Positions 1-49,575 of a stretch of 49,575 nt of DNA are shown here, piece by piece. Position 1 is the first letter of the stretch, and each line of letters begins with the position of its first letter. A program made the position numbers and the translations under genes. Where the stretch lies: assembly GCA_002702895.1 (NCBI GenBank), contig PACX01000024.1, forward strand, positions 124,757 through 174,331. Direction: 5' to 3'. This DNA comes from Flavobacteriaceae bacterium (GTDB taxonomy: Bacteria > Bacteroidota > Bacteroidia > Flavobacteriales > Flavobacteriaceae). The notes beneath the pieces are model-generated. The model searched no databases and was not told where the DNA came from. It was given only the letters and a program-made list of their open reading frames with translations.

Positions 1-2
1 AT

Positions 3-734
3 TGGGATTTGTGGTTAGGACCTGCAAAAAATAGAGAATTTAATTCAGCATATGCCCCCAAATCATGGAGAGGTTTTTATGATTTTGGAAATGGTCAGCT
101 TGGAGATTGGGCATGTCATACTCTTGATGGTCCTTTTTGGGCTATGGATTTAGGCATGCCAAATTCAATTGATGTAGAAATTCCAAATCCTAGAACAAAA
201 TATAATTTTGTTTCTGATCAATCTATTGTCAAGTATAATTTTGATAATAAAAATGTTAAATTAAATTGGTATGAAGGTGGTTTAAAACCAGAACTTTTTA
301 ATGAACTTGGTCTAGATAAATTTAAATCTAATGATGCTAATAAAAAAGACTACAACAGGCAAGGAATGATAATGGTTGGTGATAAAAACACTTTGATTAC
401 TGGAGGAAGACCAAATAATCCAAAATTATTAATGTCAGATTCTGATTGGAATGAATTTTTGAAAAATGCACCAGAAAAAGTTATTCCTAGAATTGATGAC
501 GAATCACCAGTTGAAGAATGGGTTCATGCTATAAAAAATGACAAATTACCTCTCTCAAATTTTGATTATGGTGCAAGTCTTACGGAAATGGCAATTTTGG
601 GATGTTTAGCCCAAAGATTTAATGCTAATTTAAAATATGACTCAGAAAATATGAAAATTACTAATAGGCCAGATGTTAATGAGTATATAAAGGAACCTGT
701 AAGAGAGGGATGGTCATATGGTGAATCTTTGTAA
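3..734 (+). CDS. Gfo/Idh/MocA family oxidoreductase, C-terminal part (5' end outside window)
   Basis: This is the last 243 codons of a gene that begins before the window. The reading frame is open to the left edge, and the first codons read WDLWLGPA, a pattern I associate with the C-terminal half of secreted Gfo/Idh/MocA dehydrogenases of Bacteroidota. The segment GNGQLGDWACHTLDGPFW matches the conserved GxxGDWxxH stretch of that domain. Family members oxidise or reduce sugars and cyclitols with NAD(P); the nucleotide-binding half is not visible here. The gene lies 24 bases upstream of a GMC flavoprotein and its small subunit, so a role in the same oxidative sugar pathway is likely. The substrate cannot be read from the sequence. 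Confidence 0.85.
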   Translation, partial: WDLWLGPAKNREFNSAYAPKSWRGFYDFGNGQLGDWACHTLDGPFWAMDLGMPNSIDVEIPNPRTKYNFVSDQSIVKYNFDNKNVKLNWYEGGLKPELFNELGLDKFKSNDANKKDYNRQGMIMVGDKNTLITGGRPNNPKLLMSDSDWNEFLKNAPEKVIPRIDDESPVEEWVHAIKNDKLPLSNFDYGASLTEMAILGCLAQRFNANLKYDSENMKITNRPDVNEYIKEPVREGWSYGESL

Positions 735-758
735 ACATTATTACTTTAATTTTTTTAC

Positions 759-2450
759 ATGAAAAATGAATTTGATGCAATTGTAATTGGAACAGGAGTT
801 AGTGGAGGATGGGCTGCAAAAGAATTGTGTGAGGCTGGTTTAAAAACCCTTGTTTTAGAAAGAGGACGGATGTTAAAACATATTGAAGATTATACAACTG
901 CAAATTTGGATAATTGGGACCTTCCTTTAGGTGATGTTATAACAAATAAAATTAAAGAAAGACAGCCAAAGCAAAGCAGAACTGGATATGTGAATAGAGA
1001 AGCTACCAAACATTTATTTGTTGACGACATAGATCATCCTTACAATGAAGATAGACCGTTTGATTGGATTAGAGGATACCATGTGGGAGGAAGATCATTA
1101 ACTTGGGGAAGACAAAGCCACCGTTTAACAAAATTTGATTTTGAGGGAAATGCTAAAGAAGGCATAGCTGTTGATTGGCCCGTAAGATATAATGATTTAG
1201 CACCATGGTATGATTACGTGGAAGATTATATAGGTGTAACAGGTGAAAATTTAGGATTACCACAATTTCCAAGTGGTAAACTATTAAAGCCTATGGAAAT
1301 GAACTGTGTTGAAAAAGTATTAAAAGATTCAGTAACTAGTACATATGACAATCGATTTGTCACAATGGCTAGAATAGCGCATATTACTGAAGGCACAAAA
1401 CCTGGTCTTGGAAGAGTAACTTGTCAGTACAGAAATCGTTGTAGAAGAGGATGTCCATTTGGAGCCTATTTTAGTAGTAATTCATCTACACTTCCAGCTG
1501 CTGAAGCTACTGGAAATATGACTTTAAGGCCTCATTCATTAGTTTATGAAATTACTTATGATGAAACAACAAAAAAAGCAACTGGAGTAAAAGTCATTGA
1601 TGCAGAAACTAATTTAACTTATGAATTTAAAGCAAAAGTTATTTTTGTTTGTGCCTCAACCGTAGGATCCACTTCAATATTGATGCAATCAAAATCAAAT
1701 AGATTTCCAAATGGAATGGGAAATGATTCTGAAGAGCTTGGTCACAATTTAATGGATCATCATTTTAAAGTTGGTGCTAATGCTAAATGTGATGATTTTA
1801 ATGATAAATACTATACAGGAAGAAGACCTGGAGGAATTAATATACCTAAATTTAGAAATATAGGAGGTTCTACGAATAGAAAAGATTTTTTAAGAGGATA
1901 CGGATATCAGGGTGGTGCTAGAAGAGGAGATTGGACTAAACTAATTGCGGAATTATCCTATGGAAAAGATCTAAAAGAAGCCATTTTATCACCAGGAGGA
2001 TGGAATGTAGGTTTAACGGGATTTGGTGAAATTTTGCCATATCACGATAATAAGATGTATTTAAACTATGAGAAGAAAGATAAATGGGGTCTTCCAACAG
2101 TAACTTTTGATGCCCATATAAGAGAAAATGAGTTAAATATGAGAAAAGACATGAAAGCTCAAGCTGTTGAAATGCTTGAAAATGCAGGTTTTAAAAATGT
2201 TAAAAGCACTGAATCAAAATATGATTTAGGACTTGGTATTCATGAAATGGGAACAGCTAGAATGGGTCACGACCCTAAAACTTCAGTTTTAAACAAGTTT
2301 AATCAAATTCATGATGTAAAAAATGTATTTGTAACTGATGGATCTGCTATGACATCATCTGGTAATGTAAATCCATCTTTAACCTATATGGCTTTAACTG
2401 CTAGAGCAGCTAAACATGCTGTAAGTGAATTAAATAAAAAAAATATTTAA
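759..2450 (+). CDS. GMC family FAD-dependent oxidoreductase, large subunit
   Basis: 563 residues. The N-terminus has the dinucleotide-binding motif GTGVSGGWAAKEL (about residues 11-23), ending in the acidic residue of LVLERG. A second conserved stretch, VGGRSLTWGR, follows near residue 110. The C-terminus carries HEMGTARMGHD and the NVNPSLT segment expected to supply the catalytic His/Asn pair of the family. A cysteine-rich patch, CQYRNRCRRGCPFG, lies near residue 225, as in the gluconate-dehydrogenase-like branch. With the next gene it probably forms a two-subunit dehydrogenase that oxidises a sugar hydroxyl, possibly to a 3-keto sugar, and passes electrons to a carrier. No signal peptide is obvious, so it would need to be exported with its partner or act in the cytoplasm. 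The substrate is inferred, not seen. Confidence 0.9.
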   Translation: MKNEFDAIVIGTGVSGGWAAKELCEAGLKTLVLERGRMLKHIEDYTTANLDNWDLPLGDVITNKIKERQPKQSRTGYVNREATKHLFVDDIDHPYNEDRPFDWIRGYHVGGRSLTWGRQSHRLTKFDFEGNAKEGIAVDWPVRYNDLAPWYDYVEDYIGVTGENLGLPQFPSGKLLKPMEMNCVEKVLKDSVTSTYDNRFVTMARIAHITEGTKPGLGRVTCQYRNRCRRGCPFGAYFSSNSSTLPAAEATGNMTLRPHSLVYEITYDETTKKATGVKVIDAETNLTYEFKAKVIFVCASTVGSTSILMQSKSNRFPNGMGNDSEELGHNLMDHHFKVGANAKCDDFNDKYYTGRRPGGINIPKFRNIGGSTNRKDFLRGYGYQGGARRGDWTKLIAELSYGKDLKEAILSPGGWNVGLTGFGEILPYHDNKMYLNYEKKDKWGLPTVTFDAHIRENELNMRKDMKAQAVEMLENAGFKNVKSTESKYDLGLGIHEMGTARMGHDPKTSVLNKFNQIHDVKNVFVTDGSAMTSSGNVNPSLTYMALTARAAKHAVSELNKKNI

Positions 2451-2451
2451 A

Positions 2452-3090
2452 ATGAATCGAAGAAAGGCACTTAAAAATTTAGGATTAAGTTTAGGAACTA
2501 TAACACTCTCACCAGCAGTTTTAAGTTTACTGCAAAGTTGTAAGAACGATCTAGATTGGAATCCTTCTTTTTTTAATACAAACCAAATTAGTGTTATTTC
2601 TGAACTAACAGATATAATAATACCATCTGATAATAATATTCCAGGTTCTAAAGAATTAAACCTAATTAAATTTATTGATCTGTATATTTATAATATCTCA
2701 AACAATAATGATCAAGTTTTATTAAAAAAATCATTAGATACATTTTTGAATGATTGTCTGGAAAAATCAGATAAAAATAATTATGAAAAACTTAATAGAA
2801 ATGATTTAGAATCAAGTATAGAATATTTCTTTAAAACTAAAAAAGATTCCCATAATAAATGGAGACAGGCTTATAATAAAAACAAAAATGAAAGTATTGA
2901 AAAAAATATCCTTTTAATTGAAGCTTTTTCATATAATTTTTTAAATACTATTCGTCAATTAACTATTACTGCTTTTAAAGGGAATGAGTACATTGGTGAA
3001 AATGTACTAGCTTATGTGCCTATTCCTGGGCAACAGAAAGGTTGTGTTGATCTTCAAGAAACTACCGGTGGAAGAGCTTGGTCATTATGA
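2452..3090 (+). CDS. Gluconate 2-dehydrogenase subunit 3-like protein (partner of the GMC flavoprotein)
   Basis: 212 residues starting one base after the GMC stop. The N-terminus MNRRKALKNLGLSLG resembles a Tat-type leader, and SLLQSC at about residues 25-30 may be a lipobox. The stretch LTDIIIPSDNNIPGSKELN is the hallmark of the subunit 3 family, and the C-terminal PIPGQQKGCVDLQETTGGRAWSL also fits. In this family the small subunit escorts the flavoprotein across the membrane and stabilises it. The order flavoprotein then small subunit, with near-zero spacing, supports a complex. Its C-terminal coding end overlaps possible upstream starts of the next gene, but I chose a downstream start there. 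Confidence 0.85.
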   Translation: MNRRKALKNLGLSLGTITLSPAVLSLLQSCKNDLDWNPSFFNTNQISVISELTDIIIPSDNNIPGSKELNLIKFIDLYIYNISNNNDQVLLKKSLDTFLNDCLEKSDKNNYEKLNRNDLESSIEYFFKTKKDSHNKWRQAYNKNKNESIEKNILLIEAFSYNFLNTIRQLTITAFKGNEYIGENVLAYVPIPGQQKGCVDLQETTGGRAWSL

Positions 3091-3094
3091 TTGT

Positions 3095-3988
3095 ATGAAA
3101 AACACTCTATTTGTTTTATTTTTTTTGATTTCCTTTGAATTATATAGTCAAAGTAATTATCCCCCAAAAAAAGTTGGAGATGCCATTGAATATATTTACA
3201 AAAAGACAAAAGATACTGACTTAAAAGTTTGGGTTTTTAATCCAAAAGGTCATGTATTGAAAGAAAAAAAACCTGCAATAATTTTCTTTTTTGGAGGAGG
3301 TTATAGAGCAGGAACACCTGATCAATTTGTAGAGCACGCTAAATATTTAAGTTCTAGAGGAATGGTGGCAATTTTAGCAGATTATAGAGTTTCAAGTAGA
3401 CATGATGTGAAAGTTATTAATTCTATTTCTGATGGTAAATCTTTAATTAAATGGGTTAAAAAAAATGGTGATATTTTAGGAGTTGACATAAATAAAATAG
3501 TTGCTAGTGGGGGATCTGCAGGAGGAAATTTGGCAGCCTCAACCATAATGTTAAAGAACTTTGATGATCCAAGTGATAATTATGAATTCAATTCCGTTTC
3601 AAGTGCAATGATTCTTTTTAATCCAGGATTGAATACTGTGAGTGAGAGATGGATAAATAATGAACAAGCAAAGAAAAGAATAGGAACTGATGACTATTAT
3701 AGTATATCACCTTATCATAATATTAAAAAGGAATTACCACCAACAATAATTTTTCATGGAACAGCAGATAAAACTGTACCATTTTCATCTGCTGAAATTT
3801 TTACAAAAAAAATGAATGAATTTGGAAACTCATGTATACTTTTTGCTTATGAAAATAAGGAACATGGTTTTTTTAATTATGGTAGAGATAATAATGGTCC
3901 ATTTGTTGATACAATGAATAAAGCAGATGATTTTCTTGTATCTTTAGGATACTTAGAGCCTTTGCCAAAATCAATTTTAAAAAATTAG
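3095..3988 (+). CDS. Secreted alpha/beta hydrolase (esterase/acetylesterase-like)
   Basis: 297 residues from the ATG at 3095. An in-frame ATG at 3014 lies inside the preceding gene and would bury the signal peptide MKNTLFVLFFLISFELYSQS, so the later start is preferred. The nucleophile elbow GGSAGG places Ser141, Asp225 lies in HGTADKTVPF, and His257 lies in KEHGFF, giving a complete triad. The oxyanion-hole region reads FFFGGGYRAG instead of the usual HGGG, so the first His is replaced by Phe. Relatives remove acetyl or other ester groups from polysaccharides in the periplasm or outside the cell. It sits between the GMC pair and a b561-like gene and overlaps the latter by one base. The exact ester substrate is unknown. 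Confidence 0.85.
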   Translation: MKNTLFVLFFLISFELYSQSNYPPKKVGDAIEYIYKKTKDTDLKVWVFNPKGHVLKEKKPAIIFFFGGGYRAGTPDQFVEHAKYLSSRGMVAILADYRVSSRHDVKVINSISDGKSLIKWVKKNGDILGVDINKIVASGGSAGGNLAASTIMLKNFDDPSDNYEFNSVSSAMILFNPGLNTVSERWINNEQAKKRIGTDDYYSISPYHNIKKELPPTIIFHGTADKTVPFSSAEIFTKKMNEFGNSCILFAYENKEHGFFNYGRDNNGPFVDTMNKADDFLVSLGYLEPLPKSILKN

Positions 3989-4590
3989 TGAAACATATTT
4001 TATTTCTTTTTATTCTGATTTCAATTTCAACTAATTATTCTCAAGATAAAGATGAACTCTTTAGCATGATTTCTGAAGAAAAAAATCAAATAGAACTTCT
4101 TCCTGAAAGAATGGTTTTTACTCAAAGTCTACTATGGGGAGAAAAGGGCTTATTTAGGAAAACAGGAATTTCAGAATTGAATCTTGAAAATAGAGAAAAG
4201 GAATTGAAATTAAGAAAGTCAATGCTTACAGCTCATCAGGCAATTGGTTATTTAACTTTAGCTTCAATGATAGCTCAAGGAATTATTGGAGGAAAGCTAT
4301 ACAATGGAGATGAGAGTTTAAGAAAGACTCATAATACGATGGGTACAGTGGTTAATATTGGTTATTTTACTGGGGCTGGACTTTCTTTATTTTCACCACC
4401 ACCACTTATTAATAAAAAGAAATCAAAAGGTTTTGATTCAATTAAAGCACACAAAATATTAGCAACTATTCATTTTTCAGCAATGGTAGCAACAAATCAT
4501 TACAAGCATAGAGATAAAAAAATTCATAAGGCTTCGGCATACACTGCTTTTGCAAGTTATGCTACAGCGGTAATTGTTCTAAAATTTTAA
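3988..4590 (+). CDS. b561-like four-helix membrane protein
   Basis: 200 residues with a GTG start that shares its G with the TAG stop of the previous gene. A signal-like leader ends near STNYSQ. About 70 soluble residues follow, then four hydrophobic segments at roughly 82-102, 112-135, 152-170 and 179-198. Each begins with or contains a histidine in a similar position (AHQAIGY, THNTMG, AHKILATIHF, IHKASAY). That layout resembles haem-binding b561-type electron-transfer proteins. The next gene, two bases downstream, encodes a YceI protein; in E. coli yceJ (b561-like) and yceI are also neighbours, which supports the reading. Haem binding is inferred from the histidines only, and an unrelated four-helix protein remains possible. 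Confidence 0.6.
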   Translation: MKHILFLFILISISTNYSQDKDELFSMISEEKNQIELLPERMVFTQSLLWGEKGLFRKTGISELNLENREKELKLRKSMLTAHQAIGYLTLASMIAQGIIGGKLYNGDESLRKTHNTMGTVVNIGYFTGAGLSLFSPPPLINKKKSKGFDSIKAHKILATIHFSAMVATNHYKHRDKKIHKASAYTAFASYATAVIVLKF

Positions 4591-4591
4591 A

Positions 4592-5134
4592 ATGAAAAAG
4601 AATTTTATAATACTTCTTGTTTTAATAAATCCATTAATAAATTGTTTTTCTCAAAATGATAATAGATGGATGATAGACACTGAAAAATCTTTTATAGAAT
4701 ACCAGGCAAAACATTTACTTCATCAATGGAAAGGAATTAATAAAAATATAAAGGGAGTGTTTTTTTTAAAGGATAAAGACAGTAAAATTGCTGTAGCAGC
4801 AAACATTGCAGATTTTGATAGTGGAATTAGTAATAGAGATTCTAATTCTTTAAGAGTTTTGGATGCTTTTAAATATCCACAAGTTAAATTTTATTCTGAT
4901 CAAATTTTAATTACAGAAGAAAAAATTGCTCTATCTGGTGAACTAGATTTTCATGGAATAAAAATTAATAAGAAATTTGAAGCGGAATATTCAGTCAATA
5001 AAGATTCAATAGAAATTGAAGGTAATTTTTCTATAGTTTTAACAGATTTTGATATAAAATTACCATCATTAATGTTAGTTAAAATGGATGATATAGCAAA
5101 TATTTCTTATAAGCTTATTTTTCAAATGATGTAA
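4592..5134 (+). CDS. YceI family periplasmic lipid-binding protein
   Basis: 180 residues with a signal peptide, cleavage expected near NCFSQ. The mature part opens with WMIDTEKSFIEYQAKHLLHQ and contains KGVFFL, SNSLRVLDAFKYPQVKF and LDFHGIKI. These are the pattern of the YceI lipocalin-like barrel, which binds isoprenoid quinones or other amphiphiles; typical members are 180-190 residues. It follows the b561-like gene by one base and precedes glpK by ten, so it is part of the same plus-strand gene run. A role as quinone or lipid carrier beside the membrane electron-transfer protein is plausible but inferred. Confidence 0.88.
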   Translation: MKKNFIILLVLINPLINCFSQNDNRWMIDTEKSFIEYQAKHLLHQWKGINKNIKGVFFLKDKDSKIAVAANIADFDSGISNRDSNSLRVLDAFKYPQVKFYSDQILITEEKIALSGELDFHGIKINKKFEAEYSVNKDSIEIEGNFSIVLTDFDIKLPSLMLVKMDDIANISYKLIFQMM

Positions 5135-5144
5135 AGAAAAACTT

Positions 5145-6620
5145 ATGAAAAAATATGTATTAGCTATAGATGCTGGAACAACAAGTTCAAGAGCTATTAT
5201 TTTTGATAAAAAAGGAACTCAAATTTCAATCTCACAATTTGAATTCACGCAATTATTTCCAAAAGAATCATGGGTAGAGCATAACCCAATAGAAATTTGG
5301 GAAACTCAATTAAATGCAATTCATGATGTTATAAAAAAATCAAAAATTAATATTAATGAAATTGATTCAATTGGAATTACTAATCAAAGAGAAACCACTG
5401 TAATTTGGAATAAGAATACAGGGAAGCCAGTTTACAATGCTATTGTTTGGCAAGATAGAAGAACATCTTCTATTTGTGATAATCTTGATGAAAATGGTTA
5501 TAAGGAAATATTTTATAATAAAACAGGATTGGTTTTGGACGCTTATTTTTCAGGAACTAAAATTAAATGGATTTTAGATTCAGATCACAAGATTCGTAAG
5601 TCTGCAGAAAATGGAGATTTAATATTTGGAACAATTGATTCATGGTTGATATGGAATTTAACTAATAAAAAATACCATGTTACTGATTGTACTAATGCAA
5701 GTAGAACCTTGCTTTTTAATATTCACTCGCTTAAATGGGATGATGAATTGCTTTCAATATTAAATATTCCTAAAAATTTATTACCTAAAGTTTTAGATAG
5801 TTCTCAAAAAGTTGGATTTATTGATAAATCAATTTTAAATGCTGAAATTCCAATTTGTGGTATTGCGGGAGATCAACAAGCTGCATTATTTGGTCAGATG
5901 TGTATTAAACCTGGGGATGTAAAAAACACCTATGGAACAGGTTGCTTTTGTATGATGAATACAGGCAATAAAGCGGTAAAATCTAATAATAAAATGTTAA
6001 CGACTATAGCTTGGAAGATCAAGGATGAAACAGTTTATGCTTTGGAAGGCAGTGTTTTTATAGCTGGAGCTATAGTACAATGGTTAAGAGATCAGTTAAA
6101 TATTATAAAGGAATCATCAGAAATAGAGGCATTAGCAAAAACAGTCAAAGATAGTGGAGGGGTAACTTTTATTTCAGCCCTTTCAGGCCTTGGTGCACCA
6201 TATTGGAATCCGAATGCTAAAGGTGCAATAATGGGGATAACCAGAGGAACTAAAAAAGGTCATATTGCTAGAGCTGCTCTTGAAGCTATTGCATTGCGCT
6301 CTATGGAAATTATAGTTGAAATGGAAAAGGATTCAGGCACGAAATTTAATAAGTTAAAAGTTGATGGAGGAGCAAGTAATAATGATCTATTAATGCAAAT
6401 TCAATCAAATCTCTTAAATGTAAATGTAGTAAGGCCTAAAATAACAGAAACAACAGCACTAGGTGTTGCTTTTTTATCAGGATTAGCTTCAGGTTTTTGG
6501 TCTTCAATGGATGAAATTAAAAATATTTGGGAAATTGATCATGAATTTTTTCCTGTAAAGGATAGTAATAATAAAACAATTATTAATAATTGGAGTTCAA
6601 GAATTGGGAAAATTCAATAA
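5145..6620 (+). CDS. glpK: Glycerol kinase
   Basis: 491 residues, close to the usual 495-500. It phosphorylates glycerol to sn-glycerol 3-phosphate with ATP in the cytoplasm. The N-terminal phosphate-binding motif is AIDAGTTSSRAIIFD. SWVEHNPIEIWETQ, GITNQRETTVIW, PVYNAIVWQDRRT and the C-terminal KVDGGASNNDLLMQIQSN are all diagnostic of GlpK within the FGGY kinases. The glycerol facilitator gene lies 43 bases downstream in the same direction, the standard glpK-glpF partnership. No glycerol-3-phosphate dehydrogenase gene is in the window, so the next pathway step must be encoded elsewhere. Confidence 0.96.
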   Translation: MKKYVLAIDAGTTSSRAIIFDKKGTQISISQFEFTQLFPKESWVEHNPIEIWETQLNAIHDVIKKSKININEIDSIGITNQRETTVIWNKNTGKPVYNAIVWQDRRTSSICDNLDENGYKEIFYNKTGLVLDAYFSGTKIKWILDSDHKIRKSAENGDLIFGTIDSWLIWNLTNKKYHVTDCTNASRTLLFNIHSLKWDDELLSILNIPKNLLPKVLDSSQKVGFIDKSILNAEIPICGIAGDQQAALFGQMCIKPGDVKNTYGTGCFCMMNTGNKAVKSNNKMLTTIAWKIKDETVYALEGSVFIAGAIVQWLRDQLNIIKESSEIEALAKTVKDSGGVTFISALSGLGAPYWNPNAKGAIMGITRGTKKGHIARAALEAIALRSMEIIVEMEKDSGTKFNKLKVDGGASNNDLLMQIQSNLLNVNVVRPKITETTALGVAFLSGLASGFWSSMDEIKNIWEIDHEFFPVKDSNNKTIINNWSSRIGKIQ

Positions 6621-6663
6621 TATTCCAATATTTTTATGAACTAACTAATTTAAATTATAATAT

Positions 6664-7398
6664 ATGGACTCTTTTTTAGCAGAATTTATTGGTACGGCAA
6701 TTTTAATGTTACTGGGCGTCGGAGTAAATGCAAATACAAGTTTAAAAAATACTATTGGAAGCGAGAATTCTAATTGGGTTTTAGTAAGTATGGCCTGGGG
6801 TCTTTCAGTTTTTGTTGCGGTATTTATTACTGGCCAATTTAGCGGAGCACACCTAAATCCTGCAGTTACAATTGGTTTAGCAATTATTGGCAAATTCTCA
6901 TGGTCTCTAGTTCCAACATATATATTTATTCAACTTTTGGGAGCAATTTTTGGAAGTTGGTTAGCGTATCTAGTTTACATTGATCATTTCAGGATAACAG
7001 AAAATGAAGATACTGTAAGAGGATCCTTTTGTACCGGACCAGCAATTAAGAATTATAAGAATAATTTTTTCAGTGAAACCGTTGCAACATTTATTTTAGT
7101 TTTTGGAATTTTTTATATAGTAGAACCCAATTTAGAAATTCAAGGGGAGGTTGTTAATTTTGGATTAGGAGCTTTAGCTGCACTTCCTGTAGGTATATTA
7201 GTTTGGGTTATTGGGATGACTTTAGGTGGAACTACAGGATTTGCTATTAATCCTGCAAGAGATTTTGGACCAAGATTAGTTTATTCATTTCTGCCGAGAA
7301 AAAATAAAAATGCCGACTGGTCATATAGTTGGATTCCTGTTTTTGGACCATTTTTTGGAGCAATATTAGCAGGATTATTATATAATTTTATTATGTAA
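6664..7398 (+). CDS. glpF: Glycerol uptake facilitator (MIP/aquaporin family)
   Basis: 244 residues, all membrane protein. It contains both half-helix motifs of the aquaporin fold: HLNPAVTIG in the first half and FAINPARDFGPR in the second. The Asp after the second NPA is typical of glycerol-conducting channels rather than water-only ones, and the neighbouring glycerol kinase traps the substrate after entry. The start MDSFLAEFIGTAILMLLG is the normal N-terminus of the family. Its TAA stop overlaps the ATG of the following gene by one base. Confidence 0.95.
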   Translation: MDSFLAEFIGTAILMLLGVGVNANTSLKNTIGSENSNWVLVSMAWGLSVFVAVFITGQFSGAHLNPAVTIGLAIIGKFSWSLVPTYIFIQLLGAIFGSWLAYLVYIDHFRITENEDTVRGSFCTGPAIKNYKNNFFSETVATFILVFGIFYIVEPNLEIQGEVVNFGLGALAALPVGILVWVIGMTLGGTTGFAINPARDFGPRLVYSFLPRKNKNADWSYSWIPVFGPFFGAILAGLLYNFIM

Positions 7399-8063
7399 TG
7401 ATTGATAAAAAAAAAATTCCATGCATTGCTGGATCCTCAGGCTTAGTAGGATCTTTTCTGATTGAAAATTTATCAAAATTATATCCAAAAATCGTTTCTA
7501 TTTCTAGAAGAGAAATTAAATTTTCACAAAATAATATTTTTAATACAATAGTAGATTTTGATAATTTGGAAAATGAAAATATTTTAAAGAAGATAGATCA
7601 CCTATATATTGCCCTTGGAACTACTAGAAAAAAAGCTGGAAGTGCCAAAAATTTTGAAAAAGTCGATTATCACTATTGTATAAATCTAGCAAAAATTGCT
7701 TTTGATAATGGAATAAAAAGAATTTCTATAGTTTCATCTGTTGGCTCAAATTCTAACTCTAATTTACTATACCCAAGAACAAAAGGTAAATTAGAAGAAG
7801 AATTAGCTAAATTACCTTTTGATCATGTAAGCATAATGAAACCTGGAATTATATTAGGCAATAGAAAAGAAAGTAGAATTGGTGAAAAAATAGCAAAATA
7901 TATATTTTCTTTTATAAGCCCCCTTCTTTTTGGAGTTTTAGCCAAGTATAAATCAATTCATGCTAATGATATTTCTAAGGCTATGATTTATCAAGTTTCT
8001 ATTGGAAAAAATGGGTTTTTTCAATTAGAATATGAAAAAATAATGAAATTTTCCAAAAAATAG
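7398..8063 (+). CDS. NAD(P)-binding Rossmann-fold protein (TIP30/HTATIP2-like)
   Basis: 221 residues starting in the overlap TAATG with glpF. The N-terminus IPCIAGSSGLVGSFLIENL has the glycine pattern of an atypical short-chain dehydrogenase nucleotide site. LYIALGTTRKKAGSAKNFEKVDY and ISIVSSVGSNSNS followed by YPRTKGKLEEEL match the TIP30/HTATIP2-like group, where Tyr and Lys in YxRxKG act like the YxxxK pair. Members are small oxidoreductases of mostly unknown substrate. Coupling to the glp genes suggests only shared transcription. After it comes a 57-base gap before the giant surface protein gene. Confidence 0.8.
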   Translation: MIDKKKIPCIAGSSGLVGSFLIENLSKLYPKIVSISRREIKFSQNNIFNTIVDFDNLENENILKKIDHLYIALGTTRKKAGSAKNFEKVDYHYCINLAKIAFDNGIKRISIVSSVGSNSNSNLLYPRTKGKLEEELAKLPFDHVSIMKPGIILGNRKESRIGEKIAKYIFSFISPLLFGVLAKYKSIHANDISKAMIYQVSIGKNGFFQLEYEKIMKFSKK

Positions 8064-8120
8064 TTCTTTTCTTATTCCTTTTATAGGGAAACATTCAAGA
8101 ATGAATATTATATTTATAGT

Positions 8121-11100
8121 ATGAGAAAAATACTTTTTTCTTTACTTTTTTTATTTTCTGGATTGGTTTTTTCTCAAACTAAACCTATGGCATCCGATGT
8201 ATCTGCTGCTCATTTTAAGGATACAAATGGATTAATCCATTTAGTTGGATCAGATGCTGAGTTTAATTCTTTAACCTATACGATTATCACTTTACCTTCC
8301 CATGGTACATTAAAGGATCCAAATAATAGTAATTCTGTGGTTAGTGCAGGAGGTTCATTAACAGGAAATTCTGTTACATTCGTTCCTGATTCAGAGGAAA
8401 ATCATAAATATATTTTTTCTGGGACCAATTCATTTACATACAAGGTAACAGATTCTGATGGGGATAGTGATATTAAAACAGTAAAAGTTGAGGTTTTTGA
8501 TTCTTATCTTAATCCTCCCACAGCAATAGGTTCTGAAATTAATGGGGAAGGAGCAGGGGATAATTTTGGACGCGCGGTTTCTTTAAGTGAAGATGGGACT
8601 ATAATGGCAGTGGGTGCTCCCTTTAATGATGCTGGCACAACTGATTCTGACAAAGGAAGTGTTAGAGTATACAAATTATCATCTGATAGTGGTTGGACAA
8701 AATTAGGAGATGATATTGATGGAACTAATGATCAAGATTATTTTGGATCAAGTGTTTCCTTGAGTGGTGATGGTACAATATTAGCAGTGGGAATCCCTTA
8801 TAATGATACTGCAAATTCAAATGCAGGTCAAGTCAAAGTATATCAATACGATTCAGCAAATAGTACTTGGAATATAATGAGTACAATAACTCCAACTATT
8901 GTTTCGTCTGGTTCAAACAAAGCTGTTTCAGAGCAATTTGGAAATGATGTTAGACTCAGTAGTGATGGAAAAACTTTAGCTGTTAGTGATATTTGGTTTG
9001 ATAGATCTGGTGGAAATAATTCGGGTAGAGTTGTAGTTTATCGTTATGATGGTACTAACTGGAACTCCCTTGGAAATGAGACTGCTATATATGGTGAAAG
9101 TGGAGATAATTTAAGTTGGGGACTTTCTCTGAGTTCTAATGGAAATATTATGGCTGTTGGTGTTCATGATTATTCATCCAATAATAAAGGACAGGTCAAA
9201 ATATTTGAATATGATTCAGCCAATACACAGTGGAATGTAAAAGAAACTTTATTGGGTGATAAATCTGCTGAAAAATTTGGAGCTGCTGTAGATCTTAGCA
9301 GTGATGGATTGATTGTTGCAGTGGGAGCACCCTATCATAGAGTAGCTGGATCTGGAAGTGAATTTGTTGGTAAGGTTAGTATTTATAAGTGGGATGGTTC
9401 AAATTACACAGCACTTGGTTCTGATTTAATTGGATCAGATAAGTATGATTATTTTGGAGCTCATCTTTCATTAGATAATGAGGGAAATACTCTTGCTGTA
9501 ATGGGTCCAGGTCATGATGCAAATTCTGGTAGTTCTTCTGGTAGTTATTTAAATAAAGGTAGAGTTAGGGTTTTTAATTACGATATAGCTTCTACCAGTT
9601 GGATTCAATCTCCAGTAAGTTATGATTTTGACGGAGAAGCAGACGAGGATCAAAGTACTGGAAGTAATAATGAATCTAAGGGACAAAGAGTATTTTTAAG
9701 TGGAAATGGATCGGTATTGGCTATTGGTGCTGATGAAAATGATGGTAATGGAACAAACTCAGGTCATGTAAGGGTTTATAAATTATTTCAGCCTCAAGTT
9801 ATTCCCGTAGCTAACTCACAAGATGTATCTTTTACATTGTATGAGCAAGTAACTTCAACTGATGAAATTACTTTAATAGGAACAGATAGTGATGGAAATG
9901 ATATAGATTTAGTGTATATAATTACAGAGCTAAATACTGCTAAGCTTTTTGAGGGTGGTACTGAAATTACATCTGCTAATATTCCCCATACTTTAACTGC
10001 AAATAAGATAAAATATAATAGTAATTCTGATGTAGTCGTTAATGATTCATTTAAGTTTATAGTTCATGATACTAAAGCCAGTAGTGTACCTGCTACGGTA
10101 ACTTTAACAATAATTCCTGATAATGATCCTCCTGTTGCAACTGGACAATCAACAACAAGTGACGAAGATGTTGCTAAGGATATTGATCTTGCTGGAACAG
10201 ATGTTGATAATGCTGATACCAATTTAAATTTTTTAATTTATTCACTACCAACTAATGGAACTTTGACAGATAAAAATAATGGTAATTCTGCTGTTACATT
10301 AGTAAATAAAGATTCAGGAACAACAACTTCAGCTAATAGCGATAAGTTAGAAGATTCTTCTCAAAATTTTACAAGTACAGTTATACCTGGTGATTTTCTT
10401 ATTAATACAACTGATAATACTTATGCTGATATAAAAGCAGTTGATAGTGATACAACCCTTTCTCTTAGTTCTGATATTATGGCATCTGGAGAAGAATATA
10501 CAATAAAAAGAGGAAGCTCTTTAGTTGTTAGTTCAGGAACTGCCAAAGTAACCTATACTCCTAATTCTAATTTTGCAGGTTCAGATTCATTTAAATTTAA
10601 AGCAAGAGATAAAGGAGTAGGTGATGATGAATTAACTGATGTTGAAAATAGTGTTGATGCAGCTACGGTATCTATAACAGTTAATAATACAGATAATGAT
10701 CCTCCTGTTGCTCAAGATCAAACGCTGTCTACAAATGAAGAAACCGAAACAGGAACTATAACATTAGTTGCAGTAGATCCTGATCCTAATGATACCAATT
10801 TGACATATACTATTGCAGTTTTACCTGCTAATGGTAAATTAAAAGATGGAGGTACTGAGATTACAACAGCTGGAGACATTTCTGGTGCTCTAACTTATTT
10901 ACCTAATGCAAATTTTTCAGGCAATGATACTTTTAAGTTTACTGCAAAAGATGATGAATCCACTCCCGCTGTTAGTAATCAAGCTACTGTTACAATTAAT
11001 GTAGGTAATTTAAATGATGCACCTGTAGCAACAGCACAATCTGTGACTGTTGATGAGGATACTGAAAATGATATTACTCATGCAGGAACAGATCCTGATG

Positions 11101-14100
11101 GAGATTCGTTAACTTATATTATTATAACATTACCTGCAAAAGGGATTTTGAAAGATAATGGAACTGAAATAGTTAGTGGAGATCTTCCTAAAACTTTGTC
11201 ATCTGCTAAAGCTACTTATATTCCTCAAACTAATTATAATGGAGCAGATTCTTATACTTTTAAAGTAAACGATGGTACTGTTGATAGTACAGTTGCTGCT
11301 ACTGTTGATATTACAGTTAAAGAGGTTAATGATCCTCCTATTGCTAATTCTCAAAACTTAAAAACTGATGAGGATACTTCACTAACAGTTAAGTTTACTG
11401 GAAGTGATATTGAAAATGATCCTTTAACTTATCTGATTAAAAGTCTTCCATCAAATGGAAAACTAAAGGATGGAAATACTGAAATATTATCTAGTGAATT
11501 GCCTAAACTTTTGCCAGCTGACTCAATAACTTATGTACCTAATGCTAATTTTGTAGGAGATGATTCTTTTGATTTTTTAGTAAATGCTAATTATTTAAAT
11601 TCATTTACTAAGGCAAATAATTTAAAATATATTACCCAAAATGGAGTACCAGTAACATATCAAAAACCAGAAGGAAAAACTTACTTTTTAATCCAAGAAA
11701 ATACTGGAGTTTCTGGCTCACCAATTGATTGGACTACTGCACGTACTTTAACTAATTCAATTAAGGGTGCTAAGATGTATGTCATCTTAAATGCTCAAAT
11801 GGAATTATTGGTATGGAATGGTTTAAAATCTATGGGTTTAACAGGTAAATCAGGTCTTTATTATTGGATTGGACTTTATCAAGATAAAACATCTCCTGAT
11901 TATGCTGAACCAGGATTAGAAACTCAAAATTGGGGTGGATGGACATGGGTTGACGGAGTGACCCTAAAAGATAGAGGCTATCAAAACTGGTATAATTACC
12001 CATCTGAACCAAATAATGCTGGTGCTGAAGATTATGCCCAATTTGAATTTAGTAGTAATGGCCCAGATGGAATTAAGTGGAATGATATGTCTATTGGTAA
12101 TGCACAATCTTGGCCTTTATTTGAATTCTCTATAAGTAGTAGTACTCAAAGTGCACCTGCTAAAATTTCAATTAAAGTTGAATCAGTTAACGATGCACCA
12201 GTTGCTAATGCACAAACTATAACTACTAGTGAGGATGTAACTACTCCAGCTGCAATAACTTTAACTGGAACAGATCCAGAAAGTCAGCCATTAACATATA
12301 TAGTTACTGCGATTCCTAATAACGGAACTTTAAAAGAGGGTGGAACAGCAATTACAAATGTAGATTTACCAAAAACTTTAAGTGGAAATGCATTAACCTA
12401 CAGTCCAGAACCTGATTACAATGGAAATGATGCTTTAACTTTTAAAGTTAATGATGGAGTTAATGAAAGTGCTTCTGCTATAGTATCAATTATTGTAAAT
12501 CCAGTTAATGACCCGCCTGAAGCAGATGACCAGACTGTAAACACGGATGAGGACGTGGCAGTCGATATTACCCATGTTGGAAGAGATAAAGATTTAATAA
12601 ATATTTTTACTAAACATACCCAAATTGGATCAAATATTAATTTAGGAAACGGTTGGGGAGAGTTTATAGAAATTTCTGCTGATGGTGAGACAATGGTTAT
12701 TGGTGGTTGGACGAATAATAAAGTAAAAGTTTATGGTTGGAATGGTACTGACTGGAATCAGTTGGGTAGTGATATAGATGGATCTGATTCTGGAGATGAC
12801 TTTGGAGAATTTGTGTCCATATCCAGTAATGGAAAAAGAATTGCGGTGGGAGCTCACAAACACGATAGTAATAGAGGACATGTTCGTGCTTTTGATTGGG
12901 ACGGAACTAGTTGGACTGAAGCAGGAACTGAAATGGAAGGGAGTAATACTAGTGATGAACAAAGTTATAGAGGAGTCCATATTTCAGGAGACGGAAATGC
13001 AGTAGCAGCAGCTTCTTTTAAAGGCGGATATGTTGATACATATAAATGGGATGGTACAAAGTGGGATAAAACTGGTGTTATTTCGATTCCGACTGGTGGA
13101 GGAGATTCACCAGGACAAGTTTCACTTTCTGTTGATGGAAATAGATTAGCTATAGGAACAGGTACTTACAGTGGAAATAAAGGTCAAGTAAAAATATTTG
13201 ATTGGGATGGTACAAATACTTGGAATCAATTTACAGTAATTGATGGTAAAAATAGTGGTGAAAAGTTTGGAAATACCCTAAGTATTTCAAGAGATGGTAA
13301 AAAGGTTGCTGTTGGTGTAAATGGAGCAGGTTCAGCTAGAGTATATGATCTTTCAGCAAGCACTGTCACTCAAGTTGGAACAGATATTAATTATGGTTCG
13401 GGTTCAGCTTGGAGAGCTATTTCTCTATCTGATGATGGAAATAGAATAGCAATTCCAATATTAGATCAAAAAATAGGAGTGTTTGATTGGGATGGTAGTA
13501 AATGGAATCAACTTGGTGATGATTTAGGAAAACCAGCTGGAACACCTGGACTTTGGGGAGAAAGTTTAGATATGTCCGGAGATGGAAAAACATTGGTTGT
13601 AGGTGGTCATACAGGTTTTATTAGGGCACATAAAATATTAAATTTAACATATATCATCACTTCCTTACCTAGTAATGGTATTTTAAAAGAAGGTGCTAAA
13701 ACCATTACTGCTTCTGATCTGCCGTTTACTTTAAAAGATACAGATGCTACTTATGTCCCTAATTCTGGTTTTTACGGACAGGATAAATATAATTTTAAAT
13801 TAAATGATGGAAAAGCCGATAGTAATATTGCGACAGTAACTATAAATATCAAGGAATTTGTATTAAATCTGCCTCTTTCAAACTATAAAATAACAACAAC
13901 TGAAACATGTAAAGGTTTTGCATATGGAATAATAGATATAGAAGTTACAGCCACATCGTATAAGAAAACTGCTGCTGGTCCTGATATTCCTATTACATAC
14001 AATATAGCGATTCAAGGTAAAGGTCAGGTAGGAACAATTGTATCTCCAAATAAAACAGCTCAAATAAAAGATTTACCAGAAGGTACACATAAACTTATTT

Positions 14101-15245
14101 TTACAGTAGTTGGACAACCAAAATATCAACAAATTATTGATGTTCAAATTATTGCTACTGATCCACCTGTTGCTTATGTTGTTGGTAAAATTGAAAACTG
14201 TGATGATGATGTTGATGGAGATGATACTAATGGTAAAGTAAACTTTGACACATCATCTATTTTAGATAAATTATTAAAGAATCCTTCTACAGGAATTTTA
14301 CAAGATAAAAACTTATTTGATTTTGAATTTACATATTATGATGAAACTACATCTGCTAATGTTACAAATGCTTCTCTTCCAAATCCTTTTTATTCTGCAT
14401 CTCAAACAGTATCAGTTAAATTTAAAAGTAAGATAAATGGAAAATGTGAAGCCAACCAAACCATTGATTTTGTAGTTAATACTCTTCCCCAAATTAAAAG
14501 AATTGAAGACACCAAAAGTGTTTGTACTAACTTGCCTCCAGTTACTATTGGAGTAACAAATGCAGATAATAGAAAATATACTTATACCTGGACAAGAAAT
14601 GGAACTAATTTTCCACCTAACATTACTGGAGTTGATAGTAGTATTCTAATTGGTTTGGGTGGTGAATATGTAGTAACTGCAACTACAAATGATGGAACTA
14701 ATTGTTCTAGGTCTATGAAAATAACAATGAAGGAATCTAGTATTGCTACTTTATTGAGAACAGATATTGTTATTAAAGATCTTTTAGCTGGTCCAAACAA
14801 TACTATAACTGTTAAAACTGCAACTTTAGGAATTGGGGATTATGAATATGCTTTAGATGATCAAACTGGACCTTATCAAGATGAGCCTGTATTTAATAAA
14901 GTTAGACCAGGAAAACATACTGTATATGTTAGAGATAAAAATGGATGTGGAGTTGTAAATATGGATGTCTGGGTTATTGGATATAAAAAATTCTTTACCC
15001 CCAATGGAGATGGTTACACTGATAAATGGAATATTATAGGTATCACAAAAGATTATCAAGCAAGATCTAAAATTTATATTTTTGATAGGTTTGAAAAACT
15101 TTTAAAAGAATTAGATCCTCTTTCACCAGGATGGGATGGAACTTTCAATGGTAAACCAATGCCTCAAACTGATTACTGGTTTAAAGTAATTTTAGAAGAT
15201 GGCAGAATGTTTAAGGGACACTTTAGTCTTATAAGAGCTTGGTGA
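8121..15245 (+). CDS. Giant T9SS surface protein with nested cadherin-like, propeller and C-type lectin domains
   Basis: 2374 residues with a signal peptide ending at LVFSQ. In order: a cadherin-like domain (about 22-125); a first block of FG-GAP/propeller-like repeats of the form NFGxxVSLSxDGxxxAVGxP (about 131-555); cadherin-like domains starting with PPVAxxQ or APVAxxQ and containing PxNGxLxDG and YxPNxxFxGxDSF; a C-type lectin domain (about 1170-1345) with EPN at 1296-1298 and WND at 1320-1322; a second propeller block (about 1499-1840); cysteine-bearing Ig-like domains; and a type B T9SS sorting domain from about 2290 with FFTPNGDGYTDKW. The last domain directs export and cell-surface attachment. 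EPN with WND is the calcium-dependent mannose-type sugar site, so adhesion to glycans is likely. Three inserted segments split cadherin-like domains; see the findings. Confidence 0.93.
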   Translation: MRKILFSLLFLFSGLVFSQTKPMASDVSAAHFKDTNGLIHLVGSDAEFNSLTYTIITLPSHGTLKDPNNSNSVVSAGGSLTGNSVTFVPDSEENHKYIFSGTNSFTYKVTDSDGDSDIKTVKVEVFDSYLNPPTAIGSEINGEGAGDNFGRAVSLSEDGTIMAVGAPFNDAGTTDSDKGSVRVYKLSSDSGWTKLGDDIDGTNDQDYFGSSVSLSGDGTILAVGIPYNDTANSNAGQVKVYQYDSANSTWNIMSTITPTIVSSGSNKAVSEQFGNDVRLSSDGKTLAVSDIWFDRSGGNNSGRVVVYRYDGTNWNSLGNETAIYGESGDNLSWGLSLSSNGNIMAVGVHDYSSNNKGQVKIFEYDSANTQWNVKETLLGDKSAEKFGAAVDLSSDGLIVAVGAPYHRVAGSGSEFVGKVSIYKWDGSNYTALGSDLIGSDKYDYFGAHLSLDNEGNTLAVMGPGHDANSGSSSGSYLNKGRVRVFNYDIASTSWIQSPVSYDFDGEADEDQSTGSNNESKGQRVFLSGNGSVLAIGADENDGNGTNSGHVRVYKLFQPQVIPVANSQDVSFTLYEQVTSTDEITLIGTDSDGNDIDLVYIITELNTAKLFEGGTEITSANIPHTLTANKIKYNSNSDVVVNDSFKFIVHDTKASSVPATVTLTIIPDNDPPVATGQSTTSDEDVAKDIDLAGTDVDNADTNLNFLIYSLPTNGTLTDKNNGNSAVTLVNKDSGTTTSANSDKLEDSSQNFTSTVIPGDFLINTTDNTYADIKAVDSDTTLSLSSDIMASGEEYTIKRGSSLVVSSGTAKVTYTPNSNFAGSDSFKFKARDKGVGDDELTDVENSVDAATVSITVNNTDNDPPVAQDQTLSTNEETETGTITLVAVDPDPNDTNLTYTIAVLPANGKLKDGGTEITTAGDISGALTYLPNANFSGNDTFKFTAKDDESTPAVSNQATVTINVGNLNDAPVATAQSVTVDEDTENDITHAGTDPDGDSLTYIIITLPAKGILKDNGTEIVSGDLPKTLSSAKATYIPQTNYNGADSYTFKVNDGTVDSTVAATVDITVKEVNDPPIANSQNLKTDEDTSLTVKFTGSDIENDPLTYLIKSLPSNGKLKDGNTEILSSELPKLLPADSITYVPNANFVGDDSFDFLVNANYLNSFTKANNLKYITQNGVPVTYQKPEGKTYFLIQENTGVSGSPIDWTTARTLTNSIKGAKMYVILNAQMELLVWNGLKSMGLTGKSGLYYWIGLYQDKTSPDYAEPGLETQNWGGWTWVDGVTLKDRGYQNWYNYPSEPNNAGAEDYAQFEFSSNGPDGIKWNDMSIGNAQSWPLFEFSISSSTQSAPAKISIKVESVNDAPVANAQTITTSEDVTTPAAITLTGTDPESQPLTYIVTAIPNNGTLKEGGTAITNVDLPKTLSGNALTYSPEPDYNGNDALTFKVNDGVNESASAIVSIIVNPVNDPPEADDQTVNTDEDVAVDITHVGRDKDLINIFTKHTQIGSNINLGNGWGEFIEISADGETMVIGGWTNNKVKVYGWNGTDWNQLGSDIDGSDSGDDFGEFVSISSNGKRIAVGAHKHDSNRGHVRAFDWDGTSWTEAGTEMEGSNTSDEQSYRGVHISGDGNAVAAASFKGGYVDTYKWDGTKWDKTGVISIPTGGGDSPGQVSLSVDGNRLAIGTGTYSGNKGQVKIFDWDGTNTWNQFTVIDGKNSGEKFGNTLSISRDGKKVAVGVNGAGSARVYDLSASTVTQVGTDINYGSGSAWRAISLSDDGNRIAIPILDQKIGVFDWDGSKWNQLGDDLGKPAGTPGLWGESLDMSGDGKTLVVGGHTGFIRAHKILNLTYIITSLPSNGILKEGAKTITASDLPFTLKDTDATYVPNSGFYGQDKYNFKLNDGKADSNIATVTINIKEFVLNLPLSNYKITTTETCKGFAYGIIDIEVTATSYKKTAAGPDIPITYNIAIQGKGQVGTIVSPNKTAQIKDLPEGTHKLIFTVVGQPKYQQIIDVQIIATDPPVAYVVGKIENCDDDVDGDDTNGKVNFDTSSILDKLLKNPSTGILQDKNLFDFEFTYYDETTSANVTNASLPNPFYSASQTVSVKFKSKINGKCEANQTIDFVVNTLPQIKRIEDTKSVCTNLPPVTIGVTNADNRKYTYTWTRNGTNFPPNITGVDSSILIGLGGEYVVTATTNDGTNCSRSMKITMKESSIATLLRTDIVIKDLLAGPNNTITVKTATLGIGDYEYALDDQTGPYQDEPVFNKVRPGKHTVYVRDKNGCGVVNMDVWVIGYKKFFTPNGDGYTDKWNIIGITKDYQARSKIYIFDRFEKLLKELDPLSPGWDGTFNGKPMPQTDYWFKVILEDGRMFKGHFSLIRAW

Positions 15246-15315
15246 TACTCAATCAAAGGCTTTTTTCTCTCAGTTCCATTTTTCTATTAACTTCGCAACA
15301 GTTTAAATTTACTTA

Positions 15316-17211
15316 ATGCTTAATATTCATAAACTTTCCGTTTCTTTTTCGGGTGAATATTTATTTCAAGAAATCTCTTTTAAGTTAATTTCTGGAGATA
15401 GGGTTGGACTTATTGGAAAAAATGGAGCAGGAAAGTCAACTCTGCTAAAACTTTTATCAAAAGAAAAGGAATTAGATTCAGGGTCTATTGCATTTGAAAA
15501 AGATATTAAAATAGGTTTTTTAAGACAAGATATTGATTTTGATAAAGGAAGAACTGTTATTGATGAAGCATATGAAGCATTTGTTGAAATAAAGAAATTA
15601 GAATCTCAACAGAATTCCATAAATAAAACATTAGAAGAAAGAGTAGATTATGAAAGTTCATCTTATATGGAACTTATAAAAGAACTTGGTGAAATTACTG
15701 ATAGATATGAATTAATAGGTGGATATAATTATAAAGGGCATACTGAAAAAATCTTACAAGGTTTAGGTTTTAAAAGAGATGATTTTGATAAAATGACGGA
15801 TACATTTTCTGGTGGGTGGCGTATGAGAATTGAACTAGCAAAATTGTTGCTTCAAAATAATGATCTTTTACTTTTAGATGAACCTACAAATCATTTAGAT
15901 ATAGAATCTATTATATGGTTAGAGGAGTTTTTAAAGACATTTTCTGGCGCGGTTATGATTGTATCACATGATAAAATGTTTCTAAATAATGTTACTAATA
16001 GAACAATAGAAATATCACTAGGAAAAATTTATGATTTTAATAAAACATATTCAAAGTATTTAATTTATAGAAAGGATATCAAGGAACAACAATTAAGTGC
16101 TCAAAAGAATCAGGAGAAACAAATTCAACAAACAGAAAAATTAATCGAAAAATTTAGAGCTAAAGCTTCAAAAGCATCCATGGCTCAATCTCTTATTAAA
16201 AAAATAGATAGAATTGAAAGAATCCAGGTTGATAATGATGATAATAGCGTTATGAAATTATATTTTCCAGTTTCTGTAAGACCAGGAAAAGTAGTCATTG
16301 AAATAGAAGATTTATCAAAAAATTATGATGAAAATCATGTTCTTTCCAATATTAATTTATTGATAGAAAGAGAAAGTAAAATCGCATTTGTTGGTCAAAA
16401 TGGGGAAGGAAAAACTACTCTAGCAAAAATAATTGTCGGAGAATTAAGTGGAAATGGTAAGTTAATTCTTGGTCATAATGTCCAAATAGGTTATTTCGCA
16501 CAAAACCAACCAGAATATTTAGATCCTTCAAAAACAATTTTAGAAACAATGATAGATTCTGCTAATGAATCAAACAGAAGTAAGGTAAGAGATATTTTGG
16601 GTTCATTTCTATTTCAGGGTGAAGATGTAGATAAATTTGTTAAAGTTCTATCTGGTGGTGAAAGAAACCGTTTAGCCCTAGCTAAGATGTTGCTACAGCC
16701 CTTTAACGTATTAGTAATGGATGAACCTACTAATCATTTAGATATAAAATCTAAAAATGTTTTAAAACAGGCATTACAAAATTTTAATGGAACTTTAATT
16801 GTAGTCTCACATGACAGAGACTTTTTACAAGGTTTAACAAATAAAGTTTATGAATTTAGAGATAAAAAAATAAAAGAGTATTTGGGCGATATAGATTATT
16901 ATTTAGAAGAAAGAAAAGTAGATAATTTTAGATCAATTGAAAAGAAAAATATTCCAAAAAAAGTAAATCTAAATAATTCAATAGACAATTCAGAAAAAAC
17001 CCAAAATCAAAAATTAAAAAAGGCTTTAAGAAATGTAGAAAGTAAAATTTCCAAATTAGAAAAAGAAATTTCATTATTAGATAAGGATTTGTTAAATAAT
17101 TATGAAAATACTATCAAACAAGACAATTTCTTTCCTAATTATGAAAAAAAGAAAAATGAATTAGAGCTTATGATGAAAAAATGGGAGGAAATTACTCTTT
17201 CTTTAGAATAA
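15316..17211 (+). CDS. ABC-F family ATPase (ribosome-associated)
   Basis: 631 residues without membrane helices. Two ATP-binding cassettes lie in tandem. The first has GLIGKNGAGKSTLL, FSGGWRMRIELAKLL and LLLLDEPTNHLD. The second has VGQNGEGKTTLAK, LSGGERNRLALAKML and VLVMDEPTNHLD. The linker between them, rich in Lys and Gln, fits the tRNA-contacting arm of ABC-F translation factors, and the last 80 residues form a charged coiled coil, as in Uup-like members. Such proteins act on the ribosome and are not transporters. I cannot decide among the Uup, YdiF and other subgroups. The gap before it (15246-15315) holds no clear terminator. Confidence 0.93.
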   Translation: MLNIHKLSVSFSGEYLFQEISFKLISGDRVGLIGKNGAGKSTLLKLLSKEKELDSGSIAFEKDIKIGFLRQDIDFDKGRTVIDEAYEAFVEIKKLESQQNSINKTLEERVDYESSSYMELIKELGEITDRYELIGGYNYKGHTEKILQGLGFKRDDFDKMTDTFSGGWRMRIELAKLLLQNNDLLLLDEPTNHLDIESIIWLEEFLKTFSGAVMIVSHDKMFLNNVTNRTIEISLGKIYDFNKTYSKYLIYRKDIKEQQLSAQKNQEKQIQQTEKLIEKFRAKASKASMAQSLIKKIDRIERIQVDNDDNSVMKLYFPVSVRPGKVVIEIEDLSKNYDENHVLSNINLLIERESKIAFVGQNGEGKTTLAKIIVGELSGNGKLILGHNVQIGYFAQNQPEYLDPSKTILETMIDSANESNRSKVRDILGSFLFQGEDVDKFVKVLSGGERNRLALAKMLLQPFNVLVMDEPTNHLDIKSKNVLKQALQNFNGTLIVVSHDRDFLQGLTNKVYEFRDKKIKEYLGDIDYYLEERKVDNFRSIEKKNIPKKVNLNNSIDNSEKTQNQKLKKALRNVESKISKLEKEISLLDKDLLNNYENTIKQDNFFPNYEKKKNELELMMKKWEEITLSLE

Positions 17212-17238
17212 ATACTTTTTCTTAAATTACAATTTATA

Positions 17239-17874
17239 ATGAATGAATTTTTAAATTTTTGTAATCTTAATAACTTTGAATATTGGTTAGTTATTCGTCT
17301 TTATTTTGCTGCAATTTTTCCTATATTCTTAACTATTTATTATTTTTTTAGAGGAAATATATCTTATTCAAAAGCTTACACTTTAATATCTTCTTTTTTC
17401 ATTGTTGCATTGGGCTGGGAAATTTGGATGACATATGGACTTGCTGGAGGATTGCCTGTTGATGAAAGACGAAGTGTTATGTTAACTTGTGCGATTCCAG
17501 TAAATATAAATTGGCTATTGAATTCACTTGCTGATGTATTAATTGTATGGATTGGTTTATTTTTTGTCAAAACTTATTATAAGAACAAAAAATCTCCCTT
17601 TATTAAATGGGAATGGGGTGCTTTTTTTATTTTATTAATATGGTTTATTGTACAGAATATTTATGTGGAAGCATTCTTTTATCATCTTCAATTAGGATCT
17701 AATGGAGACTTATCCTGGGCTCCCTTACAGCCTCTAGGATCATGGTATAATCCTACACTTTTTAAAATATTAGGCAATCCAATTACTTTTCAGACTCAAT
17801 CTTGTTGGATTATTATTACCCCCATAATTTATTATTTATCGATATATTTTAACAGAATACAAAAAGATTTTTAA
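17239..17874 (+). CDS. Unrecognised integral membrane protein
   Basis: 211 residues with about five hydrophobic segments near 14-36, 46-68, 92-114, 127-150 and 190-206. There is no signal peptide and no motif I recognise. Conserved-looking features are WEIWMTYGLAGGLPVDERR after the second segment and the aromatic loop LSWAPLQPLGSWYNPTLFKI before the last one. It begins 27 bases after the ABC-F gene and ends five bases before the stop of the convergent PorP/SprF gene. No function is proposed; it appears to be a real gene because of its length, start context and codon use like its neighbours. Confidence 0.8.
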   Translation: MNEFLNFCNLNNFEYWLVIRLYFAAIFPIFLTIYYFFRGNISYSKAYTLISSFFIVALGWEIWMTYGLAGGLPVDERRSVMLTCAIPVNINWLLNSLADVLIVWIGLFFVKTYYKNKKSPFIKWEWGAFFILLIWFIVQNIYVEAFFYHLQLGSNGDLSWAPLQPLGSWYNPTLFKILGNPITFQTQSCWIIITPIIYYLSIYFNRIQKDF

Positions 17875-17879
17875 GTTCT

Positions 17880-18875
17880 TTAGAAATAACTGTCATCTTC
17901 CCATCTTCTATTGGACAGAAAACCAAGAAAATCAAAATTATATCTAAAAAATGCTTCAAAGCTATTTTCATTATTAAAAGAATTGGTTCCTAAAGGAGAT
18001 CTATATCCAATTCCAAAATCAAATTCTTCTAATTTATATCTTAATGAAATTCCAATGTTTCTAAGCCCTGACTGAAAAGTATTCATGTTAAATTCTTCAA
18101 ATAAATTAAAAGTAAATGAATTAAACATAATTTCTTGATCTAATCTAAAGCTAGAAAAAGTTATTTCTTTATTAATCGCAGGTCTATGGAAATACGAAGC
18201 CATTGCAAAGATTCCAAATCTATCAAATTCTTTTTGGTAGCCAAAAACAAAATCTCCGCTTCTAGAAATTCTTGCTACATTTTCCTCATCAGTAGCTGTA
18301 TTTGCTTGTCTTAAATTATTAATTGTTACTCCAAGCATAAACTTGTCATTTTTTACTAAGAATCCAGCATTAAAATCTAAATATCCTATTGTATTGTTAA
18401 GTTGGTAAAGAGGATCTAAACTTGGAGACCCACTGAGTAGTTCGTCTTCAAGTAAGACATCTTTTAATCTTATAGGAAAAGAATAGCTTGCAGTTATGAA
18501 AGGATATAGCGTTATGTTTTTTACAAAAAATTGATCATTAAGTTTTAATTTATGAGTATAGGAAATATCCAAGCTCATACTATTCAAACCAATATCTGAA
18601 AAATGTGTTGAAGAAATTTTAGAACCTAAAAAAAAGTTATTTTCTTCAAAGAAATATGATCCTACAAAGTTTTCATGTCCATATGATCTTTTATTTAAAT
18701 CATAAGTTTGATTTGAGATTAAACTTAGGTGGCTTATTTCTGTTAATCCAGCAAAACTAGGGTTATTTAGTTCTAAAAGATATGAATAAAATATTTTCGA
18801 TGCATTTTGTGAAAAAGCATTAATACTCACAATTATGAATAGAAAAAACAATATTTTATTTTTATTAAATTTCAT
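17880..18875 (-). CDS. PorP/SprF family outer-membrane protein of the type IX secretion system
   Basis: 331 residues with a signal peptide ending at NAFSQ. NASKIFYSYLLELNNPSFAG is the typical opening of PorP/SprF proteins (a short segment with NPSxAG), and alternating beta strands continue to the C-terminus, consistent with a barrel of about 300 residues. In Flavobacterium johnsoniae SprF is needed for surface delivery of SprB, and such genes usually sit directly after a giant type B substrate. Here it starts two bases after the stop of the SprB-repeat metalloprotease gene, so it is very likely that protein's dedicated partner. Confidence 0.9.
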   Translation of the reverse strand: MKFNKNKILFFLFIIVSINAFSQNASKIFYSYLLELNNPSFAGLTEISHLSLISNQTYDLNKRSYGHENFVGSYFFEENNFFLGSKISSTHFSDIGLNSMSLDISYTHKLKLNDQFFVKNITLYPFITASYSFPIRLKDVLLEDELLSGSPSLDPLYQLNNTIGYLDFNAGFLVKNDKFMLGVTINNLRQANTATDEENVARISRSGDFVFGYQKEFDRFGIFAMASYFHRPAINKEITFSSFRLDQEIMFNSFTFNLFEEFNMNTFQSGLRNIGISLRYKLEEFDFGIGYRSPLGTNSFNNENSFEAFFRYNFDFLGFLSNRRWEDDSYF

Positions 18876-18877
18876 AT

Positions 18878-21800
18878 TTATTCTAATACTTTAAAGTAAC
18901 CTGATTTACTTATTTTTTCATCATCAAGAGTAGTTCCATTAAAAAGGTAATAGTACACTTTTTCAGCATTATTTCTATTATCTCCTTTCCATCCTTTTAA
19001 TGTCACAATTTTCCTATAATCTTTTCCAACGTCAAAAGTTTCTTCATATAATTTGATTTGAGATATAGAAAAGACATTAAATTGGCCATTAATAAAGCCT
19101 CTAATAATAGGCCTAAAGCTATCGTTTATACCATCATTATTTGGAGTAAATGCATTTGGAACTTTAAACCAATAACCTTTTCCAATTAAAATAGTTTTTC
19201 TAATTTCTTTAAAGCAACCTTCAGGATTATAAATTCTTAGAGATATATTGTAATATCCTTCTTCTTTATAAGTAATACTAACATCTTGATCATTTTGTCT
19301 TAAAAAAGTTTGTTCTCCAGATCCATCTCCAAAATTGTATGAAACAGATGAATATTTTCCTATTGAATTATTTTTTAGAGTTATTTTTCTATTAAAAGGA
19401 ATTTTTCCAAAATCTTGTATTTCTAAATTTTGATTATCAAAAATTGAAAAACCAGGAATACCAACTCCTAAATTTAGGTTTAGCTTATACGTACAATCAA
19501 ATTCATTTTTTATTAAAAAATCAGCATCTCCAACTGGATTATCAATTTTTACACGATACAGAACATAATCTTCAGTTGTATTAATTTTAGTATAATCGAT
19601 TAATTCTTTATTATCATAAATGAAAATTATTTTTGTATCCCAAGGATTATTGATTTTTACATCTAAATAACCTGTTTCTTGTAAGCAAAGTTCATCATCA
19701 ATAACAGGTTCATCTATTATAAACAACTGCTCACTTATAACTTTATGAGTCTCGTTTTTTTGACAACCATTATTATCTACTATAACAGAAGTATAATAAC
19801 CTGGTAATAACTTGTCAATTTTTAATTGACCATTTATGAATTCTAATAATTTTCCATCTTTATCAGATTTATACCACTGTACTAAATAGGGTGCATTACC
19901 CCCGGATGGATTTATAATAATATCACCTAAATCACCTGTGCATGAGTAATTGGTAATAGTTGGATTCGCAGAAATAGGAGGAATACTTAAATCAAATGAT
20001 AATTTTTCACTTTCACATCCATTAGCATCTGAAATAATAAGATCATATATTCCAGGTTCTGTCACTTCAATTCTAGTTTCTTTACTAGAGAAATTTGGTC
20101 CGGACCAATTAAATTTATATTCATAATTTAAATTCTGATATTTTACACCACCTGTTGCACTAGAGGTAATATCTATTATTCCTAAATTTAGATTTGAATC
20201 ATTTTGTTCATCATGACAGGCAATATATTTTTCTATATAGTTTGTATTATCACTACTTTTTAATCTTAATTTTTCTTGATTAAGTATTTCAAAATTAATA
20301 GTTCTACATGCCCCGTTTTCATCAATTACTTTAAACTCTTTTGTTCCTAGATCAATATCCTTTATTATGTAACCATTTGATTCAAAAGAAATTTCTTTGT
20401 TAATAAAAATTTCTTTATCATCTAAATAAAACTTTAGAGGAAGAGAAGATTTATTATTTTCAATTTCAAAATAAAAACTGCCAAATCCATCATAACATTT
20501 AGGTTTATTACCTTCAATAATACCATTGTTGTTGGAATCAGTTGAGGATATATTAGCTAATTCAAATACTGGGTCTAATTCTTTAATTTCACTTGAAATT
20601 TCAGCTGTTTTACAATTAAAACTGTCAAATACAGAAATATTATATATTCCTTTTGTTAAATTTTCTATTTTATAATTTCCTTCTGAATCAGTATTGATTT
20701 CTTGAGATAAATTATTATTAATTAATATTCTATAAGGACCTGTTCCACCATTAATATTTATAACTAAACTACCTGTTGTTAATTCACAAACTATATTTTG
20801 ATGCTTCTCTGTTACTTCACTTAAAATCATCGGATTAGGATCCTTAATTTCAAATTTTTTCGAAATTAAACATTCGACTTTTTCCCCATCATTGAAATTT
20901 CTAAAATGTTTTGCTTTTATTTCAATAAAATAATTTCCTTTTGGAAGATTAGTGGCTTTTAAACTATTGTTACTTATTTGAATATTATTAAGACCAACAA
21001 CTGATTTAGTTATATTTCCTTCAATTTTATACCAATTTATAGTTTGATCACTATACATATTATCAAATAATCCATTTGGATAAATCTCATATTCTCCTAA
21101 CTCACCATCTACACAGACATTATCTTTTTTAGACACTTGAGTTATTTTTAGTTCTTGAGGTTCTTTTATAACTAAATTTGAAGAAATAGAACCACAAAAA
21201 TTAGTAACATCAGTAACATTAGCAAAAACATCTCCTTTACTTGTTCTGATTTTAAAATAACCAGCATTTGGGTTAGATTCTAGTTCCTTATAAGGTCTAT
21301 TTAGATTCCATTTAATTGAGTAGGGTGGTTTACCACCTGATACATTTACTGTTACTTCTCCATCATCACTACCAGTACAACTAGCATTTATTATTGATGT
21401 TTCTACATTTAATAATTTTTCAGGTTGTAATAGAGTTACTTTAATTGCTCCATTTACTTGATCAGTTGCATCATTAATTGATTCTGAAAATTTACAGTCA
21501 TTTGAATCATATATGTCAATATCGTAATTGCCGGCAAGCATGTTTTTAAATAAATATGAGTTGCCAGTTAAATTTTCTGCTACAACACTTCCATTAGAAA
21601 CAACTTTATATGGAGGAGCTCCTCCAGTAAAAAATATTTCAAACTCTCCATCATTTCCTCCATTACAACTAATATCAACATGTTTAGAAATGTTTTCAGA
21701 TGAGATTATTCTATCTTCTCTTTTTATCTGAAAAGATTTTGTAGAGATACAAGAAACTTCCTTAGCATTGACTATTGATTTTGCAGTGACTTCGATTTTA

Positions 21801-24800
21801 TAGAATCCATGAATTAAATTATTTAATTCTAATTTATCATTCCATTCACTAATTAATACATCATCTTTATACCATTTGGTTAAATAAGTAGCAGGATTTC
21901 CAGTCAACATTCCCCCTTGCAAATCAATCTTTATTTTACCATCTGCATAATCATAGCATTTTTGATTTTCAATTTCTTCAATAATTATATTTACTTTTTC
22001 AGGTTCTCTAATAGTAAAATCTTGAGTAAAAGTTCCACATTTAGCATCTTTATCTTTTATTGTTAATTTATAATCTTTTTTATCTAAACCATCAATTATA
22101 TAATTATTAACTGCATTAACTAATGTTCTTTCAAACTTATAATTAGTTCCCTCTAGTAGTATTGAGTATGGAGCTCGTCCTCCGCTAATTGAACCTATGT
22201 CAATACTACCATTCTTTTCTCCAAAACATTCTACATCATAATAAAGAATATTAGAAATAGAAAATGCCTCAAGTTCACCTACAGTTATTTCGTCAGAAAT
22301 AAATTCACAATTATTATTATCGATTATTTTAATTTTATATTTTCCTGTATTTAATCCCGTAACAGTACTTGTGAACCCAATTGTGGCTTGTTCTGATGCT
22401 TTTCCACCTTTAATTCCAGTATTTGAAATAACGTTATTTTCATTAATTATATAAACTTTATATGGAGCAGTACCATGTTTAATATTAAACTTTATTTCTC
22501 CTTTTGAAGAATTAAGGACAGCATCTTTACAAGAATCAACAATTTCCTCAACTTTGAATGCAATGGGAGCAGGTTGAGTTATTTCAAATACATCTGTTTC
22601 AATACACTTTTCATTATTTCCAATAAAATTGACAGAATATCTACCCTCAGCAAGATTATCAAGTGTTAGATTACTATTTTGATTTATTACTCCCTGTGTA
22701 ATAATTGTCTCATTAAATATTAACTCATATTTATAAGTTTTATTTCCTAAAACAAAAGGAGTGCCTCCTCTAATATTTGTATATGTTACTGATCCATCAT
22801 TGGCAGGAGTGTCTAAATTAACACAAGAAATATTTTTAACTGTTTTGCTATCCCAAAAGACTTTATTAGATATATATATTTGTTCTTCAACAATACAACC
22901 AATTTTATTTGAATCATTACTTTCTAAAAAATCCCTTTGAGTAACTTGAATGAGATAATTACCATCTACTAAATCTTCTATTGTAAATTCTTGATTTTTT
23001 ATAATATCATATGATTTGTCAAAATTAGCAGAAGTTAATTTTACCTTGTAATATTCATTAAGTTCATCATTTAGAAATGTATCACCATCATTTAATTTTA
23101 AATTAAGTTTACTTTTTTCTGCCTCACAATCACCTAAAATATTATAGTCAATTATTAATTTTGAACTTGGCTGGAGAACTTCTGGTTCTAAAATTATGGT
23201 TTTACAATCATAGTAATCAGTAATTTCAAATTTAACTTTACCAGCTGGCAATCTTAATTTTGATATAACTTTTGAGTTTACTCCTTTTCTTCCAAAATAT
23301 AAGTATTCTCCCGCATCATTAATTTTGACTTTATATGGAGCAGTCCCACCTTGAACTGCAATTTCAACTCCTCCTTTGGCATCTCCATAGCAAATATTAT
23401 TTGTTATACTTTGTAATGATGCAGACATTTCCGTTGGTTCCAAAATAGTAAAATCAAATTTTTGTGAACAGGGGCCCTGAGTTACAGTTAAACTATAGTC
23501 ACCTGGATCTCCTAAGTTTTCTATATCTTTTTGATTACTTGTAAATCCATTGGGTCCCAACCAACTATAAGTGAAAATTCCTGTACCATCTCCACCTGTT
23601 AATGCTGGTTTTATATATCCGGTATTTTCTCCATAGCATTTGATATCTTGTAATGCAATATCAGGATTAGTAATTTGAATAGGATCATTTCCTAATATTC
23701 CAACAATAACGGGATTTGATGTGCATCCATTAGCATCTATTGCATAGAACGAGTATCCTTTTTTTATTAGATTATCAACTTTAAACTCATCATTATTATC
23801 TACAGAATTTCCTCTATTAGTTGCGATTAGTTGATCATTTAAGTAATATGAGTATGGTCCTGTTCCACCAGCAATTTTAATGTTGAATGATCCATCTTTA
23901 TCACCTGGACATGTTTCAGGAACAATATTAAATGGCGTATCTATTATAAGTTCAGAAACTGAATCTACAATAATATCAGAACCATAAACATATTTAACAT
24001 TTTCTTTATCAACTACTTCAACTTTATATGTTCCAGATGAAGTATTTAAAATCTTACTAGCATCAGATTCCGCGCTAACGGCAATATATTCCCCTAAATC
24101 ATTTTTTTGAAACCAATTGACAGTATAGGGTTCACCGTAACCACCTTGAAAATCTATTGTAATTGTACCGTCTTTTCCTCCAAAACATTTTGGTTTTGTT
24201 GTTGTAATTGATGTAAATGAAAAATCTGTAGGAGTTTTAATATCAAATTCCTTAGTTAAGGAACAATCATTATCATCTTTTATTATAACAGTATATTTTC
24301 CAGGAGATAAATTGCTTATATTTTTATTTGTTGAAGAAAAATTATTTGGACCACTCCAATCATAGGTGTAATTACTATTTGCTCCAATTGTTCCTCCAGA
24401 AACAGTAAATTCTATAGAACCATCTTTAGCATCGTATTTTGAAACATTGGTTAATTTTTCATTTGTAATATTAATTAAGAATTCAGGCTCAGAGATAGAT
24501 ACCTGAAAGTTTTTTGAGCAATTTTTAGAATCTATAACAGTAATATTATAGAGTCCAGCTTTTAAATTATTTTGAACTAATTGATCTGTATTATCGTTAA
24601 TGTTTCCAGATTGAGATTTTAATAATTTATCATTGATATAATATGTAAAAGGTGCTATTCCTCCAACAATAGAAATTGTAAAACTCCCAGTTGAATCATT
24701 TTTACATTTTATATCTGTCTTATTAACTAAACTAATATTAGTAGAGGAGGAGGGTTCAGTAATTTCTATAGTTTTAATAGGATAAACATTATTATCAGAA

Positions 24801-27655
24801 TCAGAAATTTTTAGTTTATATATTCCAGCTTTAACATTATTTAAAATTGAGCTAGTTGATAATAAAATATCATTTTGATCTAACCATTCAATTGTGTAGG
24901 GAGCTCCGGATCCTCCTGAGGGCTTAGTTTCAATTTTTCCTGAGGATTCTCCCCAACAATTTATTTGTGTAATCGAAATGTTGTAATTAAAGTTTGAGCT
25001 CAGTTCTAATATAAATTCTTTTTTTAATTCACATCCTTTTGAATCTGTGACTGTTAGCAAATAAGTTCCAACATCTAAATTTGAGATATCTTCATCTGAA
25101 CTACTGAAATTTAACCCAGTCCAGCTGTAGGTATAATCTTTTGTACCACCATCTATTTCAATATCAATTGCCCCATCATTTAAACCATCTTTTGGGTTTG
25201 TTATATTAAAGTTTTTTAAATAAAGTGCATTTTCAGGTTCGGTAATCTTTTCATTTAAAATATTAGAACTACATCCATTATTATCTAATACTTTTAAAGA
25301 ATAATCTCCAGATTTTAAATTACTTACTTTAAAAACTTCTTTTTCTTTTAAACCTGTCTTTATTACTTGATTATTTAAAAATAAGGTATATGGAGCTGAT
25401 CCTCCCTCATTTATTATGTTTAGATATCCGTCACTATATCCAACACACGATATTTCTTTATTAATATCTGAATCTAATTGAATTAATAATTCTTGGGTTG
25501 GTCCTGTTACTGTAATTGGATCTGACTCAAATATATTATTGTCTATATCACTTACTGTTACTTTATACTTTCCAGCTGCAATATTTGATAAAACTTTTGG
25601 ATCATTATCATTATCATCATAATTAGACCATGTATTTCCTAATAATTTTTCCCACGTAATTGTATATGTTGGTCCAGCTCCTCCTTTTGGATCAATTGAA
25701 ATTTTACTTAAATCTCCAAAGCACAATATTTCATCTGGAAAAGTAATATTCATTTTAAATTCAGGATCAAGAATTTCAAAATTATGTGTATTTATTGAAA
25801 AGAATATATTATCCGTTGGCTGAACTCTTATTCTAGCTTTTTTAGTTCTACTAACTAATGGTATGGTAACTTTTTCAAAACCATCATTATCGGTTGATTC
25901 AGAAAGTTTAACTGGAAAAGTATAACCCCCATCATATGATAATTCAATATTAACTTTTACCGTTTCTGTTGCAGCTAAGTGATTCCATCTTACTTCAATT
26001 TCTTTTTCTTGATGATATTTTAAGTCTTTAACATGTTGACTTAAAACCATAAACACCCCATCGTCAGAATATTTAGTTTGAATAAAAAAGTCATCTTGTA
26101 AAACACTCCCTCCGTTAGTATTATTATCCCTAACAGTAAAGGTGAAATTTAAATTTCTACTTAACTGGGGAACGACTTCCCATTCATTTGCAGTTTTTCC
26201 AGAAAGTATTGTTTCAATATCAGGAAAATATCTTACTTTTTGGTTGTCAGGAAATAGAGAGATAAAAGTTGGTCCTTTAAGACTTGTATTAAGTGGAGGG
26301 TTAACAGTTATTTCATAAGCATCCATTTGATCCCAATTAAATAATAAATCGGTATAATTATTATTTGCATCAGTAATTTCAAATGTTTTACCCAGAGCAA
26401 AAGGAGTTCCTGCTGGAATTGAAAATGACTTCTTTGCAGGATCTGATACATATTTAGGCAGATCATTATTTTGATTTGTTAAGAATGAACCACAGCTAGC
26501 ATTTTTGACTGTTTGACTAATTTCTTTAATAGAAATTGCATGGTAATATAGGTTTCGTTCTTTTCTTTCACCATATCCCATTATTGTAGCACCAGCTGCC
26601 GTTTCGACCATATTTCCATCTGCTCCATATCCTTCAGCATTGTTGAATGTGTGTACTGCTCCAAGCATGTGGCCTATTTCATGCGCAAAAACAAAATGAA
26701 ATCCAAGACCACTATATCCTCCTGAAGTTCCTCTAGCTTTTCCGCCAGAGCATATTACTCCTACACCTGCCAAACCACCACCACCAGCATAAAAGGAATG
26801 CCCTATGTCAAAATTATTAGCTCCAATTCTGTTTATAATAATTTGATGTCCCTCATTAATTGTTTTAAACTTATCTCCATTAGTTAAACCATCACTATTT
26901 GTATCAAATTCTATTAAATCTTGGACACCAAAAACAAGTTCAAAAGTTAATCCTAAATCACGTTCTGTAACTGTGTTCAGTGCAGAAACTACAGTTCCTA
27001 TTTCAGCAAGAACAATTGCCTTTTTAAAATCATTGTCTTTGTCTTTAGCGTCATAAAGATCTACAAAATAGTTTGACCATTCTGCAGTTGTAACAATAGC
27101 TAGTCTGTATTTTTTAACTTTTGGACTAAATGAAATTGTAGATAGACTTTGTTCTCTAAAATTTTTTTTTTGATCATGATCATGATGATCAATCATATCA
27201 TCAAAAATGTCTGATGTTTTTATTTTTTCAATCTCTATTCCAGAGTTAAGAATAAATATATTTTTGTTTTTTGAGTTAATAAGAACATATTTTTTGTAAT
27301 TATCAAGAATTGTGATATTTACTCTTTGATCAATTATAGAAATAAAAGCTTTTTTGTTACTCTCATTAGATTGACCAGTAAAAATTTCTATTTGAGAAAA
27401 TTTTTCACTTAATTCTTTTGAGAATGGATTTTGCTTATAAAAGGTAAATTTTTCAAAAATTCTTCCATCAATTGGCAAACTAATTTCAATTCCCTTTAGA
27501 GGTTTAGATGACTCTGATAAAGAATTTTTTAAATTATTGTAAGATGTTTGATAATGATATTTATTTTCAGTGTTTAAATCTTCTCTTGATTCCCAATTAA
27601 TATTCTGGGAAAATATAAAGAATGGAATCAGTAAAAAAAATAATTTTAATCTCAT
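18878..27655 (-). CDS. Giant secreted metalloprotease with SprB repeats and type B T9SS sorting domain
   Basis: 2925 residues. A signal peptide ends at FIFSQ, followed by a propeptide-like region to about residue 180. A metzincin-type peptidase domain comes next, with HEIGHMLGAVH placing His325, Glu326, His329 and His335, and a likely Met-turn in TIMGYGER. From about 655 to 2640 there are some 20 SprB-type repeats, each with a core like GGTAPYxxxxN or GGxxxYxYxW followed by LxxGxYxxxVxDxxxC. A PKD-like piece with YNFGDGSGEQTF lies near 2775. The end is a gliding-motility-type C-terminal domain (VPNAFTPNNDGINDSFRP, about 2830-2925) used by T9SS. The protein should be displayed at the surface or released, combining proteolysis with a long adhesive stalk. 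The reprolysin/M43-like family assignment rests on the zinc motif. Confidence 0.93.
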   Translation of the reverse strand: MRLKLFFLLIPFFIFSQNINWESREDLNTENKYHYQTSYNNLKNSLSESSKPLKGIEISLPIDGRIFEKFTFYKQNPFSKELSEKFSQIEIFTGQSNESNKKAFISIIDQRVNITILDNYKKYVLINSKNKNIFILNSGIEIEKIKTSDIFDDMIDHHDHDQKKNFREQSLSTISFSPKVKKYRLAIVTTAEWSNYFVDLYDAKDKDNDFKKAIVLAEIGTVVSALNTVTERDLGLTFELVFGVQDLIEFDTNSDGLTNGDKFKTINEGHQIIINRIGANNFDIGHSFYAGGGGLAGVGVICSGGKARGTSGGYSGLGFHFVFAHEIGHMLGAVHTFNNAEGYGADGNMVETAAGATIMGYGERKERNLYYHAISIKEISQTVKNASCGSFLTNQNNDLPKYVSDPAKKSFSIPAGTPFALGKTFEITDANNNYTDLLFNWDQMDAYEITVNPPLNTSLKGPTFISLFPDNQKVRYFPDIETILSGKTANEWEVVPQLSRNLNFTFTVRDNNTNGGSVLQDDFFIQTKYSDDGVFMVLSQHVKDLKYHQEKEIEVRWNHLAATETVKVNIELSYDGGYTFPVKLSESTDNDGFEKVTIPLVSRTKKARIRVQPTDNIFFSINTHNFEILDPEFKMNITFPDEILCFGDLSKISIDPKGGAGPTYTITWEKLLGNTWSNYDDNDNDPKVLSNIAAGKYKVTVSDIDNNIFESDPITVTGPTQELLIQLDSDINKEISCVGYSDGYLNIINEGGSAPYTLFLNNQVIKTGLKEKEVFKVSNLKSGDYSLKVLDNNGCSSNILNEKITEPENALYLKNFNITNPKDGLNDGAIDIEIDGGTKDYTYSWTGLNFSSSDEDISNLDVGTYLLTVTDSKGCELKKEFILELSSNFNYNISITQINCWGESSGKIETKPSGGSGAPYTIEWLDQNDILLSTSSILNNVKAGIYKLKISDSDNNVYPIKTIEITEPSSSTNISLVNKTDIKCKNDSTGSFTISIVGGIAPFTYYINDKLLKSQSGNINDNTDQLVQNNLKAGLYNITVIDSKNCSKNFQVSISEPEFLINITNEKLTNVSKYDAKDGSIEFTVSGGTIGANSNYTYDWSGPNNFSSTNKNISNLSPGKYTVIIKDDNDCSLTKEFDIKTPTDFSFTSITTTKPKCFGGKDGTITIDFQGGYGEPYTVNWFQKNDLGEYIAVSAESDASKILNTSSGTYKVEVVDKENVKYVYGSDIIVDSVSELIIDTPFNIVPETCPGDKDGSFNIKIAGGTGPYSYYLNDQLIATNRGNSVDNNDEFKVDNLIKKGYSFYAIDANGCTSNPVIVGILGNDPIQITNPDIALQDIKCYGENTGYIKPALTGGDGTGIFTYSWLGPNGFTSNQKDIENLGDPGDYSLTVTQGPCSQKFDFTILEPTEMSASLQSITNNICYGDAKGGVEIAVQGGTAPYKVKINDAGEYLYFGRKGVNSKVISKLRLPAGKVKFEITDYYDCKTIILEPEVLQPSSKLIIDYNILGDCEAEKSKLNLKLNDGDTFLNDELNEYYKVKLTSANFDKSYDIIKNQEFTIEDLVDGNYLIQVTQRDFLESNDSNKIGCIVEEQIYISNKVFWDSKTVKNISCVNLDTPANDGSVTYTNIRGGTPFVLGNKTYKYELIFNETIITQGVINQNSNLTLDNLAEGRYSVNFIGNNEKCIETDVFEITQPAPIAFKVEEIVDSCKDAVLNSSKGEIKFNIKHGTAPYKVYIINENNVISNTGIKGGKASEQATIGFTSTVTGLNTGKYKIKIIDNNNCEFISDEITVGELEAFSISNILYYDVECFGEKNGSIDIGSISGGRAPYSILLEGTNYKFERTLVNAVNNYIIDGLDKKDYKLTIKDKDAKCGTFTQDFTIREPEKVNIIIEEIENQKCYDYADGKIKIDLQGGMLTGNPATYLTKWYKDDVLISEWNDKLELNNLIHGFYKIEVTAKSIVNAKEVSCISTKSFQIKREDRIISSENISKHVDISCNGGNDGEFEIFFTGGAPPYKVVSNGSVVAENLTGNSYLFKNMLAGNYDIDIYDSNDCKFSESINDATDQVNGAIKVTLLQPEKLLNVETSIINASCTGSDDGEVTVNVSGGKPPYSIKWNLNRPYKELESNPNAGYFKIRTSKGDVFANVTDVTNFCGSISSNLVIKEPQELKITQVSKKDNVCVDGELGEYEIYPNGLFDNMYSDQTINWYKIEGNITKSVVGLNNIQISNNSLKATNLPKGNYFIEIKAKHFRNFNDGEKVECLISKKFEIKDPNPMILSEVTEKHQNIVCELTTGSLVININGGTGPYRILINNNLSQEINTDSEGNYKIENLTKGIYNISVFDSFNCKTAEISSEIKELDPVFELANISSTDSNNNGIIEGNKPKCYDGFGSFYFEIENNKSSLPLKFYLDDKEIFINKEISFESNGYIIKDIDLGTKEFKVIDENGACRTINFEILNQEKLRLKSSDNTNYIEKYIACHDEQNDSNLNLGIIDITSSATGGVKYQNLNYEYKFNWSGPNFSSKETRIEVTEPGIYDLIISDANGCESEKLSFDLSIPPISANPTITNYSCTGDLGDIIINPSGGNAPYLVQWYKSDKDGKLLEFINGQLKIDKLLPGYYTSVIVDNNGCQKNETHKVISEQLFIIDEPVIDDELCLQETGYLDVKINNPWDTKIIFIYDNKELIDYTKINTTEDYVLYRVKIDNPVGDADFLIKNEFDCTYKLNLNLGVGIPGFSIFDNQNLEIQDFGKIPFNRKITLKNNSIGKYSSVSYNFGDGSGEQTFLRQNDQDVSITYKEEGYYNISLRIYNPEGCFKEIRKTILIGKGYWFKVPNAFTPNNDGINDSFRPIIRGFINGQFNVFSISQIKLYEETFDVGKDYRKIVTLKGWKGDNRNNAEKVYYYLFNGTTLDDEKISKSGYFKVLE

Positions 27656-27724
27656 TTTTTTTCTAAAAGATTTTAACCATTAATTTAAGTTAATTATAAA
27701 AAAAAGCCAAGAAGAATGTTTTAT

Positions 27725-28504
27725 TTATTTTTTCTTTTTGAATGGAGATGCTTTTAGATGTTCAATAATTGAATTTTTAGCAATAAAGAAAGCTACTAAT
27801 AAAGTTACAAATCCACCTATCCAAATGCCAGGAATATTTTCTAAGAATAAGAAATAATCATAAAAGGCATGAAAAATAATAGGTATTAATAATGATAAAA
27901 ATAAGTATGTAAACTTCTTTTTATTTTCTGTTTTAGCTTTTCCTAAATAATAACCCATTATAACAGCAAAAACAAAATGAGCGGGAACTGCTGAAAGCAT
28001 TCTTAATATTGCTAATGATGCTGAACCTTGCATTACAAAAGCTAAATTTTCTGCCGTAGCAAATCCCATTCCTACAAAAACAGCATATACTATTCCATCA
28101 AAGGGTTCATCAAAATTCTTATTTGGATATAAAATTAAAATTACTACAAGAAATTTTAATAATTCTTCAGTAATAGAAACGGAAAGAGCTTCTTCTCCAA
28201 CTCTTATAAAATTATTTTCAACATTTATATAACTAAATAAAAATTCTAAAATATCAACATCTAAATGTAAATTCATAGCTCCAAATATGAATGCAATTGC
28301 TAATAACCATAATGGTTCTTTATTATATTCATCTAAAAAATATATTAAAACCATGATAAATATACCAGGGGAAATTGAAAGAGTGACTAATAATAAATCG
28401 AACCAGTCAAACCTATTGATTAAAATTAAAGGATAAAATAATGCTAAATATAAAGCTGTTATAATTGCTGATGCCCCAAAACTATTTATTAAAAGTTTTT
28501 TCAT
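27725..28504 (-). CDS. PrsW family intramembrane metalloprotease
   Basis: 259 residues with about seven hydrophobic segments. LIYFLDEYNKEPLWLL near the start, SITEELLKFLVV, FDGIVYAVFVGMGFATAEN, PAHFVFAVIMGYYLGKAK and IPIIFHAFYDYF are the ordered conserved blocks of PrsW-like proteases. In B. subtilis PrsW cleaves an anti-sigma factor. The two Glu of the EExxK block and the later His residues are presumed zinc ligands or catalytic residues. The gene starts three bases after the stop of the gluzincin-barrel fusion gene, so the two are co-transcribed. The local substrate is unknown. The 27656-27724 gap before the next minus-strand gene is AT-rich, with no clear hairpin. Confidence 0.88.
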   Translation of the reverse strand: MKKLLINSFGASAIITALYLALFYPLILINRFDWFDLLLVTLSISPGIFIMVLIYFLDEYNKEPLWLLAIAFIFGAMNLHLDVDILEFLFSYINVENNFIRVGEEALSVSITEELLKFLVVILILYPNKNFDEPFDGIVYAVFVGMGFATAENLAFVMQGSASLAILRMLSAVPAHFVFAVIMGYYLGKAKTENKKKFTYLFLSLLIPIIFHAFYDYFLFLENIPGIWIGGFVTLLVAFFIAKNSIIEHLKASPFKKKK

Positions 28505-28507
28505 TGT

Positions 28508-31500
28508 TTAGAATTTTAATGAAATCATCCATTCATTATAAGATTTATAATCTTTACCCTCTGAAAAAGCTCTTGCCCATCCAAAAGAAAATGTTGAAGA
28601 CAGGTGAGAAAACATTACAAGTTTAGTATCAACTTGAAATCCAATATTTCTGAAGGTTTCACTGTATTCTTTATCCATTTTTCCAATATTTTTTGTAAAT
28701 AAACTTCCTGCAAATAATGTTGGATGTGAATATGTAGCAAACAAGTTAAAAAATCCAAATTTTCTGTATCTAATTGCGGGTAACAGCAGTTCCAAAGTAG
28801 CTTTGTAAAAACTCTTTGCTATTATGCTTTTTTCAGAGTCATAACTTAATCCTGCAAATGAAAAGGGGGCTCTATACATTTTAGAGGATGCATTATCTAT
28901 GTAGTTGTTTCCAAAAGATGCAAAACCAAATCTAGTAAATGGATTAACATCTTTAGAAAATGAATTTCCAAATGAATTTCTTAGCCATAGAGAGGTGTGG
29001 TCAGCTGGCAATTGAAATCCAAAATCAAAATTTCCATAAATTTTTGGAAAGAAATTTCCTTCAGTCATAGCAGAGGATATAGTTAAAGCTGATTTAATTC
29101 CCTTTTCTGCATCTACAGCTCCAACAGATCCTTTTAAATTTCTATAAACAAATGATGAATAAAAATTATAAAAAAGATTAGTATTGAAATCTTTATTGGC
29201 AAAATTAATTTGTTGAAATTCTGGTGATTGATTTAGACCATAATATCCACTTAATCCCAAATTTAAATCTAAATTTTTTGGAGAGTCATAAATAAGAGAG
29301 TGATTTATGTCGAGTCCAAAATTTAAACCTTTTCTTGATCTTTTGGTTGGACCGAATAAATCATAAAAATCAGCTTTATTGTATGATGCAAATAAATTGT
29401 ATGTTCCAGGTAAAAATCCAGTAAGTTTTGATGTTGAATAATTTATTGAAGCATGAATCTCTTCATCTTTCTCTATATCTGTAATAGAATCATCAAGTTT
29501 ATTTTTCCAACTATTTGGTGTGTATGATAGTTCTAAGTCTACCGATTTTAATCCCAATGGGTCCTGATACTTATATTTATAACCAATTCCAACTTTATTT
29601 TTATAACCAACAACAATTGGATATGAGTAATTTAATTTAACCTCCTTATTTGGAAAATAGAACCCTTCTTTAGGATCAATTTTACTTTCATCAAAATTTG
29701 TAGAGTTTGGAACATCTATTTTCCAATTTTTTAATTCAGGATATTTTTGTACTGTATTATTTCCTAAAAAATCTATTCCTGAAACTTCTATATTTTCTAA
29801 TTTTTTAACATAAACAGGAACAAAACCATTACTAGTATACTTGAACGAAAAAATCTTTTGGTCGTCAATTGGAATTGGCCTAAAGTATCCAGTAACAGCA
29901 TTTGTTAAAATTTCAATCTCAAGAGTTTTAGTATCCACTTTAAAAATATTACTAACCCCAGAATAATATGATGAACCCATTAAATATTTTCCATCATCAG
30001 AATATTTAAAACTTTGGGGAGAAGAAACGTCAAAATTAAAAACCTCATCATATTTTATATTTTCTTTATCACCTTTTGATAGAGAATTCATCTCATAAAT
30101 GTTTAAATATTGATTTCCGTTTAAATCAGTTACTGCAGCACTTAAATTAAGCCCGTCTGGAGAAATATCTATATCAAACATATCAGAGCCAAATGCTAAA
30201 GTATATTTCTGTTCCCAAGTGCTATACTGTTTAGTGGGATTTTCTTTATCATACTTAGGTATTTTGACAAGTGTACTCACTCCATTCATATGTTTTACAC
30301 CCCAAATTGATTCATCCGATCTATTAAATGCTAAATCACCGACTCTAAAGTCTTCTTGTAATAGCTTTGATTTACCATTTTTTAGGTTATATGAATTTAA
30401 ATCTCTTTTATCATCATTATCTGTTGTATAAAAAAGTAAATCATTTTTTTCATCATAGGTAAGTGATGTGACATTAAATAGGGTAGGACCTTTAACATCC
30501 TGAAGTCTTTTTATTTTTCCAGATTTTAAGTCTATTTCAGCAATATGAGGAATTTTTCCAGGATAATTAACCGCAACATAGATTTTATCTCTTTTTTTAT
30601 CATGGAATGCATGTGAAACTCCACCTAGGACCTTATCTGTTATTAGTTCATCTTCACTTACAGCATTTTCTTTTAATTTTAGAATATTATTTTTTTGAAA
30701 TTCTTTTTCAAACTCAATCCAATTATTCCATGATTTCGATATTGGAATTCCATATATATGTTTAAAATTATTGGCAAATCCTCTTTTGCTTCCATCTTTT
30801 CGTTTTATCCACTCTATTAATTTTATTGGACCATATTCATGAGCTAAATAACTTACAAATCTTGTCCCATAATAGTAATAATTTGCTTTAGACATAAAAT
30901 CTGCTGATGTTCCTGCAGATGCTAAACCTTGAGCAGAATAAATTCTGCTATTTTCTAAAACTCTAGTTCTAAAGAACATTTCATCATAGTTTCCTAATGC
31001 ATTTCCTTTTCCCCCATCCATCCACGTTTCAACAAAAACAGCTATCCCTTCGTGTAACCATCTTGGAGAATAATATCTAGGACTTGTTAAATAGCTATAA
31101 AATATAGAAATAGGGTGATCATTAGAACTTTTTACTTTTCCATTAAATAATTTTTGATAGAATAGATCACTTTTTGAAGCATTATCTAAAGCTGCAATAT
31201 GAACAAGTTCATGATTCATTATTGAAAAAACTCGTTCACCTGCTATACTAGATTCAAATGAGTAGTTTAGGGGAGAAATACATGTAAAAATTAGATTCTT
31301 TGGAAGAGATGTTGCTCCACCATTACCATAGTCTCCAAAATCTTGAAACATAACAAATATTTTTTCTTTTGGATCGTAATCAAATAAATCTTTATGAAAA
31401 TCTAAAGCATTGTGAGAACATCTTATAGCATGTTTTAATACGAAGTTAAATTGCGGATTTAGACTTACAACATCAAAATCTTTTGTCTCAATTTTATTGA

Positions 31501-31561
31501 ATTGAGAGTTTGATTTATTAATAAAAACTACAAGAATAAGAAACAGAAGGAATTTTTTCAT
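28508..31561 (-). CDS. Outer-membrane gluzincin-type peptidase fused to a propeller and a beta-barrel
   Basis: 1017 residues with a signal peptide ending at NKSNSQ. The N-terminal domain (about 20-290) contains NHELVHIA, giving His117, Glu118 and His121, and later WLHEGIAVFVET, where Glu171 is a suitable third zinc ligand. This is the HExxH...HEGxA plan of the peptidase MA-like group. Residues of about 300-600 form a TolB-like propeller, seen in repeats such as DKVLGGVSHAFHD, DISPDGLNLSAAV and KYSDDGKYLMGSS. The last 350 residues are alternating amphipathic strands and end in WMISLKF, as expected for an outer-membrane barrel. A surface or periplasmic peptidase tethered by its own barrel is the simplest reading. 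A non-catalytic role of the zinc domain is possible. Confidence 0.8.
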   Translation of the reverse strand: MKKFLLFLILVVFINKSNSQFNKIETKDFDVVSLNPQFNFVLKHAIRCSHNALDFHKDLFDYDPKEKIFVMFQDFGDYGNGGATSLPKNLIFTCISPLNYSFESSIAGERVFSIMNHELVHIAALDNASKSDLFYQKLFNGKVKSSNDHPISIFYSYLTSPRYYSPRWLHEGIAVFVETWMDGGKGNALGNYDEMFFRTRVLENSRIYSAQGLASAGTSADFMSKANYYYYGTRFVSYLAHEYGPIKLIEWIKRKDGSKRGFANNFKHIYGIPISKSWNNWIEFEKEFQKNNILKLKENAVSEDELITDKVLGGVSHAFHDKKRDKIYVAVNYPGKIPHIAEIDLKSGKIKRLQDVKGPTLFNVTSLTYDEKNDLLFYTTDNDDKRDLNSYNLKNGKSKLLQEDFRVGDLAFNRSDESIWGVKHMNGVSTLVKIPKYDKENPTKQYSTWEQKYTLAFGSDMFDIDISPDGLNLSAAVTDLNGNQYLNIYEMNSLSKGDKENIKYDEVFNFDVSSPQSFKYSDDGKYLMGSSYYSGVSNIFKVDTKTLEIEILTNAVTGYFRPIPIDDQKIFSFKYTSNGFVPVYVKKLENIEVSGIDFLGNNTVQKYPELKNWKIDVPNSTNFDESKIDPKEGFYFPNKEVKLNYSYPIVVGYKNKVGIGYKYKYQDPLGLKSVDLELSYTPNSWKNKLDDSITDIEKDEEIHASINYSTSKLTGFLPGTYNLFASYNKADFYDLFGPTKRSRKGLNFGLDINHSLIYDSPKNLDLNLGLSGYYGLNQSPEFQQINFANKDFNTNLFYNFYSSFVYRNLKGSVGAVDAEKGIKSALTISSAMTEGNFFPKIYGNFDFGFQLPADHTSLWLRNSFGNSFSKDVNPFTRFGFASFGNNYIDNASSKMYRAPFSFAGLSYDSEKSIIAKSFYKATLELLLPAIRYRKFGFFNLFATYSHPTLFAGSLFTKNIGKMDKEYSETFRNIGFQVDTKLVMFSHLSSTFSFGWARAFSEGKDYKSYNEWMISLKF

Positions 31562-31589
31562 ATTTGAATTTATGAGTTTTTCATCAAAA

Positions 31590-31622
31590 AAAAAAGGAGA
31601 AAATATTATTTTCTCCTTTTTT
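31590..31622 (-). terminator. Intrinsic terminator after the nonapeptide-repeat gene
   Basis: GGAGAAAAT at 31596-31604 pairs with ATTTTCTCC at 31608-31616 around a three-base loop, and flanking A and T runs lengthen the stem. On the minus strand the stem is followed by about ten T residues. It lies 21 bases past the stop of the repeat-protein gene and before the next minus-strand gene, so it should end that transcript. Confidence 0.85.
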
Positions 31623-31642
31623 AGTAATATAAATATTATATA

Positions 31643-32869
31643 TTAAAAATCAGCTGACATCATAGTTTTTTGAAAATCAGGAGCAGCTAACATTTTTTGG
31701 AATTCAGGTGCAGCCATCATTTTATGAAAATCAGGTGCGGCTAGCATTTTCTGAAAGTCACCAGAAAGTGCAAGTTTTTGGAATTCAGGTGCAGCAAGCA
31801 TCTTTCCAAAGTCAGCAGAAAGTGCAAGTTTTGCAAATTCAGGTGCAGCAAGCATCTTTCCAAAGTCTGCAGAAAGTGCAAGTTTTTGGAATTCAGGTGC
31901 AGCTAACATTTTTCCAAAGTCTGCAGAAACTGCAAGTTTTGCAAATTCAGGCGAAGCTATCATCTTTCCAAAATCAGGTGCAGCAAGCATTTTACCAAAC
32001 TCAGGTGCAGCAAGCATCTTTCCAAAGTCTGCAGAAAGTGCAAGTTTTGCAAATTCAGGTGCAACTAACATTTTACCAAACTCAGCAGAAAGTGCAAGTT
32101 TTGCAAATTCAGGTGTAGCTAACATCTTTCCAAAGTCTGCAGAAAGTGCAAGTTTTGCAAATTCAGGCGAAGCTAACATTTTACCAAAGTCAGCAGAAAC
32201 TGCAAGTTTTGCAAATTCAGGCGAAGCTAACATCTTTCCAAAGTCAGCAGAAAGTGCAAGTTTTTGGAATTCAGGTGCAGCAAGCATCTTTCCAAAGTCT
32301 GCAGAAAGCGCAAGTTTTTGGAATTCAGGTGCAGCAAGCATCTTTCCAAAGTCTGCAGAAAGTGCAAGTTTTGCAAATTCAGGTGCAGCTAACATCTTTC
32401 CAAAATCTGGTGCAGCCATCATTTTTTGAAATTCAGGTGCAGCTAACATCTTTCCAAAGTCAGCAGAAAGTGCAAGTTTTTGGAATTCAGGTGCAGCAAG
32501 CATCTTTCCAAAATCTGGAGAGAGTGCAAACATTCTAAATTCAGGAGCTACCATCATTTTTTGAAATTCAGGTGCAGAAATCAATTTTGCAAATTCTGGA
32601 TTTGCGATCATCTTTTGGAAGTCTTGATTATTAAGAAGTTCTTGAACTTCTTCACCGTCAAGATCAACTACGACATCACTTCTGTTGTCGTATTTTTCGG
32701 CCTTTTTAACGCCTTTAATTGCTTTAATTCCAGAACTTGAAAGATCTGAACTATTAAAGTCAATTGCTTCTGATTGTACTAATAAGTATCCTAAGACACC
32801 AATTACCAATACAACCGCCACGATTAAGAAATTTAATTTACCATGGACTTTGTTTGTGTGTTTACTCAT
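31643..32869 (-). CDS. Membrane-anchored nonapeptide-repeat protein of unknown function
   Basis: 408 residues. A short basic N-terminus (MSKHTNKVHGK) precedes one membrane helix at about 13-31, so the rest should face the periplasm. A linker to residue 77 contains an acidic VVVDLDGEEVQE segment. Residues 78-408 are 36 complete 9-residue repeats plus a truncated last one. Two unit types mostly alternate, MLAAPEFQK (or AK) and LALSADFGK. Phe at unit position 7 and Asp or Glu at position 6 are present in all 37 units, and Lys at position 9 in 35 of 36. The first five and last five units are more varied than the middle. S/A-x-D/E-F suggests repeated helix caps. I recognise no family. The gene stands alone between a promoter-like element and a strong terminator. 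Confidence 0.9.
   Translation of the reverse strand: MSKHTNKVHGKLNFLIVAVVLVIGVLGYLLVQSEAIDFNSSDLSSSGIKAIKGVKKAEKYDNRSDVVVDLDGEEVQELLNNQDFQKMIANPEFAKLISAPEFQKMMVAPEFRMFALSPDFGKMLAAPEFQKLALSADFGKMLAAPEFQKMMAAPDFGKMLAAPEFAKLALSADFGKMLAAPEFQKLALSADFGKMLAAPEFQKLALSADFGKMLASPEFAKLAVSADFGKMLASPEFAKLALSADFGKMLATPEFAKLALSAEFGKMLVAPEFAKLALSADFGKMLAAPEFGKMLAAPDFGKMIASPEFAKLAVSADFGKMLAAPEFQKLALSADFGKMLAAPEFAKLALSADFGKMLAAPEFQKLALSGDFQKMLAAPDFHKMMAAPEFQKMLAAPDFQKTMMSADF
31646..32638 (-). repeat. Coding tandem repeat, 27-base unit with a 54-base higher-order unit
   Basis: The DNA of the repeat protein is itself a tandem array of 27-base units, 36 complete and one partial. In the middle (roughly 31750-32500) pairs of units repeat as a 54-base block. 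Typical plus-strand wording is GCAGCAAGCATCTTTCC followed by AAAGTCTGCAGAAAGTGCAAG, with few differences between copies. Near identity at third codon positions implies recent duplication or gene conversion rather than old divergence. Some pairs break the alternation, around 32410-32440 and 31970-32010, where two units of the same type are adjacent. Confidence 0.9.
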
Positions 32870-32932
32870 AATTATTATTTTAATTAATTATTTCCCAAAC
32901 AACTAAACTGTTGTAAAGCCTAACTACTCTAG

Positions 32933-32966
32933 TTAGTGGAGCAAATATAATGAAAAAAAAATATCC
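32933..32966 (-). promoter_or_regulatory. Promoter-like element for the nonapeptide-repeat gene
   Basis: Read on the minus strand this is GGATATTTTTTTTCAT then TATATTTG (plus coordinates 32942-32949) then CTCCACTAA. TATATTTG matches the TAnnTTTG minus-7 box of Bacteroidota promoters exactly. It lies about 75 bases from the gene start, leaving room for a leader with two small hairpins. No good minus-33 TTG is at the expected spacing. Confidence 0.45.
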
Positions 32967-33112
32967 TAAGAAGAAGTTAATGCCAACCAATTGGTAATTG
33001 TTTTAAAGAATCGAACATTAATACTATAAAATATCTTACTATTATGCCTGTTTTTACAATTATTTTAACTAAAATGTTATCTTGAAATAGATTTTAAAAA
33101 AATATTAAAAAA

Positions 33113-34591
33113 ATGTATTACATTGGATATGATTTGGGAAGTTCATCTTTAAAAATTGCATTAACTAATGCAACTAATGGAGAAAAGATTTTTATAATTC
33201 AAGAACCTAAGAAAGAGATGGACATTATTTCTAAAAGAAATGGATGGGCAGAACAAGATCCAAACTTTTGGTGGAAATGTATATGTAATGGAACTAAAAG
33301 AATAATTAAAGAATCTAAAATAGACTCAAAAAAGATTCTTGCAATTGGAATTTCTTACCAAATGCATGGACTAGTTTTAATTGATAAATTTGGTGAGGTT
33401 TTAAGAAATTCAATTATTTGGTGTGATGATAGAGCTGTTGAAATAGGTAATAAAGCTTTCAATGATATTGGTATCAAAAAATGTAATGAAAATTTACTTA
33501 ATTCACCTGGAAATTTTACGGCTTCTAAATTAGCATGGGTTAAGAAAAATGAGCCAAATGTCTATGATAGAATTTATAAATTTTTACTTCCCGGAGATTT
33601 TATTGCATACAAATTTACGGGAGAAGTACTTTCTACACCAAATGGACTTTCTGAGGGAATGTTTTGGGACTTTAAAGAAGGTAAAGTAGCAACATGGTTA
33701 TTAAAATATTTTGGTATTAGTGAATCTTTAGTGCCCTCAATAGTAGAAAATTTTAATGATCAAGGTTATATTAATAAAAAAGCTTCTTTAGAAACAGGCC
33801 TTCCAAAAGGAATACCTATTAGATATCGTGCTGGAGATCAGCCAAACAATGCTATGTCATTGAATGTTTTAAATTCAGGGGAAATAGCAGCTACTGGTGG
33901 AACATCTGGTGTACTTTATGCATTAACTAAAAATATTAAATCAAAAGAATCTTTGAGGATAAATAATTTTGCTCACGTAAATTATTCAAAAGAGAATCAT
34001 ATTATTGGAAAATTGTTATGTATTAATGGATCAGGCATTCAATATAAATGGCTTAGGAATTTAACTAAAAGTATTTCATACAATGAAATGAATCAAATAG
34101 GATCTGGAATAAAAGTTGGAAGTAATGGATTAATTGTTTTCCCTTTTGGAAATGGTTCAGAAAGAATGTTTGAAAATAAAAATATTGGAAGTACAATACA
34201 TAATTTAAATTTTAATATTCATTCAAAACCACATTTAATAAGAGCATCTCTTGAGGGAATTGCTTTTTCATTTATCTATGGAATGGAAATATTGATTAAT
34301 GATAATTTAAATCCAAAATTAATTAGGGCAGGAAATGATAATTTATTTCAATCTGAATTATTTTCAACCACAATAAGTACTATATTAAATAAAGAAATTG
34401 AAATTCATGATGTTTCAGGTGCATATGGAGCTTCAAGAGCAGCAGGTTGTAATGATAAAGATTTTAAAAACTTTTCAGAAAATATTAGTAAAAACGATTA
34501 TATAAAAACTTTTTTCCCCTCCCATCAAAATAATAAATACCTAGATGCATATGAAGAGTGGAAAATAAAATTAAATACAATTTTAAATTAA
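33113..34591 (+). CDS. xylB: Xylulokinase
   Basis: 492 residues, normal for the family. It phosphorylates D-xylulose to xylulose 5-phosphate with [18 protein letters not shown] is the N-terminal phosphate-binding motif of FGGY kinases; [25 protein letters not shown] and [10 protein letters not shown] are the xylulokinase-type segments that separate it from glycerol kinase. The C-terminal stretch [11 protein letters not shown] corresponds to the family's late adenine-site segment. Xylose isomerase follows five bases downstream. The 243-base gap upstream, shared with the divergent repeat-protein gene, holds a 10-base palindrome ACCAATTGGT at 32986-32995 that could be an operator, but nothing ties it to a regulator. 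Confidence 0.94.
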
Positions 34592-34596
34592 AAATT

Positions 34597-35925
34597 ATGG
34601 TACTAATTGGAAACAAAGAATATTTCAAAGGAATAAAAGAAATAAAATTTGAAGGGAATAAATCCAAAAATCCTTTTGCATACAAATACTATAATCCAGA
34701 AAAAATTATTGCTGGAAAAACTATGAAAGATCATTTTAAATTTGCTGTTGCTTATTGGCATTCTTTTGGTGGTGACGGTTCAGACCCTTTTGGTCATGGA
34801 ACTCAAGTTTTTCCTTGGGATTCATCAAATGATCCAGTTCTAGCAGCAAAGGATAAAGCTGATGCAGCATTTGAATTTATATCAAAAATGGGATTTGAAT
34901 ATTTTTGCTTTCACGATTTTGATCTAATTAAAGAAGCAGATACTCTTAATGAATCAGAACAAAGGTTAATTACAATCACTGAATATATTAAGGAAAAGCA
35001 AAATAAATCTGGAATAAAGCTTCTTTGGGGAACTGCCAACTGTTTTTCCCATCCTCGTTACATGAACGGAGCTTCAACAAATCCTGATTTTAATGTTGTA
35101 GCTAGGGCTGGAGGACAGATTAAGTTGGCTTTAGATACAACAATAGCTCTTAATGGAGAAAATTATGTTTTTTGGGGAGGAAGAGAAGGATATATGTCTC
35201 TTTTAAATACTGATATGGCTAGAGAATTAGATCATATGGCACAATTCTTAACTATGTGTAGAGATTATGCAAGAAAAAATGGATTTCAAGGAAATTTTTT
35301 CATTGAACCTAAACCTAGTGAACCCTCAAAACATCAATACGATTTTGATACTGCAACTGCAATAGGATTTTTGAAAGAATATAACTTAGATAATGATTTT
35401 AAAATTAATATTGAGGTTAATCATGCAACTCTAGCTCAACATACTTTTCAGCATGAACTAACAGTTGCGGCTAAAGCGGGTATGTTAGGTAGTATAGATG
35501 CAAATAGAGGAGATTATCAAAATGGATGGGATACAGATCAATTTCCAATAAACATTCAAGAAACTACAGAAGCAATGTTGGTTTTTTTAAAATCAGGAGG
35601 CTTACAAGGTGGAGGTGTAAATTTCGATGCTAAATTGAGAAGAAATTCCACTGATAGAGAAGATCTTTTTTTGGCTCATATTGGAGGAGCAGATACATTT
35701 GCAAGAGCATTATTGATTGCAGATAGATTAATTTCAGACTCACCACTACCATCGATGCTTAAAAAAAGATATGAATCTTTTGATTCAGGTAATGGAAAAG
35801 AATTTGAAAAAGGAAATCTAAAATTAGATGATCTTTATCAAATTGCTATTCAAAGTGCGGATATTAAAGCTGTAAGTGGAAAACAGGAATTAATGGAGAA
35901 TATATTATTTAATTACGTAAGATGA
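34597..35925 (+). CDS. xylA: Xylose isomerase
   Basis: 442 residues from the ATG at 34597. An earlier in-frame ATG at 34558 lies inside xylB and adds residues not typical of the family, while [20 protein letters not shown] matches the usual N-terminus. It interconverts D-xylose and D-xylulose. FCFHDFD contains the catalytic His106, WGGREGY is conserved, [16 protein letters not shown] carries metal ligands, and [15 protein letters not shown] and GSIDANRGD complete the active site. The order xylB-xylA means the pathway from xylose to xylulose 5-phosphate is complete here, but no xylose transporter or regulator is present. The 114 bases after it hold a weak hairpin and the next gene's promoter-like element. 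Confidence 0.96.
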
Positions 35926-35997
35926 ATTTGTGGATACAGTTTTTTAAACGATTATATTAACTCGTTTTAGGTATTTATTTTTAAAAACATACTAATA

Positions 35998-36024
35998 AGT
36001 ATTTTTTTATATATTTAATGCTAA
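35998..36024 (+). promoter_or_regulatory. Promoter-like element upstream of the first exported ABM-like gene
   Basis: AGTATTTTTTTA, then TATATTTA at 36010-36017, then ATGCTAA. The element ends 15 bases before the ATG at 36040. The same arrangement precedes the genes at 38099 (minus strand) and 39363. TATATTTA is one base from the Bacteroidota minus-7 consensus TAnnTTTG. Confidence 0.4.
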
Positions 36025-36039
36025 ATCTAAAATTTAATT

Positions 36040-36729
36040 ATGAAAAAAATTATTTTAATATTATTTATCTTTTTTGGCTTTAATTTATCAGCTCAACAAT
36101 TAGCTTTCACTACAGTTGATTTTAAAGCAAAAGATAATTCGCAAGAAAATTTAGTAGATCTATTTGATAAATTTTTTGAAGATGCAAAATTCAAATCTGG
36201 AAGTATTTTATTGGAAAGATTATGGCAAGGTAGAGTGAAAGGTATGACCCACAGAATCGTATGGATCTGGGAACTTGATAACGGAGGCAGAGCTGATGAT
36301 ATGAAAGAGTATGAAAATGAAGCTTTTTGGGCTCAAGCAAATCATTATATTGAAGAATGGGGAGATGCAAAATCTGGAAGAATTTTAAGTTGGCATGAAG
36401 GTGATGTAAAAGAATTTCCATATGGACATATATGGGATATGACTCCAAAAGATCCAGTAGCCTTTAAAAAAGCGCATGATAAGATTGTAAAAAAAGCTGC
36501 TGAAATGTTTGAAAATAAAGTTGTTGGATTTGGAACTTATGACATCAATAGACCAAACGGAGCAACACATTGGGTAGTTATTGGAGAAAAAGACACAAAT
36601 GGTCATCTAAGCATGTATAACACTTTTGAAAATGATTACGCTAAAGCAATGGAAGAGTTAATAATAACCAGGGGTGAAGTTGAGTTTATTCACGATTTTA
36701 TGATTGAAGTATTAAAAAGATATCAGTAA
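36040..36729 (+). CDS. Exported protein, possible tandem ABM-like (dimeric alpha/beta barrel) fold
   Basis: 229 residues with a signal peptide ending at NLSAQ. I recognise no named family. The mature protein seems to contain two ferredoxin-like halves: residues of about 20-125 (LAFTTVDFKAK ... MTHRIVWIWELDNGG ... GRILSWHEGD) and about 128-229 (YGHIWDMTPKDPVAFKKAHDK ... ATHWVVIGEKDTNGHL ... EVEFIHDFMIEV). Strand-helix-strand spacing and many Trp and His residues resemble ABM-type monooxygenases or EthD-like proteins, but this is inference. It is followed by a strong bidirectional terminator. Neighbours with NTF2-like and ABM-like domains suggest a related envelope function. Confidence 0.8.
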   Translation: MKKIILILFIFFGFNLSAQQLAFTTVDFKAKDNSQENLVDLFDKFFEDAKFKSGSILLERLWQGRVKGMTHRIVWIWELDNGGRADDMKEYENEAFWAQANHYIEEWGDAKSGRILSWHEGDVKEFPYGHIWDMTPKDPVAFKKAHDKIVKKAAEMFENKVVGFGTYDINRPNGATHWVVIGEKDTNGHLSMYNTFENDYAKAMEELIITRGEVEFIHDFMIEVLKRYQ

Positions 36730-36747
36730 AAACTTGTTCTTATTCAT

Positions 36748-36781
36748 AAAAAAAGGGTTAACGTTAGTTAACCCTTTTTTT
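36748..36781. terminator. Bidirectional intrinsic terminator between convergent genes
   Basis: AAAAAAAGGGTTAAC (36748-36762) pairs fully with GTTAACCCTTTTTTT (36767-36781) around the loop GTTA, a 15-base-pair stem. T runs on both strands make it able to stop the gene ending at 36729 and the minus-strand gene ending at 36806. Confidence 0.93.
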
Positions 36782-36805
36782 ATAATAATTTATTTAAAAA
36801 TCAAT

Positions 36806-37300
36806 TTATTCAACGAAGGTTTTATTATATTCCGTAGGATCAAAAGCATTGTATGCTTCTATAACTTTCATGTCATCCCATTTAAACCAAGCATAGCCTC
36901 TTAAAGATAATAATTCTCCTGTTTTTTTATTTATTCCATTCCAAGTATACCAGTAATTGGTATAAATCTCACCATTATTATAAAACATGGTTGTTGTATT
37001 TCTATCGATATTTTTTATATCATCAAAGTATTCATGACCAGTCATAAAAGAATTTACAACATCATTAGCGGTTAATTCAGTATCATTTACATGAAAAATA
37101 GCATTATCAGCAAATATTGATAATGCTTTTTCAGCATCTTTGTTCTCATATGCATCTGTAAATGAATTCATAATTGCATTTCTTTCATCTGTTGCTGAAA
37201 TTGTTCCAGACCAATCAGCATCATCAATTTGGACTGAGTTAGGATTTTTACAAGATGTTACTAATAAAATGCTTACAATAAGTAATAAATAATTTTTCAT
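36806..37300 (-). CDS. Lipoprotein with NTF2/SnoaL-like domain
   Basis: 164 residues. The N-terminus MKNYLLLIVSILLVTSC ends in a lipobox (LVTSC), so the protein should be lipid-anchored in the envelope. The remainder has the NTF2-like layout: ERNAIMNSFTDAYENKDAEKALSIFADNAIFHVND, then strands NNGEIYTNYWYTWNG and ELLSLRGYAWFKWDDMKVIEAYNAFDP. SnoaL-like members include polyketide cyclases and isomerases as well as non-enzymatic binding domains, so no reaction is assigned. It follows the SnoaL-ABM fusion gene by ten bases and is likely co-transcribed with it. Confidence 0.82.
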   Translation of the reverse strand: MKNYLLLIVSILLVTSCKNPNSVQIDDADWSGTISATDERNAIMNSFTDAYENKDAEKALSIFADNAIFHVNDTELTANDVVNSFMTGHEYFDDIKNIDRNTTTMFYNNGEIYTNYWYTWNGINKKTGELLSLRGYAWFKWDDMKVIEAYNAFDPTEYNKTFVE

Positions 37301-37310
37301 AATTTAAATT

Positions 37311-38099
37311 TTAATAAAAGTTATAATTAGTATTGTTATAATGAGCTTTCATTCCATTCTCACCACCTGTAACTAGAGTTGTAGCCTTAGCAACAAGTTT
37401 GCTGGGATCTTTATTGAATCTCCAATTTAAATATGTTTCATATTTTTCAAACGAATCCCAATACTCGTATATAAAATAAGTCTGATTTTCTTCGTTATAA
37501 AAAGCTTCTAAATGAGTACAACCATCAGCATTTCTGGTAACGGTTAAGCCATCATCAGAATCCATAAGTTCTTGAAATTTATCTAAATTCTTTTTACTAA
37601 CTTTTGCAGTAAATACAACAACATTTCTTTGAGCTGGACCAACTGCATTAACCATTCCAGTAGCATCAAAATACTCTCCAGTATTAACAATTTTACCATC
37701 CTCAAAATCAAAATTATGATAAGACATTAAGCTAAATTCTCTCCCAGTAGATTTACTTACGCCACTCCATCTACCATATGCTCTAACACTTCCGTCTGGT
37801 TTCATTGTTAAAGTATCAATTCCTGGTAACCAAACAGGGTCATTAAATTTTACATCCGTATAATTTTTTACATAGAAGTCGGCAACTTGAAAAGATGCAT
37901 CATATCCAACTCTGCCCATTCCATACATAGGAGAAATATCTTGCACATTTTCTGAAACAACTTCTTTCCATAATTCAATGTCTCCAGTTTCAAAAGCTTC
38001 AACCCACTTTTTAGCAAGATTTAAATTCGCATTATAATCAGGATTAGAAGAACATGAGATTACTAAAAGACTTAATATTAATAGTATATTTTTTTTCAT
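37311..38099 (-). CDS. Lipoprotein fusing an NTF2/SnoaL-like domain to an ABM-like monooxygenase domain
   Basis: 262 residues with the lipobox LLVISC at the N-terminus. Residues of about 25-150 form an NTF2-like domain (LAKKWVEAFETGDIELWKEVV ... GRWSGVSKSTGREFSLMSYHNFDFEDGKIV). Residues of about 158-250 form an ABM/YgiN-like domain: VVVFTAKVSKKNLDKFQELM, VTRNADGCTHLEAFYNEEN and TYFIYEYWDSFEKYETYLNW are typical of that fold. ABM proteins include cofactor-free oxygenases and quinone monooxygenases. The combination on a lipoprotein is unusual and suggests chemistry on a small cyclic or quinone-like molecule in the envelope, which is inference. A promoter-like element lies just upstream. Confidence 0.85.
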   Translation of the reverse strand: MKKNILLILSLLVISCSSNPDYNANLNLAKKWVEAFETGDIELWKEVVSENVQDISPMYGMGRVGYDASFQVADFYVKNYTDVKFNDPVWLPGIDTLTMKPDGSVRAYGRWSGVSKSTGREFSLMSYHNFDFEDGKIVNTGEYFDATGMVNAVGPAQRNVVVFTAKVSKKNLDKFQELMDSDDGLTVTRNADGCTHLEAFYNEENQTYFIYEYWDSFEKYETYLNWRFNKDPSKLVAKATTLVTGGENGMKAHYNNTNYNFY

Positions 38100-38111
38100 T
38101 TTATTTAAATT

Positions 38112-38137
38112 TTAGTGTGTAAATATATAAAAATACT
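38112..38137 (-). promoter_or_regulatory. Promoter-like element for the SnoaL-ABM lipoprotein operon
   Basis: On the minus strand the wording is AGTATTTTTA, TATATTTA (plus coordinates 38120-38127), CACACTAA. The element ends about 13 bases before the ATG at 38099. It matches the elements at 35998 and 39318 in all three parts and differs mainly in a T run shorter by two. Confidence 0.4.
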
Positions 38138-38156
38138 AACAAGGATGTTTAATTTA

Positions 38157-38184
38157 AGTATTATTTAATATTTATATAACTTTA
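38157..38184 (+). promoter_or_regulatory. Weaker promoter-like element for the cupin-SDR pair
   Basis: AGTATTATTTAATATTTATATAACTTTAG precedes the ATG at 38204 by about 20 bases. It shares AGTATT and ATATTTA with the stronger elements in this region, but the final CTAA is replaced by CTTTA. In such AT-rich DNA this resemblance may be chance. Confidence 0.22.
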
Positions 38185-38203
38185 GAAAATATAAAATGAT
38201 GAT

Positions 38204-38515
38204 ATGAACTTGATAGAAATTGAAGAAAAAGAAATTTTCCCTGGTTTTTCTGGAAAATTTGTTCATGGAAAAAAAATTAGTTGGGTGTTTTGGAATGTGA
38301 AAAAAGATTCAATAGTTCCGAAACATAATCATATTCATGAACAAATAATGCATGTAGTAACTGGTAAGTTTGAGTTTGTGCTAAATAATGATAAAAAAAC
38401 CTATAGTGATGGTGATGTTGTTGTAATTCCTTCAAATGTTCCTCATTCAGGAAAAGCTTTAACTGATTGTAAATTAATGGATGTTTTTAGTCCTGTTAGA
38501 GAAGAATATAAATGA
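38204..38515 (+). CDS. Cupin domain protein, KdgF-like
   Basis: 103 residues, one cupin barrel. KHNHIHEQ gives His41, His43 and His45 with Glu46 and Gln47, and PSNVPHSG gives His81 as the later metal ligand. The sequence around PKHNHIHEQIMHVVTGKFEF and VIPSNVPHSGKALTDCKLMD strongly recalls KdgF, which helps open unsaturated uronates from pectin or alginate to linear keto acids. It overlaps the next gene by ATGA. KdgF-like cupins followed by a short-chain dehydrogenase occur in alginate loci, but no lyase gene is in view, so the name is kept as a resemblance. Confidence 0.82.
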   Translation: MNLIEIEEKEIFPGFSGKFVHGKKISWVFWNVKKDSIVPKHNHIHEQIMHVVTGKFEFVLNNDKKTYSDGDVVVIPSNVPHSGKALTDCKLMDVFSPVREEYK

Positions 38516-39297
38516 ATATATCTTTAAAATCTAAAAGAGCCCTTGTAGGAGGAAGTAGTAAAGGATTAGGTAATGCTGTAGCTAATCAATTAGCAATGTC
38601 TGGTGCTCAAGTAACTCTAGTAGCTAGAGATGAGGAGCTACTAATAAAAAATGTTAAAGAATTAAATAAAAAAACAGATCTTACCCATGATTATTTGGTT
38701 GTGGATTACAATGATTTTAATCAGTATCAAATTAAGATTAAAGAATATTTTTCTTTAAATCCTGTCGATATTTTAGTTAATAATACTCAAGGACCTATTT
38801 CAGGAGATGTAATGAATGTTTCTTTAGAAGATTATCAAAATTCATTTGATTTACTTTTTAAAAATGTAGTATATACTACCATGCTTGCTTTAAAAAACAT
38901 GAAAAAAAATAAATGGGGAAGAATAATAAATATGACTTCAGTTTCGGTAAAAGAGCCACTAAGTTATTTGGCCCTTTCTAATACTATTAGATCTTCTGTA
39001 ACAACTTGGGGAAAAACTCTTGCAAATGATATAGGCTCAAATAATATAACAGTTAATAATATACTTACAGGTTATTTTAATACTGAAAGAATCAATGAGC
39101 TTAATTTTGAAAAGTCTAAAAAATTAAATATAAAAATTGAAGAAGTTTTTAGTGCTATGGAAAATCTTGTGCCGTTGAAAAGGATAGGGGACCCAAAAGA
39201 ATTTGCATATTTAGTAACTTTTTTAGCCTCTGATCAAGCCTCATATATTAATGGTGTTAATATTCCCATCGATGGAGGGCTTCTGAAATCGTTATAA
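38512..39297 (+). CDS. Short-chain dehydrogenase/reductase family protein without the canonical Tyr-Lys pair
   Basis: 261 residues, full length for a classical SDR. GGSSKGLGNAVA is the nucleotide-binding glycine motif, NNTQG replaces the usual NNAG, and IDGGLLKSL is a normal C-terminus. The catalytic region reads MTSVSVKEPLSYLALSNTIR. Counting from Ser143, the position of the usual Tyr is Ser156 and that of the usual Lys is Arg160. Some SDR subgroups share this variation, from memory, and may use another mechanism. Translationally coupled to the KdgF-like cupin, it may reduce a uronate-derived keto sugar, which is inference. Confidence 0.88.
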   Translation: MNISLKSKRALVGGSSKGLGNAVANQLAMSGAQVTLVARDEELLIKNVKELNKKTDLTHDYLVVDYNDFNQYQIKIKEYFSLNPVDILVNNTQGPISGDVMNVSLEDYQNSFDLLFKNVVYTTMLALKNMKKNKWGRIINMTSVSVKEPLSYLALSNTIRSSVTTWGKTLANDIGSNNITVNNILTGYFNTERINELNFEKSKKLNIKIEEVFSAMENLVPLKRIGDPKEFAYLVTFLASDQASYINGVNIPIDGGLLKSL

Positions 39298-39317
39298 TTA
39301 ATATAAACATTCTGTTC

Positions 39318-39345
39318 AGTATTTTTTTGTATATTTAAAGCCTAA
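39318..39345 (+). promoter_or_regulatory. Promoter-like element upstream of the second exported ABM-like gene
   Basis: AGTATTTTTTTG, then TATATTTA at 39330-39337, then AAGCCTAA. It ends 17 bases before the ATG at 39363. It is nearly identical in wording and spacing to the element at 35998. Confidence 0.4.
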
Positions 39346-39362
39346 CTAAAATCAATTTTAAA

Positions 39363-40118
39363 ATGAAAAAAACACTATTATTTATTATCTCAGTTTTCTT
39401 TACTATTTCAAGTTTTGCTCAGAACAGTACTGAAGTTTGGATGAGTTATGAACTTAAAGTTAAAAAAGGAATGGAAGATAAATTTGAACAAGCTGCTGCT
39501 AAAAAAATGAAAAAATACAATAATACAGCTGAAACAGCAATGTTTACCTTTAACATAATGGATGGTGAAAAACAAGGAATGTATTCAAGAGTTATTGGAT
39601 GGAAAGATTGGGATTTTATGAACTCTCAAGAAGATAGAAGTGATGAATTAAAGTATTGGAGAGATAATGTTGATCCATACATTGAAGAATCAACTGGATG
39701 GAAAGTATGGAGAAGATTAACTAATGTTTCTCATAATTGGAACCCAGAAACTACTTTTAAATATATGTTAGTTCAGCGTAGATTTATTAAACCTGGAAAA
39801 GATCAAGATGTTGGTAACTTTTTGAGAAGAGCAAAAATGGTATATGAAAAGCATAATTATACAGGTGTTTCAGGTGTTTTTAGATTAATCTCAGGAGGAA
39901 ACACTAATGAATATATTATATGTGATGGTTTTAATAGCTATGGACAAGGAGGTGAATTTCCAGATACTGAAAAAACTTTAGAAGAACTTTATAATGAAAT
40001 GTTTGGTTGGGAATCTTACAGAAGAGATGCAGGTTTATATAATGATGCTCTTGAATCTATGAGTAGGACAGCTGAAAGACATCATTTTAATGAAAAACTA
40101 AGTACAAGTTTGAATTAA
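39363..40118 (+). CDS. Exported protein, possible tandem ABM-like fold
   Basis: 251 residues with a signal peptide ending at SSFAQ. No named family is recognised. As in the protein encoded at 36040-36729, two ferredoxin-like halves can be drawn: about 22-130 (VWMSYELKVKKGMEDKFEQAA ... GMYSRVIGWKDWDFM) and about 137-235 (TFKYMLVQRRFIKPGKDQD ... EYIICDGFNSYG). Both genes share the same upstream element and a similar N-terminal plan, though direct residue identity looks low. It is likely a soluble periplasmic or secreted protein working with the NTF2/ABM lipoproteins nearby. A terminator follows. Confidence 0.8.
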   Translation: MKKTLLFIISVFFTISSFAQNSTEVWMSYELKVKKGMEDKFEQAAAKKMKKYNNTAETAMFTFNIMDGEKQGMYSRVIGWKDWDFMNSQEDRSDELKYWRDNVDPYIEESTGWKVWRRLTNVSHNWNPETTFKYMLVQRRFIKPGKDQDVGNFLRRAKMVYEKHNYTGVSGVFRLISGGNTNEYIICDGFNSYGQGGEFPDTEKTLEELYNEMFGWESYRRDAGLYNDALESMSRTAERHHFNEKLSTSLN

Positions 40119-40138
40119 TTTTTGATTATATAGATTTT

Positions 40139-40168
40139 AAAAAACCCAGTTATTTGCTGGGTTTTTTT
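40139..40168. terminator. Bidirectional intrinsic terminator between convergent genes
   Basis: AAAAAACCCAG (40139-40149) pairs with CTGGGTTTTTT (40157-40167); loop of about seven bases. T runs on both strands fit termination of the plus gene ending at 40118 and the minus gene ending at 40196. Confidence 0.9.
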
Positions 40169-40195
40169 ATTATTTAGTTTTTTGACATCAAACTT

Positions 40196-41263
40196 TTACT
40201 CTTTAAGAATTGTTTTTTTTAGTTTTATAAAAACTTTCTTTTGTTCTTCATTTAAATTATCAGCTGTAAATATTGAAATCCCAGAAGCTCCATTTTCTTT
40301 AGAAATTAATATGGCTTTTTCCAAGTCTTTGGGATTTTTTAGTGCAGGCGAATATAATCCTGATATTATAGGAAAGTCTACATCACTAACACCTTGCTTT
40401 GTTGCAAAACCAATCCAGTTGATATTTTGTTTATAGAAGTTTTGATATAACATGGGGTAAGCTATATCTAAATTCCAGTCATTCCAAGCTTGTCTAACCA
40501 TTTGTCTTGACATTTCAGGAAAGGGAAAAACTGCCGCAGTAACCTTTTTATTTTTTGAATGTGCAATTGAGATTATTTCATTTACTAAACTAGAAACAGC
40601 ATTTAATCTAAATTGTCTCCATTCGGTTGATAACTCAGGGTTTTTTAAATCAATCGGATCTTTTTCAAAAATCTTTTTAAACTGTTCTCTTGCAATAGGG
40701 TGATAATCATAGTCATATTCAGGTAATTCCTTATCTTGAATTATATTGTATTTAGGTTGTAAATCAGCTCCAAGAATAACATCAGGATACCTCACATAAT
40801 CTAGGTGTACTGATTCCAATCCATCAATTTCTATTAATTGTTTGGCATTATTTATAATGTGATTTCTAGCATCAGGATTAAATGGACTAAGCCATTGATA
40901 ATAATTTACATATGCTCTAAAATCTAAAGAATTTTGACCATTTCTATTAACTGCATACCAACTTGGATTTTTATTTGCTATTGTATCGCCAGGTCTGTTA
41001 AGTGTCCACATCCAGCCATGAACTTTGATATTCTTTTTATTTGCTAATGGAATTATATCTTTTAAAATTTTTGGAGAACCTCCAACTAAAATCTCTGAAA
41101 TTCCTAGTGAATCATAATAATTAAGTTTTTTTTCCCATAATTTTTTATCAAATTCTCTTCCTGAATTAGTCCAGGTGCTGAAAGTGAAATTATTTGATAC
41201 TTTTTCTTTAAAACACGATAAAAATGTGAAAGAGATAATAAATATTATAATACTTTTTTTCAT
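40196..41263 (-). CDS. Lipoprotein, family 10-like glycoside hydrolase (GHL10)
   Basis: 355 residues; SFTFLSC at the N-terminus is a lipobox. IPLANKKNIKVHGWMWTLNR and DGLESVHLDYVRYPD (about 147-161) match the conserved strands of the GHL10 (YngK/DUF187-type) TIM-barrel proteins. KVTAAVFPFPE, DIAYPMLYQNFY and a C-terminal strand GASGISIFTADN follow in barrel order. Such proteins are presumed to act on glycans at the cell surface, with no firmly known substrate. Its ATG overlaps the stop of the CBM9-like gene upstream (ATGA), so the two are translated together. Confidence 0.82.
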   Translation of the reverse strand: MKKSIIIFIISFTFLSCFKEKVSNNFTFSTWTNSGREFDKKLWEKKLNYYDSLGISEILVGGSPKILKDIIPLANKKNIKVHGWMWTLNRPGDTIANKNPSWYAVNRNGQNSLDFRAYVNYYQWLSPFNPDARNHIINNAKQLIEIDGLESVHLDYVRYPDVILGADLQPKYNIIQDKELPEYDYDYHPIAREQFKKIFEKDPIDLKNPELSTEWRQFRLNAVSSLVNEIISIAHSKNKKVTAAVFPFPEMSRQMVRQAWNDWNLDIAYPMLYQNFYKQNINWIGFATKQGVSDVDFPIISGLYSPALKNPKDLEKAILISKENGASGISIFTADNLNEEQKKVFIKLKKTILKE

Positions 41264-42345
41264 ATATTTTTTCTGTTAATTAATCCACTTTGATCAATAG
41301 AATACTTTAAAAGACTGGTTTTGTTTTCGACTTCAATTATAAAACCATTACTGGTTTTATGAAATGTGCTATAAATTGTTTTATAATTAAGTTTTTCTGG
41401 TTTGAATTCTATTTTAGTTCCTTGATTTAGATTCATTAAATCCTTTAAATATCCAAATCTAATTTCTCTAAAAATGGCATAAAGTGTTTGTTCAAGTTCT
41501 ATATCTGTATCGTAAGAAAATTGTTTTTCTAATGAATTATCAGAAAAAATTAGATAACCCCAGTTTTCAGGAATATGCATATTTATTTTTCCTTGAGGAG
41601 ACCAAACCCAATTATATTCAGGAAGAATTTTTCCATTTTCTTTCTTTCTTGAATATTTTCCATCAATAAATTCAAAATCCCAATTGACTCGGGAAAAGTT
41701 AATCCTCCAAAGATCACCTGCTTTTGTGTGATCTATAGAATATGGATCCTTTAATTGGGATATTTCATTAAGAGGAATAGCTAGCTCTACTGTCCAATAA
41801 TTATCAATATCATTTGAATTATTAATTGTACCATTAATATCAACTGCTGATTTTATTCCAGTTATGTTCCAATTGCTATCAGCTTTTCCGCCTAATCTAT
41901 ATGGTTTATTTAAAAATAAATCCCAAACTGTTCCTAAAGCATTAATTTCAATTTCACCATAACTAAATACATGATCATTTGGATTAATAAATACTTCAAA
42001 ATCGTTATTTTTAAAAATAACAGCATCTCTTTTAGTTATATCTCCCCAAATATGTTCTTCATATAGTTTAGCGAATACATATAAAAATTCATTATCCCAT
42101 AGCATTTTTACATTTGTTTTTTGTTTAGGAATTTTATCTCCCTCAATATCGATAAAATCATCAGAATAAATAGCTCTTCCCCAATCAGATTCACGATCTT
42201 TTCCATCAATTTCAATAGGTTTAGATGTTTTATAAATAAAATATGTTTTGGGAATTATTACTTTACCCTGTAGATCTAAATCAATGAGGTTGTTGGAATT
42301 GCAACTAAGTATTAAAACAAGTAAGATTAATAAATTATTTTTCAT
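41260..42345 (-). CDS. Lipoprotein with CBM9-like carbohydrate-binding domain
   Basis: 361 residues with lipobox LILSC. Residues of about 35-280 show the family 9-like binding domain of Bacteroidota: PIEIDGKDRESDWGRAIYSD, VKMLWDNEFLYVFAKLYEEH, DFEVFINPND, YGEIEINALGTVWDLFL and WTVELAIPLNEI. Related domains bind sugar chain ends or accompany hydrolases; no catalytic site is visible. Its overlap with the GHL10-like gene suggests a binding-plus-hydrolysis pair at the envelope. The last 80 residues (EQTLYAIFREIRFGYLKDL onward) are a separate tail often seen in longer members. Confidence 0.86.
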   Translation of the reverse strand: MKNNLLILLVLILSCNSNNLIDLDLQGKVIIPKTYFIYKTSKPIEIDGKDRESDWGRAIYSDDFIDIEGDKIPKQKTNVKMLWDNEFLYVFAKLYEEHIWGDITKRDAVIFKNNDFEVFINPNDHVFSYGEIEINALGTVWDLFLNKPYRLGGKADSNWNITGIKSAVDINGTINNSNDIDNYWTVELAIPLNEISQLKDPYSIDHTKAGDLWRINFSRVNWDFEFIDGKYSRKKENGKILPEYNWVWSPQGKINMHIPENWGYLIFSDNSLEKQFSYDTDIELEQTLYAIFREIRFGYLKDLMNLNQGTKIEFKPEKLNYKTIYSTFHKTSNGFIIEVENKTSLLKYSIDQSGLINRKNI

Positions 42346-42431
42346 TAATTACTTAAATATAAAAAATGTATAAATAAACATATAAAGATTATTTATCAAA
42401 AAGTACTTTTATATTTTATTATTTTTATTAT

Positions 42432-43250
42432 GTGAAAAATATTTTTTTTCTTCTCCCATTACTGTTTTTTATAAATTCTAATGAATTAAAAGTTATCTCT
42501 TATAATATTCGTTACAATAGTCCAAATGATGGGATTAATATTTGGGAGAACAGAAAATCAACTATAAGTAAATTCTTTATTGATGAAAATCCAGATTTTG
42601 TAGGTCTTCAAGAAGTAACACATTCACAATTATTATATTTATCAAATTCATTAGTTAATTATAATTTTATAGGTGTAGGTCGTGATGATGGAAAAACTAA
42701 AGGAGAATACAGTCCAATTTTTTTCAATAATAAGAAATATAAAGTTTTAATTAAGGACACTTTTTGGCTTTCTTCCACACCACAAAAAGTATCTGTCGGT
42801 TGGGACGCTTCAATGGAAAGAATATGTACTTATGGATTGTTTGAAAATATTGATTCAAAAGAAAAGATTTGGGTTTTTAATACACATTTTGATCATAAAG
42901 GAAATGATGCAAAAAAACAATCTACAGATTTGATTTTAAAAATGATTAAAAATATAAATTCAAATAATACTCCTTTAATTTTAACTGGAGATTTTAATTT
43001 AAATGATGATGATTTATCAATAAAAAAAATACAAAAGCAATTAATAGATGTTTTAATAAATATTGAAAAATCAGATGATTATTATGGAACATATAATGAA
43101 TTTAATAATGAGCTTATATCTAAAAATAGAATAGATTACATTTTTATAAAAAACCTTAAAATTAAAAATGCAAGACATGTTCATTTACAAACTCCTTCTA
43201 AGGGTTGGGCATCTGATCATCACCCTGTTCTTTCAATCTTAAAATTTTAA
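42432..43250 (+). CDS. Endonuclease/exonuclease/phosphatase family protein, exported
   Basis: 272 residues from a GTG at 42432; the ATG two bases earlier is followed at once by a stop. MKNIFFLLPLLFFINS is a signal-like leader. LKVISYNIRYNSPND, NPDFVGLQEV, FNTHFDHKG, LILTGDFNLN, NRIDYIF and SDHHPVLS are the ordered motifs of the fold, including the metal-binding Glu and the catalytic His/Asp pairs. Members hydrolyse phosphodiesters in nucleic acids, sphingolipids or inositol phosphates; secreted Bacteroidota versions are mostly uncharacterised. It starts 86 bases from the divergent CBM9-like gene. Confidence 0.9.
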   Translation: MKNIFFLLPLLFFINSNELKVISYNIRYNSPNDGINIWENRKSTISKFFIDENPDFVGLQEVTHSQLLYLSNSLVNYNFIGVGRDDGKTKGEYSPIFFNNKKYKVLIKDTFWLSSTPQKVSVGWDASMERICTYGLFENIDSKEKIWVFNTHFDHKGNDAKKQSTDLILKMIKNINSNNTPLILTGDFNLNDDDLSIKKIQKQLIDVLINIEKSDDYYGTYNEFNNELISKNRIDYIFIKNLKIKNARHVHLQTPSKGWASDHHPVLSILKF

Positions 43251-43253
43251 ATT

Positions 43254-44264
43254 ATGAAGAAAATATTGTTGCTTACTATTTTTTTATTTACTAGTTGTTT
43301 AAATAATGAAAAAGAAAAAAAAGATATAAATTTTGGAATTGTAATTCATGGAGGAGCTGGTACAATATTAAAAGAAAATATGTCTGATGAAAAAGAAAAA
43401 CAGTATTTGGATGCCCTTGAGGAAGCAATTAAAATAGGATATAATATTATAAATGATGGTGGACCAAGTCAATTAGCTGTTGAAAAAACAATTAATTTTC
43501 TTGAAAACTCACCTTTATTTAATGCTGGTAAAGGAGCTGTTTTAACTTCATCAGGTATAGTAGAACTTGATGCTTCATTTATGGACGGAAAAACATTAAA
43601 TGCTGGAGCGGTTGCAGGAGTAAGAACTTTGAAAAATCCTATTTCTGCTGCAATTAAGGTTATGAATAATTCTCCACATGTATTTCTTTCTGGAGAAGGT
43701 GCAGATCAATTTGGAAAGGAACAAGGTTTAGAAATAGTTAATCAAGAATATTTTTTAACTAAAAGAAGAATAGATGGGTTAGAAAAGGTTAAAGAAATGG
43801 AATTGGATAATGAGATCTCATTTATAAATTCAAATGAATATATAAATCAAAAATATGGAACAGTAGGATGTGTTGTTTTGGATAAAAATGGAAATTTAGC
43901 TTCAGGAACATCGACTGGCGGTATGACTAATAAAAAATGGAATAGGATAGGAGATGTTCCAGTCATTGGCGCTGGCACTTATGCTAATAATTTAACATGC
44001 GCTGTTTCATCGACTGGATGGGGAGAGTTTTTTATAAGAAATGTTGTTGCTTATGATATATCGGCATTAATAGAATATAAGGGACTTTCTGTAAATGAAG
44101 CTGCTAAAATTGTAATCCATGATAAAGTTGCTAAAATTGGTGGAAGTGGAGGAGTAATAGCTATTGATAATAAAGGAAACATAGCTATGGAAATGAATAC
44201 GCCAGGAATGTATAGAGCTCATATAAATTCTAAAGGAAAATTGACAGTTAAAATTTTTAATTAG
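43254..44264 (+). CDS. Isoaspartyl peptidase/L-asparaginase, exported lipoprotein
   Basis: 336 residues with lipobox FLFTSC. GIVIHGGAGTI opens the mature enzyme, NAGKGAVLTSSGIVELDASFM follows, and YGTVGCVVLDKNGN contains Thr203, the nucleophile freed when the precursor cuts itself in two. SGTSTGGMTNKKWNRIGDVP and GAGTYANN are classic for this Ntn-hydrolase family. It cleaves beta-aspartyl peptides or asparagine, or possibly glycosylasparagine linkages as its relative aspartylglucosaminidase does, which would fit the adjacent sialidase. It follows the preceding gene by three bases and overlaps the convergent sialidase gene by eight. Confidence 0.93.
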   Translation: MKKILLLTIFLFTSCLNNEKEKKDINFGIVIHGGAGTILKENMSDEKEKQYLDALEEAIKIGYNIINDGGPSQLAVEKTINFLENSPLFNAGKGAVLTSSGIVELDASFMDGKTLNAGAVAGVRTLKNPISAAIKVMNNSPHVFLSGEGADQFGKEQGLEIVNQEYFLTKRRIDGLEKVKEMELDNEISFINSNEYINQKYGTVGCVVLDKNGNLASGTSTGGMTNKKWNRIGDVPVIGAGTYANNLTCAVSSTGWGEFFIRNVVAYDISALIEYKGLSVNEAAKIVIHDKVAKIGGSGGVIAIDNKGNIAMEMNTPGMYRAHINSKGKLTVKIFN

Positions 44265-45378
44265 ATAATAAATCCTTAATTAACAATTTTTTAAAAGCAA
44301 TACCTTCATAAGCACTCTGGTAACCACCTTCAAATAAGCAGCCTATTTCTTTGTTATTTAATTGAATCAAGTTTGAATAAGCTGATGGACCACTATGTAA
44401 TAGAATAGTTTTTGACCAAGTTTTTGTTTTATCTAAACTTAATTTTATTGACATTTTTTCTCTATTGGTTTTACTATTAGGATTTGAAAAAGCAATTATT
44501 TCTTTTTTAAGAGGAGTTTTCACAGAAATCATACTTGCTTGACATACGGGCTCAATTAAAAAATTATCTGAATATATTTTACTCCAAGATTTTCCTTGAT
44601 CTTTACTTACAGACACTTTTCTTAATCTATCATCAGTGTAATTTCTCATATTTAATACTAGTTTACCATTAGTTAATTCAATAATAGTACATTCATTTAC
44701 CTTATCTTCCATTGTAGAACCACCTAATTCCCAATCTAAACCACCATTATCAGAGAATATTATATGAGAAAAATATTTTTTTGATTCACTTTCAATATGG
44801 TCACACGGAATAATTAACCTTCCTTTTTTTTTTCCTTTTTTTAATTGAATACCATTAACTGGCCCAGTAGCATACCAAGTCCAATTTGATTTTTTAACAC
44901 TTTTAGTTATTTCTTTTGGTTTTGTCCATGTTTCTCCATTATCAATTGAATGAATTAAGAAAACTCGTCTTGTGTCCTTGCTTTTTTGTTGAATTATTTC
45001 CCATTCATGGTCACTTCCTAAATTCCAAGTTGATAGAAGACTAATTCTGCCAGATTTATTATCCAAAACAGGTGAGGGATTCCCACAAGTATTTTTACCA
45101 TCATTCCATATAACTTGTAATTTAGACCATGTAGATCCATTATCATAGGATTTTTTTAAAACTATATCTACATCATTATTATCACTACAACTATTTTTTC
45201 TTCCTTCAGCAAAGGCTAAAACTGTTCCATTTTTAGATTTGATTATTGTTGGAATTCTAAAACATTTATATCCTTCTTTTCCACTCTTAAAAATATAATT
45301 TAAGTTTTGAGAATAAATATTAAAAGAAAAAAATAAAAGAAAAAAGATAACCTTGCAAGAATTAATTTTTAATCTCAT
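44257..45378 (-). CDS. Exo-alpha-sialidase (GH33-type, BNR repeats)
   Basis: 373 residues with a signal peptide ending at NIYSQ. CFRIPTI (Arg41) is the FRIP motif whose Arg binds the sialic acid carboxylate, EGRKNSCSDNN gives Arg60 and Asp66 as likely substrate and acid/base residues, and Asp-boxes occur as SYDNGSTWS, SIDNGETWT, SDNGGLDW and SKDQGKSW. The six-bladed propeller length is normal. It should release terminal sialic acids from glycans outside the cytoplasm. No nanA, nanK or transporter gene is nearby, so use of the released sugar is not explained locally. The 129-base gap upstream (45379-45507) holds no clear hairpin. Confidence 0.9.
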   Translation of the reverse strand: MRLKINSCKVIFFLLFFSFNIYSQNLNYIFKSGKEGYKCFRIPTIIKSKNGTVLAFAEGRKNSCSDNNDVDIVLKKSYDNGSTWSKLQVIWNDGKNTCGNPSPVLDNKSGRISLLSTWNLGSDHEWEIIQQKSKDTRRVFLIHSIDNGETWTKPKEITKSVKKSNWTWYATGPVNGIQLKKGKKKGRLIIPCDHIESESKKYFSHIIFSDNGGLDWELGGSTMEDKVNECTIIELTNGKLVLNMRNYTDDRLRKVSVSKDQGKSWSKIYSDNFLIEPVCQASMISVKTPLKKEIIAFSNPNSKTNREKMSIKLSLDKTKTWSKTILLHSGPSAYSNLIQLNNKEIGCLFEGGYQSAYEGIAFKKLLIKDLLSN

Positions 45379-45507
45379 AATAAAATCTAAGATATAATCT
45401 ATTCTTAAAAATAAACTATAATATTAGAAAGTTAAATTTTTTATTCTATAAATAAATGGTTTTCAAAAAATATTATAAAATTAAAAACACATTTTAGCAG
45501 TTAATTG

Positions 45508-46905
45508 TCATTCAATTTTTAATGGATTTATATATATCTCACCATTTTTAATAACTGCTGAAATTTCTAGTGTATTTTTTATATCATCTAATGGATTAGA
45601 ATTTAATAATATCAAGTCAGCAATATAATTTTTTTTAATCTGTCCAAGGGAATCTTGCATTTTAAAGTATTTTGAAGGATTTATGGTAGCTGTTTTAATT
45701 GCGTCCAATTCACTTAATCCACTTTCAACAAGTAATTCTAATTCTACATGTAAACTAAAACCTGGAATTAAAAAACCAAGTGGTGTATCAGTTCCAGCCA
45801 TAAATTTGATTCCGTATTCATGCATTTCTCTTGTTGTCTTTTGTACCCAATCTGAAAAATCTTTTTCATTTTGATTTATTTTGTCACTTGAAGATTTTAT
45901 TCTTTTTTCCCAATTTTCAGCTGTTTCCTTTGGAAGATACTTTAAATTTCGAATCCAATATTTACTTTTAAATATTTTATATATAGGAACTTTATATATT
46001 GATATTGTAGGAATTTGCCAAGTGTTATTCTTGGCTAATACTTTATATATTTTTTCTGTTTGATTTTTATCCAAATTATTAATTGCATAATTTTTTTGAG
46101 CATTATGAATCATCCCTCTTAAATTTAGACCACTTAAATTATTTTTGTTTTCTAGCATTTCTCTTCTTTCTTCTAAAAGTTTTGATTTGTTTGTACTCGC
46201 CCATAGTTCTAGGTTCTTTATATGTTCTAGACTGTTCAGACCAAGATTTGAGGCTGTTTCAATATCCATACTAAGTGGGATATGACCAGTAACATTCAAC
46301 CTATTTTCTTTAGCAATTTTCATTAGCACCTCAAATTGTTCTGGTGACAGCATTTCATAAGCTTTTAAAAAATCAACACCCTTATCAATTAATTCATTAA
46401 CAATAATTTCAGTTTCCTTAATATTTATTGTTTTTACAGAAAGATTTGGTAATCTTTCACCATTATAAACATTAAATTTCCCATCTATTAATGGACCAGA
46501 AATTTTTATTCTAGGATATGATTTAGGGTTTTCTTTTGAAAGTTTTTTTATACTATCTAAAAATTCAAAATCTCCACCAGTATCTCGTACACTTGTTATA
46601 CCAAACTGTAAAAAAAGATCTGGCATATCTTTCGCTAATTCTTGATCAAAATAAAAATGGACATGCGTATCCCATAATCCTGGAATTAAGTATTTTCCAG
46701 TACCATCAATTTCTTTTAAATATGAGTAGGAGTTTTTTAAATTTCCAACATAAATAATTTTATTGTCTAGTATTTCTACGTTAATATTTTTTTTGAGTCC
46801 ATCAATTGGATCAATTACATTAACATTTTGAATCAAAATTTTATCATTACTAATATCACATGAAAAAATTAAAAAAATTAAAAAAAATATTTGCTTATTA
46901 GTCAT
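45508..46905 (-). CDS. Amidohydrolase family lipoprotein
   Basis: 465 residues with lipobox FLIFSC. GKYLIPGLWDTHVHF contains the HxH metal motif, VTGHIPL and LNSLEHI give later His ligands, and AGTDTPLG gives the conserved Asp. YIADLILLNSNPLDDI is the usual end of imidazolonepropionase-like or prolidase-like members. Exported versions in Bacteroidota may cleave dipeptides or cyclic amides; the substrate here is unknown. The SMP-30-like gene upstream ends 32 bases before its start, so the pair may be co-transcribed. Confidence 0.9.
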   Translation of the reverse strand: MTNKQIFFLIFLIFSCDISNDKILIQNVNVIDPIDGLKKNINVEILDNKIIYVGNLKNSYSYLKEIDGTGKYLIPGLWDTHVHFYFDQELAKDMPDLFLQFGITSVRDTGGDFEFLDSIKKLSKENPKSYPRIKISGPLIDGKFNVYNGERLPNLSVKTINIKETEIIVNELIDKGVDFLKAYEMLSPEQFEVLMKIAKENRLNVTGHIPLSMDIETASNLGLNSLEHIKNLELWASTNKSKLLEERREMLENKNNLSGLNLRGMIHNAQKNYAINNLDKNQTEKIYKVLAKNNTWQIPTISIYKVPIYKIFKSKYWIRNLKYLPKETAENWEKRIKSSSDKINQNEKDFSDWVQKTTREMHEYGIKFMAGTDTPLGFLIPGFSLHVELELLVESGLSELDAIKTATINPSKYFKMQDSLGQIKKNYIADLILLNSNPLDDIKNTLEISAVIKNGEIYINPLKIE

Positions 46906-46937
46906 ATAATAGATTTGTTGAATTTATATTGTATAAC

Positions 46938-47843
46938 TTATTCTGAGTTAGATTTTGAAAATGATCTTCCGGGAGATTCTACTCTAAAACTTTCAATATA
47001 TCCTCTATCTTGTAAAGTAACGAATGCAGTTTTTCCATCTTTGCCTCCGAATGCTATATTTGAAGGTTTTTTTCCTTTCATATTAATTTCTCTCAATAAT
47101 TCACCCTTGTTTGATAGTTTAACTACAGTACCTTTTCCATATCTAGTAATGTATAAGTTTCCATCAATATCACAGCGCATACCATCCATTCCAAAATCTT
47201 CAAATTTATAAAACAGTCTTTTATTTGAAATATTTCCATCAGAATCTAAATCAAATGCCCATACATTTCTTTGTACACTTTCATTAACATACAATGTTTT
47301 ATTATTAGGACTAACTTCTATTCCATTGGTCGTACCCATATTTTCTGATAATAGGTAAAACTTTCCAGCCTCTACTTTCCATATATTACCAGTATTTTTT
47401 TTCCAACTTGGGTCTGATGTAAAAAGTCTGTCATTACAACAAATAGCTAAATCATTGGGTTGATTAGCTAATGATTCATGCGCATAGACAGATATCTTTT
47501 TAGTCTTTAAATCTATTGATAGCACATTATGTCCTGTATAATCTGCTAGAAACATTTTTTCATTTTTACCAAAACGAATTCCATTTGCAGTGCTTCCTTT
47601 AGGAAGATGATCAATAAAAAGAGAAAAATTTCCATCAACATCTACTTTGCCTACAGAACCGCTATGCAATGGATTTACAAAATATAAATTTCCATTTTTA
47701 TCAACAGCAGGTCCTTCAAGTCCTTGAGTAAAATCTCCTACATATACATAGTCGACAGCTTGGTAAAGAATATCCTTTTGTAAGCATGATATTAGTGAAA
47801 TATTTATAAAGAATAGAATTAAAACATTGTAAAATTGTTTCAT
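46938..47843 (-). CDS. SMP-30/gluconolactonase/LRE-like lipoprotein
   Basis: 301 residues with a lipobox at SLISC. Six-bladed propeller pattern: LEGPAVDKNGNLYFVNP, TANGIRFGKNEKMFLADY, PNDLAICCNDRLFTSDPSW, TTNGIEVSPNNKTLYVNES, GMDGMRCDIDGNLYITRY and PSNIAFGGKDGKTAFVT. The Glu of LEGPA, the Asn of NDLA and the Asp of GMDGM fit the metal site of gluconolactonases. It may open a sugar lactone made by the sugar-oxidising enzymes in this region. Only 39 AT-rich bases separate it from the divergent CBM9-like gene. Confidence 0.9.
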   Translation of the reverse strand: MKQFYNVLILFFINISLISCLQKDILYQAVDYVYVGDFTQGLEGPAVDKNGNLYFVNPLHSGSVGKVDVDGNFSLFIDHLPKGSTANGIRFGKNEKMFLADYTGHNVLSIDLKTKKISVYAHESLANQPNDLAICCNDRLFTSDPSWKKNTGNIWKVEAGKFYLLSENMGTTNGIEVSPNNKTLYVNESVQRNVWAFDLDSDGNISNKRLFYKFEDFGMDGMRCDIDGNLYITRYGKGTVVKLSNKGELLREINMKGKKPSNIAFGGKDGKTAFVTLQDRGYIESFRVESPGRSFSKSNSE

Positions 47844-47882
47844 AATAATTTTAAATAATTAATTTAATTTAAATAAATTTAT

Positions 47883-48611
47883 GTGAATATGAAAGGATAT
47901 ATTATAGCTTTCTTTTTTTTAGTATTTATAATTCAGTGTACAAAAATGGAATCTGAAGTAAAAACTCTCACAGTAAAAAAAACCCTGATAAGTGAACCTT
48001 TAAATTTTAATACTATTTCAAAGGCTTTAGAAAATAAAACAGATTTGCATCCAATAAATTTAGTTGGATGGAAAAAATTTCCCTATCAACCAAAAGTTAA
48101 TTTTAGAATTTCACATGTCGATAGTTTGTTGTTTCTAAAATTTTATGTGAACGAAAATCACATCCTTGCAAAACGTTCTTCTACCAATAGTGCTACTCAT
48201 AGGGATAGCTGTGTAGAATTTTTTATTGATCCAAATTTAGATGGAAACTATTATAATTTTGAGTTTAATTGTATAGGAACAACTCATTTAGCATATGGTC
48301 CAAATAGACAAAACAGAACATTTGTTGATAAGAACTTAATTTCAGATCAAATAAGGGTTTGGTCTACATTAGGAAATCAAACATTTGAGGAAAAGTCAGG
48401 AAATTTTAATTGGGAGATGATAATTATAATTCCTTCTTCTATTTTTATTAATGACAAAAATTTTAGTTTTAGAGAATTAAAAGCAAATGCAAATTTTTAT
48501 AAATGTGGAGATGAAACTAAAATTCCACATTATCTAACATGGAATCCAGTTGAAACATTAAATCCTGATTTTCACAGACCAGAATTTTTTGGAAAATTAA
48601 TTTTTGATTAA
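47883..48611 (+). CDS. CBM9-like carbohydrate-binding lipoprotein, short form
   Basis: 242 residues from the GTG at 47883; an ATG at 47889 is an alternative start. The leader ends at FIIQC, a possible lipobox. VNFRISHVDSLLFLKFYVNE, SCVEFFIDPNLDGNYYNFEFNCIGT and FNWEMIIIIPSSIF are the strands of the family 9-like domain, as in the longer gene at 41260-42345. The C-terminus (YLTWNPVETLNPDFHRPEFFGKLIF) is typical of single-domain members. A glycan-binding or enzyme-assisting role is likely; no catalytic motif is present. Confidence 0.85.
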   Translation: MNMKGYIIAFFFLVFIIQCTKMESEVKTLTVKKTLISEPLNFNTISKALENKTDLHPINLVGWKKFPYQPKVNFRISHVDSLLFLKFYVNENHILAKRSSTNSATHRDSCVEFFIDPNLDGNYYNFEFNCIGTTHLAYGPNRQNRTFVDKNLISDQIRVWSTLGNQTFEEKSGNFNWEMIIIIPSSIFINDKNFSFRELKANANFYKCGDETKIPHYLTWNPVETLNPDFHRPEFFGKLIFD

Positions 48612-48646
48612 ATAACTATAATAATGTTTATATTTTAATAGAGAAG

Positions 48647-49575
48647 ATGAAGCAAAACTTAAAATTTATATTATTTAAAGGGTTAGCTGTTATTATATTT
48701 TTTAGTCTCATTAAATGTAATAAAGTTGAAGATCCAGGAGGACTTTTTTTGCCTAAAGGTTTTGTTTCCAATGTTTATGTTGATGGAATTGTAGAAAAAG
48801 TTAGACATATGATTGTAAACGATAAAGGAGATTTATATGTCAAATTAAGAAAACAAGGAAAAGATGGAGCAATAGCAGCCATAAGAGACACAAATAAAGA
48901 CGGAGTTAAGGATTCATTAATAAAATTTGGTTCTTACCACATGGTTCAAAGAGGTAGTTACTCTACTGGAATCGCAATATATAAAGGATATCTGTATTTT
49001 AGTTCTGAACTAACTGTTTATAGATATAAATTAGATCCAGATAAATTAATTCCAAGAGGAGATCCAGAAATTATTGTTCATGATGATCATGCACATGGAT
49101 CTCATGAACATATGGGTAAACCAATTGCGATTGATGATCAAGGATATATTTATGTTCCCTTTGGATCTCCAAATAATGCTTGTCAAGATCCTAAACGAAC
49201 TCCTATGGTTCCAGGAGAGGATCCATGTCCAATTTTAAAAGATCATGCAGGGATATGGCGTTTTGATGCAGAAAAAATAGGACAAACTCAAAAAGATGGA
49301 GAACTTTATGCTTCTGGTTTAAGAAGCATAGTTGCATTGGAATGGAACTCAGCAGACAAACATCTATATTCGGTAGTTCATGGAAGAGATGATTTAACTA
49401 GATTATGGCCAAATAAAATCAATCAATGGAATAGTGCACTTCTCCCCTCTGAAGAATTTGTTAGAATTGAAGAAGGGGATCATTTTGGATGGCCATATTG
49501 TTACTATGATCAAATTCAGGGTAAAAAAGTTCTTGCTCCAGAATATGGAGGAGATGGAAATATTATTGGTCGGTG
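48647..49575 (+). CDS. L-sorbosone dehydrogenase-like PQQ-type propeller protein (3' end outside window)
   Basis: The ATG at 48647 opens a frame that runs without a stop to the window edge, 309 full codons. The leader MKQNLKFILFKGLAVIIFFSLIKC suggests a lipoprotein, although Lys at minus 1 of the Cys is atypical. The mature part resembles the sorbosone/glucose dehydrogenase propeller family: LPKGFVSNVYVDGIVEKVRH, LYFSSELTVYRYKL, IDDQGYIYVPFGSPNNACQD, GIWRFDAEKI, YASGLRSIVALEWN and EEGDHFGWPYCYYD. Members oxidise sugars or aldehydes with PQQ in the periplasm; PQQ use here is inferred. It may act with the SMP-30-like lactonase. Confidence 0.85.
   Translation, partial: MKQNLKFILFKGLAVIIFFSLIKCNKVEDPGGLFLPKGFVSNVYVDGIVEKVRHMIVNDKGDLYVKLRKQGKDGAIAAIRDTNKDGVKDSLIKFGSYHMVQRGSYSTGIAIYKGYLYFSSELTVYRYKLDPDKLIPRGDPEIIVHDDHAHGSHEHMGKPIAIDDQGYIYVPFGSPNNACQDPKRTPMVPGEDPCPILKDHAGIWRFDAEKIGQTQKDGELYASGLRSIVALEWNSADKHLYSVVHGRDDLTRLWPNKINQWNSALLPSEEFVRIEEGDHFGWPYCYYDQIQGKKVLAPEYGGDGNIIGR

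Follow-up and report, generated by a model that had tools for sequence, protein, structure and literature searches.

A predicted helical nonapeptide-repeat protein encoded beside a probable outer-membrane protein with metallopeptidase motifs and a PrsW-family protease in Bacteroidota-type bacteria

The window analysed here, a stretch of 49,575 nucleotides from a Flavobacteriaceae bacterium (contig PACX01000024.1 of GCA_002702895.1), carries on its minus strand a gene for a protein built of tandem nine-residue units (the array gene), followed directly downstream by a gene for a larger protein (the partner) and then by prsW (Table 1). The assignment of the third gene comes from Pfam (122.7 bits versus a cut-off of 23.5), with NCBIfam model NF033739 also matching under its own cut-off.

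Table 1 Features of the array locus, with one motor-like gene from a relative. Positions refer to the window unless another locus is named.
Feature	Position	Strand	Basis
Nonapeptide-array gene, product 408 aa	31643..32869	-	Open reading frame and translation; relatives in other genomes
N-terminal membrane helix, residues 13-31	32777..32833	-	AlphaFold2 helix (low local confidence); apolar segment in alignment A1
Linker and conserved junction (IKGVKKAEKYDN...VVVDLD)	32657..32776	-	Alignment A1
37 nine-residue units (1 diverged first, 36 regular), then a cut unit ending at Phe408	31646..32656	-	Unit counts; one short helix per unit in the model
Terminator-like hairpin between array gene and partner	31590..31622	-	16-nt perfect inverted repeat and T-run
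Conserved 5' leader: GTTGTTTGGGAAATAATTA and two small hairpins (32899-32914, 32920-32936)	32885..32936	-	Alignment and consensus fold
Partner gene, 1017 aa	28508..31561	-	Sub-cut-off Pfam matches, AlphaFold2, Foldseek, motifs in homologues
PrsW-family intramembrane protease gene	27725..28504	-	Pfam PF13367
MotA/TolQ/ExbB-like gene, genome G028	L051:10192-10494		32.4 bits, cut-off 22.9

Only a membrane helix and a linker, both seen in alignment A1 (11 array-protein sequences), stand before the array, which reaches the last residue and leaves no C-terminal globular domain. The initial annotation had proposed a single N-terminal membrane helix, and the apolar helix does fit one membrane span; it is preceded by a short basic N-terminus, and judging from these charges an N-in/C-out orientation is expected. 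Counted in a register that places Phe at position 4, the array opens with a diverged unit (GEEVQELLN, residues 72-80) and continues with 36 complete units in which position 3 is acidic (36/36), position 4 is Phe (36/36) and position 6 is Lys (35/36), in agreement with the repeat counts given earlier for this protein. Phe thus recurs every nine residues 37 consecutive times between residues 84 and 408 (once in each of 36 complete units and once in the cut unit at the end), compared with runs of at most five at this spacing in 2000 residue shuffles. Of the 37 units of the window protein, 19 begin with Asn, Ser, Thr or Asp and 17 with Ala, and 23 have Pro at position 2. At the DNA level TRF reports a period of 54 bp (14.9 copies, 83% matches, score 1004), and two plus-strand open reading frames within the array (31708-32118 and 32146-32538) were taken as repeat shadows.

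Array proteins were matched in 8 of the 22 genomes of the window's own genus, in 5 of 199 genomes sampled from its family and at nine loci of the GTDB collection, and profile A1 matched the own genome alone in an order-level sample of 395 genomes. That the repeat might be an assembly artefact, a concern raised at the outset, is answered by these relatives, because other genomes and other assemblies carry orthologues whose units differ in sequence and number (about 13 to 45). The FRAM18 assemblies contribute two members, on contigs 857,809 and 496,987 bases long, and for these assemblies the pertinent passages of PMC8254474 and PMC9122927 report PacBio HiFi and Illumina data, in terms that do not tie a platform to the two contigs; a term search of the accessible text of the two papers found bin219 in neither and bin141 absent from PMC8254474.

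Twelve members, including one from a second family (L046), could be counted in full once contig-end fragments (L008, L010, L015, L022, L028, L031 and L032) were omitted. They hold 25 to 45 units whose sequences vary by lineage, with exactly 37 units in 6 of the 12, spread over two genera; L029 and L030 are less regular, their counts being forced into register, and L030 has a non-repeat stretch. In the second family, where units were estimated from protein length, 9 of 17 loci (two genera) have 31 units, one has 36 and seven have 13. The unit number is therefore steady inside groups and ranges from 13 to about 45 overall, which suggests some constraint and yet speaks against one fixed ruler. 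The 13-unit proteins belong to a single genus of the second family (L079-L086, array seen in 7 of 8 loci), where a shrunken array protein of about 176 residues with an irregular middle stands beside a full-length partner as a natural minimal form.

Within the window protein the mean unit-to-unit identity is 0.53. Between the window protein and L038, identity at the same index (0.27) barely exceeds that at other indices (0.25), so that units are homogenised inside lineages with the hydrophobic rule retained; the paralogues L038 and L039 of one genome, by comparison, share 0.69 at the same index and 0.39 otherwise. This genome, G588, carries the array-partner pair in two paralogous copies (L038 and L039/L053). 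In each of ten regular members at most one unit lacks a hydrophobic residue at position 4 and at most two lack one at position 7, a pattern that holds even in members of about 30% identity.

Modelling of the array protein with AlphaFold2 (alignment A2, eight relatives drawn from the 12 fully counted proteins) predicted 37 short helices for the 37 units in addition to the helix at residues 13-31. Model confidence is modest (mean pLDDT 57.6, pTM 0.44; about 60-70 over the array and below 50 before residue 80), making a fold of one short helix per unit plausible and consistent at that level with the stacked short helices in a single-pass membrane protein suggested before. The companion suggestion of an 18-residue period producing one uniform face of Phe and Lys does not hold, as nine residues make 2.5 turns and successive Phe residues would face opposite sides, and a continuous amphipathic helix of that period was rejected on the same geometry and on the break in the model at every unit. 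The 18-residue moment of the window protein (0.18, versus 0.29 in column-permuted controls) is low because any nine-residue period cancels itself, the permuted controls being low too. Within units, the helix moment of the window protein is 1.34, a value attained by 13% of column-permuted controls; the corresponding fractions are 18% for L027, 2% for L046 and 0.3% for L038, so that intra-unit amphipathicity is clear in L046 and L038 and a mere tendency in the window protein and L027. Foldseek comparison of the model with solved structures gave nothing at E <=0.001 among 38 matches. The best of these was a designed helical repeat fibre, 8g8i (E 0.029), an artificial protein whose TM-score to the array model (0.26) is not significant, and TAL effectors came next.

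The repeat had initially been called unrecognised, and this stands in so far as no Pfam or NCBIfam family matches it convincingly; it does not stand entirely, since the STI1/HOP DP family recurs below threshold. The window array scores 23.2 bits against STI1-HOP_DP (PF17830; cut-off 29.1), and this profile matches 10 of the 11 members scanned (L039 was missed; E up to 1 or up to 0.1, depending on the member set), exceeding the cut-off in L006, L024, L027 and L038, with L022, cut at a contig end, being 99% identical to L038. STI1-HOP_DP is also the profile that the short members match most often (in 6 of 7, with a best E of 2.1e-5), although most of these proteins share 86-95% identity with the first of the set. 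Natural 12-unit segments score 33.3 bits (L027) and 11.5 bits (L046). Among eight column-permuted arrays a single STI1 match appeared, at 11.4 bits, and because unrelated families match these permuted arrays with scores of up to 32.4 bits, the scores and E-values of arrays must be regarded as inflated. When whole genomes were scanned with the STI1 profile, the array gene ranked first in 4 of 6 genomes (E 0.013 to 0.12, one of these matches exceeding the cut-off), second and third in G588 and unlisted in G603, and sub-threshold matches to the profile also arose in 9 of 14 control genomes. No solved STI1 structure was found among the 38 Foldseek matches, for a model of modest quality and a target family whose structures are small and flexible, nor in profile searches of PDB sequences with the array, and the short members gave nothing significant in the latter search.

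Resemblance to the STI1/HOP DP domains of Sti1/Hop, Sgt2 and ubiquilin lies in the predicted short amphipathic helices, the helix-breaking prolines and an apolar side rich in Met, Leu and Phe. In passages on these domains, PMC8010706 describes them as flexible hands in which prolines separate five amphipathic helices and a hydrophobic groove receives clients, and the STI1 domain of Sgt2 as methionine-rich. In contrast to STI1 domains, which have about five helices and occur in cytosolic eukaryotic co-chaperones, the array comprises 13-45 tandem equal units behind a membrane anchor, and the array protein has none of the TPR or ubiquitin-type domains to which STI1 domains are linked. We conclude that the two have a local pattern in common, and common descent is not claimed.

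Other matches were rejected. Homology to coagulation factor V was suggested by phmmer (1.6e-32), but the match weakened to 4.6e-4 when 18 diverse array segments were combined into a profile, and its alignment lies on SP[DE]; it is therefore read as a shared period, the factor V B-domain likewise containing tandem nine-residue units with S-P-D/E. Matches of arrays to Pfam Spermine_synt_N, Myotoxins, BNR_6, HgmA_N and others, and to NCBIfam hmgA, TPR_END_plus and MoCo_extend_TAT (L038 exceeds the cut-offs of the latter two), were considered repeat noise because column-permuted arrays match equally strongly, and this noise weighs on the STI1 match as well. The RTX motif, a Gly/Asp-rich calcium-binding nonapeptide, is absent from the unit consensus, and no RTX family occurs among the Pfam matches. 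RTX repeats share the nine-residue unit with the array, but form a calcium-binding beta-roll according to the relevant part of PMC6891781, whereas the array units are predicted to be helical.

The partner begins with a signal-like N-terminal helix and continues with a peptidase region, a predicted TolB-like beta-propeller and predicted C-terminal long beta-hairpins. Motifs of the MA clan of metallopeptidases (HExxH with a downstream Glu ligand) occur as HELVH at 117 and WLHEG at 168, and both HExxH and WxHEG are present in 27 of the 27 partner homologues checked. In Pfam the region matched Peptidase_MA_2 at 26.5 bits, under the cut-off of 32.4, and Lactonase also stayed under its cut-off. The propeller block was modelled with pLDDT of about 58-89, and its best Foldseek match is TolB (1c5k, 2e-9, 268 columns), with further propeller proteins close behind (6e-9 onward), so that the prediction of a propeller is firm and 'TolB-like' is a best-hit label. 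Much of the peptidase region and of the barrel is poorly modelled. Residues 642-1016 are predicted at low confidence as long beta-hairpins resembling an outer-membrane barrel, a C-terminal Phe occurs in 7 of the 27 homologues, and the partner is probably an outer-membrane barrel protein. A partner profile (A3, built from ten partners of which four are partial) found nothing significant among PDB sequences. Outer-membrane barrels bearing a periplasmic TolB-like domain are described in the passages of PMC12204202 that deal with them, and the partner shares their layout of N-terminal domain, TolB-like propeller and predicted C-terminal barrel. It differs in having MA-clan peptidase motifs where those proteins are described with a Rossmann fold, and a nonapeptide companion is not mentioned in the same passages.

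Conservation of the gene order was followed from both genes. Overall, the DNA upstream of the partner could be read at 29 loci, mostly from two families, and in all 29 the array gene immediately precedes the partner; these loci include 12/12 readable loci of a first set (G000, G002, G003, G010, G012, G016, G017, G025, G028, two loci in G588, and L030), several of which were initially found via the array gene and one of which, G012, has its array known just from fragments on two contigs, and 17 loci of the second family that were not found in this way. In the sample of 199 genomes from the own family, the partner was detected in four, all of which also have the array gene, and in the fifth array genome (G082) the contig ends there. 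Within the genus, 8 of 22 genomes have the array gene and eight the partner, seven being common to both; the exceptions lie at contig ends (G006, an array fragment alone, and G013, the partner alone).

The second family was reached through the partner. A class-wide profile search (395 genomes) returned four matches, namely the own genome, G603 from another family and two weak hits over short stretches, and the gene upstream of the G603 match proved to be a 31-unit array. When the G603 partner was searched in 295 genomes of its family, 23 genomes matched, of which 18 hold full or near-full partner homologues (about 50% identity or more, four genera). An array protein is encoded upstream in 17/17 of these loci with upstream DNA (L084 lies at a contig edge), and PrsW downstream in 17/17 with downstream DNA, including L072 (L074 ends). 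PrsW also follows the partner in the first-set loci that are readable there. Six distant partner homologues (L087-L091 and L098, about 20-30% identity) were seen in addition, five of them with visible upstream DNA and no array gene in it; for most of the six the downstream DNA cannot be seen, and one further match, the seventh, came without a locus. From sequence comparison, a wider partner family thus seems to exist without the array.

The strong terminator claimed for the array gene was confirmed as a hairpin with a perfect inverted repeat. Hairpins are present in the gap between array gene and partner in 12 of 12 loci folded, with stems that differ between relatives, and in the second family 11 of 17 loci have a perfect stem and T-run, the other six having none under the same strict test (L069, counted among the 17, and L046, counted among the 12, are the same locus). 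Such a terminator-like hairpin suggests that more array than partner mRNA would be made. The sole Rfam match, a sub-threshold hit of a plastid 3'UTR family on the terminator, was taken as noise. The promoter-like element also reported was not confirmed, with 19 such sites between 27600 and 33200 versus 30 expected by chance. Nor is the view that the gene is expressed alone supported, as a conserved trio begins with the array gene, though the terminator-like hairpin precedes the second gene. On the 5' side, a leader word stands just before the array start in 7/7 genomes (0 or 1 mismatch), all chosen for carrying the array gene; when 2 mismatches are allowed, a second copy turns up elsewhere in one genome, and a reversed control pattern matches in 3/7. 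The two leader hairpins show two-sided change in 4 of 13 pairs, with a covariation term that is slightly unfavourable. Word and hairpins are kept across the own genus and one further genus, and possibly serve mRNA stability or translation.

The conservation of an STI1-like array next to two proteases points to the capture of clients for proteolysis in the envelope, and the reading that we tentatively rank first is that a periplasmic helical array captures clients for, or docks, an outer-membrane protease. The array would be anchored in the inner membrane and face the periplasm as a series of short amphipathic helices, one per nine residues, many of them opened by an N-cap-type residue and a proline and with Phe 4 and Leu/Met 7 as their apolar side. 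It would be the dedicated companion of an outer-membrane protein with a metallopeptidase domain and a TolB-like propeller, both being encoded with PrsW. Like a string of STI1 'helical hands', it could hold unfolded or hydrophobic segments of envelope proteins and present them to the metallopeptidase, with PrsW acting on the inner-membrane side, and the trio would then form an envelope quality-control module. The proposal is that the array may work like an STI1 domain, not that it is one, and a role as spacer or scaffold is possible. The patchy occurrence of the array (1/395 genomes of the order sample and 5/199 of the family) is odd for general quality control.

Ranked second, and rather unlikely, is that the array serves as a TolA-like periplasmic rod linking the inner membrane to the propeller of the partner, for coupling or positioning and with no client binding. 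In the parts of PMC12204202 concerned with this system, TolA is described as connecting the inner membrane with Tol-Pal, and TolB is said to derive perhaps from outer-membrane barrel proteins with a TolB-like domain. The array protein is like TolA in its inner-membrane anchor, its long helical part, expected in the periplasm, and a gene adjoining that of a protein with a TolB-like propeller; array length is also steady inside groups, with 37 units in 6 of 12 members and 31 in 9 of 17 second-family loci. Unlike TolA, however, it has no globular C-terminal domain after the array (domain III in TolA) and is built of nine-residue units, not long helices. A fixed distance between membranes would disallow a range from 13 units (7 of 17 second-family loci) to about 45, unless the rod were flexible. 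The conserved trio comes without a TolQ/TolR motor or Pal gene, which accompany TolA, part of its neighbours having been scanned with Pfam. The MotA/TolQ/ExbB-like gene that follows prsW in G028 is the one motor-like gene among ten scanned (nine from relatives' flanks and one from the window); more frequent occurrence would suit a motor-coupled tether, but the gene is present in just one of the flanks examined.

The constant presence of PrsW after the partner, in the 17/17 readable second-family loci and the readable first-set loci, could also mean that PrsW, the metallopeptidase or both cut the array protein to release or destroy it, the array being a sensor or decoy. The anti-sigma factor RsiW is a single-pass N-in membrane protein, the orientation expected here. 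We regard such a substrate role as distinctly unlikely, however, as the cytoplasmic tail of about 12 residues is too short for a signalling domain, the conserved trio includes no sigma factor, and the array is far more elaborate than cleavage needs. The STI1-like pattern could, by analogy, alternatively point to self-association, in which the array would drive clustering or condensation at the membrane, as reported in parts of PMC13083955 and PMC13083928 for STI1-driven self-association and as for the STI1 domains in Dsk2 and ubiquilin-2; this is highly unlikely, leaving the fixed protease partner unexplained. Neutral repeat growth without a function of its own, or an artefact, is hardly credible, for although units are homogenised inside lineages (window/L038, 0.27 versus 0.25), the hydrophobic positions 4 and 7 hold in ten regular members, the array gene stands beside the partner in all 29 readable loci and unit number is steady inside groups.

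If client capture and proteolysis by this module work as proposed, they would represent an undescribed way of handling envelope proteins in some Bacteroidota-type bacteria. With some doubt, the nonapeptide alpha-solenoid, with a helix for every nine residues, may be a natural architecture of its own; in these bacteria it would act in the periplasm as an adaptor, anchored in the inner membrane, that supplies a TolB-like metalloprotease of the outer membrane or holds it in position. If so, Tol and Ton would be joined by another layout for coupling across the envelope, or the ubiquilin-type shuttle would have a counterpart in the periplasm. For a natural helical repeat the unit would be unusually short, and the array could serve studies of repeat evolution and design because its unit number and sequence vary while partner and gene order stay fixed, and the trio context gives an otherwise 'hypothetical' protein a named, testable partner. 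No description of the nonapeptide repeat or of the trio was found among the matches listed in the literature searched, with subscription journals mostly outside that search, and the array is placed among the helical repeats, in a gene context found undescribed.

Beyond the trio, the window and its relatives carry several further genes. After prsW on the minus strand (18878-27655) lies a gene for a 2925-residue protein that combines a reprolysin-like metallopeptidase with numerous SprB repeats and an end resembling CHU_C (sub-cut-off), a homologue of which occupies the same place in L025, with other genes there in L026 and L029. Divergent to the array gene on the plus strand (33113-35925) are genes for an FGGY sugar kinase and a xylose-isomerase-like protein (PF01261, sub-cut-off), a pair that also occurs in L024, L026 and L028. 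Elsewhere in the window, a plus-strand open reading frame of 2374 residues (8121-15242) has relatives that adjoin prsW in L026 and L029, and its relative in L052 combines Ig/cadherin-like repeats with a Por secretion tail.
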